A DNA stretch of 64,000 nt from a virus: positions 60,222-124,221 of the IMG/VR virus record IMGVR_UViG_3300026183_000930. The stretch is one strand, 5' to 3'. The position numbers were made by a program, and so were the translations under genes. Positions within the stretch are counted from its first letter, which is position 1; every line of letters begins with the position of its first letter. This document shows positions 1-64,000 of the stretch, piece after piece. The notes below the pieces were generated by a model, which saw only the letters and a program-made list of their open reading frames with translations, ran no database searches and was not told the DNA's origin.

Positions 1-872
1 ACATCACTTGCTGTCACTGTTGGATTAACCACTGTGCCAGTAACTGATGATTCTATAGGATCTGCTATTTTTAAAAACTGTATCTTTCCTGATGTTGATG
101 TTGTTGTAAATGCACCAGGCGTGGCCGTGTCTGCATACACAAAGTCACCAACTGATCCTGGTATCTCAGGTAAGAAGTCAATAATTCGTGTGTTTGGTCT
201 CAGCATGAATTGATTAGCACCAACTGTGTTTGTTACTGTGCCAATCACTTTGTCTGTGGTTGATGAATTTGTTTTTACAAAACCAGTTGACCCACACGAC
301 ACAAGATCACCTACACCAAATCCATGTGCTGTTTTGTCTAATACATAGTGCATCTGTGGATTTAGATATTGAAATCTTGAATTGATGTTTAGGTAAAAGT
401 CTGATGATGTAATAGAAACTGGTACTGGATCAAGCATTGGATGACCATTTTCATTCAATTGAAATATCACACAATATCCTGTTCCAAATATACCTGAACC
501 AATAGATGATCTAAATGTGTTGTATCTCAACCAATCTTCAACCACCATTGTAACTGTTGATGCTGTTTTTGAACTAATTGAAACAATTCTACAACAAGTT
601 CCTGTAGTAGCACCTGCAATCCAATCACCTACCTGTACATCAAGTCCGTTGTACTCAAAGTCTTTTCTTGTCAAGTGTGATCCGTGTGTTTGTGCTGAAA
701 CTGTACCTGTGATTTCCCATTGATAGTATTTTGGATTAGAACCGCCTGACCACCATTTGTCACCTTGGCCATCATTTTCTGTCCACTGTGCATTATTGTT
801 AATTGACGTTACGTTAATACTTAAAACTTTTGCTGGTTTGTTTACATCAATGTAATTTGTTTTGTAGGCCAT
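1..872 (-). CDS. Virion/tail-associated structural protein (3' part beyond window)
   Basis: An open reading frame starts at an ATG at 872, three bases past the stop of the long tail fibre gene, and runs off the left edge without a stop, so at least 290 residues are present and the C-terminus is missing. The start reads MAYKTNYIDVNKPAKVL. The sequence is rich in Thr, Ser, Val and Gly with short beta-like segments, typical of phage tail or baseplate-appended proteins. I recognise no domain. It follows the fibre gene in the same transcript, so a tail-fibre partner or a second adhesin is the most reasonable reading. This is inference from position and composition only. Confidence 0.6.
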   Translation of the reverse strand, partial: MAYKTNYIDVNKPAKVLSINVTSINNNAQWTENDGQGDKWWSGGSNPKYYQWEITGTVSAQTHGSHLTRKDFEYNGLDVQVGDWIAGATTGTCCRIVSISSKTASTVTMVVEDWLRYNTFRSSIGSGIFGTGYCVIFQLNENGHPMLDPVPVSITSSDFYLNINSRFQYLNPQMHYVLDKTAHGFGVGDLVSCGSTGFVKTNSSTTDKVIGTVTNTVGANQFMLRPNTRIIDFLPEIPGSVGDFVYADTATPGAFTTTSTSGKIQFLKIADPIESSVTGTVVNPTVTASD

Positions 873-875
873 CTA

Positions 876-3800
876 TTAAGCCCCCATCACAAATCTCACC
901 CAAGCATGAGTGGTTGTACCAAACGATCTTGAAGCACCTGTTTCTGATTCACTAACTCTAATATTTAAACTTGAGAAAGAACCAAATGCTGTTGGTGATC
1001 CTGATGATCCGCCACCTGGTACTTTTCTCAGTGTAGTACCTGTTGAGCCCAGTGTGTTCATGTTATATTCATTTGATGGATAGTTGTAACCATAAAACAT
1101 AACTGATAGCGGTGGAGTTGTGTAACCTGTAAAGTTAACTGTCAAATCACCACCTGTTGCTGAATCAATTGATACACTTGATACACCCGATGATGTATCT
1201 GAAATACTAGATATGTCACCGTTAGTTGCATAATTGATTTTAAATTCTTCATACTCAGTACCTGCTGATCCACCTCCACCTGCGATTGTGATAGTTTTAG
1301 TTGCACCTGTACCTGATGCTGTAACACCTGCACCAACAAAGTTAAGTGTTGTGGCCGCTGTTGCTAATGATGAACCTTCATCTTGTACTGTCAATGCACT
1401 GCCACCTGACTGTGCCACCCAAGCATAGTCTGAACCATTCCATGATAACACAAATCCTGATGTTGGATTTGATTGGTTTAAGTGTGTGTCTACATCTGAG
1501 TCTGTGTATAAATCTGTTGTCAATGCAACTGTACCATCAGCATCTGGTAAGTTAATTGTTCTGTCTGCTGTTGGATCAATTGCTTGAAGTTTTGTTTCAT
1601 TTGCATCTGCTGTTGAACCTTCAAACGCAATACTTGTGATGCTGTTGATGTCTGCCGCTAAACTCAATGATACATTGTTTGCGGCAATATCTGCATTAAT
1701 CTGTCCTGTTGTTCCTAGGAATGTTAATGTTTCAGTTGCTGTGTCAAATGTGTGTGTTCCTGTGTTACCTGCTATGCCAAATGTGCCACCACCTGCATTT
1801 TTCCATTTGAATGAAGTTGAGGCATGATCGTAGTATAAAACTTTTCCGTCATCACCTGCTCCTGTTACTGCGTCAACATCTGACAATGTTGTTAAACCTG
1901 AGCCAGTTAAACTTGTTAGGTAACCCGCAGTTGAATGATCTCCCCAACTGTATGCTGTGTCCCAGTTAGTTGAGTTTGTAAGTTGTGAATCATTTGCCAT
2001 CTTGTTCCAACTGCCACCATGTGCAAAATACATAGCACCATCTGAATGACTGTGTGCTATTGCGCCATGATAAGTTGTTGCATTTGGAAATGCGGCTTGG
2101 TTGGCATAGTAGAAAGGAATAACTGCTGTTGTTGTTGTGGTTGCTCCTCTGCCTGTTACTGTAGCAAGTGTGTCTGCTTCTGCTGTCAAGTAACTTTGTA
2201 GATCTGAAATCTGTGATTCTGTAATTGACAATGCTGTTTGGTGCTGTGTTACTGAACTCTGTGTGATGTTCGCATCTGGAACATTTGCCCAAGTAACTGC
2301 ACTTGATAGGTCATTTGTCTCTGCTGTCAGGTAACCTGCCGTGCCGTGGTCTCCCCAACCATAAGCAGTATCCCATTGACCAACTTTTGCGTCACTGATG
2401 ACATTTGTGCCCATGTCAATGTTAGAATTAACATTAACAACACCTGTACCATTTGGTGTTAATGAAATATTGCCACTTGATGCAGTTGTTTCAATTGTTA
2501 AGTTGCCTGCCGCTGATACACTTGGTGATGCACCTGTTGTTGTTACTGATCCAACTGTTAATTCATCTGTAGTTTTGTTGTAAGTAAAACCAGCATCGCC
2601 ACCCATAACACCACCGTCATTGAACTGTACTTGTGTGTCTGAACCGGCCGCTGTTGAAGCCGTTACTGTTGCGTTCTCCCATTGTGATGTTGATGAGTTG
2701 TATTTTAAAAACTGATTGTTTGCCAACGATGCCAATGTGACATCAGTCATTTCACCTAATTCGTTTGCTGTTGCTACCTGTGAGTCAACGTATGCTTTAA
2801 CAGATTGCTGTGAAGGAATTTTTGTAGCACTGTCTGATACCATGTTGTCTTCATCAATCAACCAGTTGCCTGTGATTCTTGAATCAACTCTTGTATCTGT
2901 GTAATATAAATTTGTGCCTTCAGTTAGGTTAGTTGTTGTCTTTGTACCTAATCTTGTGTCAAAGTCTGTGTTGAAACTTGTGTAACCTGTGTTGTCAATC
3001 CAAGCATAGTCTGATCCATTCCAAGATAAAACATATCCTGCTGTTGGATTTGATTGGTTTAGATGTGCATCAACATCTGAATTTGTATAACCATCTGTGA
3101 TACCATATCCTGCAAGTGTAGTTGGTTTGCCTGTTAGTGAAGCAAACGATTGTGCTGGTACACTTGTTAGATAACCTGCACTTGCATGATCACCCCAACC
3201 AAATGCTGTGTTCCAGTTGGCTGAGTTGTCAGTCAGTATGCTGTAAGATCCTGCACTTGCACCACGTAACATGATGCCTTGTGATGTAAAGTCGCCATCT
3301 ACTACCACATCTGCATGTGATGTTTCTGCTGTCAAATAACTTTGTAGATCTGAAATCTGTGATTCTGTGATTGTTAAATTTGCTTGGTGCTGTACCACAC
3401 TTGATGATGTGATATTTGCATCTGGTACATTTGCCCAAGTAACTGCTGAACTCAAATCATTTGTTTCTGTGAAACTTGTCAAGTAACCAGCAGTTGAGTG
3501 ATCGCCCCAACTGTATGCTGTGTCCCACTGACCAACTTTTGTGTCAGTAATGACATTTGTTCCCATGTCAATGTCATTGCCGTTTGCGTCCAGTGTTCCA
3601 CCTAATTGAGGAGTAGTGTCCTCAACAAGATTAGACATTGTTCCGCCACCGCCTGCTGACTGAGCCACCCAAGCATAATCACTTCCGTTCCAACTTAGAA
3701 CATATCCTGCTGTTGGATTTGATTGGTTTAGGTGTGTGTCTACATCTGAATCTCCATAACTACCTGACTGTGCCACCCAAGCATAGTCTGACCCATTCCA

Positions 3801-5810
3801 TGATAACACAAATCCTGATGTTGGATTTGATTGGTTTAGATGTGAATCAATTGAAGCATTTAATCCTGCTACTGTTTGATACGTTCCTAGATCTGAGATC
3901 TGTGATTCTGTGATTGTTAAATTTGCTTGGTGTTGTACCACACTTGATGATGTGATGTTCACATCTGGTACATTTGCCCAAGTAACTGCACTTGATAGAT
4001 CGTTTGTTTCTGTGAAACTTGTCAAGTAACCAGCAGTTGAGTGATCACCCCAACCAAATGCTGTGTTCCAGTTAGCCGAACCTGCCGCTACTATTCTTGC
4101 ATCTGCTCTTGCATCTGTATAGTATAAATTTGAAGATCCTTCTGGTAATCCATCTGTGTCTGCCAACGCACCCGATTCAGTTTTCCATTTGAATGAAGTT
4201 GAGGCATGATCGTAGTATAAAATTTTTCCGTCATCTCCAGCACCTGCCACTGCATCTACATCTGACAGTGAAGTCAGTGTTGAACCAGTTAGATCTGTTA
4301 GGTAACCTGCTGTTGAATGATCACCCCAACTGTGTGCTGTGTCCCAATTTGTGATCTTGGCACCTGTGATACCAGTTGACGTTAATCTTGCATCTATGTC
4401 AGTGTTGGCTCTTGCTGTGGTATAATATAAGTTTGTTACACCTTCTGATAAATCATCTGTAGTCTTTGCCGCTATCTTGGCATCAATGGCCGCATTGGCT
4501 CTGGCTTCAGTGTAATATAAGTTTGTGCCTTCTGTTAAATCTGTTGTTGTGTTTGCAGACAAGTCTGTTGATACTGTGCCTACTACCCAAGCACTACCGT
4601 TCCATTTCAAAGCATTGTTTAATGCAACACCTGATGTGTCAACATCAGTTAAATCATTTATACTTGCCGCGGCAATACGAGCATCTGCTCTTGCATTTGT
4701 AAAGTACTGATTAGTACCTTCTGCTAAATCTGTTGTTGTGAAACTTGTTAAATCTGATAGGTATCCTGGATCTGCTACAAACTCAACTGCACTTGCACCT
4801 GCATTAACTTTCACAAAGTAACCGGCCGCACCTGCATAGTTTGTTGGAGTGTCTGTTAATCCCACAAGTGTGGAAGATCCACCTCCACCGCCGCCGCCAG
4901 TCATATTGCCTGGTTCCCATGCTGATGAAACTGAATTATAAATCAGTACCTGACCATTTGCCGCTCCGGCTGAGTTGACATCTGTCAATGCTCCCAAGTT
5001 GGTAGCACCTGCATCAACTGTTGATACCCAAGCACTGCCATTGTATTTTAACACATGACCACTTGCAACACCTGTTGTGTCAACATCTAGTAAATCATTT
5101 ATTTCATGATCTGAAATACTTGTTACTGTGCCTGCTCTTGTGGCAGTACCATGAAACTCTACTGCGTATACATCTGAATATCTGTTTGAGTTGTCACCAA
5201 TTGATCTTGTGTTATCAGCATCTGGCAACATATCACCTGATGTAGGTTGATATCTTGCATCTGCTTCTGTTTTTGAATATACGCCTAAGTTTGTTCTTGC
5301 AGTTGACACATCTGCCACTGCCGCTAAATTATCTGATTTTTGTAAAAATGCTGATGATGACAATCCACCCACTGTGCCTGCATCAACATTTGCACTGTCA
5401 ACTGACACTAACACTTCTGTGCCTGATGCTGTCAATGTTATTCCTGTGCCTGCTGTTATACTTTTTAATCTAATGTTACCTGTTGTGATATCAACAAATA
5501 AGCCTTCGCCACCACCTAGATTTAATCCTGATGTGACTGAGCTTGTAGCCGATATTGTTACATTGTCGGTGTTCTCTGTGATTGTAACATTGTTGCCAGC
5601 AACTAGTGATCTAAACTGTAAATCTGTTCCACTTGCTTGTTTGAATACACCACTACCAGTGCCAACATTTGCTCCACCTGTGATAGCAGAACCTGAATTA
5701 GTTACTGTGGCATTAACAAATGCCTGTTGTGTATCATCATATACTAGTGTTTGATTCGTCGTAGGACTTTGTACGTTAAAATTTGGGTCTGTGTTTGATC
5801 CTATTGCCAT
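876..5810 (-). CDS. Giant repetitive tail fibre protein
   Basis: A 1,644-residue protein, almost wholly repeats. Units such as SWGDHSTAGYLT, TWANVPDANIT, LTITESQISDL and VLSWNGSDYAWV recur many times. A poly-Gly run (about residue 305) and a C-terminal beta-rich section ending HAWVRFVMGA (a possible tip) are also visible. Such Gly/Ser/Thr/Asn/Asp-rich repeats are typical of long distal tail fibres of marine T4-like phages, which bind the host surface as trimers. The start at 5810 has a good AAGGAG ribosome site, and an ATAAATA late promoter lies just upstream. Near-identical DNA repeats make recombination between units likely. Receptor specificity cannot be read. Confidence 0.85.
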   Translation of the reverse strand: MAIGSNTDPNFNVQSPTTNQTLVYDDTQQAFVNATVTNSGSAITGGANVGTGSGVFKQASGTDLQFRSLVAGNNVTITENTDNVTISATSSVTSGLNLGGGEGLFVDITTGNIRLKSITAGTGITLTASGTEVLVSVDSANVDAGTVGGLSSSAFLQKSDNLAAVADVSTARTNLGVYSKTEADARYQPTSGDMLPDADNTRSIGDNSNRYSDVYAVEFHGTATRAGTVTSISDHEINDLLDVDTTGVASGHVLKYNGSAWVSTVDAGATNLGALTDVNSAGAANGQVLIYNSVSSAWEPGNMTGGGGGGGSSTLVGLTDTPTNYAGAAGYFVKVNAGASAVEFVADPGYLSDLTSFTTTDLAEGTNQYFTNARADARIAAASINDLTDVDTSGVALNNALKWNGSAWVVGTVSTDLSANTTTDLTEGTNLYYTEARANAAIDAKIAAKTTDDLSEGVTNLYYTTARANTDIDARLTSTGITGAKITNWDTAHSWGDHSTAGYLTDLTGSTLTSLSDVDAVAGAGDDGKILYYDHASTSFKWKTESGALADTDGLPEGSSNLYYTDARADARIVAAGSANWNTAFGWGDHSTAGYLTSFTETNDLSSAVTWANVPDVNITSSSVVQHQANLTITESQISDLGTYQTVAGLNASIDSHLNQSNPTSGFVLSWNGSDYAWVAQSGSYGDSDVDTHLNQSNPTAGYVLSWNGSDYAWVAQSAGGGGTMSNLVEDTTPQLGGTLDANGNDIDMGTNVITDTKVGQWDTAYSWGDHSTAGYLTSFTETNDLSSAVTWANVPDANITSSSVVQHQANLTITESQISDLQSYLTAETSHADVVVDGDFTSQGIMLRGASAGSYSILTDNSANWNTAFGWGDHASAGYLTSVPAQSFASLTGKPTTLAGYGITDGYTNSDVDAHLNQSNPTAGYVLSWNGSDYAWIDNTGYTSFNTDFDTRLGTKTTTNLTEGTNLYYTDTRVDSRITGNWLIDEDNMVSDSATKIPSQQSVKAYVDSQVATANELGEMTDVTLASLANNQFLKYNSSTSQWENATVTASTAAGSDTQVQFNDGGVMGGDAGFTYNKTTDELTVGSVTTTGASPSVSAAGNLTIETTASSGNISLTPNGTGVVNVNSNIDMGTNVISDAKVGQWDTAYGWGDHGTAGYLTAETNDLSSAVTWANVPDANITQSSVTQHQTALSITESQISDLQSYLTAEADTLATVTGRGATTTTTAVIPFYYANQAAFPNATTYHGAIAHSHSDGAMYFAHGGSWNKMANDSQLTNSTNWDTAYSWGDHSTAGYLTSLTGSGLTTLSDVDAVTGAGDDGKVLYYDHASTSFKWKNAGGGTFGIAGNTGTHTFDTATETLTFLGTTGQINADIAANNVSLSLAADINSITSIAFEGSTADANETKLQAIDPTADRTINLPDADGTVALTTDLYTDSDVDTHLNQSNPTSGFVLSWNGSDYAWVAQSGGSALTVQDEGSSLATAATTLNFVGAGVTASGTGATKTITIAGGGGSAGTEYEEFKINYATNGDISSISDTSSGVSSVSIDSATGGDLTVNFTGYTTPPLSVMFYGYNYPSNEYNMNTLGSTGTTLRKVPGGGSSGSPTAFGSFSSLNIRVSESETGASRSFGTTTHAWVRFVMGA
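1406..1503 (-). repeat. Tail-fibre repeat, WNGSDYAWV unit, copy 1
   Basis: First of four related units of about 80-100 bp that encode the peptide NPT(S/A)G(F/Y)VLSWNGSDYAWV. The DNA here is almost identical to the copy at 3764-3842, while copies 2997-3075 and 3658-3755 are more diverged. Similarity at the DNA level, not only the protein level, suggests recent duplication or gene conversion within the fibre gene. Confidence 0.75.
2997..3075 (-). repeat. Tail-fibre repeat, WNGSDYAWV unit, copy 2
   Basis: Encodes the same LNQSNPTAGYVLSWNGSDYAW unit as the copies at 1406-1503, 3658-3755 and 3764-3842, with several third-position changes. It is part of the repetitive shaft of the tail fibre. Confidence 0.7.
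3658..3755 (-). repeat. Tail-fibre repeat, WNGSDYAWV unit, copy 3
   Basis: A unit adjacent to copy 4, so this pair is a tandem duplication. It encodes NPTAGYVLSWNGSDYAWVAQ followed by a Gly-rich stretch. Synonymous differences from copy 4 show the duplication is not brand new. Confidence 0.7.
3764..3842 (-). repeat. Tail-fibre repeat, WNGSDYAWV unit, copy 4
   Basis: Nearly identical over about 75 bases to the copy at 1406-1503, although 2.3 kb of fibre sequence separates them. Copy 3 lies directly beside it. The long-range identity suggests intragenic gene conversion. Confidence 0.7.
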
Positions 5811-5831
5811 CTTTGCTCCTTAATCTTTAAA

Positions 5832-5840
5832 ATATTTATC
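5832..5840 (-). promoter_or_regulatory. T4-type late promoter for the tail fibre gene
   Basis: The minus strand reads GATAAATAT, matching the T4 late consensus TATAAATA. It lies 22 bases before the fibre ATG at 5810, with an AAGGAG ribosome site in between, so this is a leadered late promoter. Recognition would need the phage gp55-type sigma factor and the gp45 clamp. Confidence 0.65.
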
Positions 5841-5852
5841 AAAAAACATAGT

Positions 5853-6206
5853 TTAATAGTTCAACAAAATTTTGTCAATTGTACCCAAATTTGTTGCTTG
5901 TGGAGTGACTACTGCACGTAGATACAAAAAATTACCTCTAAATGTATAACCATCCACTGTTGACTGATTGTTGTACGTTGCGAACTGACCATTTTTGAGT
6001 GTGATGTTAAACCAATCTGCACTTGTTGGTGTTTCAGCCAATGTTGCTTGTATTTCAACCTGTCCTAAAAAATTTGTTGGGTATATTGCAATGGTATGAA
6101 GACCGTCAGTGAATCCATAAAATGAATCTCCTGCAATTTTATCACCTGTGACTGCCGTAGCACCAGAGACTGTGCTAGACAACATATTTACACTATTCTT
6201 TGACAT
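5853..6206 (-). CDS. Small putative virion protein
   Basis: 117 residues beginning MSKNSVNMLSSTVSG, with alternating hydrophobic and polar residues throughout, which suggests an all-beta fold. Similar short proteins precede fibre genes in marine T4-like phages. I cannot name a family. There is no Shine-Dalgarno site; instead an ATAAATA late promoter ends exactly 5 bases before the ATG, so the message is probably leaderless. Late expression and its position next to the fibre support a structural or fibre-attachment role, which is inference. Confidence 0.6.
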   Translation of the reverse strand: MSKNSVNMLSSTVSGATAVTGDKIAGDSFYGFTDGLHTIAIYPTNFLGQVEIQATLAETPTSADWFNITLKNGQFATYNNQSTVDGYTFRGNFLYLRAVVTPQATNLGTIDKILLNY

Positions 6207-6210
6207 ACTG

Positions 6211-6219
6211 TTATTTATC
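6211..6219 (-). promoter_or_regulatory. Late promoter abutting the 6206 start (leaderless class)
   Basis: The minus strand reads GATAAATAA, then ACAGT, then the ATG at 6206. The spacing of 5 bases from ATAAATA to ATG puts the expected +1 at the A of the start codon. Confidence 0.65.
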
Positions 6220-6284
6220 CAAAATTTAAATCACGGGGTTAAACTAACTTACAAAAAAATTAGTGATCTAGCCCGAATCTAACA

Positions 6285-6293
6285 GTATTTATT
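6285..6293 (-). promoter_or_regulatory. Second late-promoter-like motif at the end of the 6292-6588 gene
   Basis: The minus strand reads TAATAAATAC, overlapping the stop of the upstream gene and 79 bases before the 6206 start. It could be an extra late promoter for the fibre operon, or a chance match in AT-rich DNA. The 85-base gap between the two genes holds nothing else I can read. Confidence 0.35.
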
Positions 6294-6588
6294 AATCTGT
6301 AACTTTGATAGTGTACTCAGAGAAAGGTGGGTAGTTATTGATTGCTGTTTCCAAACTTGAAGCAGTCCAACCACTGCTTGTACGCTCAACTCCAAGTGAC
6401 ACAGTGTTGTTTTTGATATCTCCCACATAAGAGATTGTGGCTCTCAAAGCCACACAGTTCACAACATAACCGTAATCTGTTTTTGAAATGTTTTTTGGTT
6501 CGCTGTCTTCAAAGAAACTTATGTTGTAGATATGATCTGCAGATGTTTCTTTGTTTTTAGAATTTTTATGATGCTGTTTGATTTCCAT
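6292..6588 (-). CDS. Conserved phage protein of unknown function (98 aa)
   Basis: 98 residues starting MEIKQHHKNSKNKETSADH, hydrophilic at first, then a compact beta-rich segment ending FSEYTIKVTD. I recognise no motif. The start overlaps the 3' end of the QueD-like gene by 23 bases, so the two are probably translationally coupled. Function unknown. Confidence 0.5.
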   Translation of the reverse strand: MEIKQHHKNSKNKETSADHIYNISFFEDSEPKNISKTDYGYVVNCVALRATISYVGDIKNNTVSLGVERTSSGWTASSLETAINNYPPFSEYTIKVTD

Positions 6589-7012
6589 TAGTACCTGCCT
6601 GCATTTCTTCGTATGTTCTGAAATCTGTTGCAGTTTCTAACGGCACTGGGTAATAAATTTCGCAACCATTTTCTCCATCTTCAGATACTTCAATTTTCAT
6701 ATCTCGTTTTGGATATTTTTCGCTAATTGTTTTATGTAAATCATCTGCCATCATTTCGCAACTCTTGTAATCTAACTCAAGTGTTTTATCATCATACAAT
6801 CTTTCTAACCATCTTTTAAACTGAATAAATTCAATATCTCTGTCATCATGAAATACTTCAATAGACACTTTGAAATGAAATATATGTCTGTGTGGATAGC
6901 CTAAAAATGAAACATCATCCCATTCACCTGTTGCTAGGTTTGGATCATCCAATGCCGCAGGGTATTTGTGAATTCCTTCTTTTCTAAATGTTACCCAAAT
7001 CAGTTTTTTCAT
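6566..7012 (-). CDS. queD: QueD/PTPS-fold protein (6-carboxytetrahydropterin synthase-like)
   Basis: 148 residues. The order of motifs resembles the T-fold of QueD: HRHIFHFKVSIEV stands where QueD has its zinc-ligand HGHNY region, then SCEMMADDLHKTI resembles the NPTAENLA helix, then KIEVSEDGENGCEIYY matches the terminal strand with a catalytic-type Glu. The usual N-terminal Cys/FSAAH part is not obvious. QueD converts dihydroneopterin triphosphate to 6-carboxytetrahydropterin. FolE and QueE, the flanking steps, are encoded in the same window, which strengthens the call. A diverged non-catalytic relative is the alternative. A GAAAGGA ribosome site precedes the 7012 ATG. Confidence 0.55.
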   Translation of the reverse strand: MKKLIWVTFRKEGIHKYPAALDDPNLATGEWDDVSFLGYPHRHIFHFKVSIEVFHDDRDIEFIQFKRWLERLYDDKTLELDYKSCEMMADDLHKTISEKYPKRDMKIEVSEDGENGCEIYYPVPLETATDFRTYEEMQAGTNGNQTAS

Positions 7013-7024
7013 ACGTGTTCCTTT

Positions 7025-7555
7025 CTATTCAATTACTTCATCTGTGCTGTATGATTCCCAAGAAGTTTTCACTAACGGATTCATTAGTTCTTCAAGTTTG
7101 TTACACCATACACCACTGTTGGTTATGTTAAAATCTATGTCATCAATTTTGATTGTTATTCTCTTTGAATAACTTTCAGCATGAGCTATTGGTAAAGAAT
7201 ACATGATATGAAAGTATTCGTTTTCTTTAAACTCATCTAGTTCTGTTAAATCAAAATCTTTTGAAATATCAAGTGTTACTTTGTGTGCTTTGGAAATTAA
7301 ACTTTTAATGATTTCTCTCAGTTTCATATATTTAGAATCATCCCACTTGGTGTTTCTAAAACACATGTTTGCTCCCAAATAAATGTGTCTACAAGTATTT
7401 TCTTTGGCTCTAAGAGCAATTTTTTTTGGATTACGAAACCCTACAACAAATAGAGTTTTTTCACCATAAAAAGGAGTCTTCTCTACTTCTGTTCCAGTAA
7501 AGTAGATTACATCAGTTAACTGTTTTTCATTACTGTAATCTCTTTTCATTACCAT
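7025..7555 (-). CDS. Conserved T4-like phage protein, unknown function (176 aa)
   Basis: 176 residues with a Cys pair and aromatic positions around KENTCRHIYLGANMCFRNTKW and an acidic C-terminus. There is no signal peptide or membrane segment. I recognise no enzyme motif. It sits just upstream of the QueD-like gene and downstream of a lipoprotein gene. An AAGGA ribosome site, formed partly by the end of the lipoprotein gene, fits the 7555 ATG; a second ATG two codons on is possible. Confidence 0.5.
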   Translation of the reverse strand: MVMKRDYSNEKQLTDVIYFTGTEVEKTPFYGEKTLFVVGFRNPKKIALRAKENTCRHIYLGANMCFRNTKWDDSKYMKLREIIKSLISKAHKVTLDISKDFDLTELDEFKENEYFHIMYSLPIAHAESYSKRITIKIDDIDFNITNSGVWCNKLEELMNPLVKTSWESYSTDEVIE

Positions 7556-7558
7556 TTG

Positions 7559-7759
7559 TTATTCCTTTTCAAGTTGTTTACAAGTTTCTTTATTGGCTTG
7601 TAAACCAGTGTCTTTGTCATATATCCAAACATATGAATAAGCAATTTGTCCATCATTAGTTTCTGTGCATTTTTTACCAAAACTCAAACTTGGATTTTTT
7701 GGCACAGCACAAGATGTAACTGCAAACAATACTAATAAAAATAAAATTGACTTTTTCAT
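7559..7759 (-). CDS. Small phage-encoded lipoprotein
   Basis: 66 residues. A clear signal peptide, KKSILFLLVLFAV, leads to a lipobox (VTSC), so the mature protein would be about 50 residues with a lipidated Cys near residue 17. The mature part has two further Cys residues (KKCTET and ETCKQLE) that could form a disulfide in the periplasm. Possible roles are an outer-membrane superinfection-exclusion factor or a lysis component, but nothing in the sequence decides this. It lies 6 bases downstream of the peroxiredoxin stop. Confidence 0.6.
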   Translation of the reverse strand: MKKSILFLLVLFAVTSCAVPKNPSLSFGKKCTETNDGQIAYSYVWIYDKDTGLQANKETCKQLEKE

Positions 7760-7765
7760 ATTTTC

Positions 7766-8377
7766 CTATTCTGGTGAAACAGGATCAGTTAATACTGACA
7801 TCTGTTCTAATCTATTTTTTGGTTCAAATGTTTCCTTTAAGTAGTTGATCATGTTGTCTGGTGTTGTTTCAATATAAGGATCATCATCTGTTCCTTCATT
7901 GTTGATGCCTGGCTCTTGCCACCATTTTTCAACTACACCATCGTTAATAACACACATGTATCTCCAACTTCTGTTTCCAAACCCTAAATGATTTTTGCCA
8001 ATCAACATACCCATAAATCTTGTGAAGTTTCCCGAACCATCTGGAATCATTTTTACATTTTTAACATTCATATGTATACTCCAAGCATTCATCACAAATG
8101 AATCATTTACTGACACACAGTAAATTTCATCTATGCCCATTGCTTGAATATTGTTGTATTCTTTTTCAAATCCTGGCAATTGTAGTGATGAACAAGTTGG
8201 TGTAAATGCACCCGGCAAACTGAATACCACAACTCTTTTGCCTTTGAAATATTCATCAGTTGTTTTATTAAGCCACTGTCCGCCAATAGCACAGCCGCCG
8301 TCAGTTTCAACTTCGTCACCAACTCTGGTTCTAAATGTTACTTTTGGAATTTTAAATCCTTCCATCATAAACTTCAT
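7766..8377 (-). CDS. Peroxiredoxin (Prx5/AhpC-TSA family)
   Basis: About 200 residues. The peroxidatic-site motif PGAFTPTCSS gives the catalytic Cys, followed by the family's GIDEIYCVSVND and SWRYMCVINDGVVEKW segments. It reduces hydrogen peroxide or organic hydroperoxides using thiol donors; the glutaredoxin encoded at 19014-19244 could serve. The 8377 ATG touches the AAAGG ribosome site, so translation more likely begins at the in-frame ATG at 8368 (MMEGFKIP), 9 bases from that site. It probably protects the infected cell or replisome against oxidative stress. Confidence 0.85.
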   Translation of the reverse strand: MKFMMEGFKIPKVTFRTRVGDEVETDGGCAIGGQWLNKTTDEYFKGKRVVVFSLPGAFTPTCSSLQLPGFEKEYNNIQAMGIDEIYCVSVNDSFVMNAWSIHMNVKNVKMIPDGSGNFTRFMGMLIGKNHLGFGNRSWRYMCVINDGVVEKWWQEPGINNEGTDDDPYIETTPDNMINYLKETFEPKNRLEQMSVLTDPVSPE

Positions 8378-8394
8378 CCTTTATTAATAAGTTT

Positions 8395-8416
8395 GGGACT
8401 ACCCGAAGATAGTCCC
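8395..8416 (-). promoter_or_regulatory. UUCG-capped RNA hairpin between gp45 and peroxiredoxin genes
   Basis: On the minus strand GGGACTATC, loop TTCG, GGTAGTCCC form a 9-bp stem closed by the very stable C(UUCG)G tetraloop. No T-run follows, so it is unlikely to be an intrinsic terminator. A transcript-stabilising, processing or translation-control hairpin is more likely, as seen between genes in T4. The 3' flank leads into the peroxiredoxin ribosome site. Confidence 0.7.
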
Positions 8417-8427
8417 GGTTCCATAAT

Positions 8428-8459
8428 GATTAAACAATGAGGGACAAGAACGTTTAATC
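8428..8459 (-). repeat. 8-bp inverted repeat downstream of the clamp gene
   Basis: GATTAAAC and GTTTAATC face each other across 16 bases, between the gp45 stop and the UUCG hairpin. AT-rich and weak as an RNA stem; it could be part of the same intergenic regulatory structure. Confidence 0.35.
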
Positions 8460-8474
8460 TTATAGAAATCATTT

Positions 8475-9221
8475 TTAGTTGCTTGTCCTTGCAGGTAATA
8501 CATACTCATACAAACCAATACCTGAATCAATTGCAATTTTCATTGCACCTTGTTCTGCAAAAGATATTGATGCTTGTGAAGTATCACTTAATTTCAAAAT
8601 ACTCAATGTTTGTGCTAAAGGCCAACTCCATCCTCTTTTGATTTCTGTAGTTACTCCTTTACTGATTGGTATTTCTACTCTGTCATTTGATCCATCACCA
8701 ATATAAAACTTTAATGTGTCACCATCAGTTTTTGCAACAAATGTTGGTTGAACACTGCTCATCACTCCAGCAAAGTAGCTCAAATCTTTTAAATTTTGTT
8801 GTGTGGGTTGAATTGTCAAATCCCAATTTACACCTTTGAACTTAACAGTCTTAAGTTTTTCTTCAATCAACTGCGATACCATAAATCTATAATTTGCTGT
8901 GTATCCATTGCCTGATGTAAATTTTAATTCTTCTGGCACTTGTTCGCCATTTCTTTCATTTGTAACAACTTCAATGTTTGCTGTCTTGTCAGCATATCCT
9001 TCAAAGTTTAAATATCCTGCTAATACTGGCAGTTTACCTAAACCCATTGTGCCTTTAAATTCACTTACAGGATTATGTAATTTTCCTTTAAGAACAACTG
9101 TTCTATCATCATCCATTGCTTCAATTTCAGTTGCAGTACCATCGCCGCCATTTACTTTGACTGATTGAATAAAACCTAATGAATGAGTGTGTTTGACTAT
9201 GTCTAAGAGTACATCCCTCAT
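8475..9221 (-). CDS. 45: Sliding clamp (T4 gp45-like)
   Basis: 248 residues, slightly longer than T4 gp45 (228). It starts MRDVLLDIVKHTHSLGF and ends GIGLYEYVLPARTSN, with the two-domain beta pattern of the trimeric T4-type clamp. The clamp holds the polymerase on DNA and is also the mobile activator of late transcription, so it links replication to the late promoters in this window. The gene lies directly downstream of the gp43 promoter region and has its own sigma70-like promoter. Identification rests on overall pattern and position; no single catalytic motif exists for clamps. Confidence 0.8.
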   Translation of the reverse strand: MRDVLLDIVKHTHSLGFIQSVKVNGGDGTATEIEAMDDDRTVVLKGKLHNPVSEFKGTMGLGKLPVLAGYLNFEGYADKTANIEVVTNERNGEQVPEELKFTSGNGYTANYRFMVSQLIEEKLKTVKFKGVNWDLTIQPTQQNLKDLSYFAGVMSSVQPTFVAKTDGDTLKFYIGDGSNDRVEIPISKGVTTEIKRGWSWPLAQTLSILKLSDTSQASISFAEQGAMKIAIDSGIGLYEYVLPARTSN

Positions 9222-9250
9222 AATATTTTCCTTTCAATGTTCATAAACTA

Positions 9251-9279
9251 ATAATAACAAAATAATATTGGAAAGTCAA
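9251..9279 (-). promoter_or_regulatory. Sigma70-like promoter for the sliding clamp gene
   Basis: The minus strand reads TTGACT, 17 bases, TATTAT. It lies 30 bases upstream of the 9221 ATG, which has an AAAGGA ribosome site. It sits in the gap after gp43, so clamp expression can be independent of the polymerase transcript. Confidence 0.65.
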
Positions 9280-9286
9280 ATGTTTT

Positions 9287-12001
9287 TTATCCAATTTCAA
9301 ATATGGAATCAAAGTTATTAACATGTTGCGTTTCTTTTAATTCCCAACCCAATACTCCAATTAAGTTTTTAATTTTCTGATCAATAATGGTTTTTTCCAT
9401 TTCTTCATGATCAAATGGTAACTCTTTAAACCATCTTGGTAGATTCAGTTCATCAATTGGGTAAGCAATTGATGTATAATTCATTGGATTGGGTTTGAGT
9501 TTACACACAATAACTTTTTGTCCATCCATAATAGGTAAACTGTATCTATCTCTGTAGGCTTTTCTAAGATCATTCCAATTTAAACTGGCTCTAACATGTC
9601 CTGGCATAATTGGTTTTTTAATTGCATTAGTATTGTCCAAATTTGCCATACTTGCTGTTTGATTATTATATGCAGTAACAATTCCCAAATACTTGGTCAA
9701 ATTGTTTACTCGTTTAGGTGTTCCTTTTTCCCAACCGTCTCTTTTTCCAAATTCATTTTTAAAATCAGCAATCATATCAAAACAATCTTGTTTTGTTTTA
9801 CCAATTAGTACCATTGTTAATAGTTCTTCAAGAAATCTCTGTACAAATTCTGGAGTATCTGATCTTTTTAGATCAACACCCATTGCTTTTATTTTACCGG
9901 GCTTACCATCTATATCTTGTCTGTTGCCTTCTAAGTCATAAATTAATGCCGCATATCTTTTCTTTGTGATATACAATCCTGACTCAGCAACAATTTCTCT
10001 ACCTGCTTGGATAATCTTACCTGCTTCTGTTGAAACATTAAATGAGTTAGTCATAAAACTTGGAAAAGAATTATTTACTTCATTACCAATTTGATCATAC
10101 AGTGATATTACTGAATCTTTGGTCCATGGCACATGACCTGCTTCAACATCTTGCTTAACTGATGGATATGCACTAAAATAAACTGAATCAGTGTCACCAT
10201 ATATAATTGATTCTCCAGTGTGATTATAATCATTGCAGATTATTTGGTTTGTTTGTGATGCCATGTGTTTTGTGATTGTTCTTCCTGACAGTGTTACTGA
10301 TTGACCAATACGAGTATCAAAAAATCTACAGCCTGGATTTAGAATAGCACCATACAATGAATTCAAGTTAATCTTTTTAACAAGTTGTCTTTTGTCCCAA
10401 AACTCTCGTTGTTTTTGATTTTCTGCTTCACGCATATTCTTTTGCATGACTTTTCTTTCTGAATACCAAAATTCAAGCAAACCAGGAACAACTGCTTTGA
10501 CGTCAGTTCTAAAAATAGTACCATTAGCACTCAAGCACCAATCTTGTCCTGATTCAAAAATAATCTTATACCATTCTGCACCACTTTTTGAATCTGAGAA
10601 TCCATCTTCAAAATCACAAACAATTTCTACACCAATATCTTTTTCAATAACTGCTTTGTATTCTAATGTACCAAACAAACCTTCCCAGGCATCTGCGGCT
10701 GACTTGCCTTCTTTCATTTTGTTGTCAATATACTTTTTAGTACTTTCTAATCTTAGTTGTCCTACAATGGTTTCCGGACCCATATTCAAACTTCTAATCA
10801 CACTTGGATACAGTGAGTTAATATCTAAACTGCCAATCCAATTGTGTAATCCTTTTTTAGGAAATGCCACATAGGCTCCAACAGCAGGTGTTGTATCAAC
10901 ATTGTCACCTTTCTTTCTGTCTGGAATAACAAATCCTCTTTTGTGTGATTCATTGATAATTGCTTGTTCAGTAACTGCTACAGCACCCATTGTAGTTTGT
11001 AGTAGCACTGTGTTAGCATGAGCCAATTCATTTGCTAGATCAATAAATTTTAATTTGTCATCAAGTTTGGCCAACAATGCCACGTCTTGTCTTGAATATG
11101 CAATAAACTTTTCAAAGTCATTGTTATATAACTGATCAAGTGTGCCATCATATGGAACTTTTTTTTCACCAATTTCATAATCACCAATTGCATCAAGTCT
11201 ATATGAATGCATTTCATGATATGTGTATTTTCTGTACAGTTCTAGATAATCTAAATGCACACGACCAATCAAGTCGTATGTTTCTTGCTCGTTACCATAT
11301 TTGATGTATTTTCTTTTTCTTGGATATTTGTCCCATAAGCAATATCTTGATAGATCAGCTCTGCTGAGAATCAATTGTGTCCTGTTAATAATGTAAGGAA
11401 TATCAAATCCTTCTGAGTTCCATCCACTCAATATATCAGCGTCATCAATAAGTTTTAAAAACATATCAAGAAGTTCTTTTTCATCATGACACAACACAGT
11501 GTTGTCATACTTGACTGAAATTGCTTCTGCTATTTCTTGATCTAATTTCTCAGGTTTCAAACACAAAGTGATCAATCGTTGATCTTCAGGTAACCAATTC
11601 AAATAGAGTGTTATGGCTGTGATTTTTTCATGTGGATCATGTGCAGGTGCAAAACCTCTATCTTTGTTGAAGTCTACCTCAATATCAAAAAAGCACACAT
11701 GAGGAACAGGAGAATCAATTCCCAAATAGTTTTCTTCCAAACATCTAAAAATTGGGTTTATATCAGATTCATGCAGTTTTTGATGACTGTATAGTTTTCT
11801 TTCTCTATCAAATTCTTTGATATGTTTTGTTGAAAATCTTGACACTGGTCTACCGTATATTGATCTGTGTTTTCCTTTTGGATCTGGATAATAGAAAACA
11901 TAGTTTGTTGAGTATTGTCGATATTCTCTTTTGCCTTTTACTCTTTCAACTACATTAATTCTGTCTTTGTCTCTTTCCAGAAATGCATCAATATAACTCA
12001 T
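9287..12001 (-). CDS. 43: Family B DNA polymerase (T4 gp43-like)
   Basis: 904 residues, close to T4 gp43 (898). Exonuclease motifs: Exo I CFFDIEVDF (D106, E108), Exo II SGWNSEGFDIPY (about 192-203), Exo III YSRQDVALL (about 302-310). Polymerase motifs: A SLDINSLYPS (391-400), B KKINLNSLYG (542-551), C YGDTDSVYFS (601-610). It is therefore a proofreading replicative polymerase. The C-terminus NNFDSIFEIG resembles the clamp-binding tail of RB69/T4 polymerases. The DpdA-like protein at 31745-33217 ends in almost the same peptide. A strong TTGACA/TAATAT promoter precedes it. Confidence 0.97.
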   Translation of the reverse strand: MSYIDAFLERDKDRINVVERVKGKREYRQYSTNYVFYYPDPKGKHRSIYGRPVSRFSTKHIKEFDRERKLYSHQKLHESDINPIFRCLEENYLGIDSPVPHVCFFDIEVDFNKDRGFAPAHDPHEKITAITLYLNWLPEDQRLITLCLKPEKLDQEIAEAISVKYDNTVLCHDEKELLDMFLKLIDDADILSGWNSEGFDIPYIINRTQLILSRADLSRYCLWDKYPRKRKYIKYGNEQETYDLIGRVHLDYLELYRKYTYHEMHSYRLDAIGDYEIGEKKVPYDGTLDQLYNNDFEKFIAYSRQDVALLAKLDDKLKFIDLANELAHANTVLLQTTMGAVAVTEQAIINESHKRGFVIPDRKKGDNVDTTPAVGAYVAFPKKGLHNWIGSLDINSLYPSVIRSLNMGPETIVGQLRLESTKKYIDNKMKEGKSAADAWEGLFGTLEYKAVIEKDIGVEIVCDFEDGFSDSKSGAEWYKIIFESGQDWCLSANGTIFRTDVKAVVPGLLEFWYSERKVMQKNMREAENQKQREFWDKRQLVKKINLNSLYGAILNPGCRFFDTRIGQSVTLSGRTITKHMASQTNQIICNDYNHTGESIIYGDTDSVYFSAYPSVKQDVEAGHVPWTKDSVISLYDQIGNEVNNSFPSFMTNSFNVSTEAGKIIQAGREIVAESGLYITKKRYAALIYDLEGNRQDIDGKPGKIKAMGVDLKRSDTPEFVQRFLEELLTMVLIGKTKQDCFDMIADFKNEFGKRDGWEKGTPKRVNNLTKYLGIVTAYNNQTASMANLDNTNAIKKPIMPGHVRASLNWNDLRKAYRDRYSLPIMDGQKVIVCKLKPNPMNYTSIAYPIDELNLPRWFKELPFDHEEMEKTIIDQKIKNLIGVLGWELKETQHVNNFDSIFEIG

Positions 12002-12025
12002 AGATTTTTTGCCCTTGTTTTTATT

Positions 12026-12054
12026 ATATTAACAGTTATAATAAAAGTTGTCAA
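12026..12054 (-). promoter_or_regulatory. Sigma70-like promoter for DNA polymerase
   Basis: The minus strand reads TTGACA, 17 bases, TAATAT, with the -10 box 24 bases before the 12001 ATG. It fits the host housekeeping sigma consensus and marks gp43 as an early gene. Confidence 0.75.
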
Positions 12055-12057
12055 CTG

Positions 12058-12327
12058 TTATTTGATATTAAATGCTTTGGCTAACTTCTGTGGTTCCATA
12101 CCATCTATCTGGTACACTTGTTCTGATGTGAAATCTAAATATTCTCCATCTGCAATACTTCTGCCACGAAAGTGTGAATCATCAATAACTGACTCAACGG
12201 CAAACACTCCTTTAACAGGAAAAGGCGTACTGCCAAACCCAGTCACAGTATGCTCCACTTCCATTTCAGTTTCTTGTTTGATGATTTTATTAGATACTAG
12301 TTTCTTAATTATTTGTTTTTTATCCAT
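12058..12327 (-). CDS. Conserved phage protein, unknown function (89 aa)
   Basis: 89 residues with a basic N-terminus (MDKKQIIKKLVSNKIIKQ) followed by a compact, mixed alpha/beta segment. No motif recognised. It overlaps the upstream gene by 8 bases and ends at the gp43 promoter. Its place between the ClpA block and the polymerase gives no firm functional clue. Confidence 0.5.
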   Translation of the reverse strand: MDKKQIIKKLVSNKIIKQETEMEVEHTVTGFGSTPFPVKGVFAVESVIDDSHFRGRSIADGEYLDFTSEQVYQIDGMEPQKLAKAFNIK

Positions 12328-12922
12328 AGTCTTTTATTTCCTTTATTGTGATTGCCTTTACTATTTTTACATTTTCAGATGCTAACTTGGCCAACATCAG
12401 ATCTTTATCATCCAAACAATACAGTTTTGGATAACAAACAAAAGGAGAATAAACACCTTTTGCCATCATTGTTCCTTTGTTTTCTACTGCTAATCTTTTT
12501 ACTCGCTGTGTTGTTTCATCATCAGCCATGCCATAGTCAACAAAATATCTATATTTGTTATAGTACAAAGAATTTTTAACTGCATGATTATCAGACTTGA
12601 GTACTGATAAATGATAATCATTTACCGGACCTTCGATTTTCATTTCTTCTTTGTCAAATATAGAAACAATTCTTTTTAACATTTCAAAATTTTGTATATA
12701 ATACCAATTTGTATCTCCTCTGTTACCCCATGCCACTTCTGGATACAGAATTGATGCTGTTATATCTCTATCTGGATCAAACCAGGATTCTCTTGCTATG
12801 TCTAAAACTTCGCTAAATTTTTCAGTTTCGTAACTTGTTGTTTCTAAAGTAAAGTTACGAGTTCTTGTGACTCTATAAGGATACTTTGTTTTGAAAAGTT
12901 TAGTGCTTGGTTGTATTTTCAT
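12320..12922 (-). CDS. Conserved phage protein, unknown function (200 aa)
   Basis: 200 residues, soluble, with many aromatic positions (YPYRVTRTRNF, WGNRGDTNWYYIQNF, YYNKYRYFVDYG) that could form a nucleic-acid-binding surface. I do not recognise the family. Its start overlaps the end of clpA by 23 bases, so the two are probably translationally coupled. Confidence 0.5.
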   Translation of the reverse strand: MKIQPSTKLFKTKYPYRVTRTRNFTLETTSYETEKFSEVLDIARESWFDPDRDITASILYPEVAWGNRGDTNWYYIQNFEMLKRIVSIFDKEEMKIEGPVNDYHLSVLKSDNHAVKNSLYYNKYRYFVDYGMADDETTQRVKRLAVENKGTMMAKGVYSPFVCYPKLYCLDDKDLMLAKLASENVKIVKAITIKEIKDYG

Positions 12923-15131
12923 ACTTGATAACTAGTTCTCCGTTTGCTTCGTCTACAATTACTTTTCCGCCTGTTATTAGTTTACCAAACAACAATTCTT
13001 TAGACACTGGTTTTTTAATGTGCTGATCAAACACTCGTTGCATTGGTCTTGCACCCATTGATGGATTATAACCTTTGTCCAATACCCAACGTTTTGCATT
13101 TTCAGTCATTTCAATTGTTATTGATTTGTCTTCTAACAGTTTATTAGTTTCATTTAAATTTTTATCAACTATACGTAAAACATTTTGTTTATCAAGTTTA
13201 ACAAACTTAACTATTCCATCAAGTCTGTTTCTAAATTCTGGTGTGAAGAATCCTTTGATATAGTTATCGTCTTCACCTTGTCTATCAGTTTTACCAATTC
13301 CCATTGGTGGTTTTTCACTTTCTGCGGCACCCAAATTTGATGTCATAATCAAAATAACTTTTTCAAATGAAACAGTTTTGCCTGTTGATGATGTTAATCT
13401 ACCATCATCCATTACTTGTAGTAATACTTGTAATACTTCTGGTGCGGCTTTTTCAACTTCATCTAGCAATAGCACACAGTTTGGATTGTCTTCTACATCA
13501 TTGATTAGTTGTCCTGATCCTGTTGACCCTTCTGCATAACCCACATATCCTGGAGGTGCACCAATCAGTTTTGATGTTGAATGTCTTTCTTGATATTCAC
13601 TCATATCATATTTTAATAATTTAATACTTAAATTGTCAGCAAGTTGTCTACAAGTTTCAGTTTTACCAACACCAGTTGGTCCTACAAACAAATAAGATCC
13701 AATTGGTTTGTTTGAAGGTCTAAGTCCTGCTTTGGCTATCAAAATACTGTCTACTAAAGTTTCTATTGCTGTGTCTTGGCCAAAAACTTTCTTCTTTACA
13801 TTGCCTTCTAAATCAGCATAATGATCAGTTTGTTTGATATTAATCATTTCAATTGGCACTTTGCTGATTCTACTAACAACGTTTTGTGCAACATCTAAAG
13901 TCACTATTGGCTTGTCAGCCAATTTGGTTCTCACTGCTGATGCATCTAACACATCAATTGCTTTGTCTGGAAAGAATTTGCCGTGTATATGCTTTTCACA
14001 CATGTCAACAATTTGCTCAAGCACACCTTCTTCAAATTTAACTTCATGAAATGCTTCATAAACTGGTGCAATGCCTTTGACAATTAATTTTGTATTCTCA
14101 ACATTAGGTGGATCAATGTCATACTTTTGAAACCTACGCATTAATGCTCTATCTTTTTCAATGTTTTCTCTGTATTCTTCAGGAGTAGTTGCACCAATAC
14201 AATTTAGTTTTCCTCTAGCAAGTAATGGTTTTAAAAGATTTGCCAAATCCATGTTACTACTTCCGGCTGTACCGGCTCCTGTTATCATGTGTATTTCATC
14301 AATGAATAAAATGATATCATCTTTTTGTGCTAAAGTATCAAGAACTAATTTAGCACGTTCTTCAAAGTCACCTCTATATTTTGTTCCGGCAACAAGAGCA
14401 CCAATATCTAAAGAAAAAACTGATTTGTTTAACAATGGTTTAGGTACATCTTTTTCTATAATCTTTTTTGCCAGTCCTTCTGCAATAGCAGTTTTACCAA
14501 CACCCGGATCACCAACTACAATGACATTATTCTTTTTACGTCTTGCTAAGATATGAGCTATATCATCAATTTCTTGACTTCTACCTATGATGTCATCGAT
14601 GTCACCTTTTTCAGCAACTTCATTTAAATTTTGACAGTATGTTTCAAACTTACCAGAATTCTCTTCAGCAGTTCCCATGGCTTGTTCCATGGCCTGTTTA
14701 TTGATTGCATCTTTGGTAATAAACTGTACTAATGAATTTCTTGTGACTCCGTGCTTTTTTAAATAAAATAATGCATAACTTTGTTTTTCACTCATGATAC
14801 TTACAAGAATATCTCGTGGCATCAAAGTTTTTCTTCCAGAAAAAATAACCTGTGTCACTGCTCTATTAAACACTCTTTCAGTTGCTTGAGTTTTTCTAGG
14901 CTTTGAACCATCATGAACAATGTCATTCATGTTTTGATCTAAATGATTAACAATATCAATTTTTAAAGCAGTCACATCAGTTTTTACTTCTGCTAAAATT
15001 TTACCTATTAATGGTTCTTGTAACAGTGATAACAATAAATGTTCCAGTGTTATGTATTCATGATTTCGATCAGAAGCCAGTTCGGCCGCTCTGTCTAATA
15101 ATGATTCAATTCTATCTCCGTCTGATGCCAT
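12900..15131 (-). CDS. clpA: ClpA-type AAA+ unfoldase
   Basis: 743 residues (E. coli ClpA 758). It has a Clp N-terminal double-helix domain (to about 140), then AAA module 1 with Walker A GDPGVGKT and Walker B ILFIDE, then AAA module 2 with GPTGVGKT, LLLDEVEKA and FTPEFRNRLDG, ending in a Clp D2-small domain (GARPMQRV). ClpA unfolds substrates for the ClpP protease. Where host ClpA has an IGL/IGF tripeptide that docks on ClpP, this protein reads MGIGKTDRQGEDD, i.e. IGK, so ClpP docking may be altered. No clpP or clpS is nearby. It probably redirects host proteolysis, or works as a disaggregase together with the adjacent DnaJ. Confidence 0.93.
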   Translation of the reverse strand: MASDGDRIESLLDRAAELASDRNHEYITLEHLLLSLLQEPLIGKILAEVKTDVTALKIDIVNHLDQNMNDIVHDGSKPRKTQATERVFNRAVTQVIFSGRKTLMPRDILVSIMSEKQSYALFYLKKHGVTRNSLVQFITKDAINKQAMEQAMGTAEENSGKFETYCQNLNEVAEKGDIDDIIGRSQEIDDIAHILARRKKNNVIVVGDPGVGKTAIAEGLAKKIIEKDVPKPLLNKSVFSLDIGALVAGTKYRGDFEERAKLVLDTLAQKDDIILFIDEIHMITGAGTAGSSNMDLANLLKPLLARGKLNCIGATTPEEYRENIEKDRALMRRFQKYDIDPPNVENTKLIVKGIAPVYEAFHEVKFEEGVLEQIVDMCEKHIHGKFFPDKAIDVLDASAVRTKLADKPIVTLDVAQNVVSRISKVPIEMINIKQTDHYADLEGNVKKKVFGQDTAIETLVDSILIAKAGLRPSNKPIGSYLFVGPTGVGKTETCRQLADNLSIKLLKYDMSEYQERHSTSKLIGAPPGYVGYAEGSTGSGQLINDVEDNPNCVLLLDEVEKAAPEVLQVLLQVMDDGRLTSSTGKTVSFEKVILIMTSNLGAAESEKPPMGIGKTDRQGEDDNYIKGFFTPEFRNRLDGIVKFVKLDKQNVLRIVDKNLNETNKLLEDKSITIEMTENAKRWVLDKGYNPSMGARPMQRVFDQHIKKPVSKELLFGKLITGGKVIVDEANGELVIKYENTTKH

Positions 15132-15134
15132 ATG

Positions 15135-15974
15135 TTATTTCAACTTTCTTAATTCATTTAGTATATTATTATTTAAACCTTTTGGTGTGAAAGGTTTTAA
15201 TACAACATAAAGATCGCCATAAGTTCCATTTGGCTTGGGCATGCCTTTACCTTTAAATCGTACAGTTTGTGTTGGTTGACTTTCTTGTGGTAAATCCCAA
15301 GAAATTTTTTCTCCAGAAATATGATCTAAACTGATTTTACTTCCTAACAATACGTCTATTACACTTATTTGATAATCCTGATATAAATCAAAATTTCTTT
15401 TTACATAAGTTGGGTGATTCATAACTGTTAAATGTATCATTAAATTTCCTGGTTGTAGTTCTTTATAACTGTGATCTCCTAACCCTCGTAATCTTATAAT
15501 AGTTCCTGTTTCAGCATTGGCTGGAATTTTTACTGTGACTTTCTTTTGACCTGAAGGTGTGTCTATTGACAATATTTTTTCTTCTTGTGTATAAATGTCT
15601 TCTATTCTGCATTGTAATGATAGTTTAATGTCTCTGTTACGCAAAGGTCTACGAAAAGGTGAGCCAAAACTGCCTCCAAAAAATTCTTCAAACAGATCTC
15701 CAACATTTTCAAAAACCTGTTCTCCGTTTCTGCCATATGAACTTCTACGAAATCCTGCTTGTTGCGGATCTGTGGTACCATATTGATCATACATTTTTCT
15801 TTTGTCTTTGTTTGATAAAATCTGATATGCTTCATTGATATCTTTGAATTTTGCCTCATCGCCACCTTTGTCAGGGTGATACTCGGCGGCTTTTTTTCTA
15901 AAAGCTCGTTTGATATCAGACTCTGATGCTGACTTGTCAATTTCTAAGATGTTATATGGATTTATCATACACAT
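15135..15974 (-). CDS. dnaJ: DnaJ/CbpA-type co-chaperone
   Basis: About 277 residues. N-terminal J domain with the invariant HPDKGG loop and NEAYQILSNKDKRKMYDQYG, then a short Gly/Phe/Arg linker (GGSFGSPFRRP), then two C-terminal substrate-binding beta domains. There is no Cys-rich zinc region, so this is class II (CbpA-like). It stimulates host DnaK. Two in-frame ATGs exist at 15974 and 15968. The -10 box lies so close that transcription should begin at about 15968, so a leaderless start there (MINPYNILEI) is likely. It precedes clpA by 3 bases and forms a chaperone operon. Confidence 0.92.
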   Translation of the reverse strand: MCMINPYNILEIDKSASESDIKRAFRKKAAEYHPDKGGDEAKFKDINEAYQILSNKDKRKMYDQYGTTDPQQAGFRRSSYGRNGEQVFENVGDLFEEFFGGSFGSPFRRPLRNRDIKLSLQCRIEDIYTQEEKILSIDTPSGQKKVTVKIPANAETGTIIRLRGLGDHSYKELQPGNLMIHLTVMNHPTYVKRNFDLYQDYQISVIDVLLGSKISLDHISGEKISWDLPQESQPTQTVRFKGKGMPKPNGTYGDLYVVLKPFTPKGLNNNILNELRKLK

Positions 15975-16002
15975 AATATAACATGAATTTGTAAAAAGTC
16001 AA
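15975..16002 (-). promoter_or_regulatory. Sigma70-like promoter overlapping the dnaJ start
   Basis: The minus strand reads TTGACT, 16 bases, TATATT. The seventh base past the -10 box is the A of the ATG at 15968, so the transcript probably starts on the initiation codon. It would drive dnaJ-clpA as an early operon. Confidence 0.65.
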
Positions 16003-16003
16003 G

Positions 16004-16390
16004 TTATTTTATGTCTTTTTCTGTGGTTTCAGAATTGTAATCTTCGTAATACTTTTTGTATTCTTCCAACAGTGTGTTTGTTTCTTGAAGTTTTGCTCTG
16101 ATCTGTGCAAAGTTTTTGGCCAATAACTCATAGTCCTTGTCTGATAGACCAAACAGCACAGGATCTAAACCTTGTTCTGCCATTTTGGCAAACACTTCAT
16201 CTGCATTGTCACTGTGGATAATTATCCATTGTATTTGCTCTAGTTGTAAAGGAGTAGGCAATTCATAATTTAATTGTTGTCTTGGTTCTTCAACTTGAAA
16301 TATTTTTATTTTCTTTTCTCCGCCAATTGAACAACCAGTAAGTAAAACTGCTGTAACTAATATCAAAATAATCTTATTCATATGGTACAT
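16004..16390 (-). CDS. Putative outer-membrane spanin lipoprotein (o-spanin)
   Basis: About 125 residues. A signal peptide NKIILILVTAVLL ends in lipobox LTGC, so it is an outer-membrane lipoprotein candidate with a long helical C-terminal half (KLQETNTLLEEYKKYYEDY). The gene overlaps the end of the upstream coiled-coil membrane protein by 17 bases, the classic Rz/Rz1 arrangement. Starts at 16390 or 16381 are both possible; the second, ATGAATAA, overlaps the stop of the upstream gene. Together the pair would fuse inner and outer membranes in the last step of lysis. Confidence 0.65.
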   Translation of the reverse strand: MYHMNKIILILVTAVLLTGCSIGGEKKIKIFQVEEPRQQLNYELPTPLQLEQIQWIIIHSDNADEVFAKMAEQGLDPVLFGLSDKDYELLAKNFAQIRAKLQETNTLLEEYKKYYEDYNSETTEKDIK

Positions 16391-16847
16391 AAGAAGGATT
16401 TGCTAGTGCCGGACATTCTGGATTAATTTCCGACTTTTTAGTTGCCTTCAACTCCTCTTCAGTGTGTGGTGCACCTGATGCCAATTCTATACATCTTATG
16501 GCATTGTCAGATCCTTTGTTGAATATTCTTTCAACTGGTGCTGTTTTTTCAATTGCCAGTTTGCCCACGTCTCTTTTGCCTTTGTTGAATCTTTTGTCTA
16601 GTTCATCTAAATCTTTTTTAAGTGTGTTGATCAACTTGTTCAACTGTTTGTTAGATTCTAGTATCTCTTCAAAATCTTGTTTTTGTTTTTGCAGTAATTC
16701 TTTTTGTGATTCTACACTACGTTCAAGTTCAATTTGATTGGCTTTTAGTATAGCATTGTCAGAACGCAACTTCATCACATATAGTCCTGCACCTGCAATA
16801 GATGAGATTATTAATCCTACCAAAATGATTTTAACTGTGCTGAACAT
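16374..16847 (-). CDS. Putative inner-membrane spanin (i-spanin, Rz-like)
   Basis: 157 residues. One N-terminal transmembrane helix (about residues 5-25, VKIILVGLIISSIAGAGLYV) is followed by a coiled coil over about residues 30-95, then a Cys-containing tail (NAIRCIELASGAP, NPECPALANP). This topology and the NAIRCIELASG segment are typical of Rz-like i-spanins. It starts by TAATG overlap with the lipase gene stop, and overlaps the downstream lipoprotein gene, giving the lysis order lipase, i-spanin, o-spanin. Confidence 0.75.
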   Translation of the reverse strand: MFSTVKIILVGLIISSIAGAGLYVMKLRSDNAILKANQIELERSVESQKELLQKQKQDFEEILESNKQLNKLINTLKKDLDELDKRFNKGKRDVGKLAIEKTAPVERIFNKGSDNAIRCIELASGAPHTEEELKATKKSEINPECPALANPSYVPYE

Positions 16848-17641
16848 TACTTGTTCCTTTTATCTAGTATTTCTTTCAAAGTGTTATAATATTCACTCAC
16901 TGAGTGATCTCTTAAACCATCACCAATTCTTGAAAACTGTCCTCTAAACCAATCTAAAAATAGCCCCCAAGCATTTTTGCCACCAATAAAAATTTTCTTT
17001 CTTTGAGAAAGATAACATAACCTACCAATGTGTCTGAAACCCATCATAGCCAAAGGTACTTTTGTTACAACATCATTGTTGTTTCTCACACGCCATACAG
17101 GAGTTTTAACAAAGTCTTTGAAATTCCAAGCACCGACTCTTGGTCCACCATATGTGTAACAACATCTAATAGTAAATCCTTCTTCGTCTTCTAATCTGTT
17201 TGTAGATATCAATGCACCTGCACCACCTAGTGAATGACCAGTAACATAGATATCAAACCAACTGTTGCTGTTTCTGTTTATGATTTCTTTTATGTAATTA
17301 CGAAGTTTTGGATAAACTTTGTCTACATACTCTTTGAAACCTCTGTGTACACTTGCTTGGTGTCCAACAACTTTTCTAAATTTCAAATCAGCAAGTATGT
17401 CTTCCATTTCAGATACTTCTGTGCCTCTCCATGTAATAAAAATTTTTTTCTCAGTGATTGAATAAACAACATAACACTGAGTGCCGTTGTTTTCTATCAT
17501 TTGATATTTGTATTGTCCTAATCCTAAGGCTCTAATTTTATGTATAAAAGATTTTGGTGTAAAATAAGCCGCTTGTGATAAACCAGCAAGTTTGACTGCT
17601 AATTCAAGATCAAACTCTTTTTTGTGTTTAATATCTTCCAT
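16847..17641 (-). CDS. Class 3 lipase-like alpha/beta hydrolase in the lysis cassette
   Basis: 264 residues. The nucleophile elbow VTGHSLGGAGAL supplies Ser of the triad, with YTYGGPRVG behind it, a likely catalytic Asp in RNNNDVVTKVP and His in GFRHIGRL, exactly the fungal-type lipase 3 layout. The N-terminal FITWRGT is the family's oxyanion/lid segment. No signal peptide is seen, so it would act on the cytoplasmic side or exit through a holin. It lies between two small membrane proteins and the spanins. A membrane-lipid hydrolase in the lysis module is the natural inference; a role in lipid scavenging is the alternative. Confidence 0.82.
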   Translation of the reverse strand: MEDIKHKKEFDLELAVKLAGLSQAAYFTPKSFIHKIRALGLGQYKYQMIENNGTQCYVVYSITEKKIFITWRGTEVSEMEDILADLKFRKVVGHQASVHRGFKEYVDKVYPKLRNYIKEIINRNSNSWFDIYVTGHSLGGAGALISTNRLEDEEGFTIRCCYTYGGPRVGAWNFKDFVKTPVWRVRNNNDVVTKVPLAMMGFRHIGRLCYLSQRKKIFIGGKNAWGLFLDWFRGQFSRIGDGLRDHSVSEYYNTLKEILDKRNK

Positions 17642-17643
17642 TT

Positions 17644-17934
17644 TTATTTTTTTTCAAGTTTGTCAAGTCTGTTTTTGATATCTTCAATTTCTTTTGTTAG
17701 TTGTGGATGTACTTTTCTCCAAGCACCCAAATCTTGATTTAACCAAGTCCAGCCATATCTATCTCTAAAGAAATCAATTGTTGCGTCCCATTTACCATAT
17801 ACCCAAATTGCCGCTCTAGTGTTACGCATATAAGCAATAAACAATGCACCAAATGTTGCACCAGCCAATGCTGTCCATATCCACAGTCTGTCTGTGAACA
17901 TTGCATTGATCATTGATGTAATATATTCCCACAT
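17644..17934 (-). CDS. Small membrane protein, holin-like candidate
   Basis: 96 residues. One hydrophobic helix (about 17-36, LWIWTALAGATFGALFIAYM) is followed by an aromatic, amphipathic region and a charged coiled-coil tail ending KNRLDKLEKK. Length, topology and position directly before the lipase and spanins suit a holin or holin regulator, but no family signature is visible. It is separated from the lipase ATG by 2 bases. Confidence 0.5.
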   Translation of the reverse strand: MWEYITSMINAMFTDRLWIWTALAGATFGALFIAYMRNTRAAIWVYGKWDATIDFFRDRYGWTWLNQDLGAWRKVHPQLTKEIEDIKNRLDKLEKK

Positions 17935-17943
17935 GACTGTTTT

Positions 17944-18111
17944 TTAATTTTTTATTGCTTTGTAAATTTTATATAAACCGTATGCTAGTCCGCCATATGC
18001 TAAAAGTTTTGCCAAAGGACCAAACACAATTACTATTAAACAGAAAAGAACAATACCTATGCCCTCAACTGATTCAAAAGATTTAATTTTTTCTAATATA
18101 CTGTTAATCAT
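17944..18111 (-). CDS. Very small membrane protein (55 aa), second holin/antiholin candidate
   Basis: A 55-codon frame begins at the ATG at 18111 behind a good AAGGAG ribosome site. Translation reads MINSILEKIKSFESVEGIG, then a long hydrophobic helix (about residues 19-38) and a basic end YKIYKAIKN. Being so short, it is easily missed. Two small membrane proteins in tandem before a lipase and spanins resemble holin/antiholin pairs. No homology is recognised. Confidence 0.6.
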   Translation of the reverse strand: MINSILEKIKSFESVEGIGIVLFCLIVIVFGPLAKLLAYGGLAYGLYKIYKAIKN

Positions 18112-18120
18112 AACTTCTCC

Positions 18121-18525
18121 TTATTTGACTTCTATTTCAACCATTCCGTTTTTATAGAATTCAACATTCCATTTATCAATTGAAACTACTTGTTTAATGT
18201 CTTCTAAAACTTTCATAAAAGAATCAGTAAGTGTTTCGTCTCTGTGCATCTCAACAAACACCAAATAATTACCTTCTTCATCTGGTGATGGAGAAACTTC
18301 TGTATCAAGAATGTTGTGAGCACCTCGCTCAATAAAACTTGCCAAATCTTGTGCTGGATCCAAATCTTTTACATAAAAAGACACTACCACCACATTTTCA
18401 GGTGAGCCACTTTTGGGTTCAAAATCATCCACAGTAATCTCTGGAAGAACAAGGTCTTCCAAATCACCAGGTCTAAGTCCCTCAAATATCTGTTTCTGAT
18501 GCGTTTCCAGATTGTCTAGTCTCAT
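18121..18525 (-). CDS. Conserved T4-like phage protein, unknown (134 aa)
   Basis: 134 residues starting MRLDNLETHQKQIFEG, the same first six residues as the protein at 35822-36328. The rest is acidic with a beta/alpha layout (VVVSFYVKDLDPAQDLASFIE, YLVFVEMHRDETL). It overlaps the upstream gene by 44 bases, so the two are co-translated. I do not recognise a function. Confidence 0.55.
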   Translation of the reverse strand: MRLDNLETHQKQIFEGLRPGDLEDLVLPEITVDDFEPKSGSPENVVVVSFYVKDLDPAQDLASFIERGAHNILDTEVSPSPDEEGNYLVFVEMHRDETLTDSFMKVLEDIKQVVSIDKWNVEFYKNGMVEIEVK

Positions 18526-18982
18526 CGTTTAATCCTTTTTGTTCACCTTTAACAATTTCTTCTTGATCTAATTCATTTTTGTCATAAATCATAACATATT
18601 TTTTTGGTACTCTAATTTTAACAACCCAAACAGGTATTTCATCTATTTTTGGCTTTTTAGTGCCTGGCTCATAGTCATCTGGCGTTTTGATTCTTCTGGG
18701 TTCATTGTAATGATCTTCTCTAAAAGAAACTTTACATTTTTTATCAGTTAGTCTTTCAGCACCCATTGGGTTTGGCATTTGTTTATAAGGGTACATAATT
18801 GATACTTCGCACCAATATCTTGACAGATGTGGTCCATCAACTATTTCGCCTTCCATCCAATTTTCGTAAGAGTACACATTTAAATCGTCTAAAAACTTGT
18901 CAAATTCAATTAACACATCTAACAATGACGCATTTTTGTGAATTTGATAGTGATTGTGTACAGTATCGTTAATGTTTATCAT
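18482..18982 (-). CDS. Conserved T4-like phage protein, unknown (166 aa)
   Basis: 166 residues with conserved-looking aromatic stretches (YSYENWMEGEIVDGPHLSRYW, VWVVKIRVPKKYVMIYDK) and an acidic tail. An ATAAATA late promoter ends 5 bases before the ATG at 18982 and there is no ribosome site, so this is one of the leaderless late genes. That implies a virion or assembly role, but no family can be named. Confidence 0.55.
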   Translation of the reverse strand: MININDTVHNHYQIHKNASLLDVLIEFDKFLDDLNVYSYENWMEGEIVDGPHLSRYWCEVSIMYPYKQMPNPMGAERLTDKKCKVSFREDHYNEPRRIKTPDDYEPGTKKPKIDEIPVWVVKIRVPKKYVMIYDKNELDQEEIVKGEQKGLNDETRQSGNASETDI

Positions 18983-18986
18983 ACAA

Positions 18987-18995
18987 GTATTTATC
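18987..18995 (-). promoter_or_regulatory. Late promoter abutting the 18982 start (leaderless class)
   Basis: The minus strand reads GATAAATAC, TTGT, ATG: ATAAATA is exactly 5 bases before the start codon. It would drive the two overlapping genes at 18482 and 18121 and possibly the lysis cassette behind them, which fits late expression of lysis genes. Confidence 0.7.
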
Positions 18996-19013
18996 CAAAA
19001 AATACTATTTGAT

Positions 19014-19244
19014 TTATAACGATGAAGCGTCTAGCTCAATTAATTGGGTATATCCGCCTATGCTTTTGTCATCAATGTATATTTGAGGCATAGTTCTGTG
19101 CCCTTTACTGATAACAAAATCTCTTGCTTCTGTATTTTCTTCAATATTAACTTCTTCAAATTGAAGGTTTTTACCTTTTAACCAACTTTTAGCCATTGAA
19201 CAGTAACCACAACTGTTTTTTGTGTATACTTTAATATTTGCCAT
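19014..19244 (-). CDS. grx: Glutaredoxin
   Basis: 76 residues, full length for a phage/bacterial glutaredoxin. It has the redox site SCGYC near residues 10-14, the cis-proline motif TMPQIYID and the GG-Y helix start GGYTQL, all in the correct order. The glutathione-linked dithiol could supply electrons to ribonucleotide reductase (not seen in this window) or to the peroxiredoxin at 7766. It lies 2 bases downstream of the HtrA-like protease gene. Confidence 0.93.
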   Translation of the reverse strand: MANIKVYTKNSCGYCSMAKSWLKGKNLQFEEVNIEENTEARDFVISKGHRTMPQIYIDDKSIGGYTQLIELDASSL

Positions 19245-19246
19245 TT

Positions 19247-20320
19247 TTATCTCCCAAATGTTGTATCTTCAGGTGCTGGTCTTTCACCCAAAGGAATGTT
19301 GTAATAAAATATTTTTTCGTTACGATATATTCCAATTTTTATAATATCGCCTGGATCATAATCCCATAATGCTTCTATAAGTTCAATCTGTGTTGAAATT
19401 TTAGTATCATTTACAGAAACAATAAAGTCACCTTCTAGTAACCCTATTTCTTTTGCTGGCTGGCCATCAACTAACGATGAAATATAAATTATTGTGTCAA
19501 TACCGTTGTCAAGCATTTTTTGATATAGTTCTTCATCTTCTAAGCCACCCATTGCTATACCAATCGAAGGTCTTTGATGTATGCCTCTGTCAATCAATCT
19601 TGTTACAACCCTGTCAACAAGTTTTGCAGGAATACTGTAACCATACCCAATATAAAATTTTGTAGGTGAAAATATTAGAACATTAACTCCAACTACTTCT
19701 CCGTCTTCGTTAAACAAAGGACCACCACTGTTGCCTGGATTAATCACTGCGTCGGTTTGTATATAGTTAACAAAACTGTCAGCCGGATTAGGTCTATGAG
19801 TTGCACTCACAACTCCGCTAGTCAATGACCATACCATTGATAATCCATGACCATATGCATAAACATCATTGCCAAGTTCTACAGGCTGTTTTGCAAATTC
19901 TAAAATTTCGTGAGGCTGATTTGTGTTTACTTTTAATACTGCAATATCAATACTTTTGTCATAACCAACAACTGTTACATTCTTTATTGCAAAAGGATAA
20001 TGAGGCATCCATATTTGAATATTATCCATATTACGAATAACATGATAATTAGTCACAATGTGTTTGTCATTAATCCAAAATCCTGTGCCCATGCCTGATA
20101 AATTTCTTTCTAGTTCTTCTGTTTTTGGAGGATTTTCTGGATTAAGAAATTTTTCAAACTTTTCTGTAGACCCTTGATCTGGTTCTACAAGATCTTCGCT
20201 ACTGGCATTGTATACTAATACAATTCCTTTAGATATTTTTTCCCAATCAAGATTGTTTTCATGTGCATTGACATTTATTGGTAATACTATTAAACATAAA
20301 ATTAAAAAAACTCTTATCAT
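19247..20320 (-). CDS. Secreted HtrA/Deg-type serine protease with PDZ domain
   Basis: 357 residues. A signal peptide RVFLILCLIVLPINVNA ends near residue 19. The trypsin-like domain carries the triad: His in VTNYHVI, Asp in SIDIAVLK and Ser in NPGNSGGPL. A single PDZ domain follows (about 250-340, with GDFIVSVND). HtrA proteases act in the periplasm on misfolded proteins. In a phage it could process envelope or secreted phage proteins such as the curli-like set, or damp the host envelope-stress response. Its start overlaps the upstream small gene by one base. Confidence 0.9.
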   Translation of the reverse strand: MIRVFLILCLIVLPINVNAHENNLDWEKISKGIVLVYNASSEDLVEPDQGSTEKFEKFLNPENPPKTEELERNLSGMGTGFWINDKHIVTNYHVIRNMDNIQIWMPHYPFAIKNVTVVGYDKSIDIAVLKVNTNQPHEILEFAKQPVELGNDVYAYGHGLSMVWSLTSGVVSATHRPNPADSFVNYIQTDAVINPGNSGGPLFNEDGEVVGVNVLIFSPTKFYIGYGYSIPAKLVDRVVTRLIDRGIHQRPSIGIAMGGLEDEELYQKMLDNGIDTIIYISSLVDGQPAKEIGLLEGDFIVSVNDTKISTQIELIEALWDYDPGDIIKIGIYRNEKIFYYNIPLGERPAPEDTTFGR

Positions 20321-20529
20321 TAAAACGACCCACCATCAAATAAAGATTCTCTGGGTTTTTGAATTTCTGCTGTTTCATTTTGCACTGAAGGAAATTTTGC
20401 CGACAGTATTTCAGATATTTCTAATGCTAACAGCACTGCTTTATCAGTGTCAAGACGTATTTCTTTTTGACGCAATGATTTTGCATTTTTTACTATCTTA
20501 TTAAAATGTTCTAAATTAGGATAACCCAT
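20320..20529 (-). CDS. Small phage protein with SLFD-type C-terminus
   Basis: 69 residues from the ATG at 20529, which has an AAAGG ribosome site 6 bases upstream; a TTG six bases earlier is less likely. It is mainly helical and ends RESLFDGGSF. Short acidic-aromatic tails of this kind are used by T4 late-transcription factors and by polymerase to bind the clamp, so a clamp-binding role is conceivable. Otherwise unknown. Confidence 0.5.
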   Translation of the reverse strand: MGYPNLEHFNKIVKNAKSLRQKEIRLDTDKAVLLALEISEILSAKFPSVQNETAEIQKPRESLFDGGSF

Positions 20530-20539
20530 GTTCAACCTT

Positions 20540-21019
20540 TTATATTTTTTGTTTCTTTTTGAAAGTACTTATATTTATGTTTGCTTCCATTTCGTTTTTG
20601 AATGGTCCAATCCAATTTAGGCATTTTTCTTCAAGTGTTTCCAACTTTGGATTGTAAGAAAAGAATGTACCACCCTCAAATTGCACTCCATAATAACCAG
20701 CACAAAACAACTCTTTTCCACTAGGCGTTTTTGTAAAAATTGGTATATTTTGTTTCCATGTTGTGTTCCATGGTTTAACTTTTGTTGGATATCCTTCAAA
20801 CTCACTGGTTTCTTTGACTAAATCAGAAGTTTTTAATTCAGCAGAAAAAATATCACTGTTAAAAAATTCATTGACTTGTGTTTTTGTAAAAGTTTGTTTG
20901 TTATTTTCTTTGATCAATAAAAAACTATCAGTATCTTTTTTTTCCACTGTTGCAACATTGACATTATCATCTTTGACTATCCAAAATTTATCTTTGATAA
21001 TTTCTTTTGCGTATAACAT
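20540..21019 (-). CDS. Conserved phage protein, unknown (159 aa)
   Basis: 159 residues. The N-terminal 60 look like a small beta domain (FWIVKDDNVNVATVEKKD); the central part has PIFTKTPSGKELFCAGYYGVQ and an aromatic stretch. It overlaps the exonuclease stop by one base (TAATG). It accompanies the FEN-type exonuclease in the same operon and may be a replication accessory. This is inferred only from position. Confidence 0.5.
   Translation of the reverse strand: MLYAKEIIKDKFWIVKDDNVNVATVEKKDTDSFLLIKENNKQTFTKTQVNEFFNSDIFSAELKTSDLVKETSEFEGYPTKVKPWNTTWKQNIPIFTKTPSGKELFCAGYYGVQFEGGTFFSYNPKLETLEEKCLNWIGPFKNEMEANINISTFKKKQKI
20572..20579 (-). promoter_or_regulatory. Possible late promoter inside the 20540-21019 gene
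   Basis: The minus strand reads CATAAATAT near the end of the upstream gene, about 43 bases before the 20529 start. It could drive the small gene and the secreted protease late in infection. It is a single motif with no second line of evidence. Confidence 0.35.
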
Positions 21020-21987
21020 TAATTGTATCCGTTGTTTAGATATTTTGCATGATCTGTTGGGTTTTCAGCAAGTTTAGTCAAATTATATTTGTTACAAAAT
21101 TTCATAAATCTCACACCAACTTGATCTATGTGCTTGGCATTTTGAGCATCTGCAATCTGCTTGAACACATCAACTTTAACTTCTTCTGGTTGTTGTGTTA
21201 AATCAATAAGATGTTTGTTTCTTTCATAACAGTCTTTGACTCTATATTCATTACCATTATGATCAGTCCATCTTGCTAACATAAAATTGTTCCATGCAAA
21301 CCCTTGATTGTCTTTGTCATTAAATGCTTCTTTGATTTTAGTTGCTCTCACTCCAGGATAAGCACTAAACACATTGTCAGATGAGTCACCTCTGATACAT
21401 TTTTCAAACAACATGTACTCTGGTTCAGGAGCCAATTTAGGTTGTTTTGTTTTTTTATCTATAATAGGATTATCTTTTTCATCATAATAACCACTTGAAG
21501 TGATTATTTGATTGGTCATTCCATTATAAATTGAAACTAAAGGATTAATCAATTGAAAGAAATCACTATCTGTACTTACAATAATATTTCTAGCATCTTT
21601 ATGAGCTTTGACCCATAATGCAATACAGTCATCTGCTTCTGCAATTGATGATCTCAAAGTAGAACAATTTGTTTGCTTGACTATATAATCAAGAAAGTCA
21701 TCATATGCTTCCCACCAAAATCTATCTTCTTCTTGTTCTTTAACTGATCTTTTGTCTGCAACTACTTTTCTATTTTTCTTATAAGGTTCATATACATCTT
21801 TACGCCAACTTCTGCCTTCCATACAAAAAACAACATGTCCTGCATTGAACATCTGATGAGCTTTCTTAACTGAATTAAACATTATGTGGAATGCTAGTCC
21901 AATTTTCTCATCTAAACTTGTTGCACGACCAGAAACATGTCTAGCTCGAAAAAACATATTTTGTGTATCAACTAGTATATAATTCAT
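21019..21987 (-). CDS. 5'-3' exonuclease of the FEN/T4 RNase H family
   Basis: 322 residues (T4 RNase H 305). Acidic metal-site motifs of the family appear in order: ILVDTQNMFFR (N-terminal Asp), VVFCMEGRSWRKD, SIAEADDCIALW (paired Asp), VSTDSDFFQL and IRGDSSDNVFSAYPGV (helix-hairpin-helix region). It removes RNA primers and 5' flaps behind the fork during lagging-strand synthesis. The YEPYKKNRK arch segment is also present. It fits with gp43/44/45 as part of the replisome. Confidence 0.88.
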   Translation of the reverse strand: MNYILVDTQNMFFRARHVSGRATSLDEKIGLAFHIMFNSVKKAHQMFNAGHVVFCMEGRSWRKDVYEPYKKNRKVVADKRSVKEQEEDRFWWEAYDDFLDYIVKQTNCSTLRSSIAEADDCIALWVKAHKDARNIIVSTDSDFFQLINPLVSIYNGMTNQIITSSGYYDEKDNPIIDKKTKQPKLAPEPEYMLFEKCIRGDSSDNVFSAYPGVRATKIKEAFNDKDNQGFAWNNFMLARWTDHNGNEYRVKDCYERNKHLIDLTQQPEEVKVDVFKQIADAQNAKHIDQVGVRFMKFCNKYNLTKLAENPTDHAKYLNNGYN

Positions 21988-21995
21988 TTTGTTTT

Positions 21996-22442
21996 TTATC
22001 CTTGATTGTGTCTACGATCTGTTTGTTGCAAATAGAGTTCATTTTCAACCCATAAACCATTTTTCATAAAGCCCCATTCTTTTCTTTTCTTGCCCATGTA
22101 AAATATACTCCAGCAAGGTATTTCGTTGCCATCTTTATCTTTTGCTAATTCTAAATAATGTAAATCTTCTGCTTTTCTAAATCTTATGTGTCCCGGACCT
22201 CTCCAAAATTTGCCTTCTGGAGTGTGTTCCCAATAGCCACCTTTAATAATCATAGCACCCCAATCCCATGGATGATCATGCAGTGTGGGTTCATCACTAA
22301 CTAAAACTTTGTGTAATGTTACGTTAAATGGAAAATCTTTTCTATCTTTTAAAAAAAGATAATACCTTACCAAATAAGGTATTTCGCCATATCTGTCATA
22401 TATAATTCTTTTTCTGCTTTTAAAAAAATTAACTATACTCAA
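21996..22442 (-). CDS. Cupin-fold putative dioxygenase-like protein
   Basis: 148 residues. The motif TLHDHPWDWGAMIIKGGYWE looks like a cupin metal site (HxH, then Glu), with the second His in KAEDLHYLEL and a beta-rich core. Such small cupins are common in marine T4-like phages, but their substrate is unknown. The gene overlaps the next upstream gene by 14 bases, suggesting translational coupling. Confidence 0.55.
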   Translation of the reverse strand: MSIVNFFKSRKRIIYDRYGEIPYLVRYYLFLKDRKDFPFNVTLHKVLVSDEPTLHDHPWDWGAMIIKGGYWEHTPEGKFWRGPGHIRFRKAEDLHYLELAKDKDGNEIPCWSIFYMGKKRKEWGFMKNGLWVENELYLQQTDRRHNQG

Positions 22443-22941
22443 CTTTCCCGTCCCCTATTTCAGTTTTGTTTTCTTTGATGTTGTCTTTTAATTCTTGTAC
22501 GACATCAGAATCCATTTCTTCCATCATTACATTTCTACAAAGATCATTAAACCACTTGTTTACAACATCCTCGTCTTTTTCACCTGTGTATCCTGCTGTT
22601 ACTAAATCATCAACAAACTTTTGATTCCAATCAAGTTCAAACCAACCATTTTTTGGCTTTGCTGGATTAAAGTTTGTTTTTAACACACCAACATATGGTT
22701 CATTTTTGATTGTTGAAACTTGCTTGTCATGTTCAACATCAGATAATTTGCCATACTTTTTATCAACACCCAATAATGCTATTTGTTTTTCTTCATCATT
22801 AGTTATTTCAAGATCAATCAACTTCTTTTCAAGTTCTTCACCTGCTAGATTGTATTTGGCTTTTGAAATCTCTCTTTGTTTTTTATCTTTTTGCCAATAT
22901 TCTTTTGTAAAAATAAAAGGCATTTTTATTTTATTTTTCAT
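22429..22941 (-). CDS. Conserved phage protein, unknown (170 aa)
   Basis: 170 residues. A charged helical N-terminal half (EKKLIDLEITNDEEKQ) is followed by a compact segment (PKNGWFELDWNQKFVDDLVTAGY) and an acidic tail. No motif recognised. It has a strong AAAGGA ribosome site and lies downstream of QueE in the same transcript. Confidence 0.5.
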   Translation of the reverse strand: MKNKIKMPFIFTKEYWQKDKKQREISKAKYNLAGEELEKKLIDLEITNDEEKQIALLGVDKKYGKLSDVEHDKQVSTIKNEPYVGVLKTNFNPAKPKNGWFELDWNQKFVDDLVTAGYTGEKDEDVVNKWFNDLCRNVMMEEMDSDVVQELKDNIKENKTEIGDGKVEYS

Positions 22942-22977
22942 ATGAGTCCTTTCTTTCGCATATTATCTATCCAATCT

Positions 22978-23850
22978 TTACGTTCCCCAGGCGTTTCCGA
23001 AGATATCGACGTGTAATCTAGGTGTGTATCTCCAGCCTCGTTCCATTGCGAGTTCGGCCACTCGTTTAGTGTTGAGTTTGTACTCTTCTGATCGTCCGCC
23101 GAGTGGCATGATGTAAACCGGAACTTCAATACCTTGTTTTGTATACTCTTGTACAGCTCTGGTAACTTCATCCACGTCATCATTATCAGAAACCACAAAC
23201 TTGAAATACATATCACTGTTAGCCACACTGTAATAACTATGAGCAACATTAGGCTTAATAGCATCACTCCAAGACTCGCCTGATACGGAAAGTTTCGGAG
23301 AGCAACTAAAAGTAAATTGTATCCTTGTTTGATTTTCAAGATAATCTCTGAAATCATTGTGTAAAGTCTGTGTTGTATTTGTTTCAAATGTGACATTTTT
23401 CAAATCTCTCATTCTAGGATGTTCAAATAATTCAATGTAAAGTCTTTGCCATCCCAACAAAGGCTCTCCACCTGTCATAATAAGATGAACGTCTTGACCA
23501 TTTGACATTGTCCATTTGCCTTCTGGTGTTAAACTTAACAAATGATCTACAACTTCATCTACTGTTTTATCCATCATGTATTTTTTAAATTCAGGATAGA
23601 TACTAGCATACGTATCACAACCAGTATGCACAATTGGTAAATCTTCAAATTTTTCTACTTTGTCTAATATACCATTGTCTAACAGTTCTTTAACTTCTGT
23701 GTTGTATTTTCCTTTGACTGTGTTTTTTGCTATACCAAAGTTCATACAACGAAAATTACAACCAAAGGTACGTAAAAACACACTTGGTACTCCTACAAAT
23801 TTACCTTCACCTTGCACACTGTAAAATGCTTCACTATATCTTAATTTCAT
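22978..23850 (-). CDS. queE: QueE, 7-carboxy-7-deazaguanine synthase (phage type)
   Basis: 290 residues, a radical SAM enzyme converting 6-carboxytetrahydropterin to CDG. N-terminal EAFYSVQGEGKFVGVPSVF is the QueE signature. The cluster motif is unusual: FGCNFRCMNFG keeps only two Cys of the normal CX3CX2C, and the third appears to be supplied about 45 residues later in HTGCDTYASIYPEF, an insertion I associate with phage QueE proteins. MTGGEPLLGW is the SAM-binding GGE motif. With FolE and a QueD-like protein it supplies the 7-deazaguanine pathway. No QueC is seen in the window. A strong promoter precedes it. Confidence 0.9.
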   Translation of the reverse strand: MKLRYSEAFYSVQGEGKFVGVPSVFLRTFGCNFRCMNFGIAKNTVKGKYNTEVKELLDNGILDKVEKFEDLPIVHTGCDTYASIYPEFKKYMMDKTVDEVVDHLLSLTPEGKWTMSNGQDVHLIMTGGEPLLGWQRLYIELFEHPRMRDLKNVTFETNTTQTLHNDFRDYLENQTRIQFTFSCSPKLSVSGESWSDAIKPNVAHSYYSVANSDMYFKFVVSDNDDVDEVTRAVQEYTKQGIEVPVYIMPLGGRSEEYKLNTKRVAELAMERGWRYTPRLHVDIFGNAWGT

Positions 23851-23870
23851 TTTTCACCTATTTCTTATAT

Positions 23871-23898
23871 ATTATACATTATTTAGAAAAAATGTCAA
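23871..23898 (-). promoter_or_regulatory. Sigma70-like promoter for queE
   Basis: The minus strand reads TTGACA, 16 bases, TATAAT, both boxes perfect. It is followed by an AGGTGA ribosome site before the 23850 ATG. This is one of the strongest promoters in the window and separates queE from the purine-salvage genes upstream. Confidence 0.8.
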
Positions 23899-23905
23899 CT
23901 AAAGA

Positions 23906-24427
23906 TTACTGTTTTAGATTCTCTAAAATAGAGTTAATAATTGGGCTTTCTACTGCGTCTCGTTTCCACCAATCTTCCCATGGATAAACCAACCAAACAT
24001 CTTTTTTGTCCTTGTCAATCGAAGTACCATACCAATCCACTGCAAAATTACTTGGTTTGTTGTAATGTAAACAACAAAACCTAGCATCTAAACCTTTGTA
24101 GTTCTGTAAAATATCCTGTTTTAGTTTTTTAAAAGTGTCTCCTGTATCGCAGATGTCATCAACTATACATATTTTTTCAACTTTTGAAAAGTTTTCAGAC
24201 TGTGTGTTCCAACTTGGATGATCTCTTAATGCCGCTTCAATAGGAACAAAGGGTTTTCCTAAAAAATGGCTTAACATAATTCCTGGAACTAAACCACCTC
24301 TGCTTAATCCAACTATTATATCAGGAACAAAATCATCTTTGTTCATTTTTTCTATTATTAAAGTCAGATAAGATGCAACTGTGGCATGATTAATATATTT
24401 TTTACTCAAAGTCACTGTATACCTCAT
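23906..24427 (-). CDS. Purine phosphoribosyltransferase (Gpt-like)
   Basis: 173 residues. It has the PRPP-binding motif KICIVDDICDTGDT, the upstream loop PDIIVGLSRGGLVPGIML, and VWLVYPWEDWW near the end, which resembles the purine-binding hood of xanthine-guanine phosphoribosyltransferase (E. coli Gpt 152 aa). It would convert guanine, xanthine or hypoxanthine plus PRPP to the nucleotide. It overlaps guaC by 26 bases and works naturally with the permease and GMP reductase upstream. Exact base preference cannot be read. Confidence 0.8.
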   Translation of the reverse strand: MRYTVTLSKKYINHATVASYLTLIIEKMNKDDFVPDIIVGLSRGGLVPGIMLSHFLGKPFVPIEAALRDHPSWNTQSENFSKVEKICIVDDICDTGDTFKKLKQDILQNYKGLDARFCCLHYNKPSNFAVDWYGTSIDKDKKDVWLVYPWEDWWKRDAVESPIINSILENLKQ

Positions 24428-25517
24428 TTACTTGTTTATTAACTTGAACAAACGTTGCACATTTAGGCATGTCCTTTAATCGCCTTGCACCAATATAGGT
24501 ACAACTGCTACGCACACCTCCTAAAATATCTTGCACTGTTGATTCAATTTTACCTTTGTAAGGAATTAGCACTTCTCTTCCTTCTGAAGATCTGTACTCT
24601 TTCATTCCTCCAAAATGTTTGTTGTTGGCCGCTTTTGAACTCATACCATAGAATTGAACAAACTGCTTTTCTTGATAATGAGGTAAGTAGTTGCCATTTT
24701 CTAAACGTGTTGCTTCACCATTAGCAAAATGTTTAGTAATTACTTTTCCGCCGCCTTCATCATGGCCAGCAAACATGCCTCCTAGCATGACAAAATCTGA
24801 ACCAGATGCAAATGCTTTTGATACATCTCCAGGAACAACACAACCACCATCTGCAATGACCATGCCTCCAACACCGTGTGCCGCATCGGCACACTCAATC
24901 ATTCCTGACAGTTGAGGAACTCCAATACCAGTTTTTAATCTAGTAGTACAAACTGATCCTGGTCCTATACCGCATTTTACAATATCAGCACCTTTTAATA
25001 TCAGTTCTTCTGTTGCTCCTCCTGTAATAACATTACCAGCAATGATAGTTTTGTCAGGATACATATCTCTAACTTGACTAACAAAGTCAATAAACCTTTG
25101 ATGATATCCGTTAGCAACATCAATTGTAATAAAATTAATATCTGGCCAACGTCTTAAAATTTCTTGCATGTTAGCAAAATCTTGTGCCTCATCATCTTTA
25201 ATTTTACTTGTTCCAGTACATACACTTACATATTTTAATTTTAATCCATTGCCAACAGCACTTGCCCAATCATCAACTGAATAATGTTTGTTCATAACTG
25301 TTAAAATTCTGTGTTTCTGTAAAACTTTGGCTACTTCAAATGTGCCAACGCCGTCCATGTTGGCGGCCATAATAGGTATGCACTTGAGTGATTTTTTACT
25401 GTGAAGAAAAGTAAACTCTCTTTCCATAACAACATCACTTCTTGATGTTAATACTGATCTTTTGGGTTCTAATAAAACGTCTCTGTAGTCTAATTTAATA
25501 TCTGGTTTAATTCTCAT
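24402..25517 (-). CDS. guaC: GMP reductase
   Basis: 371 residues (E. coli GuaC 347). It has the GuaC-specific segments [24 protein letters not shown], with active-site [16 protein letters not shown] containing the catalytic Cys, and [16 protein letters not shown] and [10 protein letters not shown]. There are no CBS domains, which distinguishes it from most IMP dehydrogenases. The reaction is GMP + NADPH to IMP + NH3, allowing guanine salvage to feed adenine nucleotides. That may suit an AT-rich genome, or balance GTP use by FolE. A palindromic hairpin lies just upstream. Confidence 0.92.
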
Positions 25518-25540
25518 TTTTATAACCTTATAAGAAACTT

Positions 25541-25560
25541 GTAGGGGGAATTCCCCCTAC
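25541..25560 (-). promoter_or_regulatory. Perfect 20-bp palindrome / hairpin between permease and guaC
   Basis: GTAGGGGG-AATT-CCCCCTAC is a perfect palindrome with an 8-bp, GC-rich stem. It lies 24 bases upstream of the guaC ATG and 18 bases after the permease stop. The downstream sequence on the minus strand is only moderately T-rich (AAGTTTCTTAT), so an intrinsic terminator is doubtful. An attenuator, RNA-processing site or dimeric protein operator is equally possible. Confidence 0.7.
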
Positions 25561-25577
25561 AATAAAACATAGTCTTA

Positions 25578-26870
25578 TTATACTGCAATGAAGTAAATTA
25601 AACTTACTAGTGCAATAGCAAGACTGCCTCCGTTTAATTCCGCATGTTTACCACTTGCGGCTTTGATAACCACATAGGCTATGAAACCTAATGCAATACC
25701 ATAAGCAATACTAAATGTCAAAGGCATAATTACAGCCGCCAACACAGCCGGAGCATATTCGCTTACGTCATCCCAATCAATATCTTTGAGATTTCTCAAA
25801 AAGTATGTTGCAATGAATATCAATGCAGGTGCAGTTGCAAATGCTGGAATACTCTGTGCCAAAGGAGCAAAGAATAAACACAATGCAAATAATATTGCAA
25901 CTGTGACAGACGTTAATCCTGTTTTTCCACCTTCTTTGATACCAGCACCTGATTCAATATAAGATGTTGTGTTTGAAGTTCCTGCTAATGCACCCACTGA
26001 TGTAGCAACAGAATCTGATAATAAAGCTCTATCAATTCCTTCAACTTCACCGTTTTTGTTTACTTTACCTGTAAGGTTAGCCACAGAAGTCAAAGTACCT
26101 GCTGTGTCCATAAAGTCAACAAATAAGAATGCAAATGCAGTTCCAATAAATCCTGCTGTTGCAATCAAACTAAAGTCTAAACTAAATGCATGAGCTGGAC
26201 TTGGTATTGCACCTGCCACACCATTTAGATCAGATATTCCAAATACCCAAGCAATGATACTCACTGCCAAGATACCAATTATGATTGCACCTGGTACTTT
26301 TCTTTTGTCAAGAATTGCCATCACAGCAAAACCTAAACCTGCAAGTAACACTGGCCACGATGAAATATCACCTAAGCCAACTAATGTTGCTGGATTGTCT
26401 ACCACAATACCTGCATTTTTAAAACCAATGATAGCAAGGAATAAACCTATACCTGCACCAACACCTAATTTCATTGAACGCGGTATTGAATTGATAATAT
26501 ATTTTCTTGCTGGTGTTACACTCAAACCAATAAACACCAAACCTGCAATGAATACTGCCGCTAGTGCCTGTTGAAAAGTATATCCCATACCAAAGATTAC
26601 ACCAAATGTAAAGAACGCATTAAGTCCCATACCTGGTGCTAGAGCCACAGGCCAATTTGCCCATAATCCCATAATTAATGTACCTACCACTGCGGCAATA
26701 ATTGTTGCTGTAAACACAGCACCAAAAGCCATTCCTGTACCTTCTGTTGAAAGTATTGCAGGATTGACCACAGTAATATAGGCCATTGTTAAAAATGTAG
26801 CCAAACCTGCCATTACTTCAGTTTTGACTGTTGTACCGGCTTTAGACAAGCCGAATAGTTTTTCTAACAT
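25578..26870 (-). CDS. AzgA-type purine permease (NCS2/AzgA family)
   Basis: 430 residues, full length. Family motifs: GLATFLTMAYI near residue 22, LAPGMGLNAFF, the substrate-site GTSNTTSYIESGAGI (about 300), and about 12 hydrophobic segments. AzgA proteins import adenine, guanine or hypoxanthine with protons. Placement between folE and guaC/phosphoribosyltransferase implies uptake of external purines to support phage DNA and GTP-dependent deazaguanine synthesis. A transport gene of this size is unusual in a phage. The ribosome site AGGAGG is the best in the window. Confidence 0.9.
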   Translation of the reverse strand: MLEKLFGLSKAGTTVKTEVMAGLATFLTMAYITVVNPAILSTEGTGMAFGAVFTATIIAAVVGTLIMGLWANWPVALAPGMGLNAFFTFGVIFGMGYTFQQALAAVFIAGLVFIGLSVTPARKYIINSIPRSMKLGVGAGIGLFLAIIGFKNAGIVVDNPATLVGLGDISSWPVLLAGLGFAVMAILDKRKVPGAIIIGILAVSIIAWVFGISDLNGVAGAIPSPAHAFSLDFSLIATAGFIGTAFAFLFVDFMDTAGTLTSVANLTGKVNKNGEVEGIDRALLSDSVATSVGALAGTSNTTSYIESGAGIKEGGKTGLTSVTVAILFALCLFFAPLAQSIPAFATAPALIFIATYFLRNLKDIDWDDVSEYAPAVLAAVIMPLTFSIAYGIALGFIAYVVIKAASGKHAELNGGSLAIALVSLIYFIAV

Positions 26871-26889
26871 AGTTTTCCTCCTATTAGAT

Positions 26890-27570
26890 TTAGTTGCTGT
26901 GCCCTTTCATAGACAAGCAAATTTTATAAAATTCATCTCGTGTTGCTGGATCATCTTTAAATGCTCCTAACATGATTGCAGTTGTCATATCTGACTCATG
27001 CTCTCTTACACCCCTATGTGTCATACAGTGATGTTCTGCTTTCACTACCACAGCAACGTTTTTAGTATGAGCATACTCTTGCAATTCTTCTGCAATTTGT
27101 GTAGTCATCTCTTCCTGTATCTGTGGTCGTTCCGCAATGTGATGAATAATTCTGTTGAATTTACTTAAACCAATAACTTCACCATTTGGAATAATACCCA
27201 CCCATGCTTTACCTACAATGTTTTGAAAATGATGAGCACAGGTTGATTTGATTGATATTGGTCCTGATGTGTACATACTTTTGTAACCCATGTTGGGAAA
27301 ACTTGTGACCTTTGGCATTGGTCTGTATCTTCCACCAAACACTTCTTTGACCCACATTTTTGCCACACGTCTTGCTGTGTCTTTTGTGTTGTGATCGTTG
27401 TCAGTGTCAATTACTAGTGTTTGTAACACATCATAAAACTTATTTTCTACTTCTTGTTGAAGAAGATCAATTTCACCTTCTTTGATATACTCGCTGATAT
27501 TGTCATTGCAATGATATCTGGCCTTTGCTTCTTCAAGTCTTTGTTTGATTTGTTTGCTTATTTCTGTCAT
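26890..27570 (-). CDS. folE: GTP cyclohydrolase I
   Basis: 226 residues (E. coli FolE 222). Zinc and active-site motifs are all present: SIKSTCAHHFQNIVGKAW (Cys ligand plus HH), VIGLSKFNRI, ERPQIQEEMT and EHHCMTHRGV (second Cys). It converts GTP to dihydroneopterin triphosphate, the first step for folate and for 7-deazaguanines. With QueD-like and QueE it points to the deazaguanine branch. It lies 30 bases downstream of galE and 19 bases upstream of the permease start. Confidence 0.95.
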   Translation of the reverse strand: MTEISKQIKQRLEEAKARYHCNDNISEYIKEGEIDLLQQEVENKFYDVLQTLVIDTDNDHNTKDTARRVAKMWVKEVFGGRYRPMPKVTSFPNMGYKSMYTSGPISIKSTCAHHFQNIVGKAWVGIIPNGEVIGLSKFNRIIHHIAERPQIQEEMTTQIAEELQEYAHTKNVAVVVKAEHHCMTHRGVREHESDMTTAIMLGAFKDDPATRDEFYKICLSMKGHSN

Positions 27571-27600
27571 TTGTTTCTCCGAGTTATAGTCGTGGATGAC

Positions 27601-28641
27601 TTAAGAAGGAATTTTTGTGAGGTCAATCTTCTTATATGCATCGCTATTCAACCAGTTTACTGTATCTTGACATATTTTGTCAATCTCTGAATTTATTGGA
27701 TTCCAATTTAACATTTTTGTTGTTTTTGAAATATCTGCTGAAACATGAGTAGGGTCACCTTCTCTTTTTGGAAACTCTTTCACAGGAATTGTTTTACCTA
27801 ATGCTTTTTCCATCGATGAAACTACTTGTTTAACACTGAAACCTTTGCCGGCACCTACATTAAACACTTCAGCAATAGGTTGTTGTTGATTTTCTAAAAA
27901 GTCATTTGCTAATTTAAATGCTTTTGCAACATCCCATACATGTGTGTAATCTCTAATTGCTGTGCCGTCTGGTGTGTCATAGTCAGTGCCAAATATTGTG
28001 AAGTGTTCTTTTCTACCTGCGGCCACTTCAACCACATTTGGAATCAAATGTGTTGGTTTGATTCTAACTTCACCTATTTCACAATCAGGTGATGCACCAC
28101 AAACATTAAACAATCTCAGTGCAACTGATTTTAAATCATATGCTCTAGCATAATCTTTCAAAACTTCTTCAACCATTAACTTTGATTTACCATAACTTGT
28201 TAAAGGTCTTTTTGATACATCTTCTGTTATTGGTGGTGTATGACCATCTCCATATACAGATGATGTTGAAGCAAAAACAAACTTTTTTACTCCGTGCTTG
28301 ACACACATATCTAACAGTTGAATTGTACCGTAGACATTGTTACGATAATATTTGCTTGGTTCAGTTACCGAAGGACCTACTAAACTGTTTGCCGCTAAAT
28401 GAAAAACACAATCAAAATTGTTTTTTTGAAAAAGTTCATCAAGCATTGGTAAGTCTGCTTCTTTGTTATAATCAAGACTGTGTCCTTGTGCAAATCTATT
28501 TGCAAAAGGTCTTGTTCCTAAGTTTCTATCAATAGATAGAACTTGATATCCACTTTCTAAAAGATATTTGCTAACATGAGAACCCACATAACCAGTTCCA
28601 CCTGTTACCAAAACTTTTTTAATACTTTGAGTTTGCGACAT
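27601..28641 (-). CDS. galE: UDP-glucose 4-epimerase-like SDR
   Basis: 346 residues (E. coli GalE 338). It has Rossmann NAD motif VTGGTGYVGSH near residue 12, catalytic Ser/Tyr/Lys in FASTSSVYGDG and TSYGKSK, RLFNVCGASPDCEIGE, and the substrate-binding RDYTHVWDVAKA, so extended SDR and GalE rather than dTDP-glucose dehydratase. It interconverts UDP-glucose and UDP-galactose (or GlcNAc forms). It overlaps the glycosyltransferase gene by 23 bases, suggesting it provides that enzyme's sugar donor. Confidence 0.88.
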   Translation of the reverse strand: MSQTQSIKKVLVTGGTGYVGSHVSKYLLESGYQVLSIDRNLGTRPFANRFAQGHSLDYNKEADLPMLDELFQKNNFDCVFHLAANSLVGPSVTEPSKYYRNNVYGTIQLLDMCVKHGVKKFVFASTSSVYGDGHTPPITEDVSKRPLTSYGKSKLMVEEVLKDYARAYDLKSVALRLFNVCGASPDCEIGEVRIKPTHLIPNVVEVAAGRKEHFTIFGTDYDTPDGTAIRDYTHVWDVAKAFKLANDFLENQQQPIAEVFNVGAGKGFSVKQVVSSMEKALGKTIPVKEFPKREGDPTHVSADISKTTKMLNWNPINSEIDKICQDTVNWLNSDAYKKIDLTKIPS

Positions 28642-29797
28642 AATCTCTATACCTATTTCCGCTTCTTAGCCATTGTTCGCCATGGCCTTGCATGATATCG
28701 ATCATACGGTCGATAGTTCCGTTGTTCCAATCTGAAATTCTTCCTTGATTACCATGTGGTTTTTGCAAAGACATTTTTATTTTGTCAATTGCATCTCTTT
28801 TGCTCCATGGCACATATAATCTTGTGTGATCATTTGCAAATGTTTCAGGGAAACTTCTGTATGCTGGATAAACAACATTACATCCTAATGCATCTGCTTC
28901 ACTTACTGTGTTTGACACCCAATCCTGTAAAGCACAATTGAATAGAACTTTACTTTTGTTTACTAGATCATAATAATCATTCTTTTTGAGATTTTCATAA
29001 ACTTTAAATCTACCATTGGTGCTGATTTCTAAATCTTTTGCTCTTTCAACATATTTGACATTGTTGCTTCTCAAAGGACCTCCAGACAGTATTGCAAACT
29101 CAACATCTGGTCTTTGTTGTAATACTTCTTGTACTATGTCCATAAAAAAGTCTGGTTGTTTTTCTTGATCAAATCTTGCCGCAAACACAACACGATTATC
29201 ACGTTCTTCCCAACTATTGATTTTTGCAACTCTGCTTACTACTTCTTCTTTGCCAAAGCTCAAACCTGATATGTTGTAAATGGGTGCTGACCAATTGGCA
29301 ATTCTCATGTGTGCAACCATTTCTTCATTGGTAGCAAGTATATTCACATTTGGAATTTCATTGCACATCTGTTCATACAAACTCATCCATTTAGCCATGC
29401 CCCAAACATGAACAAAGTCATCTGGGTCTACTGCCTGTGCTAGACATCTCAAATAAATTTTTGGTCTGTGTTGTTCTGGTACTTGACAAAGAATATATGG
29501 TAATGATTCCATACCTGGTTGAAACATGTCTTCGAAAAACACAGCATCTTCAGATGTTACATCACCGTTACGCATCATCTGTACTAGATTCATAATCTGA
29601 CTCATGCCAAAATAACTTCTGCCATGTGCATCTAACACTTGTCCTACGGAAATTGATTTGGTATTATCAATTGTTTCTCCAGGCACAATAACATAATCAA
29701 TGTTTCTTCTTTTAAAAGCTCTTTCTGACCAGTCTTGTAACTGAAGTGTGTATCTTCCCTCATATGGTTCTAATCCCATGTAAAACAGTTTTCTCAT
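28619..29797 (-). CDS. GT-B glycosyltransferase (GT4-like)
   Basis: 392 residues. The C-terminal half has the GT4 pattern: VVFAARFDQEKQPDF (nucleotide-sugar domain start), VEFAILSGGP, KVLFNCALQDWVSNTVSEADALGCNVV with the family Glu, and a Rossmann-like N-terminal half ending LATNEEMVAHM. Targets could be phage DNA (as T4 glucosylates HMC), the deazaguanine base, or host/phage surface glycans. Location between DNA-modification genes and galE favours DNA, but this is inference. Confidence 0.75.
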   Translation of the reverse strand: MRKLFYMGLEPYEGRYTLQLQDWSERAFKRRNIDYVIVPGETIDNTKSISVGQVLDAHGRSYFGMSQIMNLVQMMRNGDVTSEDAVFFEDMFQPGMESLPYILCQVPEQHRPKIYLRCLAQAVDPDDFVHVWGMAKWMSLYEQMCNEIPNVNILATNEEMVAHMRIANWSAPIYNISGLSFGKEEVVSRVAKINSWEERDNRVVFAARFDQEKQPDFFMDIVQEVLQQRPDVEFAILSGGPLRSNNVKYVERAKDLEISTNGRFKVYENLKKNDYYDLVNKSKVLFNCALQDWVSNTVSEADALGCNVVYPAYRSFPETFANDHTRLYVPWSKRDAIDKIKMSLQKPHGNQGRISDWNNGTIDRMIDIMQGHGEQWLRSGNRYRDYVANSKY

Positions 29798-29809
29798 AAT
29801 TTTATACTA

Positions 29810-30397
29810 CTACCTTTCTTGTAATTTGTCAAAGTTTTTTTCAGTCTCTTTTACCATCTCAAAATGTTTTTCCAATGTCCAATCATGAATATTAACTCTG
29901 TGGTTGTGTTGTGTTACAAATTCACTTTCAATACCTGCTTGAATATAACGTTGAAAAGGATTTATCCAACTGGGTGTTTTGGTTCCAAGTCCTTCTTCTT
30001 GTAAAAGTCTATCTGATTTGTTAGACAATTTTACCATAGGCATACACAACACTTGATTAAATGTTAACAAGCCATCAATGTAAGCATCAATCAAAAGATT
30101 TTGTGGTATTAAATGTTCTTCTGTGTATCCTTCATCTTGTACTTGTTCTATGTAATGACATCCCACTTGTTCTAGCACAAGATACTTCTGACATCTACGT
30201 AAAAATAAATTAATTTGTCTACGAGCTTCTTGTGTTTGTTGTGCTGTCAGTTTACCACTTAAAACTTCTTGCTTCATAGCATCACATTTGGGCTGATACC
30301 ATTGATAGAAATCTTTGGTGTTGTCTGTGTTTCTACCTAGCCTTGATCTTGTTGGTGGGGTCCAGGATTCTAACTTTTCAATTTGTTCTGTGATCAT
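29810..30397 (-). CDS. Unknown protein coupled to the DGQHR gene (195 aa)
   Basis: 195 residues, helical and Gln/Glu-rich (AQQTQEARRQINLFLRRCQKY). No signal peptide, membrane helix or catalytic motif is visible. It starts by a 4-base overlap (30394-30397) with the DGQHR/ParB-like gene, so the two proteins are made together and may form a complex. It is a candidate accessory subunit of the DNA-modification system. Confidence 0.5.
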   Translation of the reverse strand: MITEQIEKLESWTPPTRSRLGRNTDNTKDFYQWYQPKCDAMKQEVLSGKLTAQQTQEARRQINLFLRRCQKYLVLEQVGCHYIEQVQDEGYTEEHLIPQNLLIDAYIDGLLTFNQVLCMPMVKLSNKSDRLLQEEGLGTKTPSWINPFQRYIQAGIESEFVTQHNHRVNIHDWTLEKHFEMVKETEKNFDKLQER

Positions 30398-31482
30398 GCT
30401 ACTGCCACCATTTCAAGTGGTGACCAGAATCCTTCACACACATTATTTGTTTCAATTTCCATGCTTGATCCTTTACCATGTGTGGGCAATTCAAGTTTTG
30501 TTTGATCATCAGTTTTCATAAGATAAACTTCTCTTATAAAATTACACATGGCCTCAGGTGCTGACCAACTTGCTCCTGGTCTCACATATTCCCATTGACG
30601 TTTGGCTTTGGTATGTGCTGTGTGACTTGAACCAAATTCTGTTTTGATTGGCTTTAAAACTCTTTCACACCAATCATCTGATAACTTTATATTAAGTTCT
30701 CTACTCAAACGTGACAATTCATACAAACCAATATAAACACCTTGATCAACTTCTTCTTGATTAGGAAATGTTTTTGTTATTGACTGCAGAATGTCGTGTA
30801 GTGCTGTTCCAGTCTTATCAAGCTCTATACCTTTGTAAGCATATTTGAAATGACTGAAAAAATGTTTGCCTGTTCCACGTGTGTTTGAGTTTGCTCTTGT
30901 TTTTTTATCTTCAAGATCAATATCAAGTGTGTCAAATTGATCTTGTAGTGTACGAGCTTGTACTGATTTAATTTCTCTTGATCCTAATTTGTATCTTGTC
31001 AAACTGTTTCTATGCAAATCAGCAGGTGTTAATCTTTTTACACCTGTGTCATTCAACAGTTCAAAGGCATATGAGGCAAATGCAGGATCTTCTGTTTCCA
31101 CAGGACAACAAGGCACACTGTCGTAACCTAACAATGCTAATGTCACTATTCTGTGCTGACCATCATATGTGAAAAGTCTTCCGTCCCAAACACCGTCTTT
31201 GATAATTTTTACACCAGCCGCTGGCATACACACACGTGGATCAAATTTACGCATGATGTTAACCACGTGTTTTAGAATAACATCTCGTTGTACTTCGTAA
31301 TCAATCCAAATTGACTCAACTGGTTCCCATTCTACATTTTTTGGAAACCCTAACTTGGAATTATCAATCTTTTGTTTGAATTGATCTAGATGTTGTTCAG
31401 TTATACCAAACTCTTGTTGAAGATTGTTTTTGATTTCTGGCAATATATCGACAAGTTTTTTTGCCAATCTTTGTTGTTGCAT
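30394..31482 (-). CDS. DGQHR / ParB-Srx-fold protein, DpdB-like candidate
   Basis: 362 residues. The central motif TYDGQHRIVTLALLGYDSVPC (residues about 116-136) is the DGQHR version of the ParB/Srx active site. In the bacterial dpd DNA-deazaguanine cluster, DpdB has a DGQHR-type domain and acts with the transglycosylase DpdA. Here the gene lies 260 bases downstream of a DpdA-like gene. It has a strong AAGGAGAAAC ribosome site and its own promoter. A ParB-like regulator or nuclease unrelated to DpdB remains possible. Confidence 0.6.
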   Translation of the reverse strand: MQQQRLAKKLVDILPEIKNNLQQEFGITEQHLDQFKQKIDNSKLGFPKNVEWEPVESIWIDYEVQRDVILKHVVNIMRKFDPRVCMPAAGVKIIKDGVWDGRLFTYDGQHRIVTLALLGYDSVPCCPVETEDPAFASYAFELLNDTGVKRLTPADLHRNSLTRYKLGSREIKSVQARTLQDQFDTLDIDLEDKKTRANSNTRGTGKHFFSHFKYAYKGIELDKTGTALHDILQSITKTFPNQEEVDQGVYIGLYELSRLSRELNIKLSDDWCERVLKPIKTEFGSSHTAHTKAKRQWEYVRPGASWSAPEAMCNFIREVYLMKTDDQTKLELPTHGKGSSMEIETNNVCEGFWSPLEMVAVA

Positions 31483-31536
31483 TTGTTTCTCCTTCTTTAC
31501 CAGTACAATACTGGATTGGTTGAAATATATACTATA

Positions 31537-31564
31537 ACTATAACATATTTTTCAAATATGTCAA
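31537..31564 (-). promoter_or_regulatory. Sigma70-like promoter for the DGQHR-glycosyltransferase-galE-folE operon
   Basis: The minus strand reads TTGACA, 16 bases, TATAGT, with a second TATAGT 6 bases on. It would start an early transcript of at least six genes, from the DGQHR protein to the permease. Confidence 0.75.
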
Positions 31565-31743
31565 CCTTGTTTTTTCAAGTATTCTTCTTTGGATATGTCA
31601 TAGAAAACTATACAATCATAATCTTCTTTTATCTTGTTAAATATGTCCCAGGATTGTTTTTTGGTGATTTTACCATGATATTTCCAACTGACTTTGTTGT
31701 TTTTAACTTGATATATTTTAATATAGCCTGTAAACTCGTCCAT
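31561..31743 (-). CDS. Small unknown protein between dpdA-like and DGQHR genes (60 aa)
   Basis: 60 residues from ATG 31743 (MDEFTGYIKIYQVKNN), one base past the DpdA-like stop; an upstream in-frame start would overlap that gene. It is compact and basic, with a pattern of strands and one helix (SWDIFNKIKEDYD). Unknown; tight packing suggests co-expression with the transglycosylase. Confidence 0.45.
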   Translation of the reverse strand: MDEFTGYIKIYQVKNNKVSWKYHGKITKKQSWDIFNKIKEDYDCIVFYDISKEEYLKKQG

Positions 31744-31744
31744 A

Positions 31745-33217
31745 TTATTCAATGTCAAATATTGAATCAAAATTAGACACTGTTTCTTGTACTACTTTCT
31801 TTTCTTTTTGTACCAGAGCTGGCACTGATTCAACTAGACTGTCAAATGTGGTTGTTTTAGGTGCTCCTGAAAATTTTGCTTTGCTTAATCCGTTTAACAA
31901 TGAACTGTGTTTTTCAATTAATTCAAAAGGTTTTTCAGATTGGAATACTTCTGTAGTAAGATCCACAAACTCCAAAACATTTTCTGGAATACTTTTAACA
32001 TCGTGTGCATCTGTTCTACGATTGGCTTCTTGCACTGCTTCAATCTGTTGATACACATTATGAGCCATCAACAACACATAACTCAAACTGTCCCAACTTG
32101 TTTTTGATTCAAAATCTTCACCTCTACAACAGATATCACCTTCCATGTAACAATCCATTACTGGTGAGTTGTTTACATAAGTTTCATATTCACCTGGAAT
32201 AATATCAGCATACTTTCTATCAAAATTGCCTGCATATTTTTTGTTGTCTTTGGCTTTGTCCATTGTGAATCCAAAACGTGGATTCTTTCTCATCATATCA
32301 AATTCATTAACTGTGTAAACAAGTCCTCTTGCTACGCTGACAAATGCTGATGCTGAATCAAATGACACTTCTATGTTTGGATTGATTTTAACAAGTTCTC
32401 TTTTGATTGCTGTTAACATCACTGCTGGCTCCAGTGCTGACGTACCTAAGAAATGAATCCAATCTTTGCCATTAAACCAACCACCATCTCTCATTTTGAT
32501 CATTCTATACAAGATCAGTTTCCACCATCTCATGTGTTCACCGCCCATAGCCCAACCTTCAAATGCTCTGTCGCCATACACTTTTGGGTCACTAAATGGT
32601 GCCATTGTATCAAACCATTCGTCTGCACTTGCTATGTCATTGCCTTGAATCACATTCAAAAACTTTGTAGCACCCGGAACTCTGTTATTAACAAACCATT
32701 CGTTGTTGTAGGCTGTGTATGCCATACAATCTTTCACAGTGTTAACACCAATACCCAAGTTAACTGAAAAACTTGGTATATCCAAACACATACTCCAATC
32801 AGCAGTGTGTTCTAACCATCTAAGAATCTGCATTCTTATTTCATCGTTTTTGTGTCCTGGTGTAAAAAAATTATCCCAATCAAATTTAAGAATACCTTTT
32901 GCTACCTGAAATCCTCCACTGTCACCTAGTATTACAGTTTTGTCTCTGGGTCTGTCTTGCACAAATGCTTCTTGTACCTTTGACTTTTCAATATCTAATT
33001 TGGCATGCCCTGCCGAATACAAACTCCATTTGTAGTTGAACATTCCTTTGTCATCATACAAATATTTCAAACTGTCTAAGCCTTTAGGCAGTCCTTTTGG
33101 CACTCGGTCTCCCCATTTTTCTTCAGCATTCTTTGATAATAAGTCTGCATAGATAAAACTGATTGCTGGCAAAAACACAGCATAGTCTTTGTTAGATTCT
33201 GTTAAATTTATACTCAT
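31745..33217 (-). CDS. dpdA: DpdA-like DNA transglycosylase (TGT superfamily)
   Basis: 490 residues. TGT-family motifs stand in the right order: ILGDSGGFQ (D99, the base-pocket Asp), CLDIP (D146), NVIQGND (189-194, cf. VQGG), GWAMGGEH (221-228), FLGTSALEP and VSFDSASA (D287, where TGT has its covalent nucleophile). The C-terminal zinc ligands of tRNA enzymes are not obvious, as in DNA-acting DpdA. It should exchange guanine for a 7-deazaguanine in DNA. The C-terminus SNFDSIFDIE almost copies the polymerase tail, so clamp binding is likely. It starts by 4-base overlap with the ORF behind gp44. Confidence 0.82.
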   Translation of the reverse strand: MSINLTESNKDYAVFLPAISFIYADLLSKNAEEKWGDRVPKGLPKGLDSLKYLYDDKGMFNYKWSLYSAGHAKLDIEKSKVQEAFVQDRPRDKTVILGDSGGFQVAKGILKFDWDNFFTPGHKNDEIRMQILRWLEHTADWSMCLDIPSFSVNLGIGVNTVKDCMAYTAYNNEWFVNNRVPGATKFLNVIQGNDIASADEWFDTMAPFSDPKVYGDRAFEGWAMGGEHMRWWKLILYRMIKMRDGGWFNGKDWIHFLGTSALEPAVMLTAIKRELVKINPNIEVSFDSASAFVSVARGLVYTVNEFDMMRKNPRFGFTMDKAKDNKKYAGNFDRKYADIIPGEYETYVNNSPVMDCYMEGDICCRGEDFESKTSWDSLSYVLLMAHNVYQQIEAVQEANRRTDAHDVKSIPENVLEFVDLTTEVFQSEKPFELIEKHSSLLNGLSKAKFSGAPKTTTFDSLVESVPALVQKEKKVVQETVSNFDSIFDIE

Positions 33218-33405
33218 TGTTTTTCTCCTGCCCAGTCTATTTTACCGTTTTCAATTGCTTCATATGTTGCATGGTCACGATCATCAAGAATAATTTCTTG
33301 TTGTAACCCAGCAATAAGTCTTTCAACATCATTTTTGTTTATTGGCTTTTTATTTGTTCCTTTTAACTTTTTCCAAAACATTGTTCTTGATAATCTTTTT
33401 TTCAC
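33214..33405 (-). CDS. Small linker ORF between gp44 and dpdA-like genes (63 aa)
   Basis: 63 residues, basic N-terminus, beginning at a GTG at 33405 that overlaps the gp44 stop (GTGA), and ending in a 4-base overlap with the DpdA-like start. An ATG at 33381 would give 55 residues. It could be the remnant of a clamp-loader partner (gp62) or a small adapter; too short to tell. Its main interest is that it couples translation of gp44 to DpdA. Confidence 0.5.
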   Translation of the reverse strand: MKKRLSRTMFWKKLKGTNKKPINKNDVERLIAGLQQEIILDDRDHATYEAIENGKIDWAGEKQ

Positions 33406-34331
33406 TTTTTATTTCTAATTCTTTCAAGTTCAACCATTGTGGCCGCTAAATTGATTTCAGGGTCAACAACTATAGAATGATTTACTAAACCATTTCTAAT
33501 TGATAATAATGCTTTACCTTTTGATAAATCATCTTCACCAAACCATTCAAGATTCTCATACATTTTTCTATAAACTTTTTCATACTGTTCAGAATCAGCA
33601 TTGTTGATTATAAACTCTCTTGCACTTTTAATATCTCCATTTTGGAACATGGCCACATAAGTTACTTCAACTTCACCTTCTTGTGTGTCACCACTTTGAG
33701 GAACAGTTAATTCACCTGTCTGTGAATTCATTTGACATGTATTAATACATTTTCTTAAATCTGGATAAGTTGCTTTGACATAAGTTTGTAATACTTCAAC
33801 TCCAAACTTAATTTGTTCTTGTGTTAATATTTCACCAACTCTTACTGTGAACATTGTTTCATCTAATTTGAGAATTTTAAAACCTTGACATCTAGAATGT
33901 ATTGCAGGAATAATTCTACGTTCATAATTACAAGTCAATAAAAATCTACAAGTTGATGCATACTGCTCCATTACACCACGCAATGCCGCTTGACCATTTG
34001 GTGATATGTAATCTGCCTCATCAAGTATAATGTATTTGAAATCACCAAAAGGCATTGTTTGTGAAAAGTTTGTAATCTTATCTCGTATAACATCTACAGA
34101 GTTTTCACTTGATGCATTAATTTGTAATACATCACCCCAGTCAACTTCTAGTTCATGTAATAGCAGTTTTGCTAAAGTAGTTTTTCCTGTGCCCGGTGAT
34201 CCGCTAAAAAGTAAATGTGGTATTGCTTTTGATTCAAGCCAAGACATGACTTGACTTTTTTGTGCTTCATCTCTAAAAACGTAATCAGTTACTTTTTTAG
34301 GTCTATACTTTTCTACCCAAAGTTCTTTCAT
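33402..34331 (-). CDS. 44: Clamp-loader ATPase subunit (T4 gp44-like)
   Basis: 309 residues (T4 gp44 319). It has the RFC-box start LWVEKYRPKKVTDYV, Walker A FSGSPGTGKTTLAK, Walker B IILDEADYIS, sensor 1 LTCNYE and the SRC arginine-finger motif HSRCQGFKI. It opens the gp45 clamp and places it at primer ends. The partner gp62 is not recognised in the window. It starts by overlap with the upstream membrane-protein stop. Confidence 0.95.
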   Translation of the reverse strand: MKELWVEKYRPKKVTDYVFRDEAQKSQVMSWLESKAIPHLLFSGSPGTGKTTLAKLLLHELEVDWGDVLQINASSENSVDVIRDKITNFSQTMPFGDFKYIILDEADYISPNGQAALRGVMEQYASTCRFLLTCNYERRIIPAIHSRCQGFKILKLDETMFTVRVGEILTQEQIKFGVEVLQTYVKATYPDLRKCINTCQMNSQTGELTVPQSGDTQEGEVEVTYVAMFQNGDIKSAREFIINNADSEQYEKVYRKMYENLEWFGEDDLSKGKALLSIRNGLVNHSIVVDPEINLAATMVELERIRNKK

Positions 34332-34624
34332 TTATTTGTTGCCTCTATCTTTGTTTCATATTTTGTTTTAAAGTAATCATGTGTAACGTACGAAGCAGTA
34401 ACAAAGCCTGCCGCAAATACTAACACGTAAATCACAGTAGTTTTTAAATTCTTCTTGAACCCACCTTTACCTTTATTTCTTTTGTATGCTCTCCACATCC
34501 ACCAAAAACCTGCAATGGTTAAAATAACACCTATTGCAATTACCCAGGGATTGTTGGCTATTGCAACTCCTGAAGCACCAAAGATTAAAAACAGCAATCC
34601 ATTTATATAACACATTGGACACAT
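34328..34624 (-). CDS. Small integral membrane protein with CPMC motif (98 aa)
   Basis: 98 residues. About three transmembrane helices lie near residues 7-24, 28-44 and 61-80, separated by a basic loop (RAYKRNKGKGGFKK). The N-terminus reads MCPMCYIN, a CxxC pair that could bind metal or be redox active. It has an AAAGGAGG ribosome site. It lies directly upstream of gp44, with no obvious functional link. Confidence 0.6.
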   Translation of the reverse strand: MCPMCYINGLLFLIFGASGVAIANNPWVIAIGVILTIAGFWWMWRAYKRNKGKGGFKKNLKTTVIYVLVFAAGFVTASYVTHDYFKTKYETKIEATNK

Positions 34625-34649
34625 TATCCAGCCTCCTTTATTCGTTGCC

Positions 34650-34754
34650 TCACGTGTAAATTTTACTCATGAAGTTTATTACAGTGTCAACGTTGTTCCA
34701 ATATAGTGTGTATACAAAACATAAGAACACAGTAATCATCACTGCTTTGATCAT
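34650..34754 (-). CDS. Putative 34-residue membrane microprotein
   Basis: Frame from ATG 34754 reads MIKAVMITVFLCFVYTLYW, a single hydrophobic helix, ending SKIYT. It sits directly behind a good promoter whose -10 box is 9 bases before the ATG, so there is no room for a ribosome site. It fills an otherwise empty 160-base gap. A leader-type or membrane microprotein; low confidence. Confidence 0.35.
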   Translation of the reverse strand: MIKAVMITVFLCFVYTLYWNNVDTVINFMSKIYT

Positions 34755-34762
34755 GTTTTTAT

Positions 34763-34789
34763 ATTATACGATTTTTTAGAATTTGTCAA
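34763..34789 (-). promoter_or_regulatory. Sigma70-like promoter upstream of the gp44-dpdA transcript
   Basis: The minus strand reads TTGACA, 15 bases, TATAAT, both boxes perfect. It would start a transcript for the microprotein, the CPMC membrane protein, gp44 and the dpdA-like gene. Confidence 0.7.
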
Positions 34790-35064
34790 ATATAAAGTTT
34801 TAAGATAGTTGGAATTTTTTTGTCATTATATGTAATTGTTAATTCTTCACATCCAGAATCTTCCCAATACCAATCTTTTCCATAAATGTATCCCATCTGT
34901 CCTAGTTTGTTACTAAGATGAGCAACTGCATCTACTTCTCTGTAATTGGCATTCAAGGCTCCACCTTCTACGCTGGTGCCAGATGATTCTCCAATATAAT
35001 GATCTCTTTGTGATAGTTTGTCAGTATCTAATACTAACTCGTTTTTGAATTTGTTTTGTTGCAT
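34786..35064 (-). CDS. Conserved phage protein, unknown (92 aa)
   Basis: 92 residues with YIGESSGTSVEGGALNANYRE and YGKDWYWEDSGCEELTITYND. Soluble and beta-rich, with no recognised motif. It follows the GroES-like gene by 4 bases and its stop overlaps the -35 region of the next promoter. Confidence 0.5.
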   Translation of the reverse strand: MQQNKFKNELVLDTDKLSQRDHYIGESSGTSVEGGALNANYREVDAVAHLSNKLGQMGYIYGKDWYWEDSGCEELTITYNDKKIPTILKLYI

Positions 35065-35068
35065 AAAT

Positions 35069-35422
35069 TTAATATGTTGTACTGCCTACGTTTGTGTCTC
35101 TAGGTTCGTCATCTGAAACCATAAGAATACTTTTACCTTCTGCTAATCGAAGATCAAATATTTCGCCATTTTCTTCTAAATTGAAACCTTCACTCCAACG
35201 ACCATGTTCCATCAGCACCCATTGTCCAACTTTTACATAGTCAATTTTAGAACCCACAGCATACACACGAGCCCAACGTGGATGAATACCACGTTCTGTG
35301 GCATCATCATCTGGTAACAAAATACCTCCAGCAGTTTTTTGTATACCTTTTTGCATATTTCTTACTAGTATTCTGTCACTTAAAGGTTTTATAGGACCTT
35401 TGATACACTGTAATGATGCCAT
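35069..35422 (-). CDS. groES: GroES/gp31-like co-chaperonin
   Basis: 117 residues (E. coli GroES 97, T4 gp31 111). It has the GroES start IKPLSDRILVRN and the mobile-loop region KTAGGILLPDDDATERG, then a beta-barrel core with VKVGQWVLMEHGRWSEG. Like T4 gp31 it probably caps host GroEL with an enlarged cage to fold the capsid protein. The C-terminal tail (SDDEPRDTNVGSTTY) is longer than in host GroES. With DnaJ and ClpA it makes three chaperone-related genes, all co-factors rather than core GroEL/DnaK. Confidence 0.85.
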   Translation of the reverse strand: MASLQCIKGPIKPLSDRILVRNMQKGIQKTAGGILLPDDDATERGIHPRWARVYAVGSKIDYVKVGQWVLMEHGRWSEGFNLEENGEIFDLRLAEGKSILMVSDDEPRDTNVGSTTY

Positions 35423-35425
35423 TTA

Positions 35426-35782
35426 TTATTCTTCCACTTCTTGGATTTCAATATCACCGTTTGGTAGTTCAACTTCTTTAGTCTTTTTGACTTTAGTTTT
35501 TCTAACAACAGTTGAAGAAGCCTTTGGTGTTTCTGCTTTCATTTCAGTTACACCTGTATCAACATTATCTTTTATAGATACTGTTTTTACAACTGCTTTT
35601 GGATTTGCATTGTAGTATTCTCTTCCAACTTCTTCTTTTCTTTTGACAATTTTGCCATTAGGACCAAGTTTGTCTCCACGAGCATTTACTTTCATGTTAC
35701 CAAGAGCAATTTCTTCTTCGTTTTTCAACATCAGAGCATCCATGTCAATCATAGTTCCTCTGTTTGTTCTTTTTTGTACCAT
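35426..35782 (-). CDS. Conserved late phage protein, putative virion/core component
   Basis: 118 residues. The N-terminal part RGTMIDMDALMLKNEEEIALG and NMKVNARGDKLGPNG is, as I recall it, a conserved marine T4-like phage family; the rest is charged and low in complexity (VRKTKVKKTKEVELPNGD). An ATAAATA late promoter and an AAGGAG ribosome site precede it, so it is late and probably structural. No function is known to me. Confidence 0.55.
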   Translation of the reverse strand: MVQKRTNRGTMIDMDALMLKNEEEIALGNMKVNARGDKLGPNGKIVKRKEEVGREYYNANPKAVVKTVSIKDNVDTGVTEMKAETPKASSTVVRKTKVKKTKEVELPNGDIEIQEVEE

Positions 35783-35817
35783 TTTGTTCTCCTTTTTTAA
35801 TAAAGTAGTATATAATT

Positions 35818-35826
35818 GTATTTATC
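35818..35826 (-). promoter_or_regulatory. T4-type late promoter (leadered) for the 35782 gene
   Basis: The minus strand reads GATAAATAC, 36 bases before the ATG and followed by a purine-rich leader with AAGGAG. It overlaps the stop codon of the DnaE-like fragment gene. Confidence 0.6.
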
Positions 35827-36328
35827 GCAAAAATTCTTCAATGTTAAGCTCAAATTTAATTGAATCTACTTTATGTACTCCAATTAAGTATAAAATATAA
35901 CTAGAAACACTGGATCCTCTACCTACACCCCATACTATGTTATTTTTTCTCATTGTGTCTATCATGTAGACCATAAAACGCAACACATCTAACATACCAC
36001 GTTCTTCAAACATCTTGTACTCATACATAACTCGAGTTGTTTGAATTTCATTGCTGGTTTTGTTTAAAAGATGCTGTTTGATATCAAGGTCTTTGTACTC
36101 TTGTGTCATGTACCAAGTTTGTTGATTAACTGTATCAAACTCTTCTTGACTTATATCAACATAATTTTTTAATTCAGACAATGACAATGTGTTTGTTGTA
36201 ACTGAATTGTTGTACTGTTCTACAACTGATTTTTCAAATGATGCATTTTCAATTGGTTTGTTTTGATACAACAGTTCCAATCCATCATGCTCATCTAAAA
36301 TACATCTTTTTAAATTATCAAGTCTCAT
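35822..36328 (-). CDS. Fragment-like homologue of DNA polymerase III alpha (DnaE palm segment)
   Basis: 168 residues beginning MRLDNLKRCILDEHDG. The C-terminal third, NIVWGVGRGSSVSSYILYLIGVHKVDSI followed by FELNIEEFLR, is the conserved GRGSS motif of the C-family polymerase palm. The catalytic Asp motif that should follow (PDFDLDF) is absent because the protein ends. So it is not a polymerase. Such stand-alone pieces occur in marine T4-like phages. It may be a captured module with a structural or replication-modulating role. Confidence 0.6.
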   Translation of the reverse strand: MRLDNLKRCILDEHDGLELLYQNKPIENASFEKSVVEQYNNSVTTNTLSLSELKNYVDISQEEFDTVNQQTWYMTQEYKDLDIKQHLLNKTSNEIQTTRVMYEYKMFEERGMLDVLRFMVYMIDTMRKNNIVWGVGRGSSVSSYILYLIGVHKVDSIKFELNIEEFLR

Positions 36329-36362
36329 TATCTGCTATAATACAGAATTTTGTTTCAAATGT

Positions 36363-36617
36363 CTATGATTTTTTTTCTTTATTTTCTATCCACTTTTTAT
36401 AACAGTTTTCAAGTTCAACATCTACTCTGTCTACATTTCCTTTGGAATTTATAGTGTGTAGTGCTTCAAACAAAAAGTCTGCTAATTCTTTTGGTGAATG
36501 ATTTACTGAAAGTTTGGTTAAAAATCTATTACAACGTTTTTTTAATTGGTCGTGTGTAAACACTCTGCGTTTACCCGTTCCGTCACCCAAAGTACCTACG
36601 TTCTCAGTTTCTGACAT
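36363..36617 (-). CDS. Small unknown phage protein (84 aa)
   Basis: 84 residues from the ATG at 36617 (MSETENVGTLGDGTGKRRVF); an upstream TTG is less likely. Basic and helical (HDQLKKRCNRFLTKL). No family recognised. It overlaps nothing, and shares its short operon with the IscA-like protein. Confidence 0.45.
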   Translation of the reverse strand: MSETENVGTLGDGTGKRRVFTHDQLKKRCNRFLTKLSVNHSPKELADFLFEALHTINSKGNVDRVDVELENCYKKWIENKEKKS

Positions 36618-36627
36618 TGTGTATATT

Positions 36628-36855
36628 TCAATCCTCACCAATTATCTTACTGTCAGTTGGCCAAAACTTGTTATACATATCATTTTTCTTGCGTTCTATT
36701 CTTGCCTGCAACTCTTGTATAATTAATTGTCTGTGTGTTTTTAATTGAGGTAAAGCAACTTGTGAATGTGTTCGTGTAGCAAATGCTATTTTTTTGTTTA
36801 AGTCAATCAGTTTTTTGTTGAGCTCTGTGACTTCATATGTTGTGTAATCAATCAT
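36628..36855 (-). CDS. Small coiled-coil protein (75 aa)
   Basis: 75 residues; residues 8-60 are heptad-like (ELNKKLIDLNKKIAFATRTH), followed by MYNKFWPTDSKI. It starts 3 bases after the IscA-like stop. Unknown function. Confidence 0.5.
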   Translation of the reverse strand: MIDYTTYEVTELNKKLIDLNKKIAFATRTHSQVALPQLKTHRQLIIQELQARIERKKNDMYNKFWPTDSKIIGED

Positions 36856-36858
36856 AAT

Positions 36859-37185
36859 TTATACTGCAAAAGATTCTCCGCAACCACATGACGAAGTTGC
36901 ATTTGGATTTTTGATTTGAAAACTTGATCCCCAAACCTCCTTTACATAATCTATAGTTGTGCCTGCTACAAACATGACACTCATTTTGTCAACTACAAAC
37001 TTTGTATTGTTTTCTAAATCAACTACTTCATCATCAATAGATATGTCATTAGCAAAACCCCACTTGTATTGAAAGCCAGCACAGCCTCCGCCTTTGACAT
37101 TTAATCTCACTGCTTGAACTTCATTTTCTTTGCATAGTTTCTGCATCTGTTCTTTTGCAGATTCTGTTAAAGTAAATAAACTCAT
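36859..37185 (-). CDS. A-type Fe-S carrier (IscA/ErpA/HesB-like)
   Basis: 108 residues, full length for the family. The three Cys ligands are present: GGGCAGFQYKW and SSCGCGESF at the C-terminus, with the conserved VDKMSVMFVAGTTIDYV between. A-type carriers deliver iron-sulfur clusters to client proteins. Possible clients here are QueE ([4Fe-4S]) and the ferredoxin at 52203. It has its own TTGACA/CATAAT promoter. Confidence 0.9.
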   Translation of the reverse strand: MSLFTLTESAKEQMQKLCKENEVQAVRLNVKGGGCAGFQYKWGFANDISIDDEVVDLENNTKFVVDKMSVMFVAGTTIDYVKEVWGSSFQIKNPNATSSCGCGESFAV

Positions 37186-37214
37186 AAAATTATTTAATCC
37201 TTATAATTGTTGTA

Positions 37215-37243
37215 ATTATGTACTATGATAAAGAAAATGTCAA
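37215..37243 (-). promoter_or_regulatory. Sigma70-like promoter for the IscA-like gene
   Basis: The minus strand reads TTGACA, 17 bases, CATAAT, overlapping the stop of the upstream gene. A ribosome site AAGGA follows. A TTAAATA sequence 5 bases before the ATG resembles the leaderless late class but has a mismatch. Confidence 0.55.
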
Positions 37244-37809
37244 CTAAATTCTTGAAGTTTTCGCTGTGTAAGTCTCCTAGACCTACGTTTTTTGGCTTTT
37301 TTGGAAGGGCTACACAGTTTGCCATATTTGACTATCTGTCTATTATTTTCGTTGAACCACTGTACATATTTCACAGCCGCTGAATACGAATCTGGTATGT
37401 CTGTTTCCAAGATAGGTGTATAAATTATTTTATCTTTTTGTTCAGTGAAAGGTCTTAATTTAACATAGTAATCACCATTGTGTTCAATCACAGTTTTACC
37501 TATGATATGATTGTGTGTTTTTTGAGCAGGAACTCTTTCAGTTAAAAATTCATGATGACCTATGATTTGTATTGAGTTTTTTATATCTTGTTCTGCCCAA
37601 AACATACGTGGATACCACGAAACAGTGCCATTCCATGAAATCGATTCTCCTGATCTATTTTCTTTGATTTCCCAGGCCATGAAATGGCCACTGATTCCTT
37701 TATCCGTACCACGTGCTACAACCAATTCATCATTCAATTGGTTCAGTCTTTTTGATCTCCACACTGTTGTTTCAATGTGGCAGTCTGTGAGATATTGTTT
37801 ATCCTGCAT
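37240..37809 (-). CDS. Unknown phage protein with basic C-terminus (189 aa)
   Basis: 189 residues, soluble, with WNGTVSWYPRMFWAEQDI and a strongly basic end (KKAKKRRSRRLTQRK) that suggests nucleic-acid binding. No known motif. It overlaps the next upstream gene by 11 bases. Confidence 0.5.
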   Translation of the reverse strand: MQDKQYLTDCHIETTVWRSKRLNQLNDELVVARGTDKGISGHFMAWEIKENRSGESISWNGTVSWYPRMFWAEQDIKNSIQIIGHHEFLTERVPAQKTHNHIIGKTVIEHNGDYYVKLRPFTEQKDKIIYTPILETDIPDSYSAAVKYVQWFNENNRQIVKYGKLCSPSKKAKKRRSRRLTQRKLQEFS

Positions 37810-37987
37810 TCTTTTGTTCTTGAATTTGTTTTCTAATTTCTTTGCAAAGTTTAGAAATTTCTGCTAATGCTTTTCTGGCTCTTGTGCCAGCCGCTTTAAC
37901 ATTATCATTTGAAAACTTTGTATAGTTCTCATTAAATGATTCCACATGAGATTCAAATTCTTTTACTATTGTACTTTGTTCTGTCAT
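37799..37987 (-). CDS. Small helical protein (62 aa) downstream of a structured RNA
   Basis: 62 residues, all helical, with AAGTRARKALAEISKLCKEI; this resembles histone-like or small helical phage proteins. A good AAGGAG ribosome site precedes ATG 37987. The structured region 38031-38129 forms its 5' leader, so it may be under RNA control. Confidence 0.5.
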   Translation of the reverse strand: MTEQSTIVKEFESHVESFNENYTKFSNDNVKAAGTRARKALAEISKLCKEIRKQIQEQKNAG

Positions 37988-38030
37988 ATTGACTCCTTAT
38001 GTTTTTCATTATTATAATAATTAAAAGTTA

Positions 38031-38129
38031 ACCCCAGATTGCTGACCTACAGTGGAGCAACGACAATAACCCAGGTCTGGGGTCCACTCGTATCTGAAGC
38101 ATCTGTTCATAGGTTACTGGGAACTTCAG
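38031..38129 (-). ncRNA. Candidate structured RNA with H-type pseudoknot next to hfq
   Basis: A GC-richer island of about 100 bases stands between the hfq-like gene and the 62-aa gene. Complementary segments: 38031-38038 with 38076-38083 (8 bp), 38051-38056 with 38083-38088 (6 bp, interleaved with the first stem and sharing one end base, hence an H-type pseudoknot), and 38094-38099 with 38124-38129 (6 bp) as a separate hairpin. No coding frame fits. It may be a riboswitch-like leader for the gene at 37987, or a small RNA working with the adjacent Hfq. I match it to no known family. The strand is inferred from the neighbours. Confidence 0.5.
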
Positions 38130-38150
38130 CATTACAATTATATTTAGCTT

Positions 38151-38384
38151 TTATGATTTTGGATTTTTTTGGTTTTCAATGACTTTTGGAAAAATAGTTG
38201 AAACAGCATCTTTATAAACTAATTGAGTATGGCTGTCTTTTTCTAAAAGAAAGCAAGATTCATCTTGCTTTGTAATCTTACCAATTAGTTTTATACCATT
38301 TTTCAAAAATGCAGTAATTTGTGTTTCTGTGGCCATTACTGCATGGTAAAATTCTTGTTCTACATTATTTGTATTTGTTGTCAT
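38151..38384 (-). CDS. hfq: Phage-encoded Hfq-like RNA chaperone
   Basis: 77 residues from ATG 38384. Sm1: ITAFLKNGIKLIGKITKQDE, matching Hfq VSIYLVNGIKLQGQI; Sm2: QLVYKDAVSTIFP, matching MVYKHAISTVVP. Compared with E. coli Hfq the proximal-site YKH becomes YKD, Gln8 becomes Glu and the rim arginines (RRER) become MATE, while Ile30 and Lys31 are kept and Tyr25 is Phe. So the distal A-rich site may be intact and the rim and U-binding sites altered. Its likely role is to compete with or rewire host sRNA regulation. A perfect TATAAATA late promoter lies upstream. Confidence 0.8.
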   Translation of the reverse strand: MTTNTNNVEQEFYHAVMATETQITAFLKNGIKLIGKITKQDESCFLLEKDSHTQLVYKDAVSTIFPKVIENQKNPKS

Positions 38385-38420
38385 TTTTTTATATACCTTT
38401 GTTAACAATATCAATGATAT

Positions 38421-38437
38421 TATTTATAGATATTTAT
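38421..38437 (-). promoter_or_regulatory. Tandem late promoters upstream of hfq
   Basis: The minus strand has CATAAATA and then TATAAATA 10 bases on (38421-38428, a perfect T4 late consensus), 36 bases before the hfq ATG. The 99-base gap from 38415 to 38513 holds these motifs and nothing else that I can read. Confidence 0.65.
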
Positions 38438-38513
38438 GATTTATTTTAAATATTCAACAACAACAGAGCTGAGATCCATAATAACATCAGAAATAAAACC
38501 GGCTTTGGATTTA

Positions 38514-38966
38514 TCATACTTTTTTACCTGCTGTTTTTAGATCTTCTCTTGCCACTACCATGTACGGGCCTTTGTTGTATGCTGGTGCAATAGAATACTG
38601 CTTACTGATTTCAAGACGTTCTTGTACTTCTTTCCATGATGATCTTGAACTTCTATAGTATTTGGCTTTGGGTTCTGGTAATTGTGTTGTGACTGATATT
38701 TTAGGATTAGGCAGTGCTTCTGTTGATTCTGCAACATAGATTGGCTTTTTAGGGGTTGCTTTGGCTTTGTAACAACCAAAACAATAGTCTATGTATTCTT
38801 TTAAGCTCATTTGCATATGACTACATTTTATCTGTCTCATATACTTGTTGTGCTCACGCATCATTTTTTCATACTTTTTGATTTGATTATCAGAAAGTTT
38901 GTTTCTTTTGCTTTTTGGCTTTTTGAGATTAAGAGTTGTCAGCCCTTGTTCCAGATGCATTGTCAT
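38514..38966 (-). CDS. Conserved phage protein with Cys-rich patch (150 aa)
   Basis: 150 residues, basic N-terminus (KKPKSKRNKLSDNQIKKYEK), then a central helical part with CSHMQMSLKEYIDYCFGCYKAKA (possible C-x-n-C-x2-C zinc site). It overlaps the methyltransferase gene end by 38 bases. A small DNA- or RNA-binding protein is plausible; function unknown. Confidence 0.5.
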   Translation of the reverse strand: MTMHLEQGLTTLNLKKPKSKRNKLSDNQIKKYEKMMREHNKYMRQIKCSHMQMSLKEYIDYCFGCYKAKATPKKPIYVAESTEALPNPKISVTTQLPEPKAKYYRSSRSSWKEVQERLEISKQYSIAPAYNKGPYMVVAREDLKTAGKKV

Positions 38967-39678
38967 TTTTTTGTCTTTCTAAAATAATACTGTTTACTTT
39001 TTTCATAAAATCAGTGTCAGCAGGTTCATAATCTGATCTATCTAAAATTTTAGTCATAATATACCAATCGTATGGTTCTTTTATTTCTTTGTCTGGTTGT
39101 TCTTGGTTTTTAAGTTTTAAATCATATGTGTTGCTGATATAATCAAAACCAGCTCTAAGCATCAACGATCCCCATTGTTTTTTGCCCATCACTGAGTAAT
39201 GATTAGGCCAATGTTCTAAGTTACGATCTGTTAATTCCGGAGTGGGCATTTCAATGTAAACTCTGCTGTCCATTTTCATAATTCTATTAAATTCTAACAG
39301 AGTCAAGTATGGCCAAACTGAATGTTCTAAACAGTGTCTCACAATCATCCAATCAATACTGTTGCTTTCAAAATTTGTAAAACTCATATCACAATTATGA
39401 GCAGTGTATCCTTTACTTTTCACTGTGTTAAAATCATTTTCACTATATGTAACTGCAATTAAATCTTTTTTGTCTAATCCAAGTTCTACTAATTGATCTA
39501 GCATGAAGCCAGAACCACTTCCCATATCTACTAGGGTTTGTCCTTTTTTTGGACCATCAGGTCTTTGAAATAAATCTTTTGATACTTGCTTTATGATTTT
39601 CATATGCAAAGGAGAATCTTCTTCTGAATAAACTTCCTTTGAAATCATTTCATAAAATTTTTTTATTTGTTGTTCCAT
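38929..39678 (-). CDS. Class I SAM-dependent methyltransferase
   Basis: 249 residues. Motif I is TLVDMGSGSGFMLDQL, motif II region LIAVTYSENDF, acidic VRHCLEHSVWPYLTLLEFNRIMK (motif IV/V) and VYIEMPTPEL. There is no DPPY/NPPY motif, so it is more likely to act on a small molecule, cap, sugar or protein than to be a typical N6-adenine DNA methylase. An AAAAGGAAA ribosome site precedes ATG 39678. It lies just downstream of tRNA-Gly. Confidence 0.75.
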   Translation of the reverse strand: MEQQIKKFYEMISKEVYSEEDSPLHMKIIKQVSKDLFQRPDGPKKGQTLVDMGSGSGFMLDQLVELGLDKKDLIAVTYSENDFNTVKSKGYTAHNCDMSFTNFESNSIDWMIVRHCLEHSVWPYLTLLEFNRIMKMDSRVYIEMPTPELTDRNLEHWPNHYSVMGKKQWGSLMLRAGFDYISNTYDLKLKNQEQPDKEIKEPYDWYIMTKILDRSDYEPADTDFMKKVNSIILERQKNDNASGTRADNS

Positions 39679-39692
39679 TATTTTTCCTTTTT

Positions 39693-39767
39693 TGGAGCGG
39701 GCGATCGGGGTCGAACCGACGACCTATTCGTTGGCAACGAATCGCTCTACCACTGAGCTACGCCCGC
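39693..39767 (-). tRNA. tRNA-Gly(GCC)
   Basis: Complete cloverleaf on the minus strand: acceptor GCGGGCG/CGCCCGC, D-arm GCTC..GAGC, anticodon stem ATTCG/CGAAT with loop TTGCCAA (anticodon GCC), T-arm GTCGG TTCGACC CCGAT, discriminator T, and an encoded CCA (39693-39695). It has its own promoter 14 bases upstream. Confidence 0.95.
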
Positions 39768-39780
39768 CTAACTGTTTAAC

Positions 39781-39808
39781 AGTATAACACATAGTACTTA
39801 TAAGTCAA
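39781..39808 (-). promoter_or_regulatory. Sigma70-like promoter for tRNA-Gly
   Basis: The minus strand reads TTGACT, 16 bases, TATACT; the expected transcript start is a few bases before the tRNA 5' end at 39767. The rest of the gap, 39809-39905, has one late-type ATAAATA (39898-39904) and no gene. Confidence 0.7.
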
Positions 39809-39896
39809 GTAAAAACTGTATATCAATGTATAAATGTGGAAAATCAACTATTTTTTTGGATTAATCAAAGCCTCTCTTCTAAGATGGCTACTAATA

Positions 39897-39905
39897 TTAT
39901 TTATC
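39897..39905 (-). promoter_or_regulatory. Late-promoter-like motif upstream of tRNA-Gly/methyltransferase
   Basis: The minus strand reads GATAAATAA at the end of the oxygenase gene, 130 bases before the tRNA. It may give late expression of the tRNA and methyltransferase. Confidence 0.4.
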
Positions 39906-40508
39906 CTAAAACAAATTCATATCAAAATTTAAAACGGTAGCAACCAAGTGTACTCTATCTTCTTCTCCACCATTAAATGCATTATGATATTTTGTGTTGT
40001 CAGTTACCCAAACATGACCATCTGCTGGCATGTGATGAACTACTTTGTCAACACACATTCTTGCTCCATAGTTTGTAACTATGGGTATATGTATTCTAGG
40101 CTCTGGATCTCTATGCCAACTCAATGTGGTTCTTGGTAACTTCCATAACAATCTAATTCTACCAATCTGATATTTTTTACACAAAGTATCATATACATAC
40201 TTGAAATATGTATCTTCAAAAAGTTTTACAAACTGACTGTACTTTGTTTCATCTATTGGTTCTTCACGTTGCACTTCATTGTAAGTGCTGTCTGGTTTAG
40301 TCCAAAACAATCCTCTCACATTACCGCCTGTGATTGAATTTGGATCACCTGGTATTTGTGTCAAACAGATTGCATTGATATCTCTTTCACCCAATGGCGA
40401 CTGTCTTGCCACTCTTGAATCTACTTCTGCTAATGCTGATTGCAACTTTTTTATATCAAAATATATATCTGGATCTTGATAAAAGCCTTTTGGCCAAACA
40501 CTAGACAT
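39906..40508 (-). CDS. 2-oxoglutarate/Fe(II) oxygenase-like protein (Asp/Asn beta-hydroxylase type)
   Basis: 200 residues from ATG 40508 (MSSVWPKG); a TTG one codon earlier is less likely. Metal-site motif LSWHRDPEPRIHIPIV supplies HxD, and KYHNAFNGGEEDRVHLV the distal His plus a 2OG-binding Arg, the pattern of the aspartyl/asparaginyl beta-hydroxylase family. It overlaps the aldehyde dehydrogenase gene by 8 bases, so it belongs to the lysine-type cassette. It may hydroxylate an amino acid or a protein side chain. Confidence 0.7.
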   Translation of the reverse strand: MSSVWPKGFYQDPDIYFDIKKLQSALAEVDSRVARQSPLGERDINAICLTQIPGDPNSITGGNVRGLFWTKPDSTYNEVQREEPIDETKYSQFVKLFEDTYFKYVYDTLCKKYQIGRIRLLWKLPRTTLSWHRDPEPRIHIPIVTNYGARMCVDKVVHHMPADGHVWVTDNTKYHNAFNGGEEDRVHLVATVLNFDMNLF

Positions 40509-41871
40509 CAAACTTAATACCTTGTGCTAACGGCAATGACTTTCCATAGTTAATTGTGACTGTGCTTCTACGCATATATTGTTTCCAAGCATCTGATCCA
40601 GACTCACGACCACCACCTGTGTCTTTTTCACCACCAAAGGCTCCGCCAATCTCAGCACCACTTGGGCCAATGTTGACATTAACAATACCACAATCAGAAC
40701 CAGTTGCTGATGTAAACGTTTCTGCTTCTTGTACATTATCAGTGAATATACAAGAACTCAAACCTTGTGGTACACTGTTTTGTATTTCAATTGCTTCTTC
40801 TAAAGTATTATATTTCATAACATACAATATTGGTGCAAAAGTTTCAGTTTTTATAATATCACATTGTTCTGTGGCTTCAACTATTGCTGGGTTCACAAAT
40901 GAATCACCTAACGCAGGTAATGGTTCTCCGCCATACACTGTGTAATTTTTTTCTTTACACTCTTTTAAAACTGTCTGCATAGTTTTCAAAGACTCTTTGT
41001 TTATCAAAGGACCTACTAAATTCTTTTTATCTAAAGGATCACCAATTAGTAAACTTGCATATGATTTTTTTAATCGTTCTAACAGTTCATCATATTTAGA
41101 CCAATGCACAATTAATCTTCTTAATGTAGTACATCTTTGACCACATGTACCTACAGCACTGAACACAATAGCTCTAACTGCCAAATCTAAATTTGCATGT
41201 TCAGACACTATCATTGCATTGTTACCACCAAGTTCATATAAACCTTTGCCCATTCTTTCTGCTACCAACGGTGCTAAAGTTTTACCCATTTGTGTTGACC
41301 CTGTAGCACTTAACAAATTAATTCTTTTATCTTGTGCCATCCATTTTGCTTCCACATCATGACCTGTTATGATCTGCATTAAATCTTTTTGATACTGTTC
41401 GTCACACACACTGTCCCAAATTGATTTGCATAACATTGAAACTTTCATTGTTTTTGGAGAAGGTTTCCATAAAACACTATTACCACAAACAATTGCCAAA
41501 CAAAGATTCCATCCCCAAACTGCCACTGGAAAATTAAAAGCAGTGATCACACCAACCACTCCAATTGGGTTCCACACTTCTTGCAGTTTGTGTTCATTTC
41601 TTTCTGATGGCATTGTTTTACCGTACAGTTGTCTTGATAAACCAACTGCAAAATCACACATGTCTATGACTTCTTGTGCTTCACCAACACCTTCAATAAA
41701 AATTTTTCTACTTTCAAGTGTGATGCCTTTTCCTACCTCGTCAAGTCTTTCTCTTAATTTATTACCAAATTTTCTTATTAGTTCTCCACGACTTGGAGCA
41801 GGAACTGTTTTCCATTGTTTTTGAGATGCAATTGATTTTTCAATTGTGCTTGTATAATCTTTTACGTTCAC
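40501..41871 (-). CDS. Aldehyde dehydrogenase, ALDH7/aminoadipate-semialdehyde type
   Basis: 456 residues. Catalytic Cys lies in GTCGQRCTTLRRLIVH, almost the ALDH7A1 motif GQRCTTLRRL, and the general-base Glu in LYELGGNNAMIV. WNPIGVVGVITAFNFP is the NAD-binding start. It would oxidise alpha-aminoadipate semialdehyde to aminoadipate with NAD. Translation starts with GTG overlapping the saccharopine dehydrogenase stop by 4 bases (GTGA), so the two enzymes are co-translated in pathway order. The protein is about 10% shorter than bacterial homologues (around 500). Confidence 0.87.
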   Translation of the reverse strand: MNVKDYTSTIEKSIASQKQWKTVPAPSRGELIRKFGNKLRERLDEVGKGITLESRKIFIEGVGEAQEVIDMCDFAVGLSRQLYGKTMPSERNEHKLQEVWNPIGVVGVITAFNFPVAVWGWNLCLAIVCGNSVLWKPSPKTMKVSMLCKSIWDSVCDEQYQKDLMQIITGHDVEAKWMAQDKRINLLSATGSTQMGKTLAPLVAERMGKGLYELGGNNAMIVSEHANLDLAVRAIVFSAVGTCGQRCTTLRRLIVHWSKYDELLERLKKSYASLLIGDPLDKKNLVGPLINKESLKTMQTVLKECKEKNYTVYGGEPLPALGDSFVNPAIVEATEQCDIIKTETFAPILYVMKYNTLEEAIEIQNSVPQGLSSCIFTDNVQEAETFTSATGSDCGIVNVNIGPSGAEIGGAFGGEKDTGGGRESGSDAWKQYMRRSTVTINYGKSLPLAQGIKFDV

Positions 41872-42896
41872 AGATATACCTTTCCAAATTTATTGTTTGT
41901 AAATATTTTGTAGTCAATACTTTCTTGTGATATAAAACCTTCACCTACAAGTTCATTATTTGCATAGGCAGTGACAACTGAACATACTCCTGATGCTGTT
42001 GTTCTTTGTATAGCACTGTGTCCATCTTCACCATATATTTTTTTTGACCAAGTCTTTTCTAAAAGTTTGCCGTCTTTGTATCCAATTACTGATATTAACA
42101 TGACAACAACATCTGAGGTTGTATAAGGAACTTCTTGATCAAACAGATCTACAAATTTTTTCTTGTTGTGTCTTAAATTTAAATCATCTAATAAAAACTT
42201 CATCGATGCCTGATGACCTGGGTACCTAATAGTTTTATAACTTAAAGATTTTACTTTGTCAGCAAATGTTACACACATTGATGCTGAACCACCTGAAGTA
42301 TTAAATGCTTCATACCTGTCACCATCAATATAAATTTGTTCTAATCCATCTAATGGCTGAGTTTTAATATGCTTGTGGTTTGATAAGACATCACAGTCAT
42401 TCACATACTCATTGATTAATCCATCAGTTGACCATGTCAAATAATATGCCATAGCATTTGTTGGATATTTTGGTAATGCACCTACTCGCATTTTTACTTT
42501 GTCAACAGTGTCAAATTTTTTAATTAGATCTGATGCAATAATATTAACTGCACCCGGAGCCAATCCACACTGTGGCATCATAAAAGTTTTAGTGTTTAAT
42601 TTTCTAATGTGTTCTGAAACTTCTGTGTCTTCAGTTAGATCAAAATATGCTGTATCACAAATAGCACACATATCAGCAATACCTATATTCAAATGATACA
42701 GTGTTGCTGAAATAATAATATCTTTTTTTTCTACAAAACTTTTTAATTCTGTTTGATTTGATGCATCTAACACTGTGTTGTCAATATCTGTTTTTACCAC
42801 ATCTGTTATTTCAACATCAAATCCATGGTCACATAGATATTGATAAATTGTTTTACCAATTTTTCCAGCACCAATTATTCCTATTAACTTTGACAT
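41868..42896 (-). CDS. Saccharopine dehydrogenase-like oxidoreductase
   Basis: 342 residues. N-terminal Rossmann motif KLIGIIGAGKIGKTIYQYL, then FMMPQCGLAPGAVNIIASDL, the family segment where NAD(P) and substrate meet, and a C-terminal saccharopine-dehydrogenase domain (QRTTASGVCSVVTAY). It cleaves saccharopine to glutamate and aminoadipate semialdehyde, the substrate of the next gene product. Lysine-ketoglutarate reductase, which makes saccharopine, is not in the window. A late promoter and AAAGGACA ribosome site precede it. Confidence 0.82.
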   Translation of the reverse strand: MSKLIGIIGAGKIGKTIYQYLCDHGFDVEITDVVKTDIDNTVLDASNQTELKSFVEKKDIIISATLYHLNIGIADMCAICDTAYFDLTEDTEVSEHIRKLNTKTFMMPQCGLAPGAVNIIASDLIKKFDTVDKVKMRVGALPKYPTNAMAYYLTWSTDGLINEYVNDCDVLSNHKHIKTQPLDGLEQIYIDGDRYEAFNTSGGSASMCVTFADKVKSLSYKTIRYPGHQASMKFLLDDLNLRHNKKKFVDLFDQEVPYTTSDVVVMLISVIGYKDGKLLEKTWSKKIYGEDGHSAIQRTTASGVCSVVTAYANNELVGEGFISQESIDYKIFTNNKFGKVYL

Positions 42897-42929
42897 TTAT
42901 TGTCCTTTTTGTTAATTATTGTATTAACG

Positions 42930-42938
42930 TTATTTATC
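42930..42938 (-). promoter_or_regulatory. T4-type late promoter for the lysine-type cassette
   Basis: The minus strand reads GATAAATAA, 34 bases before the 42896 ATG, with an AAAGGA ribosome site between. It overlaps the stop region of the small membrane-protein gene. Confidence 0.6.
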
Positions 42939-43171
42939 TACTTTTTTTCTTTAATATTTTTAAGTGTTTTTACTTTGGTTCGTAATCTAATTAGATCATT
43001 GTCAAGCATTCTTACTCTGTCAATTAATTTGATTAATGTGCCTGATGCAGATCCTAATTTTGGTTTAATTTCATTCACAATATACTTGTACAAATAAAAT
43101 ATAAAATAAGCCAAAAAGAATACTGCCACAATTGGAAATCCATAATAGTTTATTAATTCTACAATATTCAT
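42938..43171 (-). CDS. Small one-helix membrane protein (77 aa), paralogue of next gene
   Basis: 77 residues. N-terminal NYYGFPIVAVFFLAYFIFYL forms one transmembrane helix (about 9-30); the rest is a charged coiled coil (RVRMLDNDLIRLRTKVKTLK). Layout and the G-(F/L)-P-I segment match the upstream neighbour, so the pair looks like a tandem duplication. A holin-like role is possible. Confidence 0.55.
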   Translation of the reverse strand: MNIVELINYYGFPIVAVFFLAYFIFYLYKYIVNEIKPKLGSASGTLIKLIDRVRMLDNDLIRLRTKVKTLKNIKEKK

Positions 43172-43449
43172 TAGTCTTTCCTTGCGTCTTCTTTGCCATC
43201 TGCTCTGGCTATTCTATCTGTATCAACTGGTAAGCCAAGTTGTTCTGAAACTTCATTGTCAATTTTAAGTATATCATTGTTCATTGTTTTTATTCTATTA
43301 TCTAATTGTTCTGCAACTGTTTCAATGAATTTGATTGATGACACAATACTACTTAGAATGTAATTTATAACAATCATTATAAAAACGCCAGATGCTACTG
43401 CGGCCGCTATAGGCAACCCTAAATCAGCAATAACTGTCCAAAAGTCCAT
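43171..43449 (-). CDS. Small one-helix membrane protein (92 aa)
   Basis: 92 residues with LGLPIAAAVASGVFIMIVINY as a transmembrane helix (about 10-33) and a coiled-coil cytoplasmic part. It overlaps the downstream paralogue by one base (TAATG). The GLPIA motif before the helix recurs in small marine phage membrane proteins, often tentatively called holins. Confidence 0.55.
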   Translation of the reverse strand: MDFWTVIADLGLPIAAAVASGVFIMIVINYILSSIVSSIKFIETVAEQLDNRIKTMNNDILKIDNEVSEQLGLPVDTDRIARADGKEDARKD

Positions 43450-43464
43450 GTTTTAAATACGCAA

Positions 43465-45492
43465 TTATTTTGTAGTTGCTACGTATACTCCATTCCAAGT
43501 TTTAATTTTTTGTTGCTCCATATTAATTATTCTTTGAAGCATTACATTATAGTACTTATCCAATATTTGAGGATATCGAGTTGTAATTTGTTCAATTTGT
43601 TGTCTAGCATTTATCCATTGTGCATTTCTATAAAACTTCAAAAAATCATTGTGTTTATTAAAAAATTCACTATCAACACTTTCAAATAATACTGTGTATA
43701 TAGTTACTGGTTCTGTTTTACCTTTGACTGCTATCATATCTAACTCAATAAATTTATATGCATCTGATACTGATGTTTCGCCTACTAATAATGTTAATCC
43801 GTATTCTTTACTTTGTCCTTCTAAACGTGCCGCTAAATTGACTGCATCGCCAAGAACACTGTAATCAAATCTTTGGTTTGAGCCCATATTGCCAACAACA
43901 ACACTACCAGTATTAATACCAATACCAATCTTAATTGGTAAGAGACCTTCATTTTCCAATTCCTTGTTAAGTTTTGCTAATGCTACAAACATTTCATTGG
44001 CAGTTTTGATTGCTAATTGTTTTTGTTGAGGGACGTCTAATGGTGCATTCCAAAACGCCATAAGAGCGTCACCAATGTACTTGTCAACAGTTCCATCATT
44101 TTTCATAACAATGTCCGTCATTGGTGTCATATATCTATTAATAAGTTTTGTCAATCCTTGTGGATCTGTTTTATATTGTTCACTAATTGGAGTAAATCCT
44201 CTTATGTCACTAAACAATATTGTTAATTCTCTTGTGTCTCCACCAAGTTTTAGTAACTCTGGATTCTTTTGTAATTTTTTAACCATAGCAGGTGCCAAAT
44301 AATGTTCAAATTGTTTTTTGATTTGTTGTTTGAGTTGAAACTCTTTTACAAATCTATTAAACACTGCATGAAACGAAACTATTGTGGTTACTAATAGTAT
44401 CCAACTCACATCCCATAACTGTAGATGTCTTGTGAACACAAAGTACGAAGCATAACTTGAGCCTGCCCATAACAAAACTATCGCCGCACCTGTTAACCAA
44501 TATGGTGCAAACGCCGCCATTACAATTAATAATACTGCTAATATACCTGCTGTGACATATTCAACAAATGTTGCATAGTCTGTTCGTACTATAGAGTCAC
44601 CATTTATAATTGTTTGTAAACTCACTGCTATTGGAGTGTGACTGTATGCTTCACCGTTGGGTGTTGCTATGATAGATCCTATTCCTTCTGCTGTGATACC
44701 AAGTATCACAGTTTTGCCTTGTACAGATTCAAAACTGTCTGTAACACTTATTGTTTCAAACTGTTTGTTCCAACGCAACCATATCTGTCCGTTGGCATCT
44801 GTGTTGATTACAGGATATCCAGGAACACGAACTGCTTGTACACCACCTGGTCCTGCTTTGACTTGATAACTTGGAGCACCTGTGGCCACACGTATTGTTT
44901 CAATGGCTATGGCAGGATACGTTTCACTATCAACTGTAACAATCAAAGGCACACGTCTTACCACACCATCAATTTCTGGTGCTGTGTTGATTACACCTAC
45001 ACCGTCTGCATTTAATCCAAACAGTTCTATAGGTCCCAACATACCTGGCCATTCAAACAACCAAGACAGCGGATCACCTATTTTGGCAACACCTCTTGGC
45101 ACAGCATTACGATTGGTTTGTGTTGTGCCTACCTGTGCTATAACAACACCATTTTGAACCAGTGCTTCTGCAAGATCCATGTCGCCACCCAGTCTGTCTT
45201 GTTCTGAAAACAGTATAGGTAAAATAATAAGTCCTGCACCTGCTTCACGCAACTGCCATATGATGTCTGCTATAACTGTTCGTTTCCATGGCCATTGTCC
45301 ATATTGTTCAATTGACTTTTCATCTAGTTCAACTATCACAACGTCATTGCTGACAGTTGGTGCATCATATTTTTGAATTAGATCAAATGTTTTTAGCCTG
45401 GCAGTTTGTTTTACAAAAGGATCCGAAAACCCCCACAGCATCAAACCTGTCAGTGTTAAAAATGCTACTGCCCAGTGTGTTAAGTATTTCAT
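43465..45492 (-). CDS. CHASE2-domain adenylate cyclase (class III)
   Basis: 675 residues. TM1 (about 5-21), an extracytoplasmic CHASE2 sensor (about 30-300), three more helices (about 310-378), then a class III cyclase domain (about 420-600). Catalytic residues are present: metal Asp429 in LFSDIRGF and Asp475 in KYIGDALM, purine-selecting Lys471, Asn552 and Arg556 in GDAVNLAARLE. It should therefore make cAMP in response to an envelope signal. CHASE2 cyclases and FecR proteins often occur together in bacteria. Here it sits beside FecR and curli-type genes. A receptor cyclase in a phage is, to my knowledge, very unusual. Confidence 0.9.
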   Translation of the reverse strand: MKYLTHWAVAFLTLTGLMLWGFSDPFVKQTARLKTFDLIQKYDAPTVSNDVVIVELDEKSIEQYGQWPWKRTVIADIIWQLREAGAGLIILPILFSEQDRLGGDMDLAEALVQNGVVIAQVGTTQTNRNAVPRGVAKIGDPLSWLFEWPGMLGPIELFGLNADGVGVINTAPEIDGVVRRVPLIVTVDSETYPAIAIETIRVATGAPSYQVKAGPGGVQAVRVPGYPVINTDANGQIWLRWNKQFETISVTDSFESVQGKTVILGITAEGIGSIIATPNGEAYSHTPIAVSLQTIINGDSIVRTDYATFVEYVTAGILAVLLIVMAAFAPYWLTGAAIVLLWAGSSYASYFVFTRHLQLWDVSWILLVTTIVSFHAVFNRFVKEFQLKQQIKKQFEHYLAPAMVKKLQKNPELLKLGGDTRELTILFSDIRGFTPISEQYKTDPQGLTKLINRYMTPMTDIVMKNDGTVDKYIGDALMAFWNAPLDVPQQKQLAIKTANEMFVALAKLNKELENEGLLPIKIGIGINTGSVVVGNMGSNQRFDYSVLGDAVNLAARLEGQSKEYGLTLLVGETSVSDAYKFIELDMIAVKGKTEPVTIYTVLFESVDSEFFNKHNDFLKFYRNAQWINARQQIEQITTRYPQILDKYYNVMLQRIINMEQQKIKTWNGVYVATTK

Positions 45493-45493
45493 A

Positions 45494-45820
45494 CTATCCT
45501 ATTAGTACTAGTGTTGCTTCACCTGAAATTAAACTGACTAACACACTTACAATTAACCAAACCAAAAGTGTATAACCAACCCACCAATACCATTTTTTAC
45601 CTGTTAAGAATTTTTTAGTTGCACGTTTTGTACCTAATGGATCTTTTGATGCCGCCCAGCCAAATACTCTGTCACTGCCTGAAAACGGAGGCGTCTTCCA
45701 CCATACCACAGGAATCATCAGCCAAAATATCCAGCCTTCTCCTGTGCCCCATGCGGCCCATATTCCTACAGCAAGTATGCCTAGCAAATACCATCCAATG
45801 TTTTGTTTTAGATGTTCCAT
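45494..45820 (-). CDS. Small integral membrane protein (108 aa)
   Basis: 108 residues from ATG 45820. Three hydrophobic segments (about 9-25, 29-42, 78-102), with a basic loop (KRATKKFLTGKKW). A TATAAATA late promoter ends exactly 5 bases before this ATG, which decides the start against a longer frame beginning at 45889. It precedes the cyclase gene by one base. Unknown function; perhaps a cyclase or secretion partner. Confidence 0.6.
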   Translation of the reverse strand: MEHLKQNIGWYLLGILAVGIWAAWGTGEGWIFWLMIPVVWWKTPPFSGSDRVFGWAASKDPLGTKRATKKFLTGKKWYWWVGYTLLVWLIVSVLVSLISGEATLVLIG

Positions 45821-45824
45821 ACTA

Positions 45825-45833
45825 GTATTTATA
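45825..45833 (-). promoter_or_regulatory. Perfect late promoter TATAAATA abutting the 45820 start
   Basis: The minus strand reads TATAAATAC TAGT ATG: consensus late promoter, 5 bases from ATAAATA to the start codon, leaderless class. It would drive the membrane protein and the adenylate cyclase late in infection. Confidence 0.75.
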
Positions 45834-45840
45834 TGATGTT

Positions 45841-47319
45841 TTAATTTTGTGTTACTGTGGTTGTGCCACAACCTGACGAATTCACACAACTTTGTGTTAA
45901 TGAATATGTTTGATTACTGGAACCTGTTTGATCTAGATCCAGTGTTGATGAATATCCACTCATGTCAATGGTTGCTGACATGTTGCCAGAACCGTCTTGA
46001 TTTACATCTATGGTTTGATTACTGCCTGCTGTGACATCTAAAAAATGTTCTCCAGTGCCTTGTTGTATAAGATCAATGTCATTTGAAGAACCATTTATGT
46101 CTACAAACATGATCTTGTCACCATCGTCTTTTTGATCCATATACATGATATTGCTGTTGCCATCAACATCTACACTCATAAAATGACCTTCATCGCCAAC
46201 ACCCATACCATCGTTTTCCTGTAGAACACCCACTGTGTTGTAATTACCTGTGACATCAAGTATCAATCTAGAATCACCAGCATCGTCTACGTTGTCACCT
46301 TGTCTCACAGTTAAATTATTATTATTACCATTCACACCCATTAACACCACATTGTTGTCGCTGACTGAACCAGCATTGTTACCTTGTGTGATTAACACAG
46401 TGTTGTCATCACCTGATATCACAGCATCAGCAATAGTAGAACTTGTGGATGCGGTACCTGCCACAAGATTGTCATTGTCATACTGCACAATGTCCAAATC
46501 CAAATTGTCACCTGCTTGATCAATGTAGATAGCATTGCTGTTTGATGTGATGTTTCTTGTGTTGTCAACTATGGTTTGTTGTGCTGAAGTTATGCTTGAT
46601 GAGTATGTAGGTGTTGATGAATACAGGCCTTCTTGTTCCATCGTGGTTGTGAGGAACGTTGTCATGTTCGAAGTGTTGCTTATGTTTGTCTGGAACTGAT
46701 CATATCCCATGGCAACTATTATGCTACCACCGTTGGATCCATAGTCCCATTTATACCAAGTGTGCCAACTACTGCCATAGGAGTTGGATGCCATTGCTGT
46801 TCCACCCGTGGCGTTAAACAGTTGACCCGCTCCTGGCAATGTTGTTTGATATGCTGTGGCGTAATCACCCACTGTTATACTCTGCCAACACAGGTCTATG
46901 TTACAGGTGCTGGTGTTATAGGTCATGGTTCCTACACCCATCTTGTTTTCAATCAAGGACTCGATGGTGCTCTGTCTGTTGGAGGCTCCTTGTGGTGCGG
47001 CTATGATAAGTTTGCCTCCGCCACTCACATAAGTGTCATACACTGAACGACAGGTGCTACCACAGTTGGATGTGCCTGCTATGTCAATCACCAGTTCCTT
47101 GCCTGATACATCATTTGAACTTACTGAATTTGAAGTGCTACCTGTAACTGTAAAGTTTAAACTTTCAAGGTGTGACTTTAGTCGACTGTATTCAGCACCA
47201 GTGTCTGATGAGTTGTAGTATATGAATGCGTCATTGGCCTTGGCATTGTTACTAATTGCCATAAAAACAATTATGCCAAACAGTATAAAAGCCAATCTTG
47301 TTATTAATCTTTCAAACAT
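45841..47319 (-). CDS. Secreted curlin-repeat protein with N-terminal flavodoxin/GATase-like domain
   Basis: 492 residues. A signal peptide (about 1-28) precedes a domain of about 220 residues with an alternating strand/helix pattern (LKSHLESLNFTVTG, LVIDIAG, GGGKLIIAAPQGA) resembling the class I GATase/ThuA-like fold. The second half (about 260-492) contains repeats of the curlin type, (L/V)-x-I/V-x-Q-x-G-x-x-N, e.g. IYIDQAGDNLDLDIVQ and IDVNQDGSGNMS. This should be an extracellular amyloid-forming subunit or nucleator with an added domain. It starts by TAATG overlap with the FecR gene. Confidence 0.72.
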   Translation of the reverse strand: MFERLITRLAFILFGIIVFMAISNNAKANDAFIYYNSSDTGAEYSRLKSHLESLNFTVTGSTSNSVSSNDVSGKELVIDIAGTSNCGSTCRSVYDTYVSGGGKLIIAAPQGASNRQSTIESLIENKMGVGTMTYNTSTCNIDLCWQSITVGDYATAYQTTLPGAGQLFNATGGTAMASNSYGSSWHTWYKWDYGSNGGSIIVAMGYDQFQTNISNTSNMTTFLTTTMEQEGLYSSTPTYSSSITSAQQTIVDNTRNITSNSNAIYIDQAGDNLDLDIVQYDNDNLVAGTASTSSTIADAVISGDDNTVLITQGNNAGSVSDNNVVLMGVNGNNNNLTVRQGDNVDDAGDSRLILDVTGNYNTVGVLQENDGMGVGDEGHFMSVDVDGNSNIMYMDQKDDGDKIMFVDINGSSNDIDLIQQGTGEHFLDVTAGSNQTIDVNQDGSGNMSATIDMSGYSSTLDLDQTGSSNQTYSLTQSCVNSSGCGTTTVTQN

Positions 47320-48413
47320 TATTTTTGTATGATGTTGATATCATTACCACCACCTTCTCCTATAATAAAATCTCTTGTAGTAAAATCATCTTGTTGTAGA
47401 TCAAGTGTGTAACTGTAATTTTTATTCAGTCTTAACTGTACCACACTGGATGATCCTTCACGTCTAAAAAACCAATTTGATCCTTGATCTAGCAATATGA
47501 TATTGCCTGGTAGTTGTCCTACTTGCTGTTGTTTTTTCACAAACACATCAGTTAGTTCACTCAAAAATTCTGCCGCTAATATTTTGTTTAATTGTGCTAG
47601 TACATCTCCCAAAAAGTCACCTGCTAAAAAATCAATGTCTAGTTCTGTTTGCCACTGTTGATCATCTTGTGCTAGTAGGTCTTGGTCTAGCACATCAATT
47701 TCTAAAAAGTCTAATCCTAATATATCTGCTACAGATCGAACAGATTGTTCATCTTCTAGATCGTTAATTTCTCTTGGTGGCGACACAATCAACAGATTGC
47801 CCAACAGTGATTCATCTATTTCTAATGTTATTGCAGGTGTGGGCCTGCGTTCTGCTACTTCAACTCTGGTGGCTTGAAATGCTTGATTTAGTATGACCTG
47901 TCCCATAGCCGAATCCACTGTGATTTCACCTACCACACAGTTGCCATTTGAATTACATGAAGGCAATAAAATAATTGTTGATCCACCCAACTCGTCTACA
48001 ATCATAGCAAAGTCTGTGCCACGCACACCAATTGTTGCTGTGGGTGTTTTTATTTTGACATTGTCTTTGTAGTCTTTGGCAATTTGACCTGATGCGTATC
48101 TCACTGTGCCCAATGCGGCTGTGAGTGTTAGTCCACCTTGATTGTTGGCTGGATCATACACAAACTCGTCTATAATAAGTTTTGAATGTTCTGTGACTTC
48201 TACTCTGGTGTCGTCAATAAAGTCAATGGCAGTTCTGCCTTGACCTGTCATTACTTCATCATAGGAAAACACATCAAGACTCTGCTCAAGATCAATTTTA
48301 GCACCATCTGTGCGTTTGATCTTGCCTTTGCCTTCTAGCTCGCTCACAGCACCAATACTGGCCTGTGCTGACCATGAGAATAAAATCAAAAATAATGATA
48401 ATATAAATTTCAC
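47319..48413 (-). CDS. Secreted FecR-domain protein
   Basis: 364 residues. Signal peptide KFILSLFLILFSWSAQA, then a FecR domain (about 20-190) with the typical GKIKRTDGA, FIDDTRVEVTEHSKL and IKTPTATIGVRGTDF motifs. It lacks the N-terminal cytoplasmic anti-sigma helix and transmembrane segment of true FecR, so it is a periplasmic/surface FecR. The C-terminal part is acidic with LL-repeat stretches. The GTG start lies 3 bases after the curlin gene. It could sense or scaffold assembly of the curli-like fibre. Confidence 0.82.
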   Translation of the reverse strand: MKFILSLFLILFSWSAQASIGAVSELEGKGKIKRTDGAKIDLEQSLDVFSYDEVMTGQGRTAIDFIDDTRVEVTEHSKLIIDEFVYDPANNQGGLTLTAALGTVRYASGQIAKDYKDNVKIKTPTATIGVRGTDFAMIVDELGGSTIILLPSCNSNGNCVVGEITVDSAMGQVILNQAFQATRVEVAERRPTPAITLEIDESLLGNLLIVSPPREINDLEDEQSVRSVADILGLDFLEIDVLDQDLLAQDDQQWQTELDIDFLAGDFLGDVLAQLNKILAAEFLSELTDVFVKKQQQVGQLPGNIILLDQGSNWFFRREGSSSVVQLRLNKNYSYTLDLQQDDFTTRDFIIGEGGGNDINIIQK

Positions 48414-48415
48414 AG

Positions 48416-49126
48416 TTAGTCACTTTGTGTTATATCTACATCAAAACTATCGCCATTAACTGTTAGGTCAACTGTGTTGTCGTAGATACCACTTTGAGTA
48501 ATATCAATTGTTCCACCTCCACCATCTACATCTAATGTGATAGTGTTTCCTGCTGAATCACCGTTGCCAGTTTGTGAAGTTGTTAGTGCAACACCTTCAT
48601 CTGAATTAGCACTGGTTGTGGCCAATGAAGAACTATTGTTAATGTCAACTGTTAGTGCGGCACTTTGACCATCAACTGTTGAATTTATAATACTGTTGTC
48701 ACCAGTAACTGTGAAAGCCACTGTTGAGCTGTCTGAGTCAGCAGTTTCACCTATACGTATTGTATAGTCGTTGCTGTCACCAGTATTAGTAATATTCAGT
48801 GTCACAGTGTCACAGTTTCCTGCTGATGTACTAGAACATAACAAGTCTACTGTGTTTGACCCACCGGTAAATGTCCAAGTACCTGTATATGTGTCACCTT
48901 TGATTGTTGCATCAATTGTGTTGTAACTACCAGTTTGTGTAATTGCAAACGTCATGCTGTCACCTTGCAGTGTAGCATCAGTTGTTGAATCACCAAATTC
49001 GTTATCTTGACCATCTTGTGTGATATCTAAATCTAAATCATCACCTATTTGATCAATGTAGATATCATTTGCTACCAATGATGTTCCAAACATTGATAAC
49101 AACAATATTAAAATTAATCTTTTCAT
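48416..49126 (-). CDS. Curlin-repeat protein (CsgA/CsgB-like)
   Basis: 236 residues. A signal peptide (about 1-19, LILILLLSMFGTSLVA) precedes imperfect curlin repeats, e.g. IYIDQIGDDLDLDITQ, MTFAITQTGSYNTIDA and IDITQSGIYDNTVDL, with Gln-x-Gly-x-x-Asn spacing, ending VDITQSD. These repeats form beta-solenoid amyloid in curli. It overlaps the csgG stop by 4 bases (ATGA). It is Asp/Thr-rich and longer than CsgA (151), so its subunit role is inferred. Confidence 0.8.
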   Translation of the reverse strand: MKRLILILLLSMFGTSLVANDIYIDQIGDDLDLDITQDGQDNEFGDSTTDATLQGDSMTFAITQTGSYNTIDATIKGDTYTGTWTFTGGSNTVDLLCSSTSAGNCDTVTLNITNTGDSNDYTIRIGETADSDSSTVAFTVTGDNSIINSTVDGQSAALTVDINNSSSLATTSANSDEGVALTTSQTGNGDSAGNTITLDVDGGGGTIDITQSGIYDNTVDLTVNGDSFDVDITQSD

Positions 49127-49962
49127 TTACTTTCCTCTCTTATGTTGACCTGGGGATTGTTAATCTGTGAATCAATTACAATTGCTTTGTAATTCCAAAG
49201 ACCTTTAGAATGTCCAAGTTCAACTAAATCGCAGACCGCCTGCTCTATTGCGGCTCTTACTGCATAATTAACTGGTTCATTAACTGCCGTACCTGCTTCT
49301 ACTTCAATTAGTTTAGTGCCTAGGTCTAAAAATTTAAACACATCAGCACCAGTAGAATAACTGGCAATGTCTTTTTGTGTAGCAACAGAAAGAAGTACTT
49401 CTCCTGTGCTTACTGAAACAATACGCATGGACACTGTTACTGTGTCAACACGATATTGAGTTTTGGCACCAATACCTAGGTATCGTGCACCAGAGCCGCC
49501 TGTGACCACATTTGAATCATAGCCTACCACGGCACCTTCTACAATTAAACCAGCAAAAAGTAAAGGTTTTAATTTTTTATCTTTTTCGTCTTCATACTGT
49601 TCTCTGGTTGAACGAATCAATTGTCGTTCTTTGACTAGATTGTCTAGTCCTCCTCTTTCAACAACTGTGAACCATGTGTTGTTGCCCACTTCTGACAGTG
49701 CTTGAATTACCCAAACTTCAGCACCTTGAGTTACAGCACTTGAAAGTTGTGAAAAGTTTTGACTTGGTTTACGTTGTCCTGTTTTGTCATTAAAACTGTA
49801 AACTGCTATTGTGATTTTTGGACCATCAAGTTCTGGTATTGCTTTGAACTGTTGTTGTAATGGTGCCACAGCAGTTTCTGGTGCTTTGAATCCGTTTACA
49901 CCGGCATGGCCGGCACATCCTGCCAAGGCTATCAATAATAACAAAGCAAATATCTGTCTCAT
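49123..49962 (-). CDS. csgG: CsgG-like curli secretion channel lipoprotein
   Basis: 279 residues from ATG 49962 (E. coli CsgG 277), after rejecting a TTG four codons upstream. Lipoprotein signal with lipobox LAGC, then the CsgG pattern: KITIAVYSFNDKTGQRKPS, FTVVERGGLDNLVKERQLI, LLFAGLIVEGAVVGYDSN, TVTVSMRIVSVSTGEVL and a C-terminal YAVRAAIEQAV. CsgG forms the nonameric outer-membrane pore for curli subunits. In a phage it may export the curlin-like proteins or act as a late-stage pore. Confidence 0.93.
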   Translation of the reverse strand: MRQIFALLLLIALAGCAGHAGVNGFKAPETAVAPLQQQFKAIPELDGPKITIAVYSFNDKTGQRKPSQNFSQLSSAVTQGAEVWVIQALSEVGNNTWFTVVERGGLDNLVKERQLIRSTREQYEDEKDKKLKPLLFAGLIVEGAVVGYDSNVVTGGSGARYLGIGAKTQYRVDTVTVSMRIVSVSTGEVLLSVATQKDIASYSTGADVFKFLDLGTKLIEVEAGTAVNEPVNYAVRAAIEQAVCDLVELGHSKGLWNYKAIVIDSQINNPQVNIREESK

Positions 49963-49963
49963 A

Positions 49964-50422
49964 TTAAAATCCAAAATCTCCTACTGGCACAGTAAGTGTT
50001 GTTATAGTACCATCTGCTTCTGTGATTCTAATTGATATTTCACCTAGGTCTACATCTTTTTCCCAATAAATGGTGGCACCTTCTATTTCAGCAGTGCCTG
50101 TGGTTTGTCCTCCTGATGAGAACATGTTGTCTACCAACTGTTTAGATAGGTTGGCATAGATTCTTGATTCCACATTGGCAATGAATTTGTTTATTACTTC
50201 ATTATTTTCATCACGTTCTGCGTCTCTGAGTTTCTTTTCTATGTCTTTACGTAATTCTTCTTTACGTTGAAATTGCAGTTGCTCTGTGGCTAACACATGA
50301 TTTGAATAGCCATTTCCTGAAAAACTAGGATTTGAAAATTCTTGTGTTAATTCGCTCGCCTGAATAGAACTCATAGAAGCAACAAACGTCACAAAAATGC
50401 TGTAATATATATATTTTTTCAT
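49964..50422 (-). CDS. csgF: CsgF-like curli assembly factor
   Basis: 152 residues (E. coli CsgF 138). Signal peptide (about 1-23), then the CsgG-binding N-terminus LTQEFSNPSFSGNGYSNHVL, matching CsgF's FxNPxFGG pattern, a helical middle and a beta-type end (TITTLTVPVGDFGF). CsgF caps the CsgG pore and couples it to nucleation. It stands one base upstream of csgG, the usual F-G order. The ribosome site is weak. No late motif is obvious in its 100-base upstream gap. Confidence 0.85.
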   Translation of the reverse strand: MKKYIYYSIFVTFVASMSSIQASELTQEFSNPSFSGNGYSNHVLATEQLQFQRKEELRKDIEKKLRDAERDENNEVINKFIANVESRIYANLSKQLVDNMFSSGGQTTGTAEIEGATIYWEKDVDLGEISIRITEADGTITTLTVPVGDFGF

Positions 50423-50526
50423 AATTTTAATCTAAATAAATGTAGTTATAACTATTTAAGTTATGAAGATTAAGGTTATGTTTATACTTTATTTGAGAAG
50501 GTGTTTATTTTAGTTTTTTTTTGATG

Positions 50527-50602
50527 TGGTGGAGGATAGCGGGATCGAACCGCTGACCTCCTGAATGCAAATCAGGCGCTCTCCCGGCTGAGCTAATCCC
50601 CC
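50527..50602 (-). tRNA. tRNA-Ala(TGC)
   Basis: Complete cloverleaf on the minus strand: acceptor GGGGGAT/ATCCTCC (one G-U), D-arm GCTC..GAGC, anticodon stem CCTGA/TCAGG with loop TTTGCAT (anticodon TGC), T-arm AGCGG TTCGATC CCGCT, discriminator A and encoded CCA. It lies 4 bases after the oxygenase stop, so it is probably processed from that transcript. The stretch 50423-50526 behind it is AT-rich with no gene. Confidence 0.95.
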
Positions 50603-50606
50603 ACAT

Positions 50607-51158
50607 TTACCCAGAAATAATTGTTTTAACATCATTAAAACTATATTCTGCTGGAATGCTCCAACTAATAGAGCTTCTTGGTAATTTACTATTGCTATTT
50701 ACTAATACTTCATGTGGATATTCAGTATTAAACAGTACCGGATCAGTTAAGCAAAATCTATATACTTCTTTGATATCTTCTTTTTTGACAGGAAATGACC
50801 AGAAACCAGATCCTAGATCATCTATGATATCTTTGCGTTCTTTGTCAGTTAATTTTTTTATGAACTCATAAACCACTGTTTCACTGTCATTGCAGTTCCA
50901 TAACGGAATGTTTATTGTGCATTTTCTAGGATTGTCAACGTGTAACGGTAATGATTCAACCATGTCATAAAAATTATACAGTTCTCCTAAAAATGGATAT
51001 TTTTCCATTAGAAAAACCATGTATGGTTCTTTGTTTGCTGATCGTTGAAAATGCCCAAGTCCCTCTTCAATATCATTTTTGCGTCTGTGATATATCATTT
51101 GCATTTCATTGATATCACAAAAACTCTCATCTAATGTAAAAACATATTGGTTGTTCAT
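50607..51158 (-). CDS. 2OG/Fe(II) oxygenase-like protein
   Basis: 183 residues. Possible metal and cosubstrate residues: LHVDNPRKCTINIPLW gives HxD, YPHEVLVNSNSKLPRSSISW gives the distal His and an Arg. This spacing is typical of small 2OG oxygenases in T4-like marine phages. Substrate unknown; not obviously paralogous to the oxygenase at 39906. Confidence 0.6.
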   Translation of the reverse strand: MNNQYVFTLDESFCDINEMQMIYHRRKNDIEEGLGHFQRSANKEPYMVFLMEKYPFLGELYNFYDMVESLPLHVDNPRKCTINIPLWNCNDSETVVYEFIKKLTDKERKDIIDDLGSGFWSFPVKKEDIKEVYRFCLTDPVLFNTEYPHEVLVNSNSKLPRSSISWSIPAEYSFNDVKTIISG

Positions 51159-51177
51159 TTTAATATAACTCTAATAA

Positions 51178-51411
51178 TTATTTACTAAATTTACGCCAAG
51201 TAGTGTGTAAAATATAAAACCACACACCATTAATACAGGGTTCTACAAGAGCATTTAAAGCCGCAAGATTTAAAGTGGTACCAGTTATAAAATAAGTTGT
51301 GGTCATTGCTATAACAATATGACCAAATGTATAAATTAATGCCAATGTTAAAGACGACTTAGTCATTAACTTCTTAAAAGTATTGAAAATACCATTATTA
51401 AATTCACTCAT
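51178..51411 (-). CDS. Small membrane protein, DUF2061-like
   Basis: 77 residues, two hydrophobic segments (about 20-40, 46-66). KSSLTLALIYTFGHIVIA, TYFITGTTLNLAAL and FYILHTTWRKF resemble the DUF2061 pattern (conserved Lys, T-G, and a terminal H-x-x-W). Biochemical role unknown. It has its own TTGACA/TATAAC promoter. Confidence 0.6.
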   Translation of the reverse strand: MSEFNNGIFNTFKKLMTKSSLTLALIYTFGHIVIAMTTTYFITGTTLNLAALNALVEPCINGVWFYILHTTWRKFSK

Positions 51412-51417
51412 TCTAAT

Positions 51418-51446
51418 GTTATAACAAACTTTTATCTAGTTGTCAA
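51418..51446 (-). promoter_or_regulatory. Sigma70-like promoter for the DUF2061-like gene
   Basis: The minus strand reads TTGACA, 17 bases, TATAAC, with the -10 box 6 bases from the ATG at 51411. The transcript would have almost no leader. Confidence 0.55.
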
Positions 51447-52195
51447 GACAAAAAACTTGTGGGCTTGGTTGTGGAATAACCTAACTTTTCCAACAAACTT
51501 TTATCTAAATGCTTGTCTACTACATTAATCTGTTCTTGGGTCAAAGTTTTTATATTATTGGAGTCCCAATAATCTTGAATTTTTTTATTTCTTAATGATT
51601 CTGTCCAGTTTTCACTCAATGTGACATGAGCAGGAATAACCAAATGCGAATGTTTAATTATGTTCCATTTGTATACTTGACTTAAATCTTCTATGAACTG
51701 TAAACAGTTTTCTAAATCTAACAGTGTTTCATATTTTACTAGATTCCAATTTTTAATTTTTGGTTGAAGATTAATCCAATTGTTATAAAATTCATTGTAC
51801 AATTTTACCAATTCAACAAGATTAATTTTTTCAAGTTTCCAAGAATTATTCATGTTTTTCTTTGTCAAAGTGCTGAATTCTAATATGTGATCATGTGGAA
51901 GAGCATCTAAATCATACAGCACTTGAGGTCTACGTATTTTGATGTCTACAGGATTTCTTAAAATACTTTCAACCCATTTGTATGGATTTTTTGAAACCAA
52001 AATATGTGCGTGATTTTCTTTTTTTTGTTTTTTGTATAACTTGTAAACAAACTCAGTGTCAGGTTCATGTTTCCATGCATACTTGATCAAACTTTGATCT
52101 AGATTTAAACTTTGAAAATTGTTGATAACTAACTGGTGAGTAAAGTTAGTTCCAGTTCTTTGTAATCCAAACACAGTGAATGATTTGACCAACAT
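51443..52195 (-). CDS. Sulfotransferase-like P-loop protein
   Basis: About 250 residues from ATG 52195; a TTG six codons upstream is less likely. TVFGLQRTGTNFTHQLV near the N-terminus is the 5'-phosphosulfate loop of PAPS sulfotransferases, and ILVSKNPYKWVESI stands where they have the 3'-phosphate-binding Arg/Ser helix. The target may be a glycan or small molecule on the surface or virion. The loop is convincing; the rest is diverged. Confidence 0.65.
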   Translation of the reverse strand: MLVKSFTVFGLQRTGTNFTHQLVINNFQSLNLDQSLIKYAWKHEPDTEFVYKLYKKQKKENHAHILVSKNPYKWVESILRNPVDIKIRRPQVLYDLDALPHDHILEFSTLTKKNMNNSWKLEKINLVELVKLYNEFYNNWINLQPKIKNWNLVKYETLLDLENCLQFIEDLSQVYKWNIIKHSHLVIPAHVTLSENWTESLRNKKIQDYWDSNNIKTLTQEQINVVDKHLDKSLLEKLGYSTTKPTSFLS

Positions 52196-52202
52196 AACAT
52201 AA

Positions 52203-52508
52203 CTATTTAACAATCCTTAAAGTCATGCCATCTAAAGCATCTGTTAATTGTATTTGGCAACTCAACCTACTGTTTTTGTTTCTGTCTTCACTGTCTAACA
52301 ATGCATCTTCATCTTCATCCATTTTGGGTAACAGATTCAAATACTGATCATCAATTTTGACATGACAAGTGGCACAGGCACAACAGCCTCCACACATCAT
52401 AAAGTTGTCTGGTGAAATTTCTTTTTTGATCACTGAAGCCAACGTTTCATATGATTGTGCTTCAATTACATGCTCTTTGTCGTCTCTGTCAATTACTGTT
52501 ATTTTCAT
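52203..52508 (-). CDS. [2Fe-2S] ferredoxin, adrenodoxin type
   Basis: 101 residues. The ligands CGGCCACATC give C-x5-C-x2-C and the last Cys is in SRLSCQIQL, which is the adrenodoxin/bacterial Fdx spacing. It could supply electrons to QueE or oxygenases, and receive its cluster via the IscA-like protein. It has its own promoter, just after tRNA-Asn. Confidence 0.9.
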   Translation of the reverse strand: MKITVIDRDDKEHVIEAQSYETLASVIKKEISPDNFMMCGGCCACATCHVKIDDQYLNLLPKMDEDEDALLDSEDRNKNSRLSCQIQLTDALDGMTLRIVK

Positions 52509-52514
52509 AATGTT

Positions 52515-52543
52515 AATGTAAACTATAAATGTGATCTTGTCAA
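52515..52543 (-). promoter_or_regulatory. Sigma70-like promoter for the ferredoxin gene
   Basis: The minus strand reads TTGACA, 17 bases, TACATT, between tRNA-Asn and the ferredoxin ATG. The -35 is perfect, the -10 is weaker. Confidence 0.5.
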
Positions 52544-52551
52544 CTGTTTTC

Positions 52552-52627
52552 TGGCTCCTCGGGCAGGACTCGAACCTGCGACCAATTGATTAACAGTCAA
52601 CTGCTCTACCAACTGAGCTACCGAGGA
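52552..52627 (-). tRNA. tRNA-Asn(GTT)
   Basis: Complete cloverleaf on the minus strand: acceptor TCCTCGG/CCGAGGA, D-arm GCTC..GAGC, anticodon stem GTTGA/TCAAT with loop CTGTTAA (anticodon GTT), T-arm GCAGG TTCGAGT CCTGC, discriminator G and encoded CCA. It lies 13 bases from tRNA-Thr and is likely part of the same transcript. Confidence 0.95.
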
Positions 52628-52640
52628 ATATGCTCTAGAA

Positions 52641-52716
52641 TGGTGCCGGCAGAGAGATTCGAACTCCCGACCTGACGATTACAAATCGCCTGCTCTACCA
52701 ACTGAGCTACGCCGGC
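52641..52716 (-). tRNA. tRNA-Thr(TGT)
   Basis: Complete cloverleaf on the minus strand: acceptor GCCGGCG/TGCCGGC (one G-U), D-arm GCTC..GAGC, anticodon stem GGCGA/TCGTC (one mismatch-like G-U) with loop TTTGTAA (anticodon TGT), T-arm GGGAG TTCGAAT CTCTC, discriminator A and encoded CCA. Confidence 0.95.
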
Positions 52717-52725
52717 ATTAAAGTT

Positions 52726-52754
52726 ATACTACTATAACTATTCAGTTTTGTCAA
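52726..52754 (-). promoter_or_regulatory. Sigma70-like promoter for the tRNA-Thr/tRNA-Asn pair
   Basis: The minus strand reads TTGACA, 17 bases, TAGTAT (a TATAAC lies 3 bases on). It overlaps the end of the 52738 gene, and the tRNA begins 10 bases past the -10 box. Confidence 0.6.
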
Positions 52755-53028
52755 CTGAATCCTGTTCAGATTCTTTGTTGACTGTCATTGATGATTCCAT
52801 GTAATCTGCAACTACTGATATATTTTCTTTTGCTTTGGTAATTTTTGATGCTACCCAACCTTCAAGGTTGTCGCCTTTTTTAATCATTTCAATTAATTTG
52901 ATAGCATCTTTGGCAATGTGATATAACTGACCTCTAGCCATTGATGCCTCGTGATCATGCTGACCATAGTCACGATCTAATTCATAATGATTTTGTGTTG
53001 CTTGTTTCCATTTTCTAATATCGTCCAT
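52738..53028 (-). CDS. Conserved marine T4-like phage helical protein (96 aa)
   Basis: 96 residues. It carries the motif ARGQLYHIAKDAIKL, then LEGWVASKITKAKENISVV, a helical pattern (QLYKIAK ... LEGWVQSKITKASDYI) that I recall in many cyanophage proteins, apparently as an oligomerisation module. Role unknown, likely virion. It follows the 60-aa gene with a one-base overlap. Confidence 0.6.
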   Translation of the reverse strand: MDDIRKWKQATQNHYELDRDYGQHDHEASMARGQLYHIAKDAIKLIEMIKKGDNLEGWVASKITKAKENISVVADYMESSMTVNKESEQDSVDKTE

Positions 53029-53210
53029 TATGCTTTCTCCTTGGCTTGTTTTGTTATAGTTGCAAAATATGCCTGCTCACCTCTCTCTGCTCCATATTGA
53101 TCAATGAAATTCTGTTTCATGTCTGTCTTATCATATTTTTTCTTAAGAGATTCACGTTTGTTGTATTCTGCTTTGGTAAGTTTTCGTTCAGTGATATCTT
53201 GAATTAACAT
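53028..53210 (-). CDS. Small basic late protein (60 aa)
   Basis: 60 residues, MLIQDITERKLTKAEYNKRE, highly charged and helical, ending TKQAKEKA. It carries the short N-terminal M-x-(I/L)-x-(D/E)-(I/L) tag of this cluster. The TATAAATA late promoter ends 5 bases before the ATG, with no ribosome site. Confidence 0.6.
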   Translation of the reverse strand: MLIQDITERKLTKAEYNKRESLKKKYDKTDMKQNFIDQYGAERGEQAYFATITKQAKEKA

Positions 53211-53214
53211 AGTA

Positions 53215-53475
53215 CTATTTATAGATGTCTTTTACTTTTTTAGTATATGCTAGAGTGTCACCACTGTGTCCCATTTTGTAAGGTTTCATTTTGAGTTTTT
53301 TACCGTGAAATATATGACCCATTGGATCTATAGCACGTCTGGCTGTGGCATGATGTGCCGCACCTTTTTGCCCTGTGAAAAGTGGCATGGCAATTGAAGC
53401 CATCACACCTGATGTTGTTGCACCAGCAGTTGCGTCTTCATTAATTTCTATATTAAATATTTCAGCTATTAACAT
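53215..53475 (-). CDS. Small late protein with N-terminal tag (86 aa)
   Basis: 86 residues, MLIAEIFNIEINEDATAG, then a Gly/Ala-rich hydrophobic stretch (GATTSGVMASIAMPLFTG) and a basic C-terminal half with several His (AAHHATARRAIDPMGH). It has an AAGGA ribosome site and an upstream late promoter. Unknown, probably virion. Confidence 0.55.
   Translation of the reverse strand: MLIAEIFNIEINEDATAGATTSGVMASIAMPLFTGQKGAAHHATARRAIDPMGHIFHGKKLKMKPYKMGHSGDTLAYTKKVKDIYK
53216..53223 (-). promoter_or_regulatory. Perfect late promoter abutting the 53210 start
   Basis: The minus strand reads TATAAATA GTACT ATG, a perfect consensus with the 5-base spacing of the leaderless class. Confidence 0.75.
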
Positions 53476-53494
53476 AATGTATTCCTTACTAAAG

Positions 53495-53502
53495 TATTTA
53501 TC
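53495..53502 (-). promoter_or_regulatory. Late promoter (leadered) for the 53475 gene
   Basis: The minus strand reads GATAAATAC, 19 bases before the ATG, with AAGGA in the leader. Confidence 0.6.
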
Positions 53503-53527
53503 TTATGTTTTTAGTTTGAGTGTTTAA

Positions 53528-53845
53528 TTAAACTGAAATTTCTTTGTCTTTGTTGGTTTGAATCTGTTTTTCTAGTTCTTTTTGCTTTTTTTCGTTTTCA
53601 ATGTCTTGCATCATTTTAAGTAATTTTTCACCAACAGATTTAAATTCTTGATACTTTGGATCATTTAAAACTTTGTCACTTAAAAACTTGTCCATAAAAT
53701 CAAAATTCTGTGGTATTTCATTTGGCCATGCTTTGGTAGGAAAAGCACCTAAAGCCAATGCACCCATACCTGCCACAGCAGATTTTCCCATGGCTTTCAT
53801 AAAATTTCTTCTGTTGTTCTCTGTTGTGATTTCACTTATTCTCAT
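53528..53845 (-). CDS. Late protein with twin-arginine-like segment (105 aa)
   Basis: 105 residues. The N-terminal tag MRISEITTEN is followed directly by NRRNFMKAMGKSAVAGMGAL, a good match to a twin-arginine (Tat) signal: RRxFxK, hydrophobic core and AFPTKA cleavage-like end. The remainder is a coiled coil. It would be exported folded if the signal works; alternatively, the hydrophobic stretch serves in the virion. It overlaps the SOD-like gene stop by 4 bases. Confidence 0.55.
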   Translation of the reverse strand: MRISEITTENNRRNFMKAMGKSAVAGMGALALGAFPTKAWPNEIPQNFDFMDKFLSDKVLNDPKYQEFKSVGEKLLKMMQDIENEKKQKELEKQIQTNKDKEISV

Positions 53846-54486
53846 GCTTCTAATCTTCTGTTTAGTTTGTTCCAGTCTATCAATTTTAGCACTGCTGTAA
53901 CATATTTAGCCTTGGCATCTTTGGCTGGTGTGTAGTCTGTGAAACTGTGTTCCCACATGTCTATTGGCATGAACACATCTGATCTGAAACTTTGATTTGG
54001 TGTGGTTTTAATTGTGCCTGTTTTGGTCAAGTATACCCAACCTGAACCTTGTATGGTCATGGCCGCTTCTACCAACTTGTCTGCTAAACCTTTTAGATCT
54101 CCGTAATTGGCAAACACTGTTTGTTTGATCGGACCATCTATTGTGCTTGATTCTTTGGCTGGTTTGAATTGTTGCCACCAAAGATTGTGCAACTTGGCAC
54201 CACCATAATTGAAATCTGCATCACCTTCTTTGTTGTTGTATCTGGTCACATAACCTCTGCTTAATACATCATAATGATAATCTACATTTTGTTTTGACAA
54301 CACTGGTTGTAATGCATCTAGGTTGTAAGGTAATTTTTCTAATTCCAATTGTTCTTCTTTGGCTTCTTTCATCATAGACATCATTGCTTCACGTCTGTTC
54401 TTTGCCAACTCTTGTTCCAAAGACATCACTGACTGTGCGGGTGTTTCGCCTATGCCTGCTAATTTTTTTAGATAGTCAAGATCCAT
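53842..54486 (-). CDS. Fe/Mn superoxide dismutase-like protein with phage N-terminal extension
   Basis: 214 residues. From residue 52 it follows SodB: LPYNLDALQPVLS, DYHYDVLSRGYVT, FNYGGAKLHNLWW, GSGWVYLTKTGTIK, PIDMWEHSF, AVLKLIDWNKLNRRL. All four metal ligands can be placed (H71, H100, D176, H180), while the active-site HH and gateway Tyr pattern (KHHQTYV) is changed to VLSRGYV. The first 50 residues are a phage-type extension with KKLAGIGETP. It lies in a late cluster, so it may be a virion-borne SOD or a metal-binding structural relic. Confidence 0.72.
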   Translation of the reverse strand: MDLDYLKKLAGIGETPAQSVMSLEQELAKNRREAMMSMMKEAKEEQLELEKLPYNLDALQPVLSKQNVDYHYDVLSRGYVTRYNNKEGDADFNYGGAKLHNLWWQQFKPAKESSTIDGPIKQTVFANYGDLKGLADKLVEAAMTIQGSGWVYLTKTGTIKTTPNQSFRSDVFMPIDMWEHSFTDYTPAKDAKAKYVTAVLKLIDWNKLNRRLEA

Positions 54487-56598
54487 TTAACGGACCTTGT
54501 TGAATGCTGTTTTCACTGCTCCAGCAGTTTGTGGATTTGATATTGCTTTTGAAAGTTTTGAAACATATGGTTCAACTGCTTTGATCTGTGTTGGTGTTAA
54601 ACGATCACCTTTTGCTATTGCATCAAATCCTTTTGCTGTCAATTGCGGTGACATAGTAGTGTCAACTGAAGGTTTAACTGAATTTAAACCTCTTGCAAGA
54701 TCCTGTGTGGCTTCTACTGGTTCTTCGTCTCTTGCTAATTTGTAACCCTGCTGTGCTCTGTCCATTGCATCATCTTCTATGCTTTTTCTAATGGCTTCAA
54801 TTCTTTTGCCTGTTTCACCTGTTCTTGCTTGAATTTCTTCATCTGACTTACCATCACCAATCAGTTTACTGATTAAATCATGTGTCATTTTAGCATAGTC
54901 TTCTTGCATCTGCATTGGTACTATGCCAGCCAGTTTTTGCATTCTGGCAATGTCATTGTCTTTGTTTCTGTTGGCAACATTTAACATGTTGTCATAATCA
55001 GTTTTTTTAATTGACTCATTTTCTACTTCAACACTAGTAACTGCTTTTTTTGAATCAGCTCTTCTTTGCTTGTTGGCATCATGTTTGATCTGTTTCAGCA
55101 CTTTGTTTTTGGCTCTTGGTGTTAACACGTCATGTTTGGCATCTCTACCTTTTTGTGTTGGCACATCATCTTGTTCTTTGAATGTTTTGCCATCTTTGAA
55201 ATCTACTTGATGTACGCCACCTTCTCTGTCTTGATACTCAATTGAAATTCCTTTTGGACCTGCACCTTGGCTTAGAATTTTGTAACCTTGGTCTTGAATA
55301 TAGTCAATAAAGTTTCTTGCTTCATCATCGAGATCTTCGTTAACATCTTCGTTGTATGGATCTTTGGCTTCTGTGCCACATTTCACACACTTTGAACCAT
55401 AATGGAATCCACTGTCTTCACCTTGATCAAGAGCATCTATGAGTGCGGCCTCACCTGCATCACCTGGTTTTTGATCGGGTCTGATCTCATCTTCATATTC
55501 ACGTTCCCAATCTTGAATGTACTTTTGTGCGTCCTGGGGACTCATTGAAAATTCATTTTCTGTGCCACATTTTTTGCAGTTCCATGTGTATCCATACACA
55601 TTATTAGAATCTTCTTTGATGCCTTTAATGTTTGCTGTGGCGGCTTTGAATTGTTGATACAATGTTTTGATCTTGGGTGCAAACTTTTTATCCACTAACA
55701 CAGCATCACCTTGTCCTGCAAACCCACCTGGTTGTGCTTGGCTAACTGCTGTAGACACAGTGTCAATAAAGTCCTCATAAAAATCGTAACCTGGAATACC
55801 GGACATATCCAAATATTGAAGAACATCACCATATGAGAACATATCGTCCTCTGAAACTTCTTCACCAGCCATTATGGTTTGATAAATGTCTTTCATGTTC
55901 CACAGTGCGGCATTCACCAATGCTGGGTGATCTTCACCTTCGTTATGATTGTAAGGGTTATCATCAATACCTGTGGCTCTTCGGGTCTTGCCTTTTTTGC
56001 CATATCCCACAGTGCCTGTGCTCATGTTATTTTCTTCAACTAAACCTAAATCATCAAGTCTATTTGCAATCCATTCATCTGGCATACCTGTTCTTGCCTT
56101 CATAACACCATATGGCATTTCACCTGAATCCATATAGTAGCCAAATAATTCTTCATATGCTAGTGTGCCAAGTTCTATGTCATCTGCTTTTGTTATACCA
56201 TGCTTGTCTAGTATTGCTTTGACTTCTTTGTATTCTGAATCCATTGTTTCGTTGATGCCTAATTCTTTTGCCACTGCTGATCTGTCCAAATCAAAAGTGT
56301 GTACTTTGACACCATCTGCTGTTTTTTCTGGATATGCTCTTAAATTTTTTGCTTTGATTATATCAACAATCTTTTTGATATCTGCATTTTTAAAAATGTG
56401 ATATGTTGGTTCTGATTGCCCTTGATACCCACTAGCCTCTTCTACTTTGCTTTTGTGTTTTTGATACCCTTTTTTGACTTCTTTTTTCTTGTCAATTTCA
56501 GTTTTTGCTTTAAACTGTGGATTTGCTCGTAACTCTTGTGCTATAGGATTACGATTTTTAATCTCTTTTTTGTTTTCAAATAAATCTGTCAAGTTCAT
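54487..56598 (-). CDS. Large acidic late protein with two CxxC zinc-ribbon-like pairs (703 aa)
   Basis: 703 residues, hydrophilic, with the N-terminal tag MNLTDLFENKKEI. WNCKKCGTENEF and SKCVKCGTEAKDP, about 75 residues apart, form two CxxC pairs suggestive of one zinc ribbon. DIARMQKLAGIVPMQ contains the KLAGI motif also found in the SOD-like neighbour. No enzyme motif. A GTAAATA late-type motif stands 5 bases before the ATG. I suggest a virion or internal protein. It abuts the next gene without a gap. Confidence 0.6.
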   Translation of the reverse strand: MNLTDLFENKKEIKNRNPIAQELRANPQFKAKTEIDKKKEVKKGYQKHKSKVEEASGYQGQSEPTYHIFKNADIKKIVDIIKAKNLRAYPEKTADGVKVHTFDLDRSAVAKELGINETMDSEYKEVKAILDKHGITKADDIELGTLAYEELFGYYMDSGEMPYGVMKARTGMPDEWIANRLDDLGLVEENNMSTGTVGYGKKGKTRRATGIDDNPYNHNEGEDHPALVNAALWNMKDIYQTIMAGEEVSEDDMFSYGDVLQYLDMSGIPGYDFYEDFIDTVSTAVSQAQPGGFAGQGDAVLVDKKFAPKIKTLYQQFKAATANIKGIKEDSNNVYGYTWNCKKCGTENEFSMSPQDAQKYIQDWEREYEDEIRPDQKPGDAGEAALIDALDQGEDSGFHYGSKCVKCGTEAKDPYNEDVNEDLDDEARNFIDYIQDQGYKILSQGAGPKGISIEYQDREGGVHQVDFKDGKTFKEQDDVPTQKGRDAKHDVLTPRAKNKVLKQIKHDANKQRRADSKKAVTSVEVENESIKKTDYDNMLNVANRNKDNDIARMQKLAGIVPMQMQEDYAKMTHDLISKLIGDGKSDEEIQARTGETGKRIEAIRKSIEDDAMDRAQQGYKLARDEEPVEATQDLARGLNSVKPSVDTTMSPQLTAKGFDAIAKGDRLTPTQIKAVEPYVSKLSKAISNPQTAGAVKTAFNKVR

Positions 56599-56603
56599 AA
56601 TAA

Positions 56604-56611
56604 TATTTACC
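56604..56611 (-). promoter_or_regulatory. Late-type motif abutting the 56598 start
   Basis: The minus strand reads GTAAATA TTATT ATG: one mismatch to ATAAATA and the same 5-base spacing as the leaderless class. Confidence 0.5.
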
Positions 56612-57099
56612 TAATTTGCCCAAACATGTGTAGCACCATTTTGTTTGCCTGTTCTAGCAATTTGATTCATCTGTTTAATAACTCTGTTGAAATAACCTTC
56701 TGGTCTACCGCCACTAATAAATGTAGCACCACCTGGATTTTTCTCAATCTGAGATGGTTCTTCTGGGGACTGTTTTCCAATATGCTTTTGCAACCATTGT
56801 GTAGTTCTTGCAATAAATTCATCTATTGGAAAAGGTGGAGCATCTTCTAAATCTGTTGGATATCCTAATGTACTCATTACTTGTCTCATGCTGGCATTTG
56901 CTAGTGTTAAATCTAGTTCTGGTTTGTAGTTAGGATTTTTAGGTGGTTCTTCATCACCATACATGTACTTGTCGCTGTTTTTGTAAAAATCTTCACCGTA
57001 TTGATCACCCGAATCTGTGTCAGAAGTCCAATACCCCTTCTGTTTATGTTTGTGACCTGCGGTAAACGACATTGACTCTAATAATTCTGAATATCTCAT
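56611..57099 (-). CDS. Late phage protein with N-terminal tag (162 aa)
   Basis: 162 residues, MRYSELLESMSFTAGH, then a Tyr/Asp/Lys-rich part and a globular C-terminal half (MSTLGYPTDLEDAPPFPIDEF, ATFISGGRPEGYFNRV). An AATAAATAC late promoter ends 5 bases before the ATG. A similar protein occurs, as I recall, in cyanomyoviruses; function unknown, likely virion. Confidence 0.55.
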   Translation of the reverse strand: MRYSELLESMSFTAGHKHKQKGYWTSDTDSGDQYGEDFYKNSDKYMYGDEEPPKNPNYKPELDLTLANASMRQVMSTLGYPTDLEDAPPFPIDEFIARTTQWLQKHIGKQSPEEPSQIEKNPGGATFISGGRPEGYFNRVIKQMNQIARTGKQNGATHVWAN

Positions 57100-57104
57100 A
57101 AAAG

Positions 57105-57112
57105 TATTTATT
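57105..57112 (-). promoter_or_regulatory. Late promoter abutting the 57099 start
   Basis: The minus strand reads AATAAATAC TTTT ATG, leaderless class, with the same sequence through the ATG as the promoter at 58958. Confidence 0.7.
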
Positions 57113-57121
57113 AATTAAAAG

Positions 57122-57427
57122 TTATTTTTTAGGACTTGTAGATACTCTTATAGGCTTATTGCCTTGTCCTTTTTGCGTTTTTCCACCTCGTCCTGCTTTA
57201 TTTTGAGCCGCACGTTTTCTTCTTGTTGCAGATTGTTTTTCTTTTTTGCTCATGCTAGATGCTTTGTTGGCTGGTACACATTTAGCATATCCTTTTTTAT
57301 CACCGCTTGTACCACATTCAGGATGACTGCCATCTTTGTTTTTTTTGCCAATGTTTACCCATTTCTGTTTAAACCATTTACGCAGTCCGCCTTTGTATTC
57401 TTCATTTAAAATTTCATTTATCAACAT
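57122..57427 (-). CDS. Small basic late protein with paired-Cys module (101 aa)
   Basis: 101 residues from ATG 57427 (MLINEILNEEYKGGLR), chosen over ATG 57460 because it gives the cluster's N-terminal tag and follows the upstream stop by 10 bases. The core WVNIGKKNKDGSHPECG ... GYAKCVPANKASSM and a Lys/Arg-rich tail match a small basic family found in cyanophages. Basic and Cys-paired, probably DNA-binding or virion. Confidence 0.6.
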   Translation of the reverse strand: MLINEILNEEYKGGLRKWFKQKWVNIGKKNKDGSHPECGTSGDKKGYAKCVPANKASSMSKKEKQSATRRKRAAQNKAGRGGKTQKGQGNKPIRVSTSPKK

Positions 57428-57437
57428 AACTCTAATT

Positions 57438-57641
57438 CTATTGCATTGTTGGTTTGCCAAAAAGTAATTTAACAGTTATTGTGGCATCATCATTGATTTC
57501 GTAAGTCATCATGCCATCTGTTTGATTAGGGTTAATAAAACCTTCATCATGCAAATAATTTGCCAGTGCTTGTATCACTTGATCTACATTAAGATTAATA
57601 ACTTTATCGTCAGTACTTGATGTAGTTTCTTTGTTATCCAT
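57438..57641 (-). CDS. Small acidic protein (67 aa)
   Basis: 67 residues, with VINLNVDQVIQALANYLHDE and a short beta end (ATITVKLLFGK). It may be a compact helix-strand domain. Ribosome site AAGGAAAAA. Unknown. Confidence 0.5.
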   Translation of the reverse strand: MDNKETTSSTDDKVINLNVDQVIQALANYLHDEGFINPNQTDGMMTYEINDDATITVKLLFGKPTMQ

Positions 57642-57643
57642 TT

Positions 57644-57931
57644 TTATTTTTCCTTACTATTTGGTTCAGTAATTTCTAATACCAAATCTGTTTTGCCTTT
57701 AATGATTCTATGATATTGCTCTGCTTCAATTGTAAAAGTATCATTTTTAAAAATTTCTTTTGGTAAAGAATCTTCTAACTGAACTTTCCATCCTGTGCCT
57801 TCAAGCACTTTAATTATTCGTGTGTTGTGATCTTGATGCCAAACTAATTCGTTAGCATCTACAGAACTTTCAAAAACACGTCTAATTATTCCTTTTGCCA
57901 GTGAAGTCTGTGAGTAAGGCTTTACCACCAC
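57644..57931 (-). CDS. Small cupin-like phage protein (95 aa)
   Basis: About 94 residues, starting at one of two adjacent GTG codons (57931 or 57928) behind an AGGAGG ribosome site. ELVWHQDHNTRIIKVLEG, GWKVQLEDSLPKEI and EAEQYHRIIKGKTDLVLEI form a small double-stranded beta-helix pattern with His positions, as in cupins of T4-like marine phages. Its start overlaps the upstream gene by 10 bases. Ligand unknown. Confidence 0.55.
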   Translation of the reverse strand: MVVKPYSQTSLAKGIIRRVFESSVDANELVWHQDHNTRIIKVLEGTGWKVQLEDSLPKEIFKNDTFTIEAEQYHRIIKGKTDLVLEITEPNSKEK

Positions 57932-58593
57932 TGGCCTCCTTTAACTCCTAGACTTTTATATCTTGGAGTACGACAAGCCCAATAACCTGCTTTGGTCTTA
58001 TCTTTTTTGTTTTTGCAATCATGTCTTGCTACAAAACTTTTCACTGCACCTGGATTGTTTGCTTTGGTTTTTAAACCTGTGGTGTCACCCCAACTGACTT
58101 TTTTAATCTTTCCTGTTTTAGGATTACGAGTGTACACATAATACTTTTTACTACCACCTCTTTTAGGTTTGTTTAATTCAACTTTTTTACCTTGATATTC
58201 TGCTTCGTTGATATTTTTATTTTTATTATAACAGTCACAATGTTTACAATCTGGGCCACATGTACAATCTTTAACAGGTGCTCCACAACATTCTTTTGAA
58301 CACATTTCTACACCATCTTTATACCATGTGTCTTTTGCTTCAAATGGTAAATCAAGTGCAATATCACCTTGTGTTGTTTTTAATACTTTACCTATTTCTG
58401 TTTCAAATAATTCTTGATCTTCCCAGTCAACTGTTAATAATCCTTCTTCATACATTTTACGAGCTTCACAAAATAATTTAAAAAAATTATCTGTGCCTGG
58501 TCTAAAAATATTTTCTCTAAAAGGTATATTATTTTTGATATGATACTGTATTGCTTCTGCAATTTTATTTGTTTCTAATTCTGCTAATCTCAT
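57922..58593 (-). CDS. Late phage protein with N-terminal tag, Cys-rich middle and basic GGQWW end
   Basis: 223 residues. It has the tag MRLAELETNKIAEAI, then a middle with clustered Cys (MCSKECCGAPVKDCTCGPDCKHCDC), probably metal binding, then a basic domain: YVYTRNPKTGKIKKVSWGD, FVARHDCKNKKDKTKAGYW and KGGQWW. The last part occurs as a module in other phage proteins. Likely a virion or DNA-associated protein; no enzyme motif. Confidence 0.6.
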   Translation of the reverse strand: MRLAELETNKIAEAIQYHIKNNIPFRENIFRPGTDNFFKLFCEARKMYEEGLLTVDWEDQELFETEIGKVLKTTQGDIALDLPFEAKDTWYKDGVEMCSKECCGAPVKDCTCGPDCKHCDCYNKNKNINEAEYQGKKVELNKPKRGGSKKYYVYTRNPKTGKIKKVSWGDTTGLKTKANNPGAVKSFVARHDCKNKKDKTKAGYWACRTPRYKSLGVKGGQWW

Positions 58594-58952
58594 TATCTCC
58601 AGCCTCCACCTGCTTTTTTATACATTTTGGCCGCCCAAGCATTTGCATAAGCCGATGGATAAACATCAAACTTTTGCTTTGCTTGTGATTTATAATATGC
58701 CCATTTGCTAGGATTTGTTGGTTTTGGTTTTTTTGCTTCAGACACTGACTTACCTTTTTGAACTCTGTCCCAGTAGTAAGGACTCATCTTGCCGTATCCG
58801 TGTCTCCATGCCATTTGACGTAATCTTGTTTCATCAAAATCTTTGAAACGATCTGCAAGTTCTTGGTCAGTCATGTTGGCTAATTTTTGCTTGTGCTTTA
58901 TGATAGAACCAGGCATTCTCTCACCAAGTGTAATCAATTCTTGAAGTTTCAT
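58593..58952 (-). CDS. Late basic phage protein with YPSAYANAW motif (119 aa)
   Basis: 119 residues. Tag MKLQELITLGERMPG, then RLRQMAWRHGYGKMSPYYWDRV and the motif FDVYPSAYANAWAAKMYK with end KAGGGWR, a family seen in cyanophages and other large DNA viruses. Basic (many Lys/Arg). The ATAAATAC late promoter lies 5 bases before the ATG. It is probably packaged or DNA-binding; inference. Confidence 0.6.
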   Translation of the reverse strand: MKLQELITLGERMPGSIIKHKQKLANMTDQELADRFKDFDETRLRQMAWRHGYGKMSPYYWDRVQKGKSVSEAKKPKPTNPSKWAYYKSQAKQKFDVYPSAYANAWAAKMYKKAGGGWR

Positions 58953-58957
58953 AAAAG

Positions 58958-58965
58958 TATTTATT
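58958..58965 (-). promoter_or_regulatory. Late promoter abutting the 58952 start
   Basis: The minus strand reads AATAAATAC TTTT ATG, leaderless class. Confidence 0.7.
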
Positions 58966-59734
58966 TCAGAAAGATTGTTTTTGGTGTGTAAGTTTCTCTG
59001 TTAAAATCTTCAGGTCTTCCTCTTGGATTACTATGATATGTCACTGTGTTTTGCACAAATTCCTGTTGATCATGATTGTGTCCAAAACACCATAGTTTTA
59101 TTTTGTTGTAATACAGTGGTAATTCTTCCATTAATGCATTTCCATAACAACCCACTGCTTTTTGTATTGGTGGATAAACTGCCCAACTTATTGCTCTTTT
59201 TACTGGTAGTGTGTGAGTTATGCAAACAATTGATTCTATGTTGTCATTCCATTGATACTCTGCTAACCAATTGGCCATCTGTGCATAATCGCTGGCTGAC
59301 TGTTTTAAAATTTTAATTGCTGTGTCTTGTCCAAACTGTTTGGTTGTGTGTTCAAAACTGTATGATCTTGGCACATATGGTTCGCCAATTTTAAAATCCC
59401 ACCATCCATTGATTCCTAAAAATACACAGTTGTCTTTGACATATGGTTGTTTGGAAAGATAATGTAAGTTTTCAATGTCTTTGGTTTTGTTGTAAACTTT
59501 GTCACACAAAGAATTCATTGGAAATCCTACACCTTGATGTTCGTGATTTCCATCAATAAACAAAATCTGTTTGTATTCATCTTTTACACGGTTTAACCAT
59601 TCCACAGTTAATTTGGGATCATCGCTTACATCTCCAGCAACAACTAATAAATCAGAATTTTTGTGTTGTAAAAAATCATAATTGTTATTCCAGTGTTCTA
59701 CATGAACGTCACTTACTAAATCAAAATTCAACAT
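58961..59734 (-). CDS. Calcineurin-like metallophosphoesterase
   Basis: 257 residues. All five metal-site blocks occur in order: LVSDVHVEHW, VVAGDVSDD, FIDGNHEHQ, ITHTLPV and FGHNHDQQ. It hydrolyses a phosphomonoester or diester; candidates are nucleic acid, cyclic nucleotides or Ap4A-type molecules. A cAMP-phosphodiesterase role would counter the encoded cyclase, but no subfamily signature settles this. It ends inside the late promoter of the downstream gene. Confidence 0.88.
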   Translation of the reverse strand: MLNFDLVSDVHVEHWNNNYDFLQHKNSDLLVVAGDVSDDPKLTVEWLNRVKDEYKQILFIDGNHEHQGVGFPMNSLCDKVYNKTKDIENLHYLSKQPYVKDNCVFLGINGWWDFKIGEPYVPRSYSFEHTTKQFGQDTAIKILKQSASDYAQMANWLAEYQWNDNIESIVCITHTLPVKRAISWAVYPPIQKAVGCYGNALMEELPLYYNKIKLWCFGHNHDQQEFVQNTVTYHSNPRGRPEDFNRETYTPKTIFLK

Positions 59735-59776
59735 TTTTTTCTTCTTTGTTTACTTAACTATGTAGTATAGTTTGAA

Positions 59777-60340
59777 TTAACTGTTTTGTCTACCACTTTT
59801 CATGTTGGCACACCAATGATACATTTTAGCCTTTTCACCACTGGATTTTTTTGCTTTTGCTCTTAAACTTGTAACTGATCCTTTGCAACTGGCACCTGCA
59901 CGTTTTACTCTGCCTGGTCTTGATTTGCCTTTTACTTTGCCATCAGCAAAATTTTCAACAGCAAATTCTGGATTAGGTGTTGCAAAATTAGACTTACGCA
60001 TGATTGTTTTTGCAACAAGATCTAATTCTTGTCCATCCCATTGCAATGCAAAAGGAATATTAACATCTGTTCGCATGTCTTTCATCACTGCTTCTGCATC
60101 TGGTCCTAACTGTGCAATTGGTTTACCGTGTTGTTTGTAAACTTGTTTGAATAGTCTTGTGAGTTCTGCCATTGTTATTGGCTTTTGATTTCTTGGATCG
60201 TTTACTCTGTCTTTGAAATGTTTTGAAAATTCAATGTCTATACCCAATGAAGCAAACAATCTGTCAGCATAAACTTCAAGTTGTTGTAAATCTTGATCAG
60301 TAATTTCTTTGTTTTCTTTTAGTAATTCAAAAAACCTCAT
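59777..60340 (-). CDS. Late phage protein with N-terminal tag and basic Cys tail (187 aa)
   Basis: 187 residues. Tag MRFFELLKENKEI, then a globular part (FSKHFKDRVNDPRNQKPIT, AQLGPDAEAVMKDMRTDV) of a kind I recall from cyanophages, then a basic tail RPGRVKRAGASCKGSVTSLR with a second Cys (YHWCANM). The tail resembles the paired-Cys modules of its neighbours. It overlaps the next gene by 4 bases. Confidence 0.55.
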   Translation of the reverse strand: MRFFELLKENKEITDQDLQQLEVYADRLFASLGIDIEFSKHFKDRVNDPRNQKPITMAELTRLFKQVYKQHGKPIAQLGPDAEAVMKDMRTDVNIPFALQWDGQELDLVAKTIMRKSNFATPNPEFAVENFADGKVKGKSRPGRVKRAGASCKGSVTSLRAKAKKSSGEKAKMYHWCANMKSGRQNS

Positions 60341-60954
60341 TTAACAAATGCTCCAATTCTACCATGCATATCAGGATGTTTTATATATTTGTACCCTTCA
60401 GGTGCTTTGGTGCTTTGTCCTTCCCATACAGGTAGATATTCTTGTCTATCACCTTCAAAGTCTACATTGTGTCTAAAATGCATTTCAATGACCTTACCAC
60501 CAATGTATTCAACATTCAATCTTGGTCTATTTCCAAAATGCTTTTTGATAAGCGGATGTAACGGCACTTGCTCATCTACACGAATCCATTTATCCCAACG
60601 TTGTAATGTGTTTTCTTTTTTGAATCCTTCTACACATCTTACTTGTTTACCTTTATCATAATCAACTGTAAAATGTCTACCTTTAAACCATTCACACCAA
60701 AATGTTCCTATAGGTAAATGATTTGTGTTTTTTTTGAGGTGCATTTTCTTTGCACCCATTCCTAAACCAAAAACATTAAGCACGGGTCTTATGATATAAT
60801 CACCTTCTTTTGGAACTTCAATACCTGCTGGACCACAAGTGTATCCTAATTTTTTTGAAAGAATCAGTTTATCTAATGCCCATAAATCATCTATCTTTGG
60901 ATTCTTCCAATACAAATCTTCTTCGTCAGGACCAATGACTTCGTTTAATCTCAT
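60337..60954 (-). CDS. Late phage protein, possible ATP-grasp-like fold (205 aa)
   Basis: 205 residues. Tag MRLNEVIGPDEEDL, then GDYIIRPVLNVFGLGMGAKK, WIRVDEQVPLHPLI and NVEYIGGKVIEMHFRHNVDF. The order of strands (IIRPV..., EYIGG..., EMHFRHN) resembles an ATP-grasp core, but the catalytic set cannot be confirmed. 4-base overlaps on both sides show tight coupling with its neighbours. Confidence 0.5.
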   Translation of the reverse strand: MRLNEVIGPDEEDLYWKNPKIDDLWALDKLILSKKLGYTCGPAGIEVPKEGDYIIRPVLNVFGLGMGAKKMHLKKNTNHLPIGTFWCEWFKGRHFTVDYDKGKQVRCVEGFKKENTLQRWDKWIRVDEQVPLHPLIKKHFGNRPRLNVEYIGGKVIEMHFRHNVDFEGDRQEYLPVWEGQSTKAPEGYKYIKHPDMHGRIGAFVK

Positions 60955-62840
60955 TTCTTTTTACGTCCTGCACAGTGAGCCTTTTGACTAAAACCTTTGG
61001 GATTTGTGCAATCAATACTTTTTTTATATTTTGCACTCCATTTTTCTTGTAACTCTTTTAGCTCTTGTTCTAAAATTTCAATTCTTTCTTTGACTGGTAG
61101 CATGTAATGATTTTTTCTACCTTTGGTCAGCAAAGGTAATGTTCTGTATGCTTTGAACCATTTGTCAGTTCCAGGTTCAGAAGTCTTTTTCATTTTTTGA
61201 TATTTAGATGTGCCTGGCAGTGTTAATAAACTTTTATCACCTTTGTCATTTTGAAATTTTAATTCATCTTCTACTATAGCACTAAAAATACTTTTCTTTT
61301 CTCGTATGTTTGGTGGTCTTCCATCTCTGTCTACTTTGAATCCTAATTTAGCAGACTGTTTTGTTATGGCATCAACACCAACATCTACTGTGGTATTAAC
61401 TCCTTTAACAACTCTGCCTCCCCATTCATTGACCTGTTTAGTGTCAGGATCATGATAAAGATAAGTGTGCTTGGTGTCTCTTGAATTTAAACCAGTGTGC
61501 TTTTTGATACGTTTCATGTATTCATTTTTTACTTTTTCGCTTTGAAAAGTAACAAGTGTATCTGGTTTACCATTTGGTCCATATTTTTTTCTATCTGCCT
61601 GATCCAAGTTAGATATATCTTTTGTAAGTTCATAATAATCACTTTTGCTGTCTATGTCAACAACCAATGTGTTATCAGGAAAAGGTATTAAATCTCCTTC
61701 ATTGACTTGAGCAAAACTACCCGAATTAATTGCTTTGTTGATAGGTGCAACTTTTGAAAGGTCTTGTTTTTCAACATACTTCAATGCTTGTGAAACTCTG
61801 TTTAAATTGTCTTTGTTGGCTTGATATCTAATTCCAATACCGCCTTTGGCTTGCCATCTTTCAATATTGCTTGGTTTGTCATCAATCAATATGTTTGGCA
61901 ACCCTGTGGTTTTGTCTACAGCATAACTTTCTTTTCTGCCTGTTATGATAACACCATTTGGTGTGAACCCGTTTGATCTTAACCAATCCAACTTATGCTT
62001 TTTTGAATTCTCATAATCTCCACGCAAAGGAGAACTGCAAATATACCATTCGCCACCTGTGAAACTTTTTACAATGTTAATTAATTCTTTTGATGTTGCA
62101 AACAAAGGCAATGTTGAAAAGAAGTCTGTGCCTGCTATTGCTTTGATACTGTCTTCAACACTGATTTCACCTTTGTCTTTCCAATGATTTACTTTTCTAA
62201 ATTTTGCCAATGCTGAAAAAAAGTCAGCAATAACACCATCCATGTCAACATACACTTTTGGTTTTTGTGAAACTTCTTCTTGTATTCCTTCAGTAGATAT
62301 ATTCATTCCTGTTCTTACAGCGTCATACATTTCTTTTGCAATGCCTGGATTAGCAACACCTTGTTTGAAACTTTCAAAATCACCATCCACTGCCGCTTGA
62401 CGCATTTTACTTGCACTCATACCTTCAACACTGTCATCGGACTCTTCGTCCCTAACACCAGCAGTTACAACTTTGATAGAATCAAATTTATAATCTTTAC
62501 CATTGTACTTTGGTAAAAGTTCAGAAAAATAAGGAACTCTATCAGATCCTACAACAAGCACAACATTTGCATAACCTTTTTTCTGTAAAGACTGCATGGC
62601 TTGTATTATGGTCTTGACATTTGGATCACCTATGGCGATATCTGAAAAACTCTGTTTAGCAAATTTTAACTTTTGCTCAAAAGACAAAGGATCTTTTTTG
62701 GCATTTTGAGTGTGTGTTAAAAATAAAAAAGGTTTTCCAGGTAAACTTTTGATTTTGTCAATGACTTTTTTGTGACCAATAGTAGGAGGATTCATTCTAC
62801 CAAATGTAAAAACTGCTGTGTTAAGTTCGTTTGCTCTCAT
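60951..62840 (-). CDS. Nucleotidyltransferase-HAD phosphatase fusion (629 aa)
   Basis: 629 residues. Domain 1 (about 1-190): tag MRANELNTAVFTFGR, then NPPTIGH (HIGH-type nucleotidyltransferase site) and SASKMRQAA (ISSTxxR-like), as in NMN/pantetheine adenylyltransferases. Domain 2 (about 195-345): KVYVDMDGVIADF, a HAD nucleophile DxDG, ITGRKESY and LIDDKPSNIERW, like a 5'(3')-nucleotidase. The C-terminal part ends with a basic paired-Cys module (CTNPKGFSQKAHCAGRKKK). It may be a nucleotide- or cofactor-processing virion protein. The fusion is uncommon outside phages. Confidence 0.75.
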   Translation of the reverse strand: MRANELNTAVFTFGRMNPPTIGHKKVIDKIKSLPGKPFLFLTHTQNAKKDPLSFEQKLKFAKQSFSDIAIGDPNVKTIIQAMQSLQKKGYANVVLVVGSDRVPYFSELLPKYNGKDYKFDSIKVVTAGVRDEESDDSVEGMSASKMRQAAVDGDFESFKQGVANPGIAKEMYDAVRTGMNISTEGIQEEVSQKPKVYVDMDGVIADFFSALAKFRKVNHWKDKGEISVEDSIKAIAGTDFFSTLPLFATSKELINIVKSFTGGEWYICSSPLRGDYENSKKHKLDWLRSNGFTPNGVIITGRKESYAVDKTTGLPNILIDDKPSNIERWQAKGGIGIRYQANKDNLNRVSQALKYVEKQDLSKVAPINKAINSGSFAQVNEGDLIPFPDNTLVVDIDSKSDYYELTKDISNLDQADRKKYGPNGKPDTLVTFQSEKVKNEYMKRIKKHTGLNSRDTKHTYLYHDPDTKQVNEWGGRVVKGVNTTVDVGVDAITKQSAKLGFKVDRDGRPPNIREKKSIFSAIVEDELKFQNDKGDKSLLTLPGTSKYQKMKKTSEPGTDKWFKAYRTLPLLTKGRKNHYMLPVKERIEILEQELKELQEKWSAKYKKSIDCTNPKGFSQKAHCAGRKKK

Positions 62841-62845
62841 TACTT

Positions 62846-62986
62846 TTATTTTCCTTGACCATTATAAGGTTTGTATGATCTTTTTTTACCCTTATTCATG
62901 CTCGACTTTTTTACTCTGCCGCCACCAATTGATGTTCTTTTTGGCTTGGATTCATGAGCAACAAACGTCTTGCTCGTTTTTGGCAT
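62846..62986 (-). CDS. 46-residue basic phage protein (conserved MPKTSKTFVAHE type)
   Basis: A 46-codon frame from ATG 62986 with an ideal AAGGAG ribosome site. It reads MPKTSKTFVAHESKPKRTS, then IGGGRVKKSSMNKGKKRSY and ends GQGK. It is strongly basic and matches a tiny family that I recall from T4-like cyanophages. Likely nucleic-acid binding. It is easily missed because of its length. Confidence 0.7.
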   Translation of the reverse strand: MPKTSKTFVAHESKPKRTSIGGGRVKKSSMNKGKKRSYKPYNGQGK

Positions 62987-63004
62987 AAAATCTCCTTGTT
63001 TAAC

Positions 63005-64000
63005 TTATTTAGTTAAAACAAAAAGATCATACAACTGCTGTGATGCTAGATTTTTACCTTTGGCTTCTGCTTGTATATCAAAATATTCACCAAAGCTCAA
63101 TGCCCATTCATTTACTGTTTGATTAGGGAAAAAGTCGCTGTGTGCTCTGAGCTTTTGCTTTTTACACCCTAGTTCAAGCAATTTTTTAATATCGTGCATA
63201 CCTACATGTGTTTGCTCACCTAGTCCTGCTGGTGCCAGTGCTTCATCACGTGAATATGAGTAATGCAGTGTTGGTCTACTGCCTCTCCAACTGTCTACTA
63301 CTCGTTTGACTCTGTCATCGTTGGATTGTATGTATTCTTCGTCTCTGATCCAATGATGATGTATATCTAAAACCAATGCACAGTGTTTTTCCAACTGTAA
63401 ACTTGCATCAAGTCCCCAACCCATTTCATCATTCTCAATAGTAAGCAAATTACGTGCTTCAGATGACAGTTTTGGTATCATTTCAATAATACCTTCAGGT
63501 CCACGTCTGCCTGATATATGCACATTCAATTTACAACCATCTTGAAAACTTTTACCAAAACCCATCCATCTGGCCATGTCTGCATGATATTCAAATTCCA
63601 GTCTGCTTCGTTCAGCAACATCTTCTCTGTCACTTGCTAACACACAAAACTGTCCTGGATGAAAACTGATTTTAACTCCCAAACGTCTAGATGCTTCGCC
63701 AACAGGTGCAAATATTTTTGCTAGATGATTTTGTATATGTGACTGTTGCCACCATTCAATCCAATTAGGTTCAGTATAGCCTTGTAGCATTTCTGATCCA
63801 AGTCTGACCATTCTTCGTTCTTCTGGTAGTGATGCAACACGTTCAACCATTTTCAATGCCGCTTGAGCATTGTGATTCATTATGTCCCATTGACGTTGTT
63901 CTGCATCTTCAGGATGTTCTCTTAACCAACGCATGGTCGTGCTTCTGCCATTGAGATCTCTGTCTTTGGCATTGACTTTCATGCCTTTGCATTCACTAGG
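63005..64000 (-). CDS. uvdE: UV damage endonuclease UvdE/UvsE (5' end outside window)
   Basis: At least 331 residues. TIM-barrel UVDE motifs: VKISFHPGQFCVLAS, NVHISGRRG, LTIENDEMGWG, LVLDIHHHWIRDEEY and LHYSYSRDEALA, with His/Glu/Asp metal ligands. It nicks DNA 5' of cyclobutane dimers and 6-4 photoproducts. An ATG at 63982 exists, but the frame stays open to the edge and upstream residues (PSECKG before MKVNAKDR) fit the UVDE N-terminal helix, so the true start is probably beyond 64000. Useful for repair of sunlight damage in a marine phage. Confidence 0.92.
   Translation of the reverse strand, partial: PSECKGMKVNAKDRDLNGRSTTMRWLREHPEDAEQRQWDIMNHNAQAALKMVERVASLPEERRMVRLGSEMLQGYTEPNWIEWWQQSHIQNHLAKIFAPVGEASRRLGVKISFHPGQFCVLASDREDVAERSRLEFEYHADMARWMGFGKSFQDGCKLNVHISGRRGPEGIIEMIPKLSSEARNLLTIENDEMGWGLDASLQLEKHCALVLDIHHHWIRDEEYIQSNDDRVKRVVDSWRGSRPTLHYSYSRDEALAPAGLGEQTHVGMHDIKKLLELGCKKQKLRAHSDFFPNQTVNEWALSFGEYFDIQAEAKGKNLASQQLYDLFVLTK

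Follow-up and report, generated by a model that had tools for sequence, protein, structure and literature searches.

What does a phage gain from a curli-type secretion and fibre operon that includes a receptor cyclase, and is this operon indeed its own? The question is raised by a 64,000-nucleotide stretch of viral DNA (hereafter the window; positions 60,222 to 124,221 of IMG/VR record IMGVR_UViG_3300026183_000930), in which seven genes run on the minus strand from 50,422 to 43,465 with short gaps or overlaps: CsgF, CsgG, curlin-1, a FecR-domain protein, curlin-2, a small membrane protein and a CHASE2-class III cyclase. A sequence-only reading had described this run as a phage-borne operon for curli-like surface display that includes a receptor cyclase and, by gene content, was right: all its genes are present. 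Its extent (43465-50422) holds for the seven genes, but at the 3' side the unit continues past 43,465 into two small one-TM proteins, tmA and tmB (42938-43449), which adjoin the operon in 25 of the 25 distinct phage loci that have sufficient flanking sequence. Likewise, FecR, cyclase and tmA/tmB are found in all distinct phage loci (25/25) that carry the F-G-curlin-FecR-(curlin)-cyclase set. Upstream of csgF lies a tRNA-Ala(TGC) (50527..50602, minus strand; ARAGORN), which lies beside the module in the closest relatives too and is 97-99% identical in L005, L007 and L008. We propose, with a probability of about 55%, that a jumbo phage carries the operon as a dispensable cassette for surface adhesion, which the infected cell would express together with a cAMP-making sensor.

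An assembly chimera, in which a bacterial contig was joined to a phage, had been raised as a concern, and the G+C content of the operon (38%, compared to 35% in the remaining window) might hint at it. This explanation can be practically dismissed, since independent contigs from other metagenome assemblies span the operon's two edges and the greater part of its interior: L004 is 99.9% identical to the window over 46948-59974, L248 97.8% over 34645-44358 and L008 87-95% over most of 44336-50347. In addition, homologous operons occur in dozens of phage contigs, one of them 285 kb long. The DNA polymerase and Clp ATPase of the carrier are nearest to those of Phosso/Atu_ph07, the sliding clamp and neighbouring genes point the same way, and 17 ORFs match the 120-160 kb region of Phosso. 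Judged from these genes, the data point to a marine, Phosso/Atu_ph07-like jumbo phage infecting bacteria, and not to the marine myovirus assumed previously; DNA polymerase, Clp ATPase and the 17 Phosso-matching ORFs also separate the carrier from HTVC023P-type podoviruses and pelagimyoviruses. A search for a Gp23-type capsid as lineage marker gave no match, with the control likewise silent. A PHROG 'tail protein' match at 25578-26870 was rejected, as this gene is a permease.

The CsgF homologue (152 aa; 49964..50422, minus strand; Pfam CsgF 3.4e-14, above cut-off; PHROG 35372 1.1e-51) is secreted, with a signal peptide recognized by eye, and retains the N-terminal F-x-NP-x-F-x-G motif. The CsgG homologue (49123..49974, minus strand; Pfam 4.9e-57), an outer-membrane pore lipoprotein with lipobox LAGC, probably starts at the ATG at 49962; its residues 5-262 match the solved E. 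coli CsgG in the PDB at 1.5e-51, and it is 53-58% identical to the proteins of Melnitz and HTVC008M. The CsgE gate gave no match in the 124-kb record, which is possibly incomplete (the E. coli control matched); CsgE is also missing from alphaproteobacterial and pelagiphage modules (PMC9599517). Because no gate was found in this record, the pore might stay open, as would suit the suggestion that CsgG admits larger molecules during infection (PMC7029224). Yet such an uptake pore leaves CsgF, two headed curlin proteins, the tail motif of the FecR protein and the replacement of curli by a type I secretion system (T1SS) adhesin in relatives (see below) unexplained, and we regard it as improbable.

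Both fibre subunits are present. Curlin-1 (236 aa; 48416..49126, minus strand) is a curlin-repeat subunit with a signal peptide and a Pfam Curlin_rpt score of 0.0015, just under cut-off; its homologue in HTVC008M is annotated as curlin minor subunit CsgB. Curlin-2 (492 aa; 45841..47319, minus strand; Curlin_rpt 3.1e-06, above cut-off) combines a flavodoxin-like N-terminal head (about residues 28-235) with a curlin-repeat beta solenoid (about 262-492) in an AF2 model with a pLDDT of 67.7. The window's own head is thus a suggestion from a low-confidence model, with nothing below 0.001 in a fold search, and not a proven lectin. Among phages the heads vary between PA14, discoidin and flavodoxin-like forms: PA14 heads score above the Pfam cut-off in HTVC008M, L009, L029 and L196, and the head in L221 is an F5/8-C discoidin domain. 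Between the window and L008, dS amounts to 1.40 in the curlin-2 head versus 0.14 in the repeats, and therefore the heads have been exchanged. In RTX adhesins, sugar binding is known for PA14 domains (PMC6650083). Curlin-2 is probably the ligand-binding subunit, with an exchangeable, often lectin-like head. Also against L008, curlin-1 shows a dN of 0.025 and a dS of 0.17, and purifying selection is indicated for the repeats of curlin-2 as well as for curlin-1, FecR and the cyclase, with dN/dS ratios of about 0.08-0.2.

The secreted FecR-domain protein (364 aa; 47319..48413, minus strand; Pfam FecR 2.1e-08) is central to the interpretation. In the published reading (PMC9599517), FecR serves the curli operon as an iron-sensing regulator, and control is shared with a histidine kinase and an adenylate cyclase. 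The FecR domain itself fits this, as does the Foldseek match of its AF2 model (pLDDT 75.6) with the periplasmic domains of FecR/PupR (4m0n, 6ovk), and the parts of the module are reported to be expressed in marine metatranscriptomes (PMC9599517). However, the protein opens with a signal peptide (by eye), directly followed by a beta domain from residue 21 in the model, and the Pfam scan gives no second domain, so that a cytoplasmic N-terminal anti-sigma part is missing, as is an inner-membrane helix. In addition, neither FecI nor a TonB receptor is encoded among the operon genes, the small neighbours lack a kinase domain, and in relatives the FecR domain forms the N-terminus of a secreted adhesin. 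The FecR domain (about 21-187) is followed by a disordered or helical linker (about 207-294) and a C-terminal beta domain (299-364) ending in a curlin-like strand, NDINIIQK. Such a tail is present in 72 of 74 curli-linked FecR proteins versus 14 of 83 other FecR ORFs, and a strict form of the motif in 51/74 versus 3/83, while shuffles of the 74 curli-linked proteins yield 6.1 and 0.8 motifs, respectively; Q363 is invariant (28/28). Foldseek also aligns the predicted model with the 'cell surface anchoring domain' 5ix9 (prob 1.00, rmsd 1.0, TMt 0.76, E 2.2e-3, 62 columns). At the sequence level, the FecR domain of a related adhesin (L173) reaches 5ix9 only at an E of 0.18 and the window protein gives no match; PDB sequence searches with the FecR profile or the FecR protein gave no match either. 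Since FecR-regulator features are missing, the end strand is curlin-like and the model resembles the anchoring domain of an RTX adhesin, a fibre anchor seems more likely than an iron regulator, and we consider the published reading unlikely.

Relatives of the phage reinforce the anchor reading. In gene-sharing phages, a FecR domain homologous to that of the window (39% over 153 aa) sits at the N-terminus of a giant cadherin-RTX adhesin, accompanied by the TolC, HlyD and ABC-membrane parts of a T1SS. This version, for which a scan for TolC-based systems revealed at least six loci, adjoins the same CHASE2-cyclase and tmA/tmB, and no CsgG was found in these adhesin-type relatives. Some phages keep just deletion scars of the module, with tmA/tmB remaining where all of it has been lost; an obligatory role of tmA/tmB in the module is weakened by contigs that keep both beside such scars. 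The same operon is also held by Caulobacteraceae contigs (L086, L087). In the taxonomic order to which L086 belongs it is rare, as 10 of 299 genomes contain any FecR match at 1e-10 and full length is reached in L086's own genome only.

The CHASE2 sensor-class III nucleotide cyclase (675 aa; 43465..45492, minus strand; Pfam CHASE2 5.8e-41, Guanylate_cyc 3.4e-22) is apparently intact. The metal aspartates D429 and D475, the substrate lysine K471 and the transition-state N552 and R556 are in place, D429, K471 and D475 being kept in 81/81 aligned phage relatives, and the protein matches PDB adenylate cyclases with values to 4e-38. The small membrane protein upstream (131 aa; 45494..45889, minus strand) has no Pfam or PHROG match, and no counterpart turned up in L007, HTVC008M or Melnitz. 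The gene noted earlier is there, but its start is likelier the internal ATG at 45820, giving a 108-aa form (45494-45820) that is 99% conserved in L008. TmA, a 92-aa one-TM coiled-coil protein (43171..43449, minus strand; PHROG 18771 1.7e-27), and its 77-aa paralogue tmB (42938..43171, minus strand; PHROG 18771 3.4e-26) show no kinase or dimerisation domain in Pfam, tmB having no Pfam match. By position, we infer that they correspond to the genes labelled HK in PMC9599517. In the phage record collection, tmA occurs only in HTVC008M and Melnitz, both also curli carriers.

These small proteins bear on the proposal made for Melnitz that virion release is aided by phage CsgG/CsgF, working either as a gated pore or in the manner of a pinholin (PMC9004378). 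Their weak holin- or spanin-like PHROG matches, a spanin-like gene pair directly upstream in L080, and the lack of curli genes in the host clades of Melnitz and pelagimyophages (PMC9004378) are compatible with a role in lysis timing. That proposal, however, took the curlin subunits as missing, whereas they are present, conserved under purifying selection and equipped with domain-bearing heads. TmA/tmB are moreover kept in phages that have lost the whole module, and relatives in which a T1SS adhesin replaces the pore fit poorly. We therefore hold a lysis function to be doubtful, and return to surface adhesion.

The view that a complete set had not been described does not stand. The search for the gene order in other phage genomes found F-G-curlin-FecR-curlin-cyclase annotated in HTVC008M and Melnitz, published in 2022 as a conserved F-G-A/B-FecR-A/B-AC module of pelagiphage podo- and myoviruses (PMC9599517). 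The operon in the window resembles this T8SS module in gene order, CsgG identity, lack of CsgE and nearby small TM genes, but differs in its jumbo carrier, the extra small membrane protein, the flavodoxin-like curlin-2 head and in having tmA/tmB follow the cyclase on the same strand. With the E. coli csg operons (curli / type VIII secretion) it shares CsgG, CsgF and curlin-repeat subunits; unlike them, it has FecR and CHASE2-cyclase genes inside the operon, one curlin with an N-terminal head, and no CsgE that we could find. The Caulobacteraceae MAG operon likewise encodes CsgF-CsgG-curlin-curlin-FecR-CHASE2-cyclase in one run with a curlin-like FecR tail, yet its FecR is about 35% identical overall (44% in the best segment), both curlins precede FecR, and tmA/tmB are absent. 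RTX adhesins such as LapA and the Marinomonas ice-binding adhesin (5ix9) hold an N-terminal retention or anchoring domain at a channel of the outer membrane, as the FecR protein would in our model, and ligand-binding PA14 domains are also shared; unlike these single giant proteins, the operon pairs a curli pore with individual fibre subunits, and has a cAMP-type cyclase in place of the c-di-GMP LapD/LapG switch. Aggregation as 'sibling capture' has been proposed before (PMC7029224), as has superinfection exclusion, and no clumping was seen in infected Melnitz cultures (PMC9004378). A literature search, mostly without subscription journals and preprints, returned no phage T1SS/FecR version and no curli in jumbo phages. 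New are the jumbo-phage carrier and the replacement of curli by a T1SS adhesin around a constant core of FecR domain, cyclase and two small membrane proteins, as well as the FecR anchor reading, the exchangeable curlin-2 heads, the Caulobacteraceae operon and the deletion scars.

In the cassette we propose, curlin-1 and curlin-2 would, by homology, exit the periplasm through an outer-membrane pore made of CsgG/CsgF, and assemble. The FecR protein would probably act as a periplasm-side anchor or nucleator: its N-terminal FecR domain would remain at the secretion channel, and the curlin-like strand at its C-terminus would join or template the fibre. As FecR and cyclase are conserved as a pair, the inner-membrane CHASE2-cyclase probably senses the FecR anchor, and thus whether the fibre is displayed or not, and makes cAMP. 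Surface adhesion as function is moderately supported; the signalling link we infer. The likely benefit would be that infected cells adhere to other cells or surfaces, or that competing phages are blocked. More tentatively, jumbo phages may carry an interchangeable display cassette, in which the constant FecR anchor domain, CHASE2-cyclase and tmA/tmB are attached to either curli with swappable lectin-like heads or a T1SS RTX adhesin. The FecR domain would then be a shared periplasmic anchor read by CHASE2, a cAMP analogue of the LapA/LapD checkpoint in both phages and bacteria.

Our analysis extends a known but unexplained trait of marine phages to a third phage lineage, and the published 'iron regulator' can be re-read as a probable fibre anchor. 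Since an unrelated adhesin replaces curli beside the same cyclase, the exchange argues that adhesion or display, rather than the pore, is what selection maintains in these phages.

The curli-type operon lies on the minus strand from 50422 to 43465, where CsgF, CsgG (with a lipobox), curlin-1, a FecR-domain protein, curlin-2, a small membrane protein and a CHASE2-cyclase follow one another with tiny gaps or overlaps, confirming the gene list of the sequence-only reading. CsgF, CsgG, FecR, CHASE2, cyclase and curlin-2 score above the curated Pfam cut-offs and curlin-1 slightly below, while signal peptides were assigned by eye only. The cyclase carries the expected catalytic residues and is immediately followed by tmA (43171-43449, minus) and tmB (42938-43171, minus), small paralogues with one TM each. 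The content, order, conservation and purifying selection of the module are demonstrated from sequence. An assembly chimera, a concern raised in the same reading, is ruled out by contigs of other metagenomes across both edges and most of the interior: L004 is 99.9% identical over 46948-59974 (upstream flank and operon start), L248 97.8% identical over 34645-44358 (cyclase end and downstream flank), and L008, at 87-95% identity, spans most of the operon interior.

The supposition that a complete set was undescribed is wrong, since HTVC008M and Melnitz have the same gene order and since phage curli have been published. CsgF/csgG were reported in pelagimyophages in 2020 with a 'sibling capture' proposal (PMC7029224), and a lysis role was proposed in 2022, no clumping being seen (PMC9004378). 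The order F-G-A/B-FecR-A/B-AC was described in 2022 in podo- and myovirus pelagiphages, with the module present at 65/65 surveyed stations and expressed in metatranscriptomes (PMC9599517); curli genes also occur in a Bacteroidetes-linked marine T4-like viral genome (PMC7198788). The window module is thus a feature of known kind in a new phage lineage. The virus record that contains the 64-kb window is 124,221 bases long, and its DNA polymerase and Clp-type ATPase have their closest matches in two jumbo phages, Sinorhizobium phage Phosso (469 kb) and Agrobacterium phage Atu_ph07 (490 kb); the 120-160 kb region of Phosso is matched by 17 of its ORFs. These matches assign the module to a lineage distinct both from HTVC008M-type pelagimyophages and from the podophages described in PMC9599517. 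The same polymerase type recurs in further curli-bearing contigs, including L215 (285 kb; polymerase 58% identical); other curli phages match it piecewise only, at 26-40%.

Two metabolic gene pairs also lie on the minus strand. At 40501-42896 an aldehyde dehydrogenase whose nearest family is L-piperidine-6-carboxylate dehydrogenase (699.5 bits, below the cut-off of 730) adjoins a saccharopine-dehydrogenase-like protein, possibly a lysine-degradation pair. At 24402-26870 an IMPDH/GMP-reductase family protein adjoins a xanthine/uracil-type permease, for which the PHROG label 'tail protein' (phrog_27398) looks wrong.

FecR, cyclase and tmA/tmB are present in 25/25 distinct phage curli loci whose sequence extends at least 9 kb downstream and at least 1.5 kb upstream of csgG. 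A single ORF at L223:4734-5120, joining the CsgF N-terminus in frame to the CHASE2-cyclase C-terminus beside intact tmA/tmB, marks an in-frame deletion of the module. Together with CsgF-like remnants adjoining tmA/tmB in L237 and L200, it indicates that the cassette is dispensable and that tmA/tmB can outlast it. In L080 a Rz/Rz1-like spanin pair (26-797, by eye) lies directly upstream of tmB-CsgF-tmA-CsgG, so that the module there adjoins a lysis cassette. L084, L085 and L088, contigs from genome bins of Flavobacteriaceae, Pirellulales and Pelagibacter, hold the phage-type module, accompanied by tmA/tmB in L084 and L085, and are therefore probably phage contigs mis-assigned to MAGs. A bacterial version, F-G-curlin-curlin-FecR-CHASE2-cyclase, occurs, at least as a rare case, in the Caulobacteraceae MAG contigs L086 and L087, with ordinary bacterial genes flanking that of L086.

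A scan with tmA retrieved contigs whose tmA is 67-85% identical to that of the window. Where enough of the locus is present (L173/L263, L264, L266 and L268; partial in L168, L169, L182, L187 and L189), curli are replaced by a FecR-domain adhesin of ~1,200-1,370 residues preceding the cyclase. The partners are a TolC-family protein, a T1SS-type ABC membrane protein, an HlyD-type adaptor and usually a small membrane protein; the best NCBIfam families are T1SS TolC and HlyD, both below their cut-offs. The L173 adhesin combines FecR, cadherin and RTX domains, its FecR domain being 39% identical to that of the window over 153 aa. Several of these contigs have further genes in common with the record that contains the window, among them an endonuclease (74-77%), and CsgG was not found in 11 such records of up to 148 kb. 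The ~250-aa T1SS membrane protein (L173:13736-14485 and relatives) matches the transmembrane part only of LssB/PrtD exporters; it contains no ATPase domain, and none was seen in neighbouring genes.

The window FecR protein is without the cytoplasmic anti-sigma part, and in its AF2 model a disordered linker joins the FecR domain to a beta domain at the C-terminus. Foldseek matched FecR/PupR periplasmic domains and 5ix9, an antifreeze-protein entry with the title 'cell surface anchoring domain'; 5ix9 is the anchoring region of the Marinomonas RTX adhesin. A curlin-like tail is found in 72/74 curli-linked FecR proteins versus 14/83 others. In many alphaproteobacterial and other bacterial loci (L090-L163) that have no curli, a CHASE2-cyclase lies a few kb or less from a FecR-domain protein, which suggests a general FecR-CHASE2 pairing. 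The phage CHASE2-cyclases fall into two catalytic-site types, with perfect covariation at positions 545/552 (window numbering): D-S (n = 36) and T-N or S-N (n = 45, including the window). As serine replaces the usual catalytic Asn in the former, some may be inactive. The head of curlin-2 varies between phages: four score above the PA14 cut-off, one is F5/8-C, one is ThuA-like (weak match) and that of the window is flavodoxin-like in the predicted model; several others match no named domain, and the head can also be absent. Between the window and L008, dS is 0.14 in the repeats versus 1.40 in the head, hence the head has been exchanged.

By homology, CsgG/CsgF would secrete the curlin subunits. 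The FecR domain may be the anchor common to the curli and T1SS display systems, read by the CHASE2 domain, and cAMP would then report display or contact. RTX adhesins bind sugars through their PA14 domains (PMC6650083), and LapA-type adhesins are retained at a TolC-like channel under control of a nucleotide-signalling receptor (PMC6890996). What is new relative to earlier reports is the phage lineage and the comparative context, which favours adhesion or display over a pore for lysis or uptake; aggregation, attachment and a superinfection block are the candidate benefits to the phage.

Follow-up and report, generated by a model that had tools for sequence, protein, structure and literature searches.

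Why a large phage should encode a superoxide dismutase (SOD)-like protein with some 50 residues ahead of its enzyme core, and where that protein acts, is the question raised by the gene at 53842–54486 of the window, the 64,000-nt stretch of viral DNA analysed here. The first-pass annotation had read it as an injected or virion-surface SOD, or as an SOD fold put to structural use. The source record is a 124-kb fragment of a T4-superfamily phage, and its DNA polymerase is nearest to those of two jumbo phages, Sinorhizobium phage Phosso (50%) and Agrobacterium phage Atu_ph07 (48%).

The SOD homologue and its active site

The proposed SOD-like open reading frame was borne out; it lies on the minus strand, encodes 214 aa and carries both Pfam domains, Sod_Fe_C (E 2e-15, 57.1 bits, cut-off 20.9) and Sod_Fe_N (E 7.9e-11, 42.7 bits, cut-off 27), above the gathering scores that define the Fe/Mn superoxide dismutase family. 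Both E-values are so low that chance is excluded, and the PDB matches comprised 160 distinct sequences, the best being an Mn-SOD (E 1.8e-17). No PHROG matched the protein, and against the NCBIfam SodA and SodB equivalogs it reached 59.6 bits at best, below the cut-off of 300. Judged by these profiles, it is firmly an SOD-family homologue and is not a canonical SodA or SodB. The features of the gene are listed below, with a slash marking a predicted cleavage point here and throughout.

53842–54486, minus strand: SOD-like gene, 214 aa, core at residues 47–214
54451–54486, minus strand: residues 1–12, MDLDYLKKLAGI, putative head-core motif of the scaffold-C-terminus type
54361–54366, minus strand: predicted prohead-protease site MMKE41/A42, falling in the alignment where short-tailed relatives have their processing-site-like position
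54274–54276, minus strand: metal ligand H71 (EcSodA H26), invariant in 115/115
54262–54264, minus strand: L75 in place of gateway His30, Leu in 115/115 viral sequences
54250–54252, minus strand: Y79, equivalent to Tyr34, 115/115
54187–54189, minus strand: metal ligand H100 (EcSodA H81); G96, four residues before, is the Mn-type Gly77
53992–53994, minus strand: Q165 in TPNQSF, aligned with second-sphere Gln146; His in many relatives
53959–53961, minus strand: metal ligand D176 (EcSodA D167), invariant in the viral set
53947–53949, minus strand: metal ligand H180 (EcSodA H171) in W178-E179-H180, invariant in the viral set
53938–53940, minus strand: T183 at the dimer-interface Tyr174 position; A/M/S/L/T/I among the residues listed there for viral sequences

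The residues that the first-pass annotation had named as metal ligands (H71, H100, D176 and H180) align with the ligands of EcSodA, EcSodB and human SOD2, and the GSGW and WEH segments are both present. The reported alteration of the HH/gateway region can be specified further: EcSodA His30 is L75 and His31 is S76, with Tyr34 retained as Y79. The N-terminal extension of about 50 residues with KLAGI is likewise real, the SOD core beginning at about residue 47.

Active-site positions were counted over 115 distinct viral SOD sequences. The His-His-Asp-His ligands are kept in 115/115, as are Tyr34, Gly77, Trp128, Trp169, Glu170 and His171, while the mean column identity in a 34-sequence viral alignment is 49%. 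Position 146 is Gln in 46 and His in 64, plus one His in the Vibrio phage. Around this invariant site, gateway His30 is Leu in all 115, the dimer-interface Tyr174 is lost (A/M/S/L/T/I among the residues listed), the Trp130 position is Tyr or Phe, and the stretch from Tyr34 to His81 spans 21–22 residues versus 36–48 in cellular enzymes, so that the alpha-hairpin is cut short. In MnSOD, His30 pairs with Tyr174 (human Tyr166) across the dimer interface, which makes their joint loss a coordinated change.

Published rates for human MnSOD indicate what such changes may cost: with a wild-type k1 of 1.5, H30N gave 0.21, H30Q 0.57, Y166F 0.2 and H30N/Y166F 0.1, the double mutant showing cooperativity rather than greater loss, and His30Val lowered k1 to about 0.005 (PMC9208312). 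By analogy with His30Val, Leu at position 30 may leave the viral SOD severely low in dismutase activity, unless the small residue at position 174 makes room for it. Since the other outer-sphere residues are all retained, we nevertheless consider dismutase activity of the window protein likely, though uncertain.

A phage-only family with tailed N-termini

Scanning IMG/VR with the window SOD alone returned 97 relatives; an alignment as query raised this to at least 580. Those with names come from Pseudomonas jumbo phages of the PA5oct/MIJ3 group and from Vibrio phage 2.275.O, where SOD annotations exist. Identity to cellular relatives is about 30% across the entire core and reaches 38% at most when a part is taken. 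A branch with 100/99 support in a maximum-likelihood tree separates 65 viral SODs from 24 cellular sequences, the cellular sample being small and the two named phages sitting on long branches; in this tree the viral SODs are a phage-only clade. Recent capture of the gene from a host was considered and rejected, given the single viral clade and the lack of a close cellular relative. Two SOD-like sequences with the viral Leu30/Met174 occur in metagenome-assembled genomes of Kaiserbacteria/Paceibacterota (L147 and L172, from genome_contigs), and are possibly phage contigs in these bins or a related cellular group.

Cellular SODs begin at the core, whereas nearly all viral ones have an N-terminal tail, with a median of 17 residues. 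The motif h-x-E/[ASGNKE] is present in 94/116 viral tails, whereas 19.6% of N-termini matched in length from comparable genomes have it; the SODs counted are kin and not independent events, and this motif expression, like the others used here, was written after the data had been inspected. Most tails resemble the tags of T4 head proteins, such as MKTYQEFIAE/A of ipII/ipIII and MAKINELLRE/S of gp24; examples are MKYDQLTE/A, MREFINLLE/A, MKDFKTYINLVE/A, MRATEFLTE/S and MKLNDFLIE/A, with plain T4-type tags in L242 (MRATEFLTESKEK), L235 (MKVNDFLTEAREV) and L259 (MKLNDFLIEAKQQ). The PA5oct SOD has the tail MNDSIKKYISIAE/AA, and a tail is absent from the SOD of Vibrio phage 2.275.O. In T4, the capsid-targeting sequence puts foreign proteins into the head core (PMC9958956). 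In place of a short T4-type tail, the window SOD has MDLDYLKKLAGI followed by MMKE/A, and its nearest relatives (L004, L005, L006 and L216) have the same peptide or a close variant. From these patterns we infer that the h-x-E tail would be a site for a gp21-type protease, with MMKE41/A42 as the candidate site in the window SOD.

The LAGI peptide recurs at the C-terminus of the gp22-like scaffold, whose gene is flanked by those of the prohead protease and the major capsid protein and whose homologue is annotated as scaffolding protein in 121Q and MIJ3. The scaffold ends in EELRRLAGIK in PA5oct, NDLKRLAGIKK in Atu_ph07, HELRRLAGIEK in Phosso, DLRRLAGL and NIKRLAGLRS in the phages of L059 and L004, and LTKIAGIRK (IAGI) in Vibrio 2.275.O, with weaker LAGI ends in CBB and 121Q. 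In four genomes, 9 LAG[IL] motifs lie no more than 25 residues from a terminus, whereas shuffling gave 1.3 on average and 5 at most. A LAGI peptide also begins small proteins next to the SOD in L013, L014 and L037, and the 50-residue extension of the window SOD is plausibly a fusion with such a peptide. The window SOD uses a scaffold-type LAGI peptide at its N-terminus instead of a T4-type tag. LAGI as a property of T4 was rejected: T4 gp22 itself lacks a LAGI end, so the motif belongs to the jumbo lineage.

Tagged neighbours and virion evidence

Most genes from 53028 to 62840 start with M[RKLN]-h-x-[ED]-[LI]:

54487–56598, minus strand: upstream gene, 703 aa, abutting the SOD start, with an MNLTDLFE/N tag and an internal DIARMQKLAGI
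53528–53845, minus strand: downstream gene, 105 aa, with an MRISEITTE tag, then twin-arginine RRNFMK
53215–53475, minus strand: 86-aa protein beginning MLIAEIFNIEINE/DATAGATTSG, a tag joined to a copied cleavage context of the major capsid protein
56611–62840, minus strand: genes of the same tag family, MRYSELLE, MLINEILNE, MRLAELE, MKLQELI, MRFFELLKE, MRLNEV and MRANEL

The gp67-like core proteins encoded next to the portal start likewise (Vibrio MKLVELFEANTD, 121Q MLKDIFESSSD, PA5oct MKINDIITEG), and across the relatives genes no more than three positions from the SOD are tagged more often than those of the comparison set (44/489 vs 20/506, p 0.001). The cleavage context of the 86-aa neighbour, NE/DATAGATTSG, parallels VE/NASAGATQAGN of the PA5oct capsid protein, and among the roughly 1,250 ORFs of four genomes the pattern E-x-ATAGAT is confined to 4: two capsid proteins and two neighbours of this kind. 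The first-pass annotation had assigned the gene to a virion gene cluster; this was an inference, and what ties the gene to the head is the tags it shares rather than capsid genes beside it. A T4-type prohead protease (PF03420) is encoded in 6/15 records, which are the larger relatives and include both named phages. A gp21-type protease was not found in the 124-kb record, which is incomplete, and for this reason the head operon apparently lies outside it.

Several further features of these neighbourhoods were observed. Tagged small proteins that copy both the cleavage context and the mature N-arm of the major capsid protein (E-x-ATAGAT-x-x-G) are encoded at 53215–53475 (minus strand) of the window, and in L004 (6456–6707), L006 (8466–8717), L013 (7371–7589) and L014 (8451–8669). 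The next gene, described earlier as Tat-like, overlaps the SOD gene as ATGA and does contain the RRNFMK motif; a tag stands directly before a twin-arginine signal both here (53528–53845, minus strand, MRISEITTE then RRNFMK) and in L005 (5648–5962, MRLAEIFE then RRDFMK). With this order, cleavage in the head would leave the Tat signal as the new N-terminus, which suggests that the protein is exported to the host periplasm after injection. The 703-aa tagged protein with the LAGI motif (54487–56598, minus strand) varies from 549 to 788 aa between near relatives and is possibly a variable, injected protein. A curli-like operon with CsgF, CsgG, curlin-repeat and FecR-like proteins lies at 45841–50422 (minus strand), and in L010 a curlin-like ORF is just upstream of the SOD. 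The window also encodes an IscA-type protein and a 2Fe-2S ferredoxin (36859–37185 and 52203–52508, minus strand), and IscU-, IscA- and glutaredoxin-like genes were recognised by sequence beside the SOD in L052, L060, L066 and L074.

Indirect evidence from virions comes from PA5oct, in which the SOD homologue EST35_0261 (GenBank MK797984) bears the note ESI-MS/MS. Altogether 93 CDS of MK797984 bear this flag, among them structural proteins plus RNR and thymidylate synthase, and carry-over of the SOD is possible, as with other flagged enzymes that are likely carry-over. The PA5oct scaffold, EST35_0153, which is expected to be degraded, is not flagged. The N-terminal motif of the window type was weakly enriched among MS-flagged PA5oct proteins (4/90 vs 3/296, p 0.054), and a looser tag pattern showed no enrichment there (7/93 vs 12/296, p 0.18); neither comparison is taken as proof. 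The neighbours of the PA5oct SOD gene are ClpS, heat-shock, ClpX and GTP cyclohydrolase genes rather than head genes.

Explanations and comparison with known systems

The explanation that we favour, with somewhat better than even confidence, is that T4-related jumbo phages load a metal-binding SOD into the head, where it would be trimmed, and inject it with the DNA. The tag, a capsid-targeting helix in short-tailed relatives and the LAGI peptide here, would draw the SOD into the scaffold core; a gp21-type protease would cut after h-x-E, here at MMKE41/A42; and the trimmed SOD would stay with the DNA and enter the host cytoplasm with it. There, with Mn or Fe, it would remove superoxide around the incoming genome and around redox-sensitive (Fe-S) enzymes, ahead of phage gene expression. 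Sequence and the one indirect experiment, in PA5oct, support packaging well and make the SOD a probable cargo of the head core; injection and catalysis are what we infer beyond packaging. The earlier proposal of an injected SOD thus gains from the head-core tags, the same-tagged neighbours and the ESI-MS/MS flag on the PA5oct homologue. A broader version is more tentative: many cargo proteins might be loaded into jumbo-phage heads by an address in two parts, the N-terminal tag E-[LIF]-x-x-E and a movable LAGI peptide derived by copying the scaffold C-terminus, with the SOD pre-loaded for delivery on injection and the Tat cargo exported to the periplasm.

The protein might instead be an ordinary auxiliary-metabolism SOD, synthesised in the infected cell to guard Fe-S and ribonucleotide-reductase enzymes and not packaged, its tail having no head function. 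Fe/Mn SOD has been counted among viral auxiliary metabolic genes (PMC12542629, with no packaging claim in the part of the paper available to us), many relatives have IscU-, IscA- or glutaredoxin-like next genes (by N-terminal sequence only), and the IscA-type protein and ferredoxin of the window, like the metabolic surroundings of the PA5oct gene, fit this reading. It leaves unexplained, however, the tags common to the scaffold, the gp67-like and the neighbouring proteins, as well as the MS flag, and we regard it as rather unlikely; the two roles could coexist in a protein that works once injected and again when made late in infection. Less probable still is a non-catalytic component of the head core, an SOD fold with a structural metal serving assembly or metal storage. 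The loss of His30 in all and of Tyr174 throughout, the 22-residue hairpin in place of 36–48, and the near inactivity of His30Val human MnSOD (PMC9208312) would suit such a part, but Tyr34, Trp128, Trp169, Glu170 and Gln/His146 are kept and would be unneeded without catalysis, and, Val apart, enzymes with one substitution at His30 or Tyr166 retain substantial rates (PMC9208312). The structural role proposed in the first pass is disfavoured by the invariance of the metal site over 115 divergent sequences, yet keeps some probability because His30 and Tyr174 are lost. That the SOD is exposed on the surface or associated with the tail is highly improbable: all that speaks for it is the earlier suggestion of a virion-surface SOD, and against it stand tags that are those of internal core proteins, made for the inside of the prohead, and the absence of an export signal of its own and of a tail or fibre domain in the Pfam and PHROGs searches.

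If the preferred reading of a packaged SOD holds, a bacteriophage particle would deliver an antioxidant enzyme whose family, missed by PHROGs v4, numbers at least 580 in contigs of environmental phages; superoxide at DNA entry would then appear to be a selective pressure on large phages, and the tags would let jumbo-phage cargo be predicted from sequence.

Like the cellular Fe/Mn SODs (E. coli SodA/SodB and human SOD2; PF00081 and PF02777), the window protein has both domains, the four ligands, Tyr34, Trp128, Trp169, Glu170, the Mn-type Gly77 and Gln146 (His146 in many relatives). Unlike them, the viral proteins have Leu30, no Tyr174, a 22-residue hairpin and a separate clade with 100/99 support, and the window SOD has a putative N-terminal head-core tag and 59.6 bits against the equivalog cut-off of 300. 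The SODs of PA5oct/MIJ3 and Vibrio 2.275.O share the viral clade and the His30 loss; they are about 30% identical to the window SOD, are without the LAGI module and are annotated as hypothetical or as SOD only. A precedent for a packaged SOD is the Cu/Zn SOD (a245r) of chlorovirus PBCV-1, a eukaryotic virus; it is described as packaged in the virion and has an unrelated SOD fold, and the portion of the report available to us mentions no head-core tag (PMC7019647). A parallel in design is with T4 IPI-III and Alt, which have a capsid-targeting sequence, are cleaved by gp21 and are injected: most viral SODs likewise have a short N-terminal tag-like tail with h-x-E before a folded putative cargo, and a prohead protease is present in relatives, whereas the putative SOD cargo is a metalloenzyme fold and the N-terminus of the window member is a LAGI peptide of the scaffold-C-terminus type. 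A phage SOD and an internal head protein are each already known; what is new is the N-terminus of the phage SOD.
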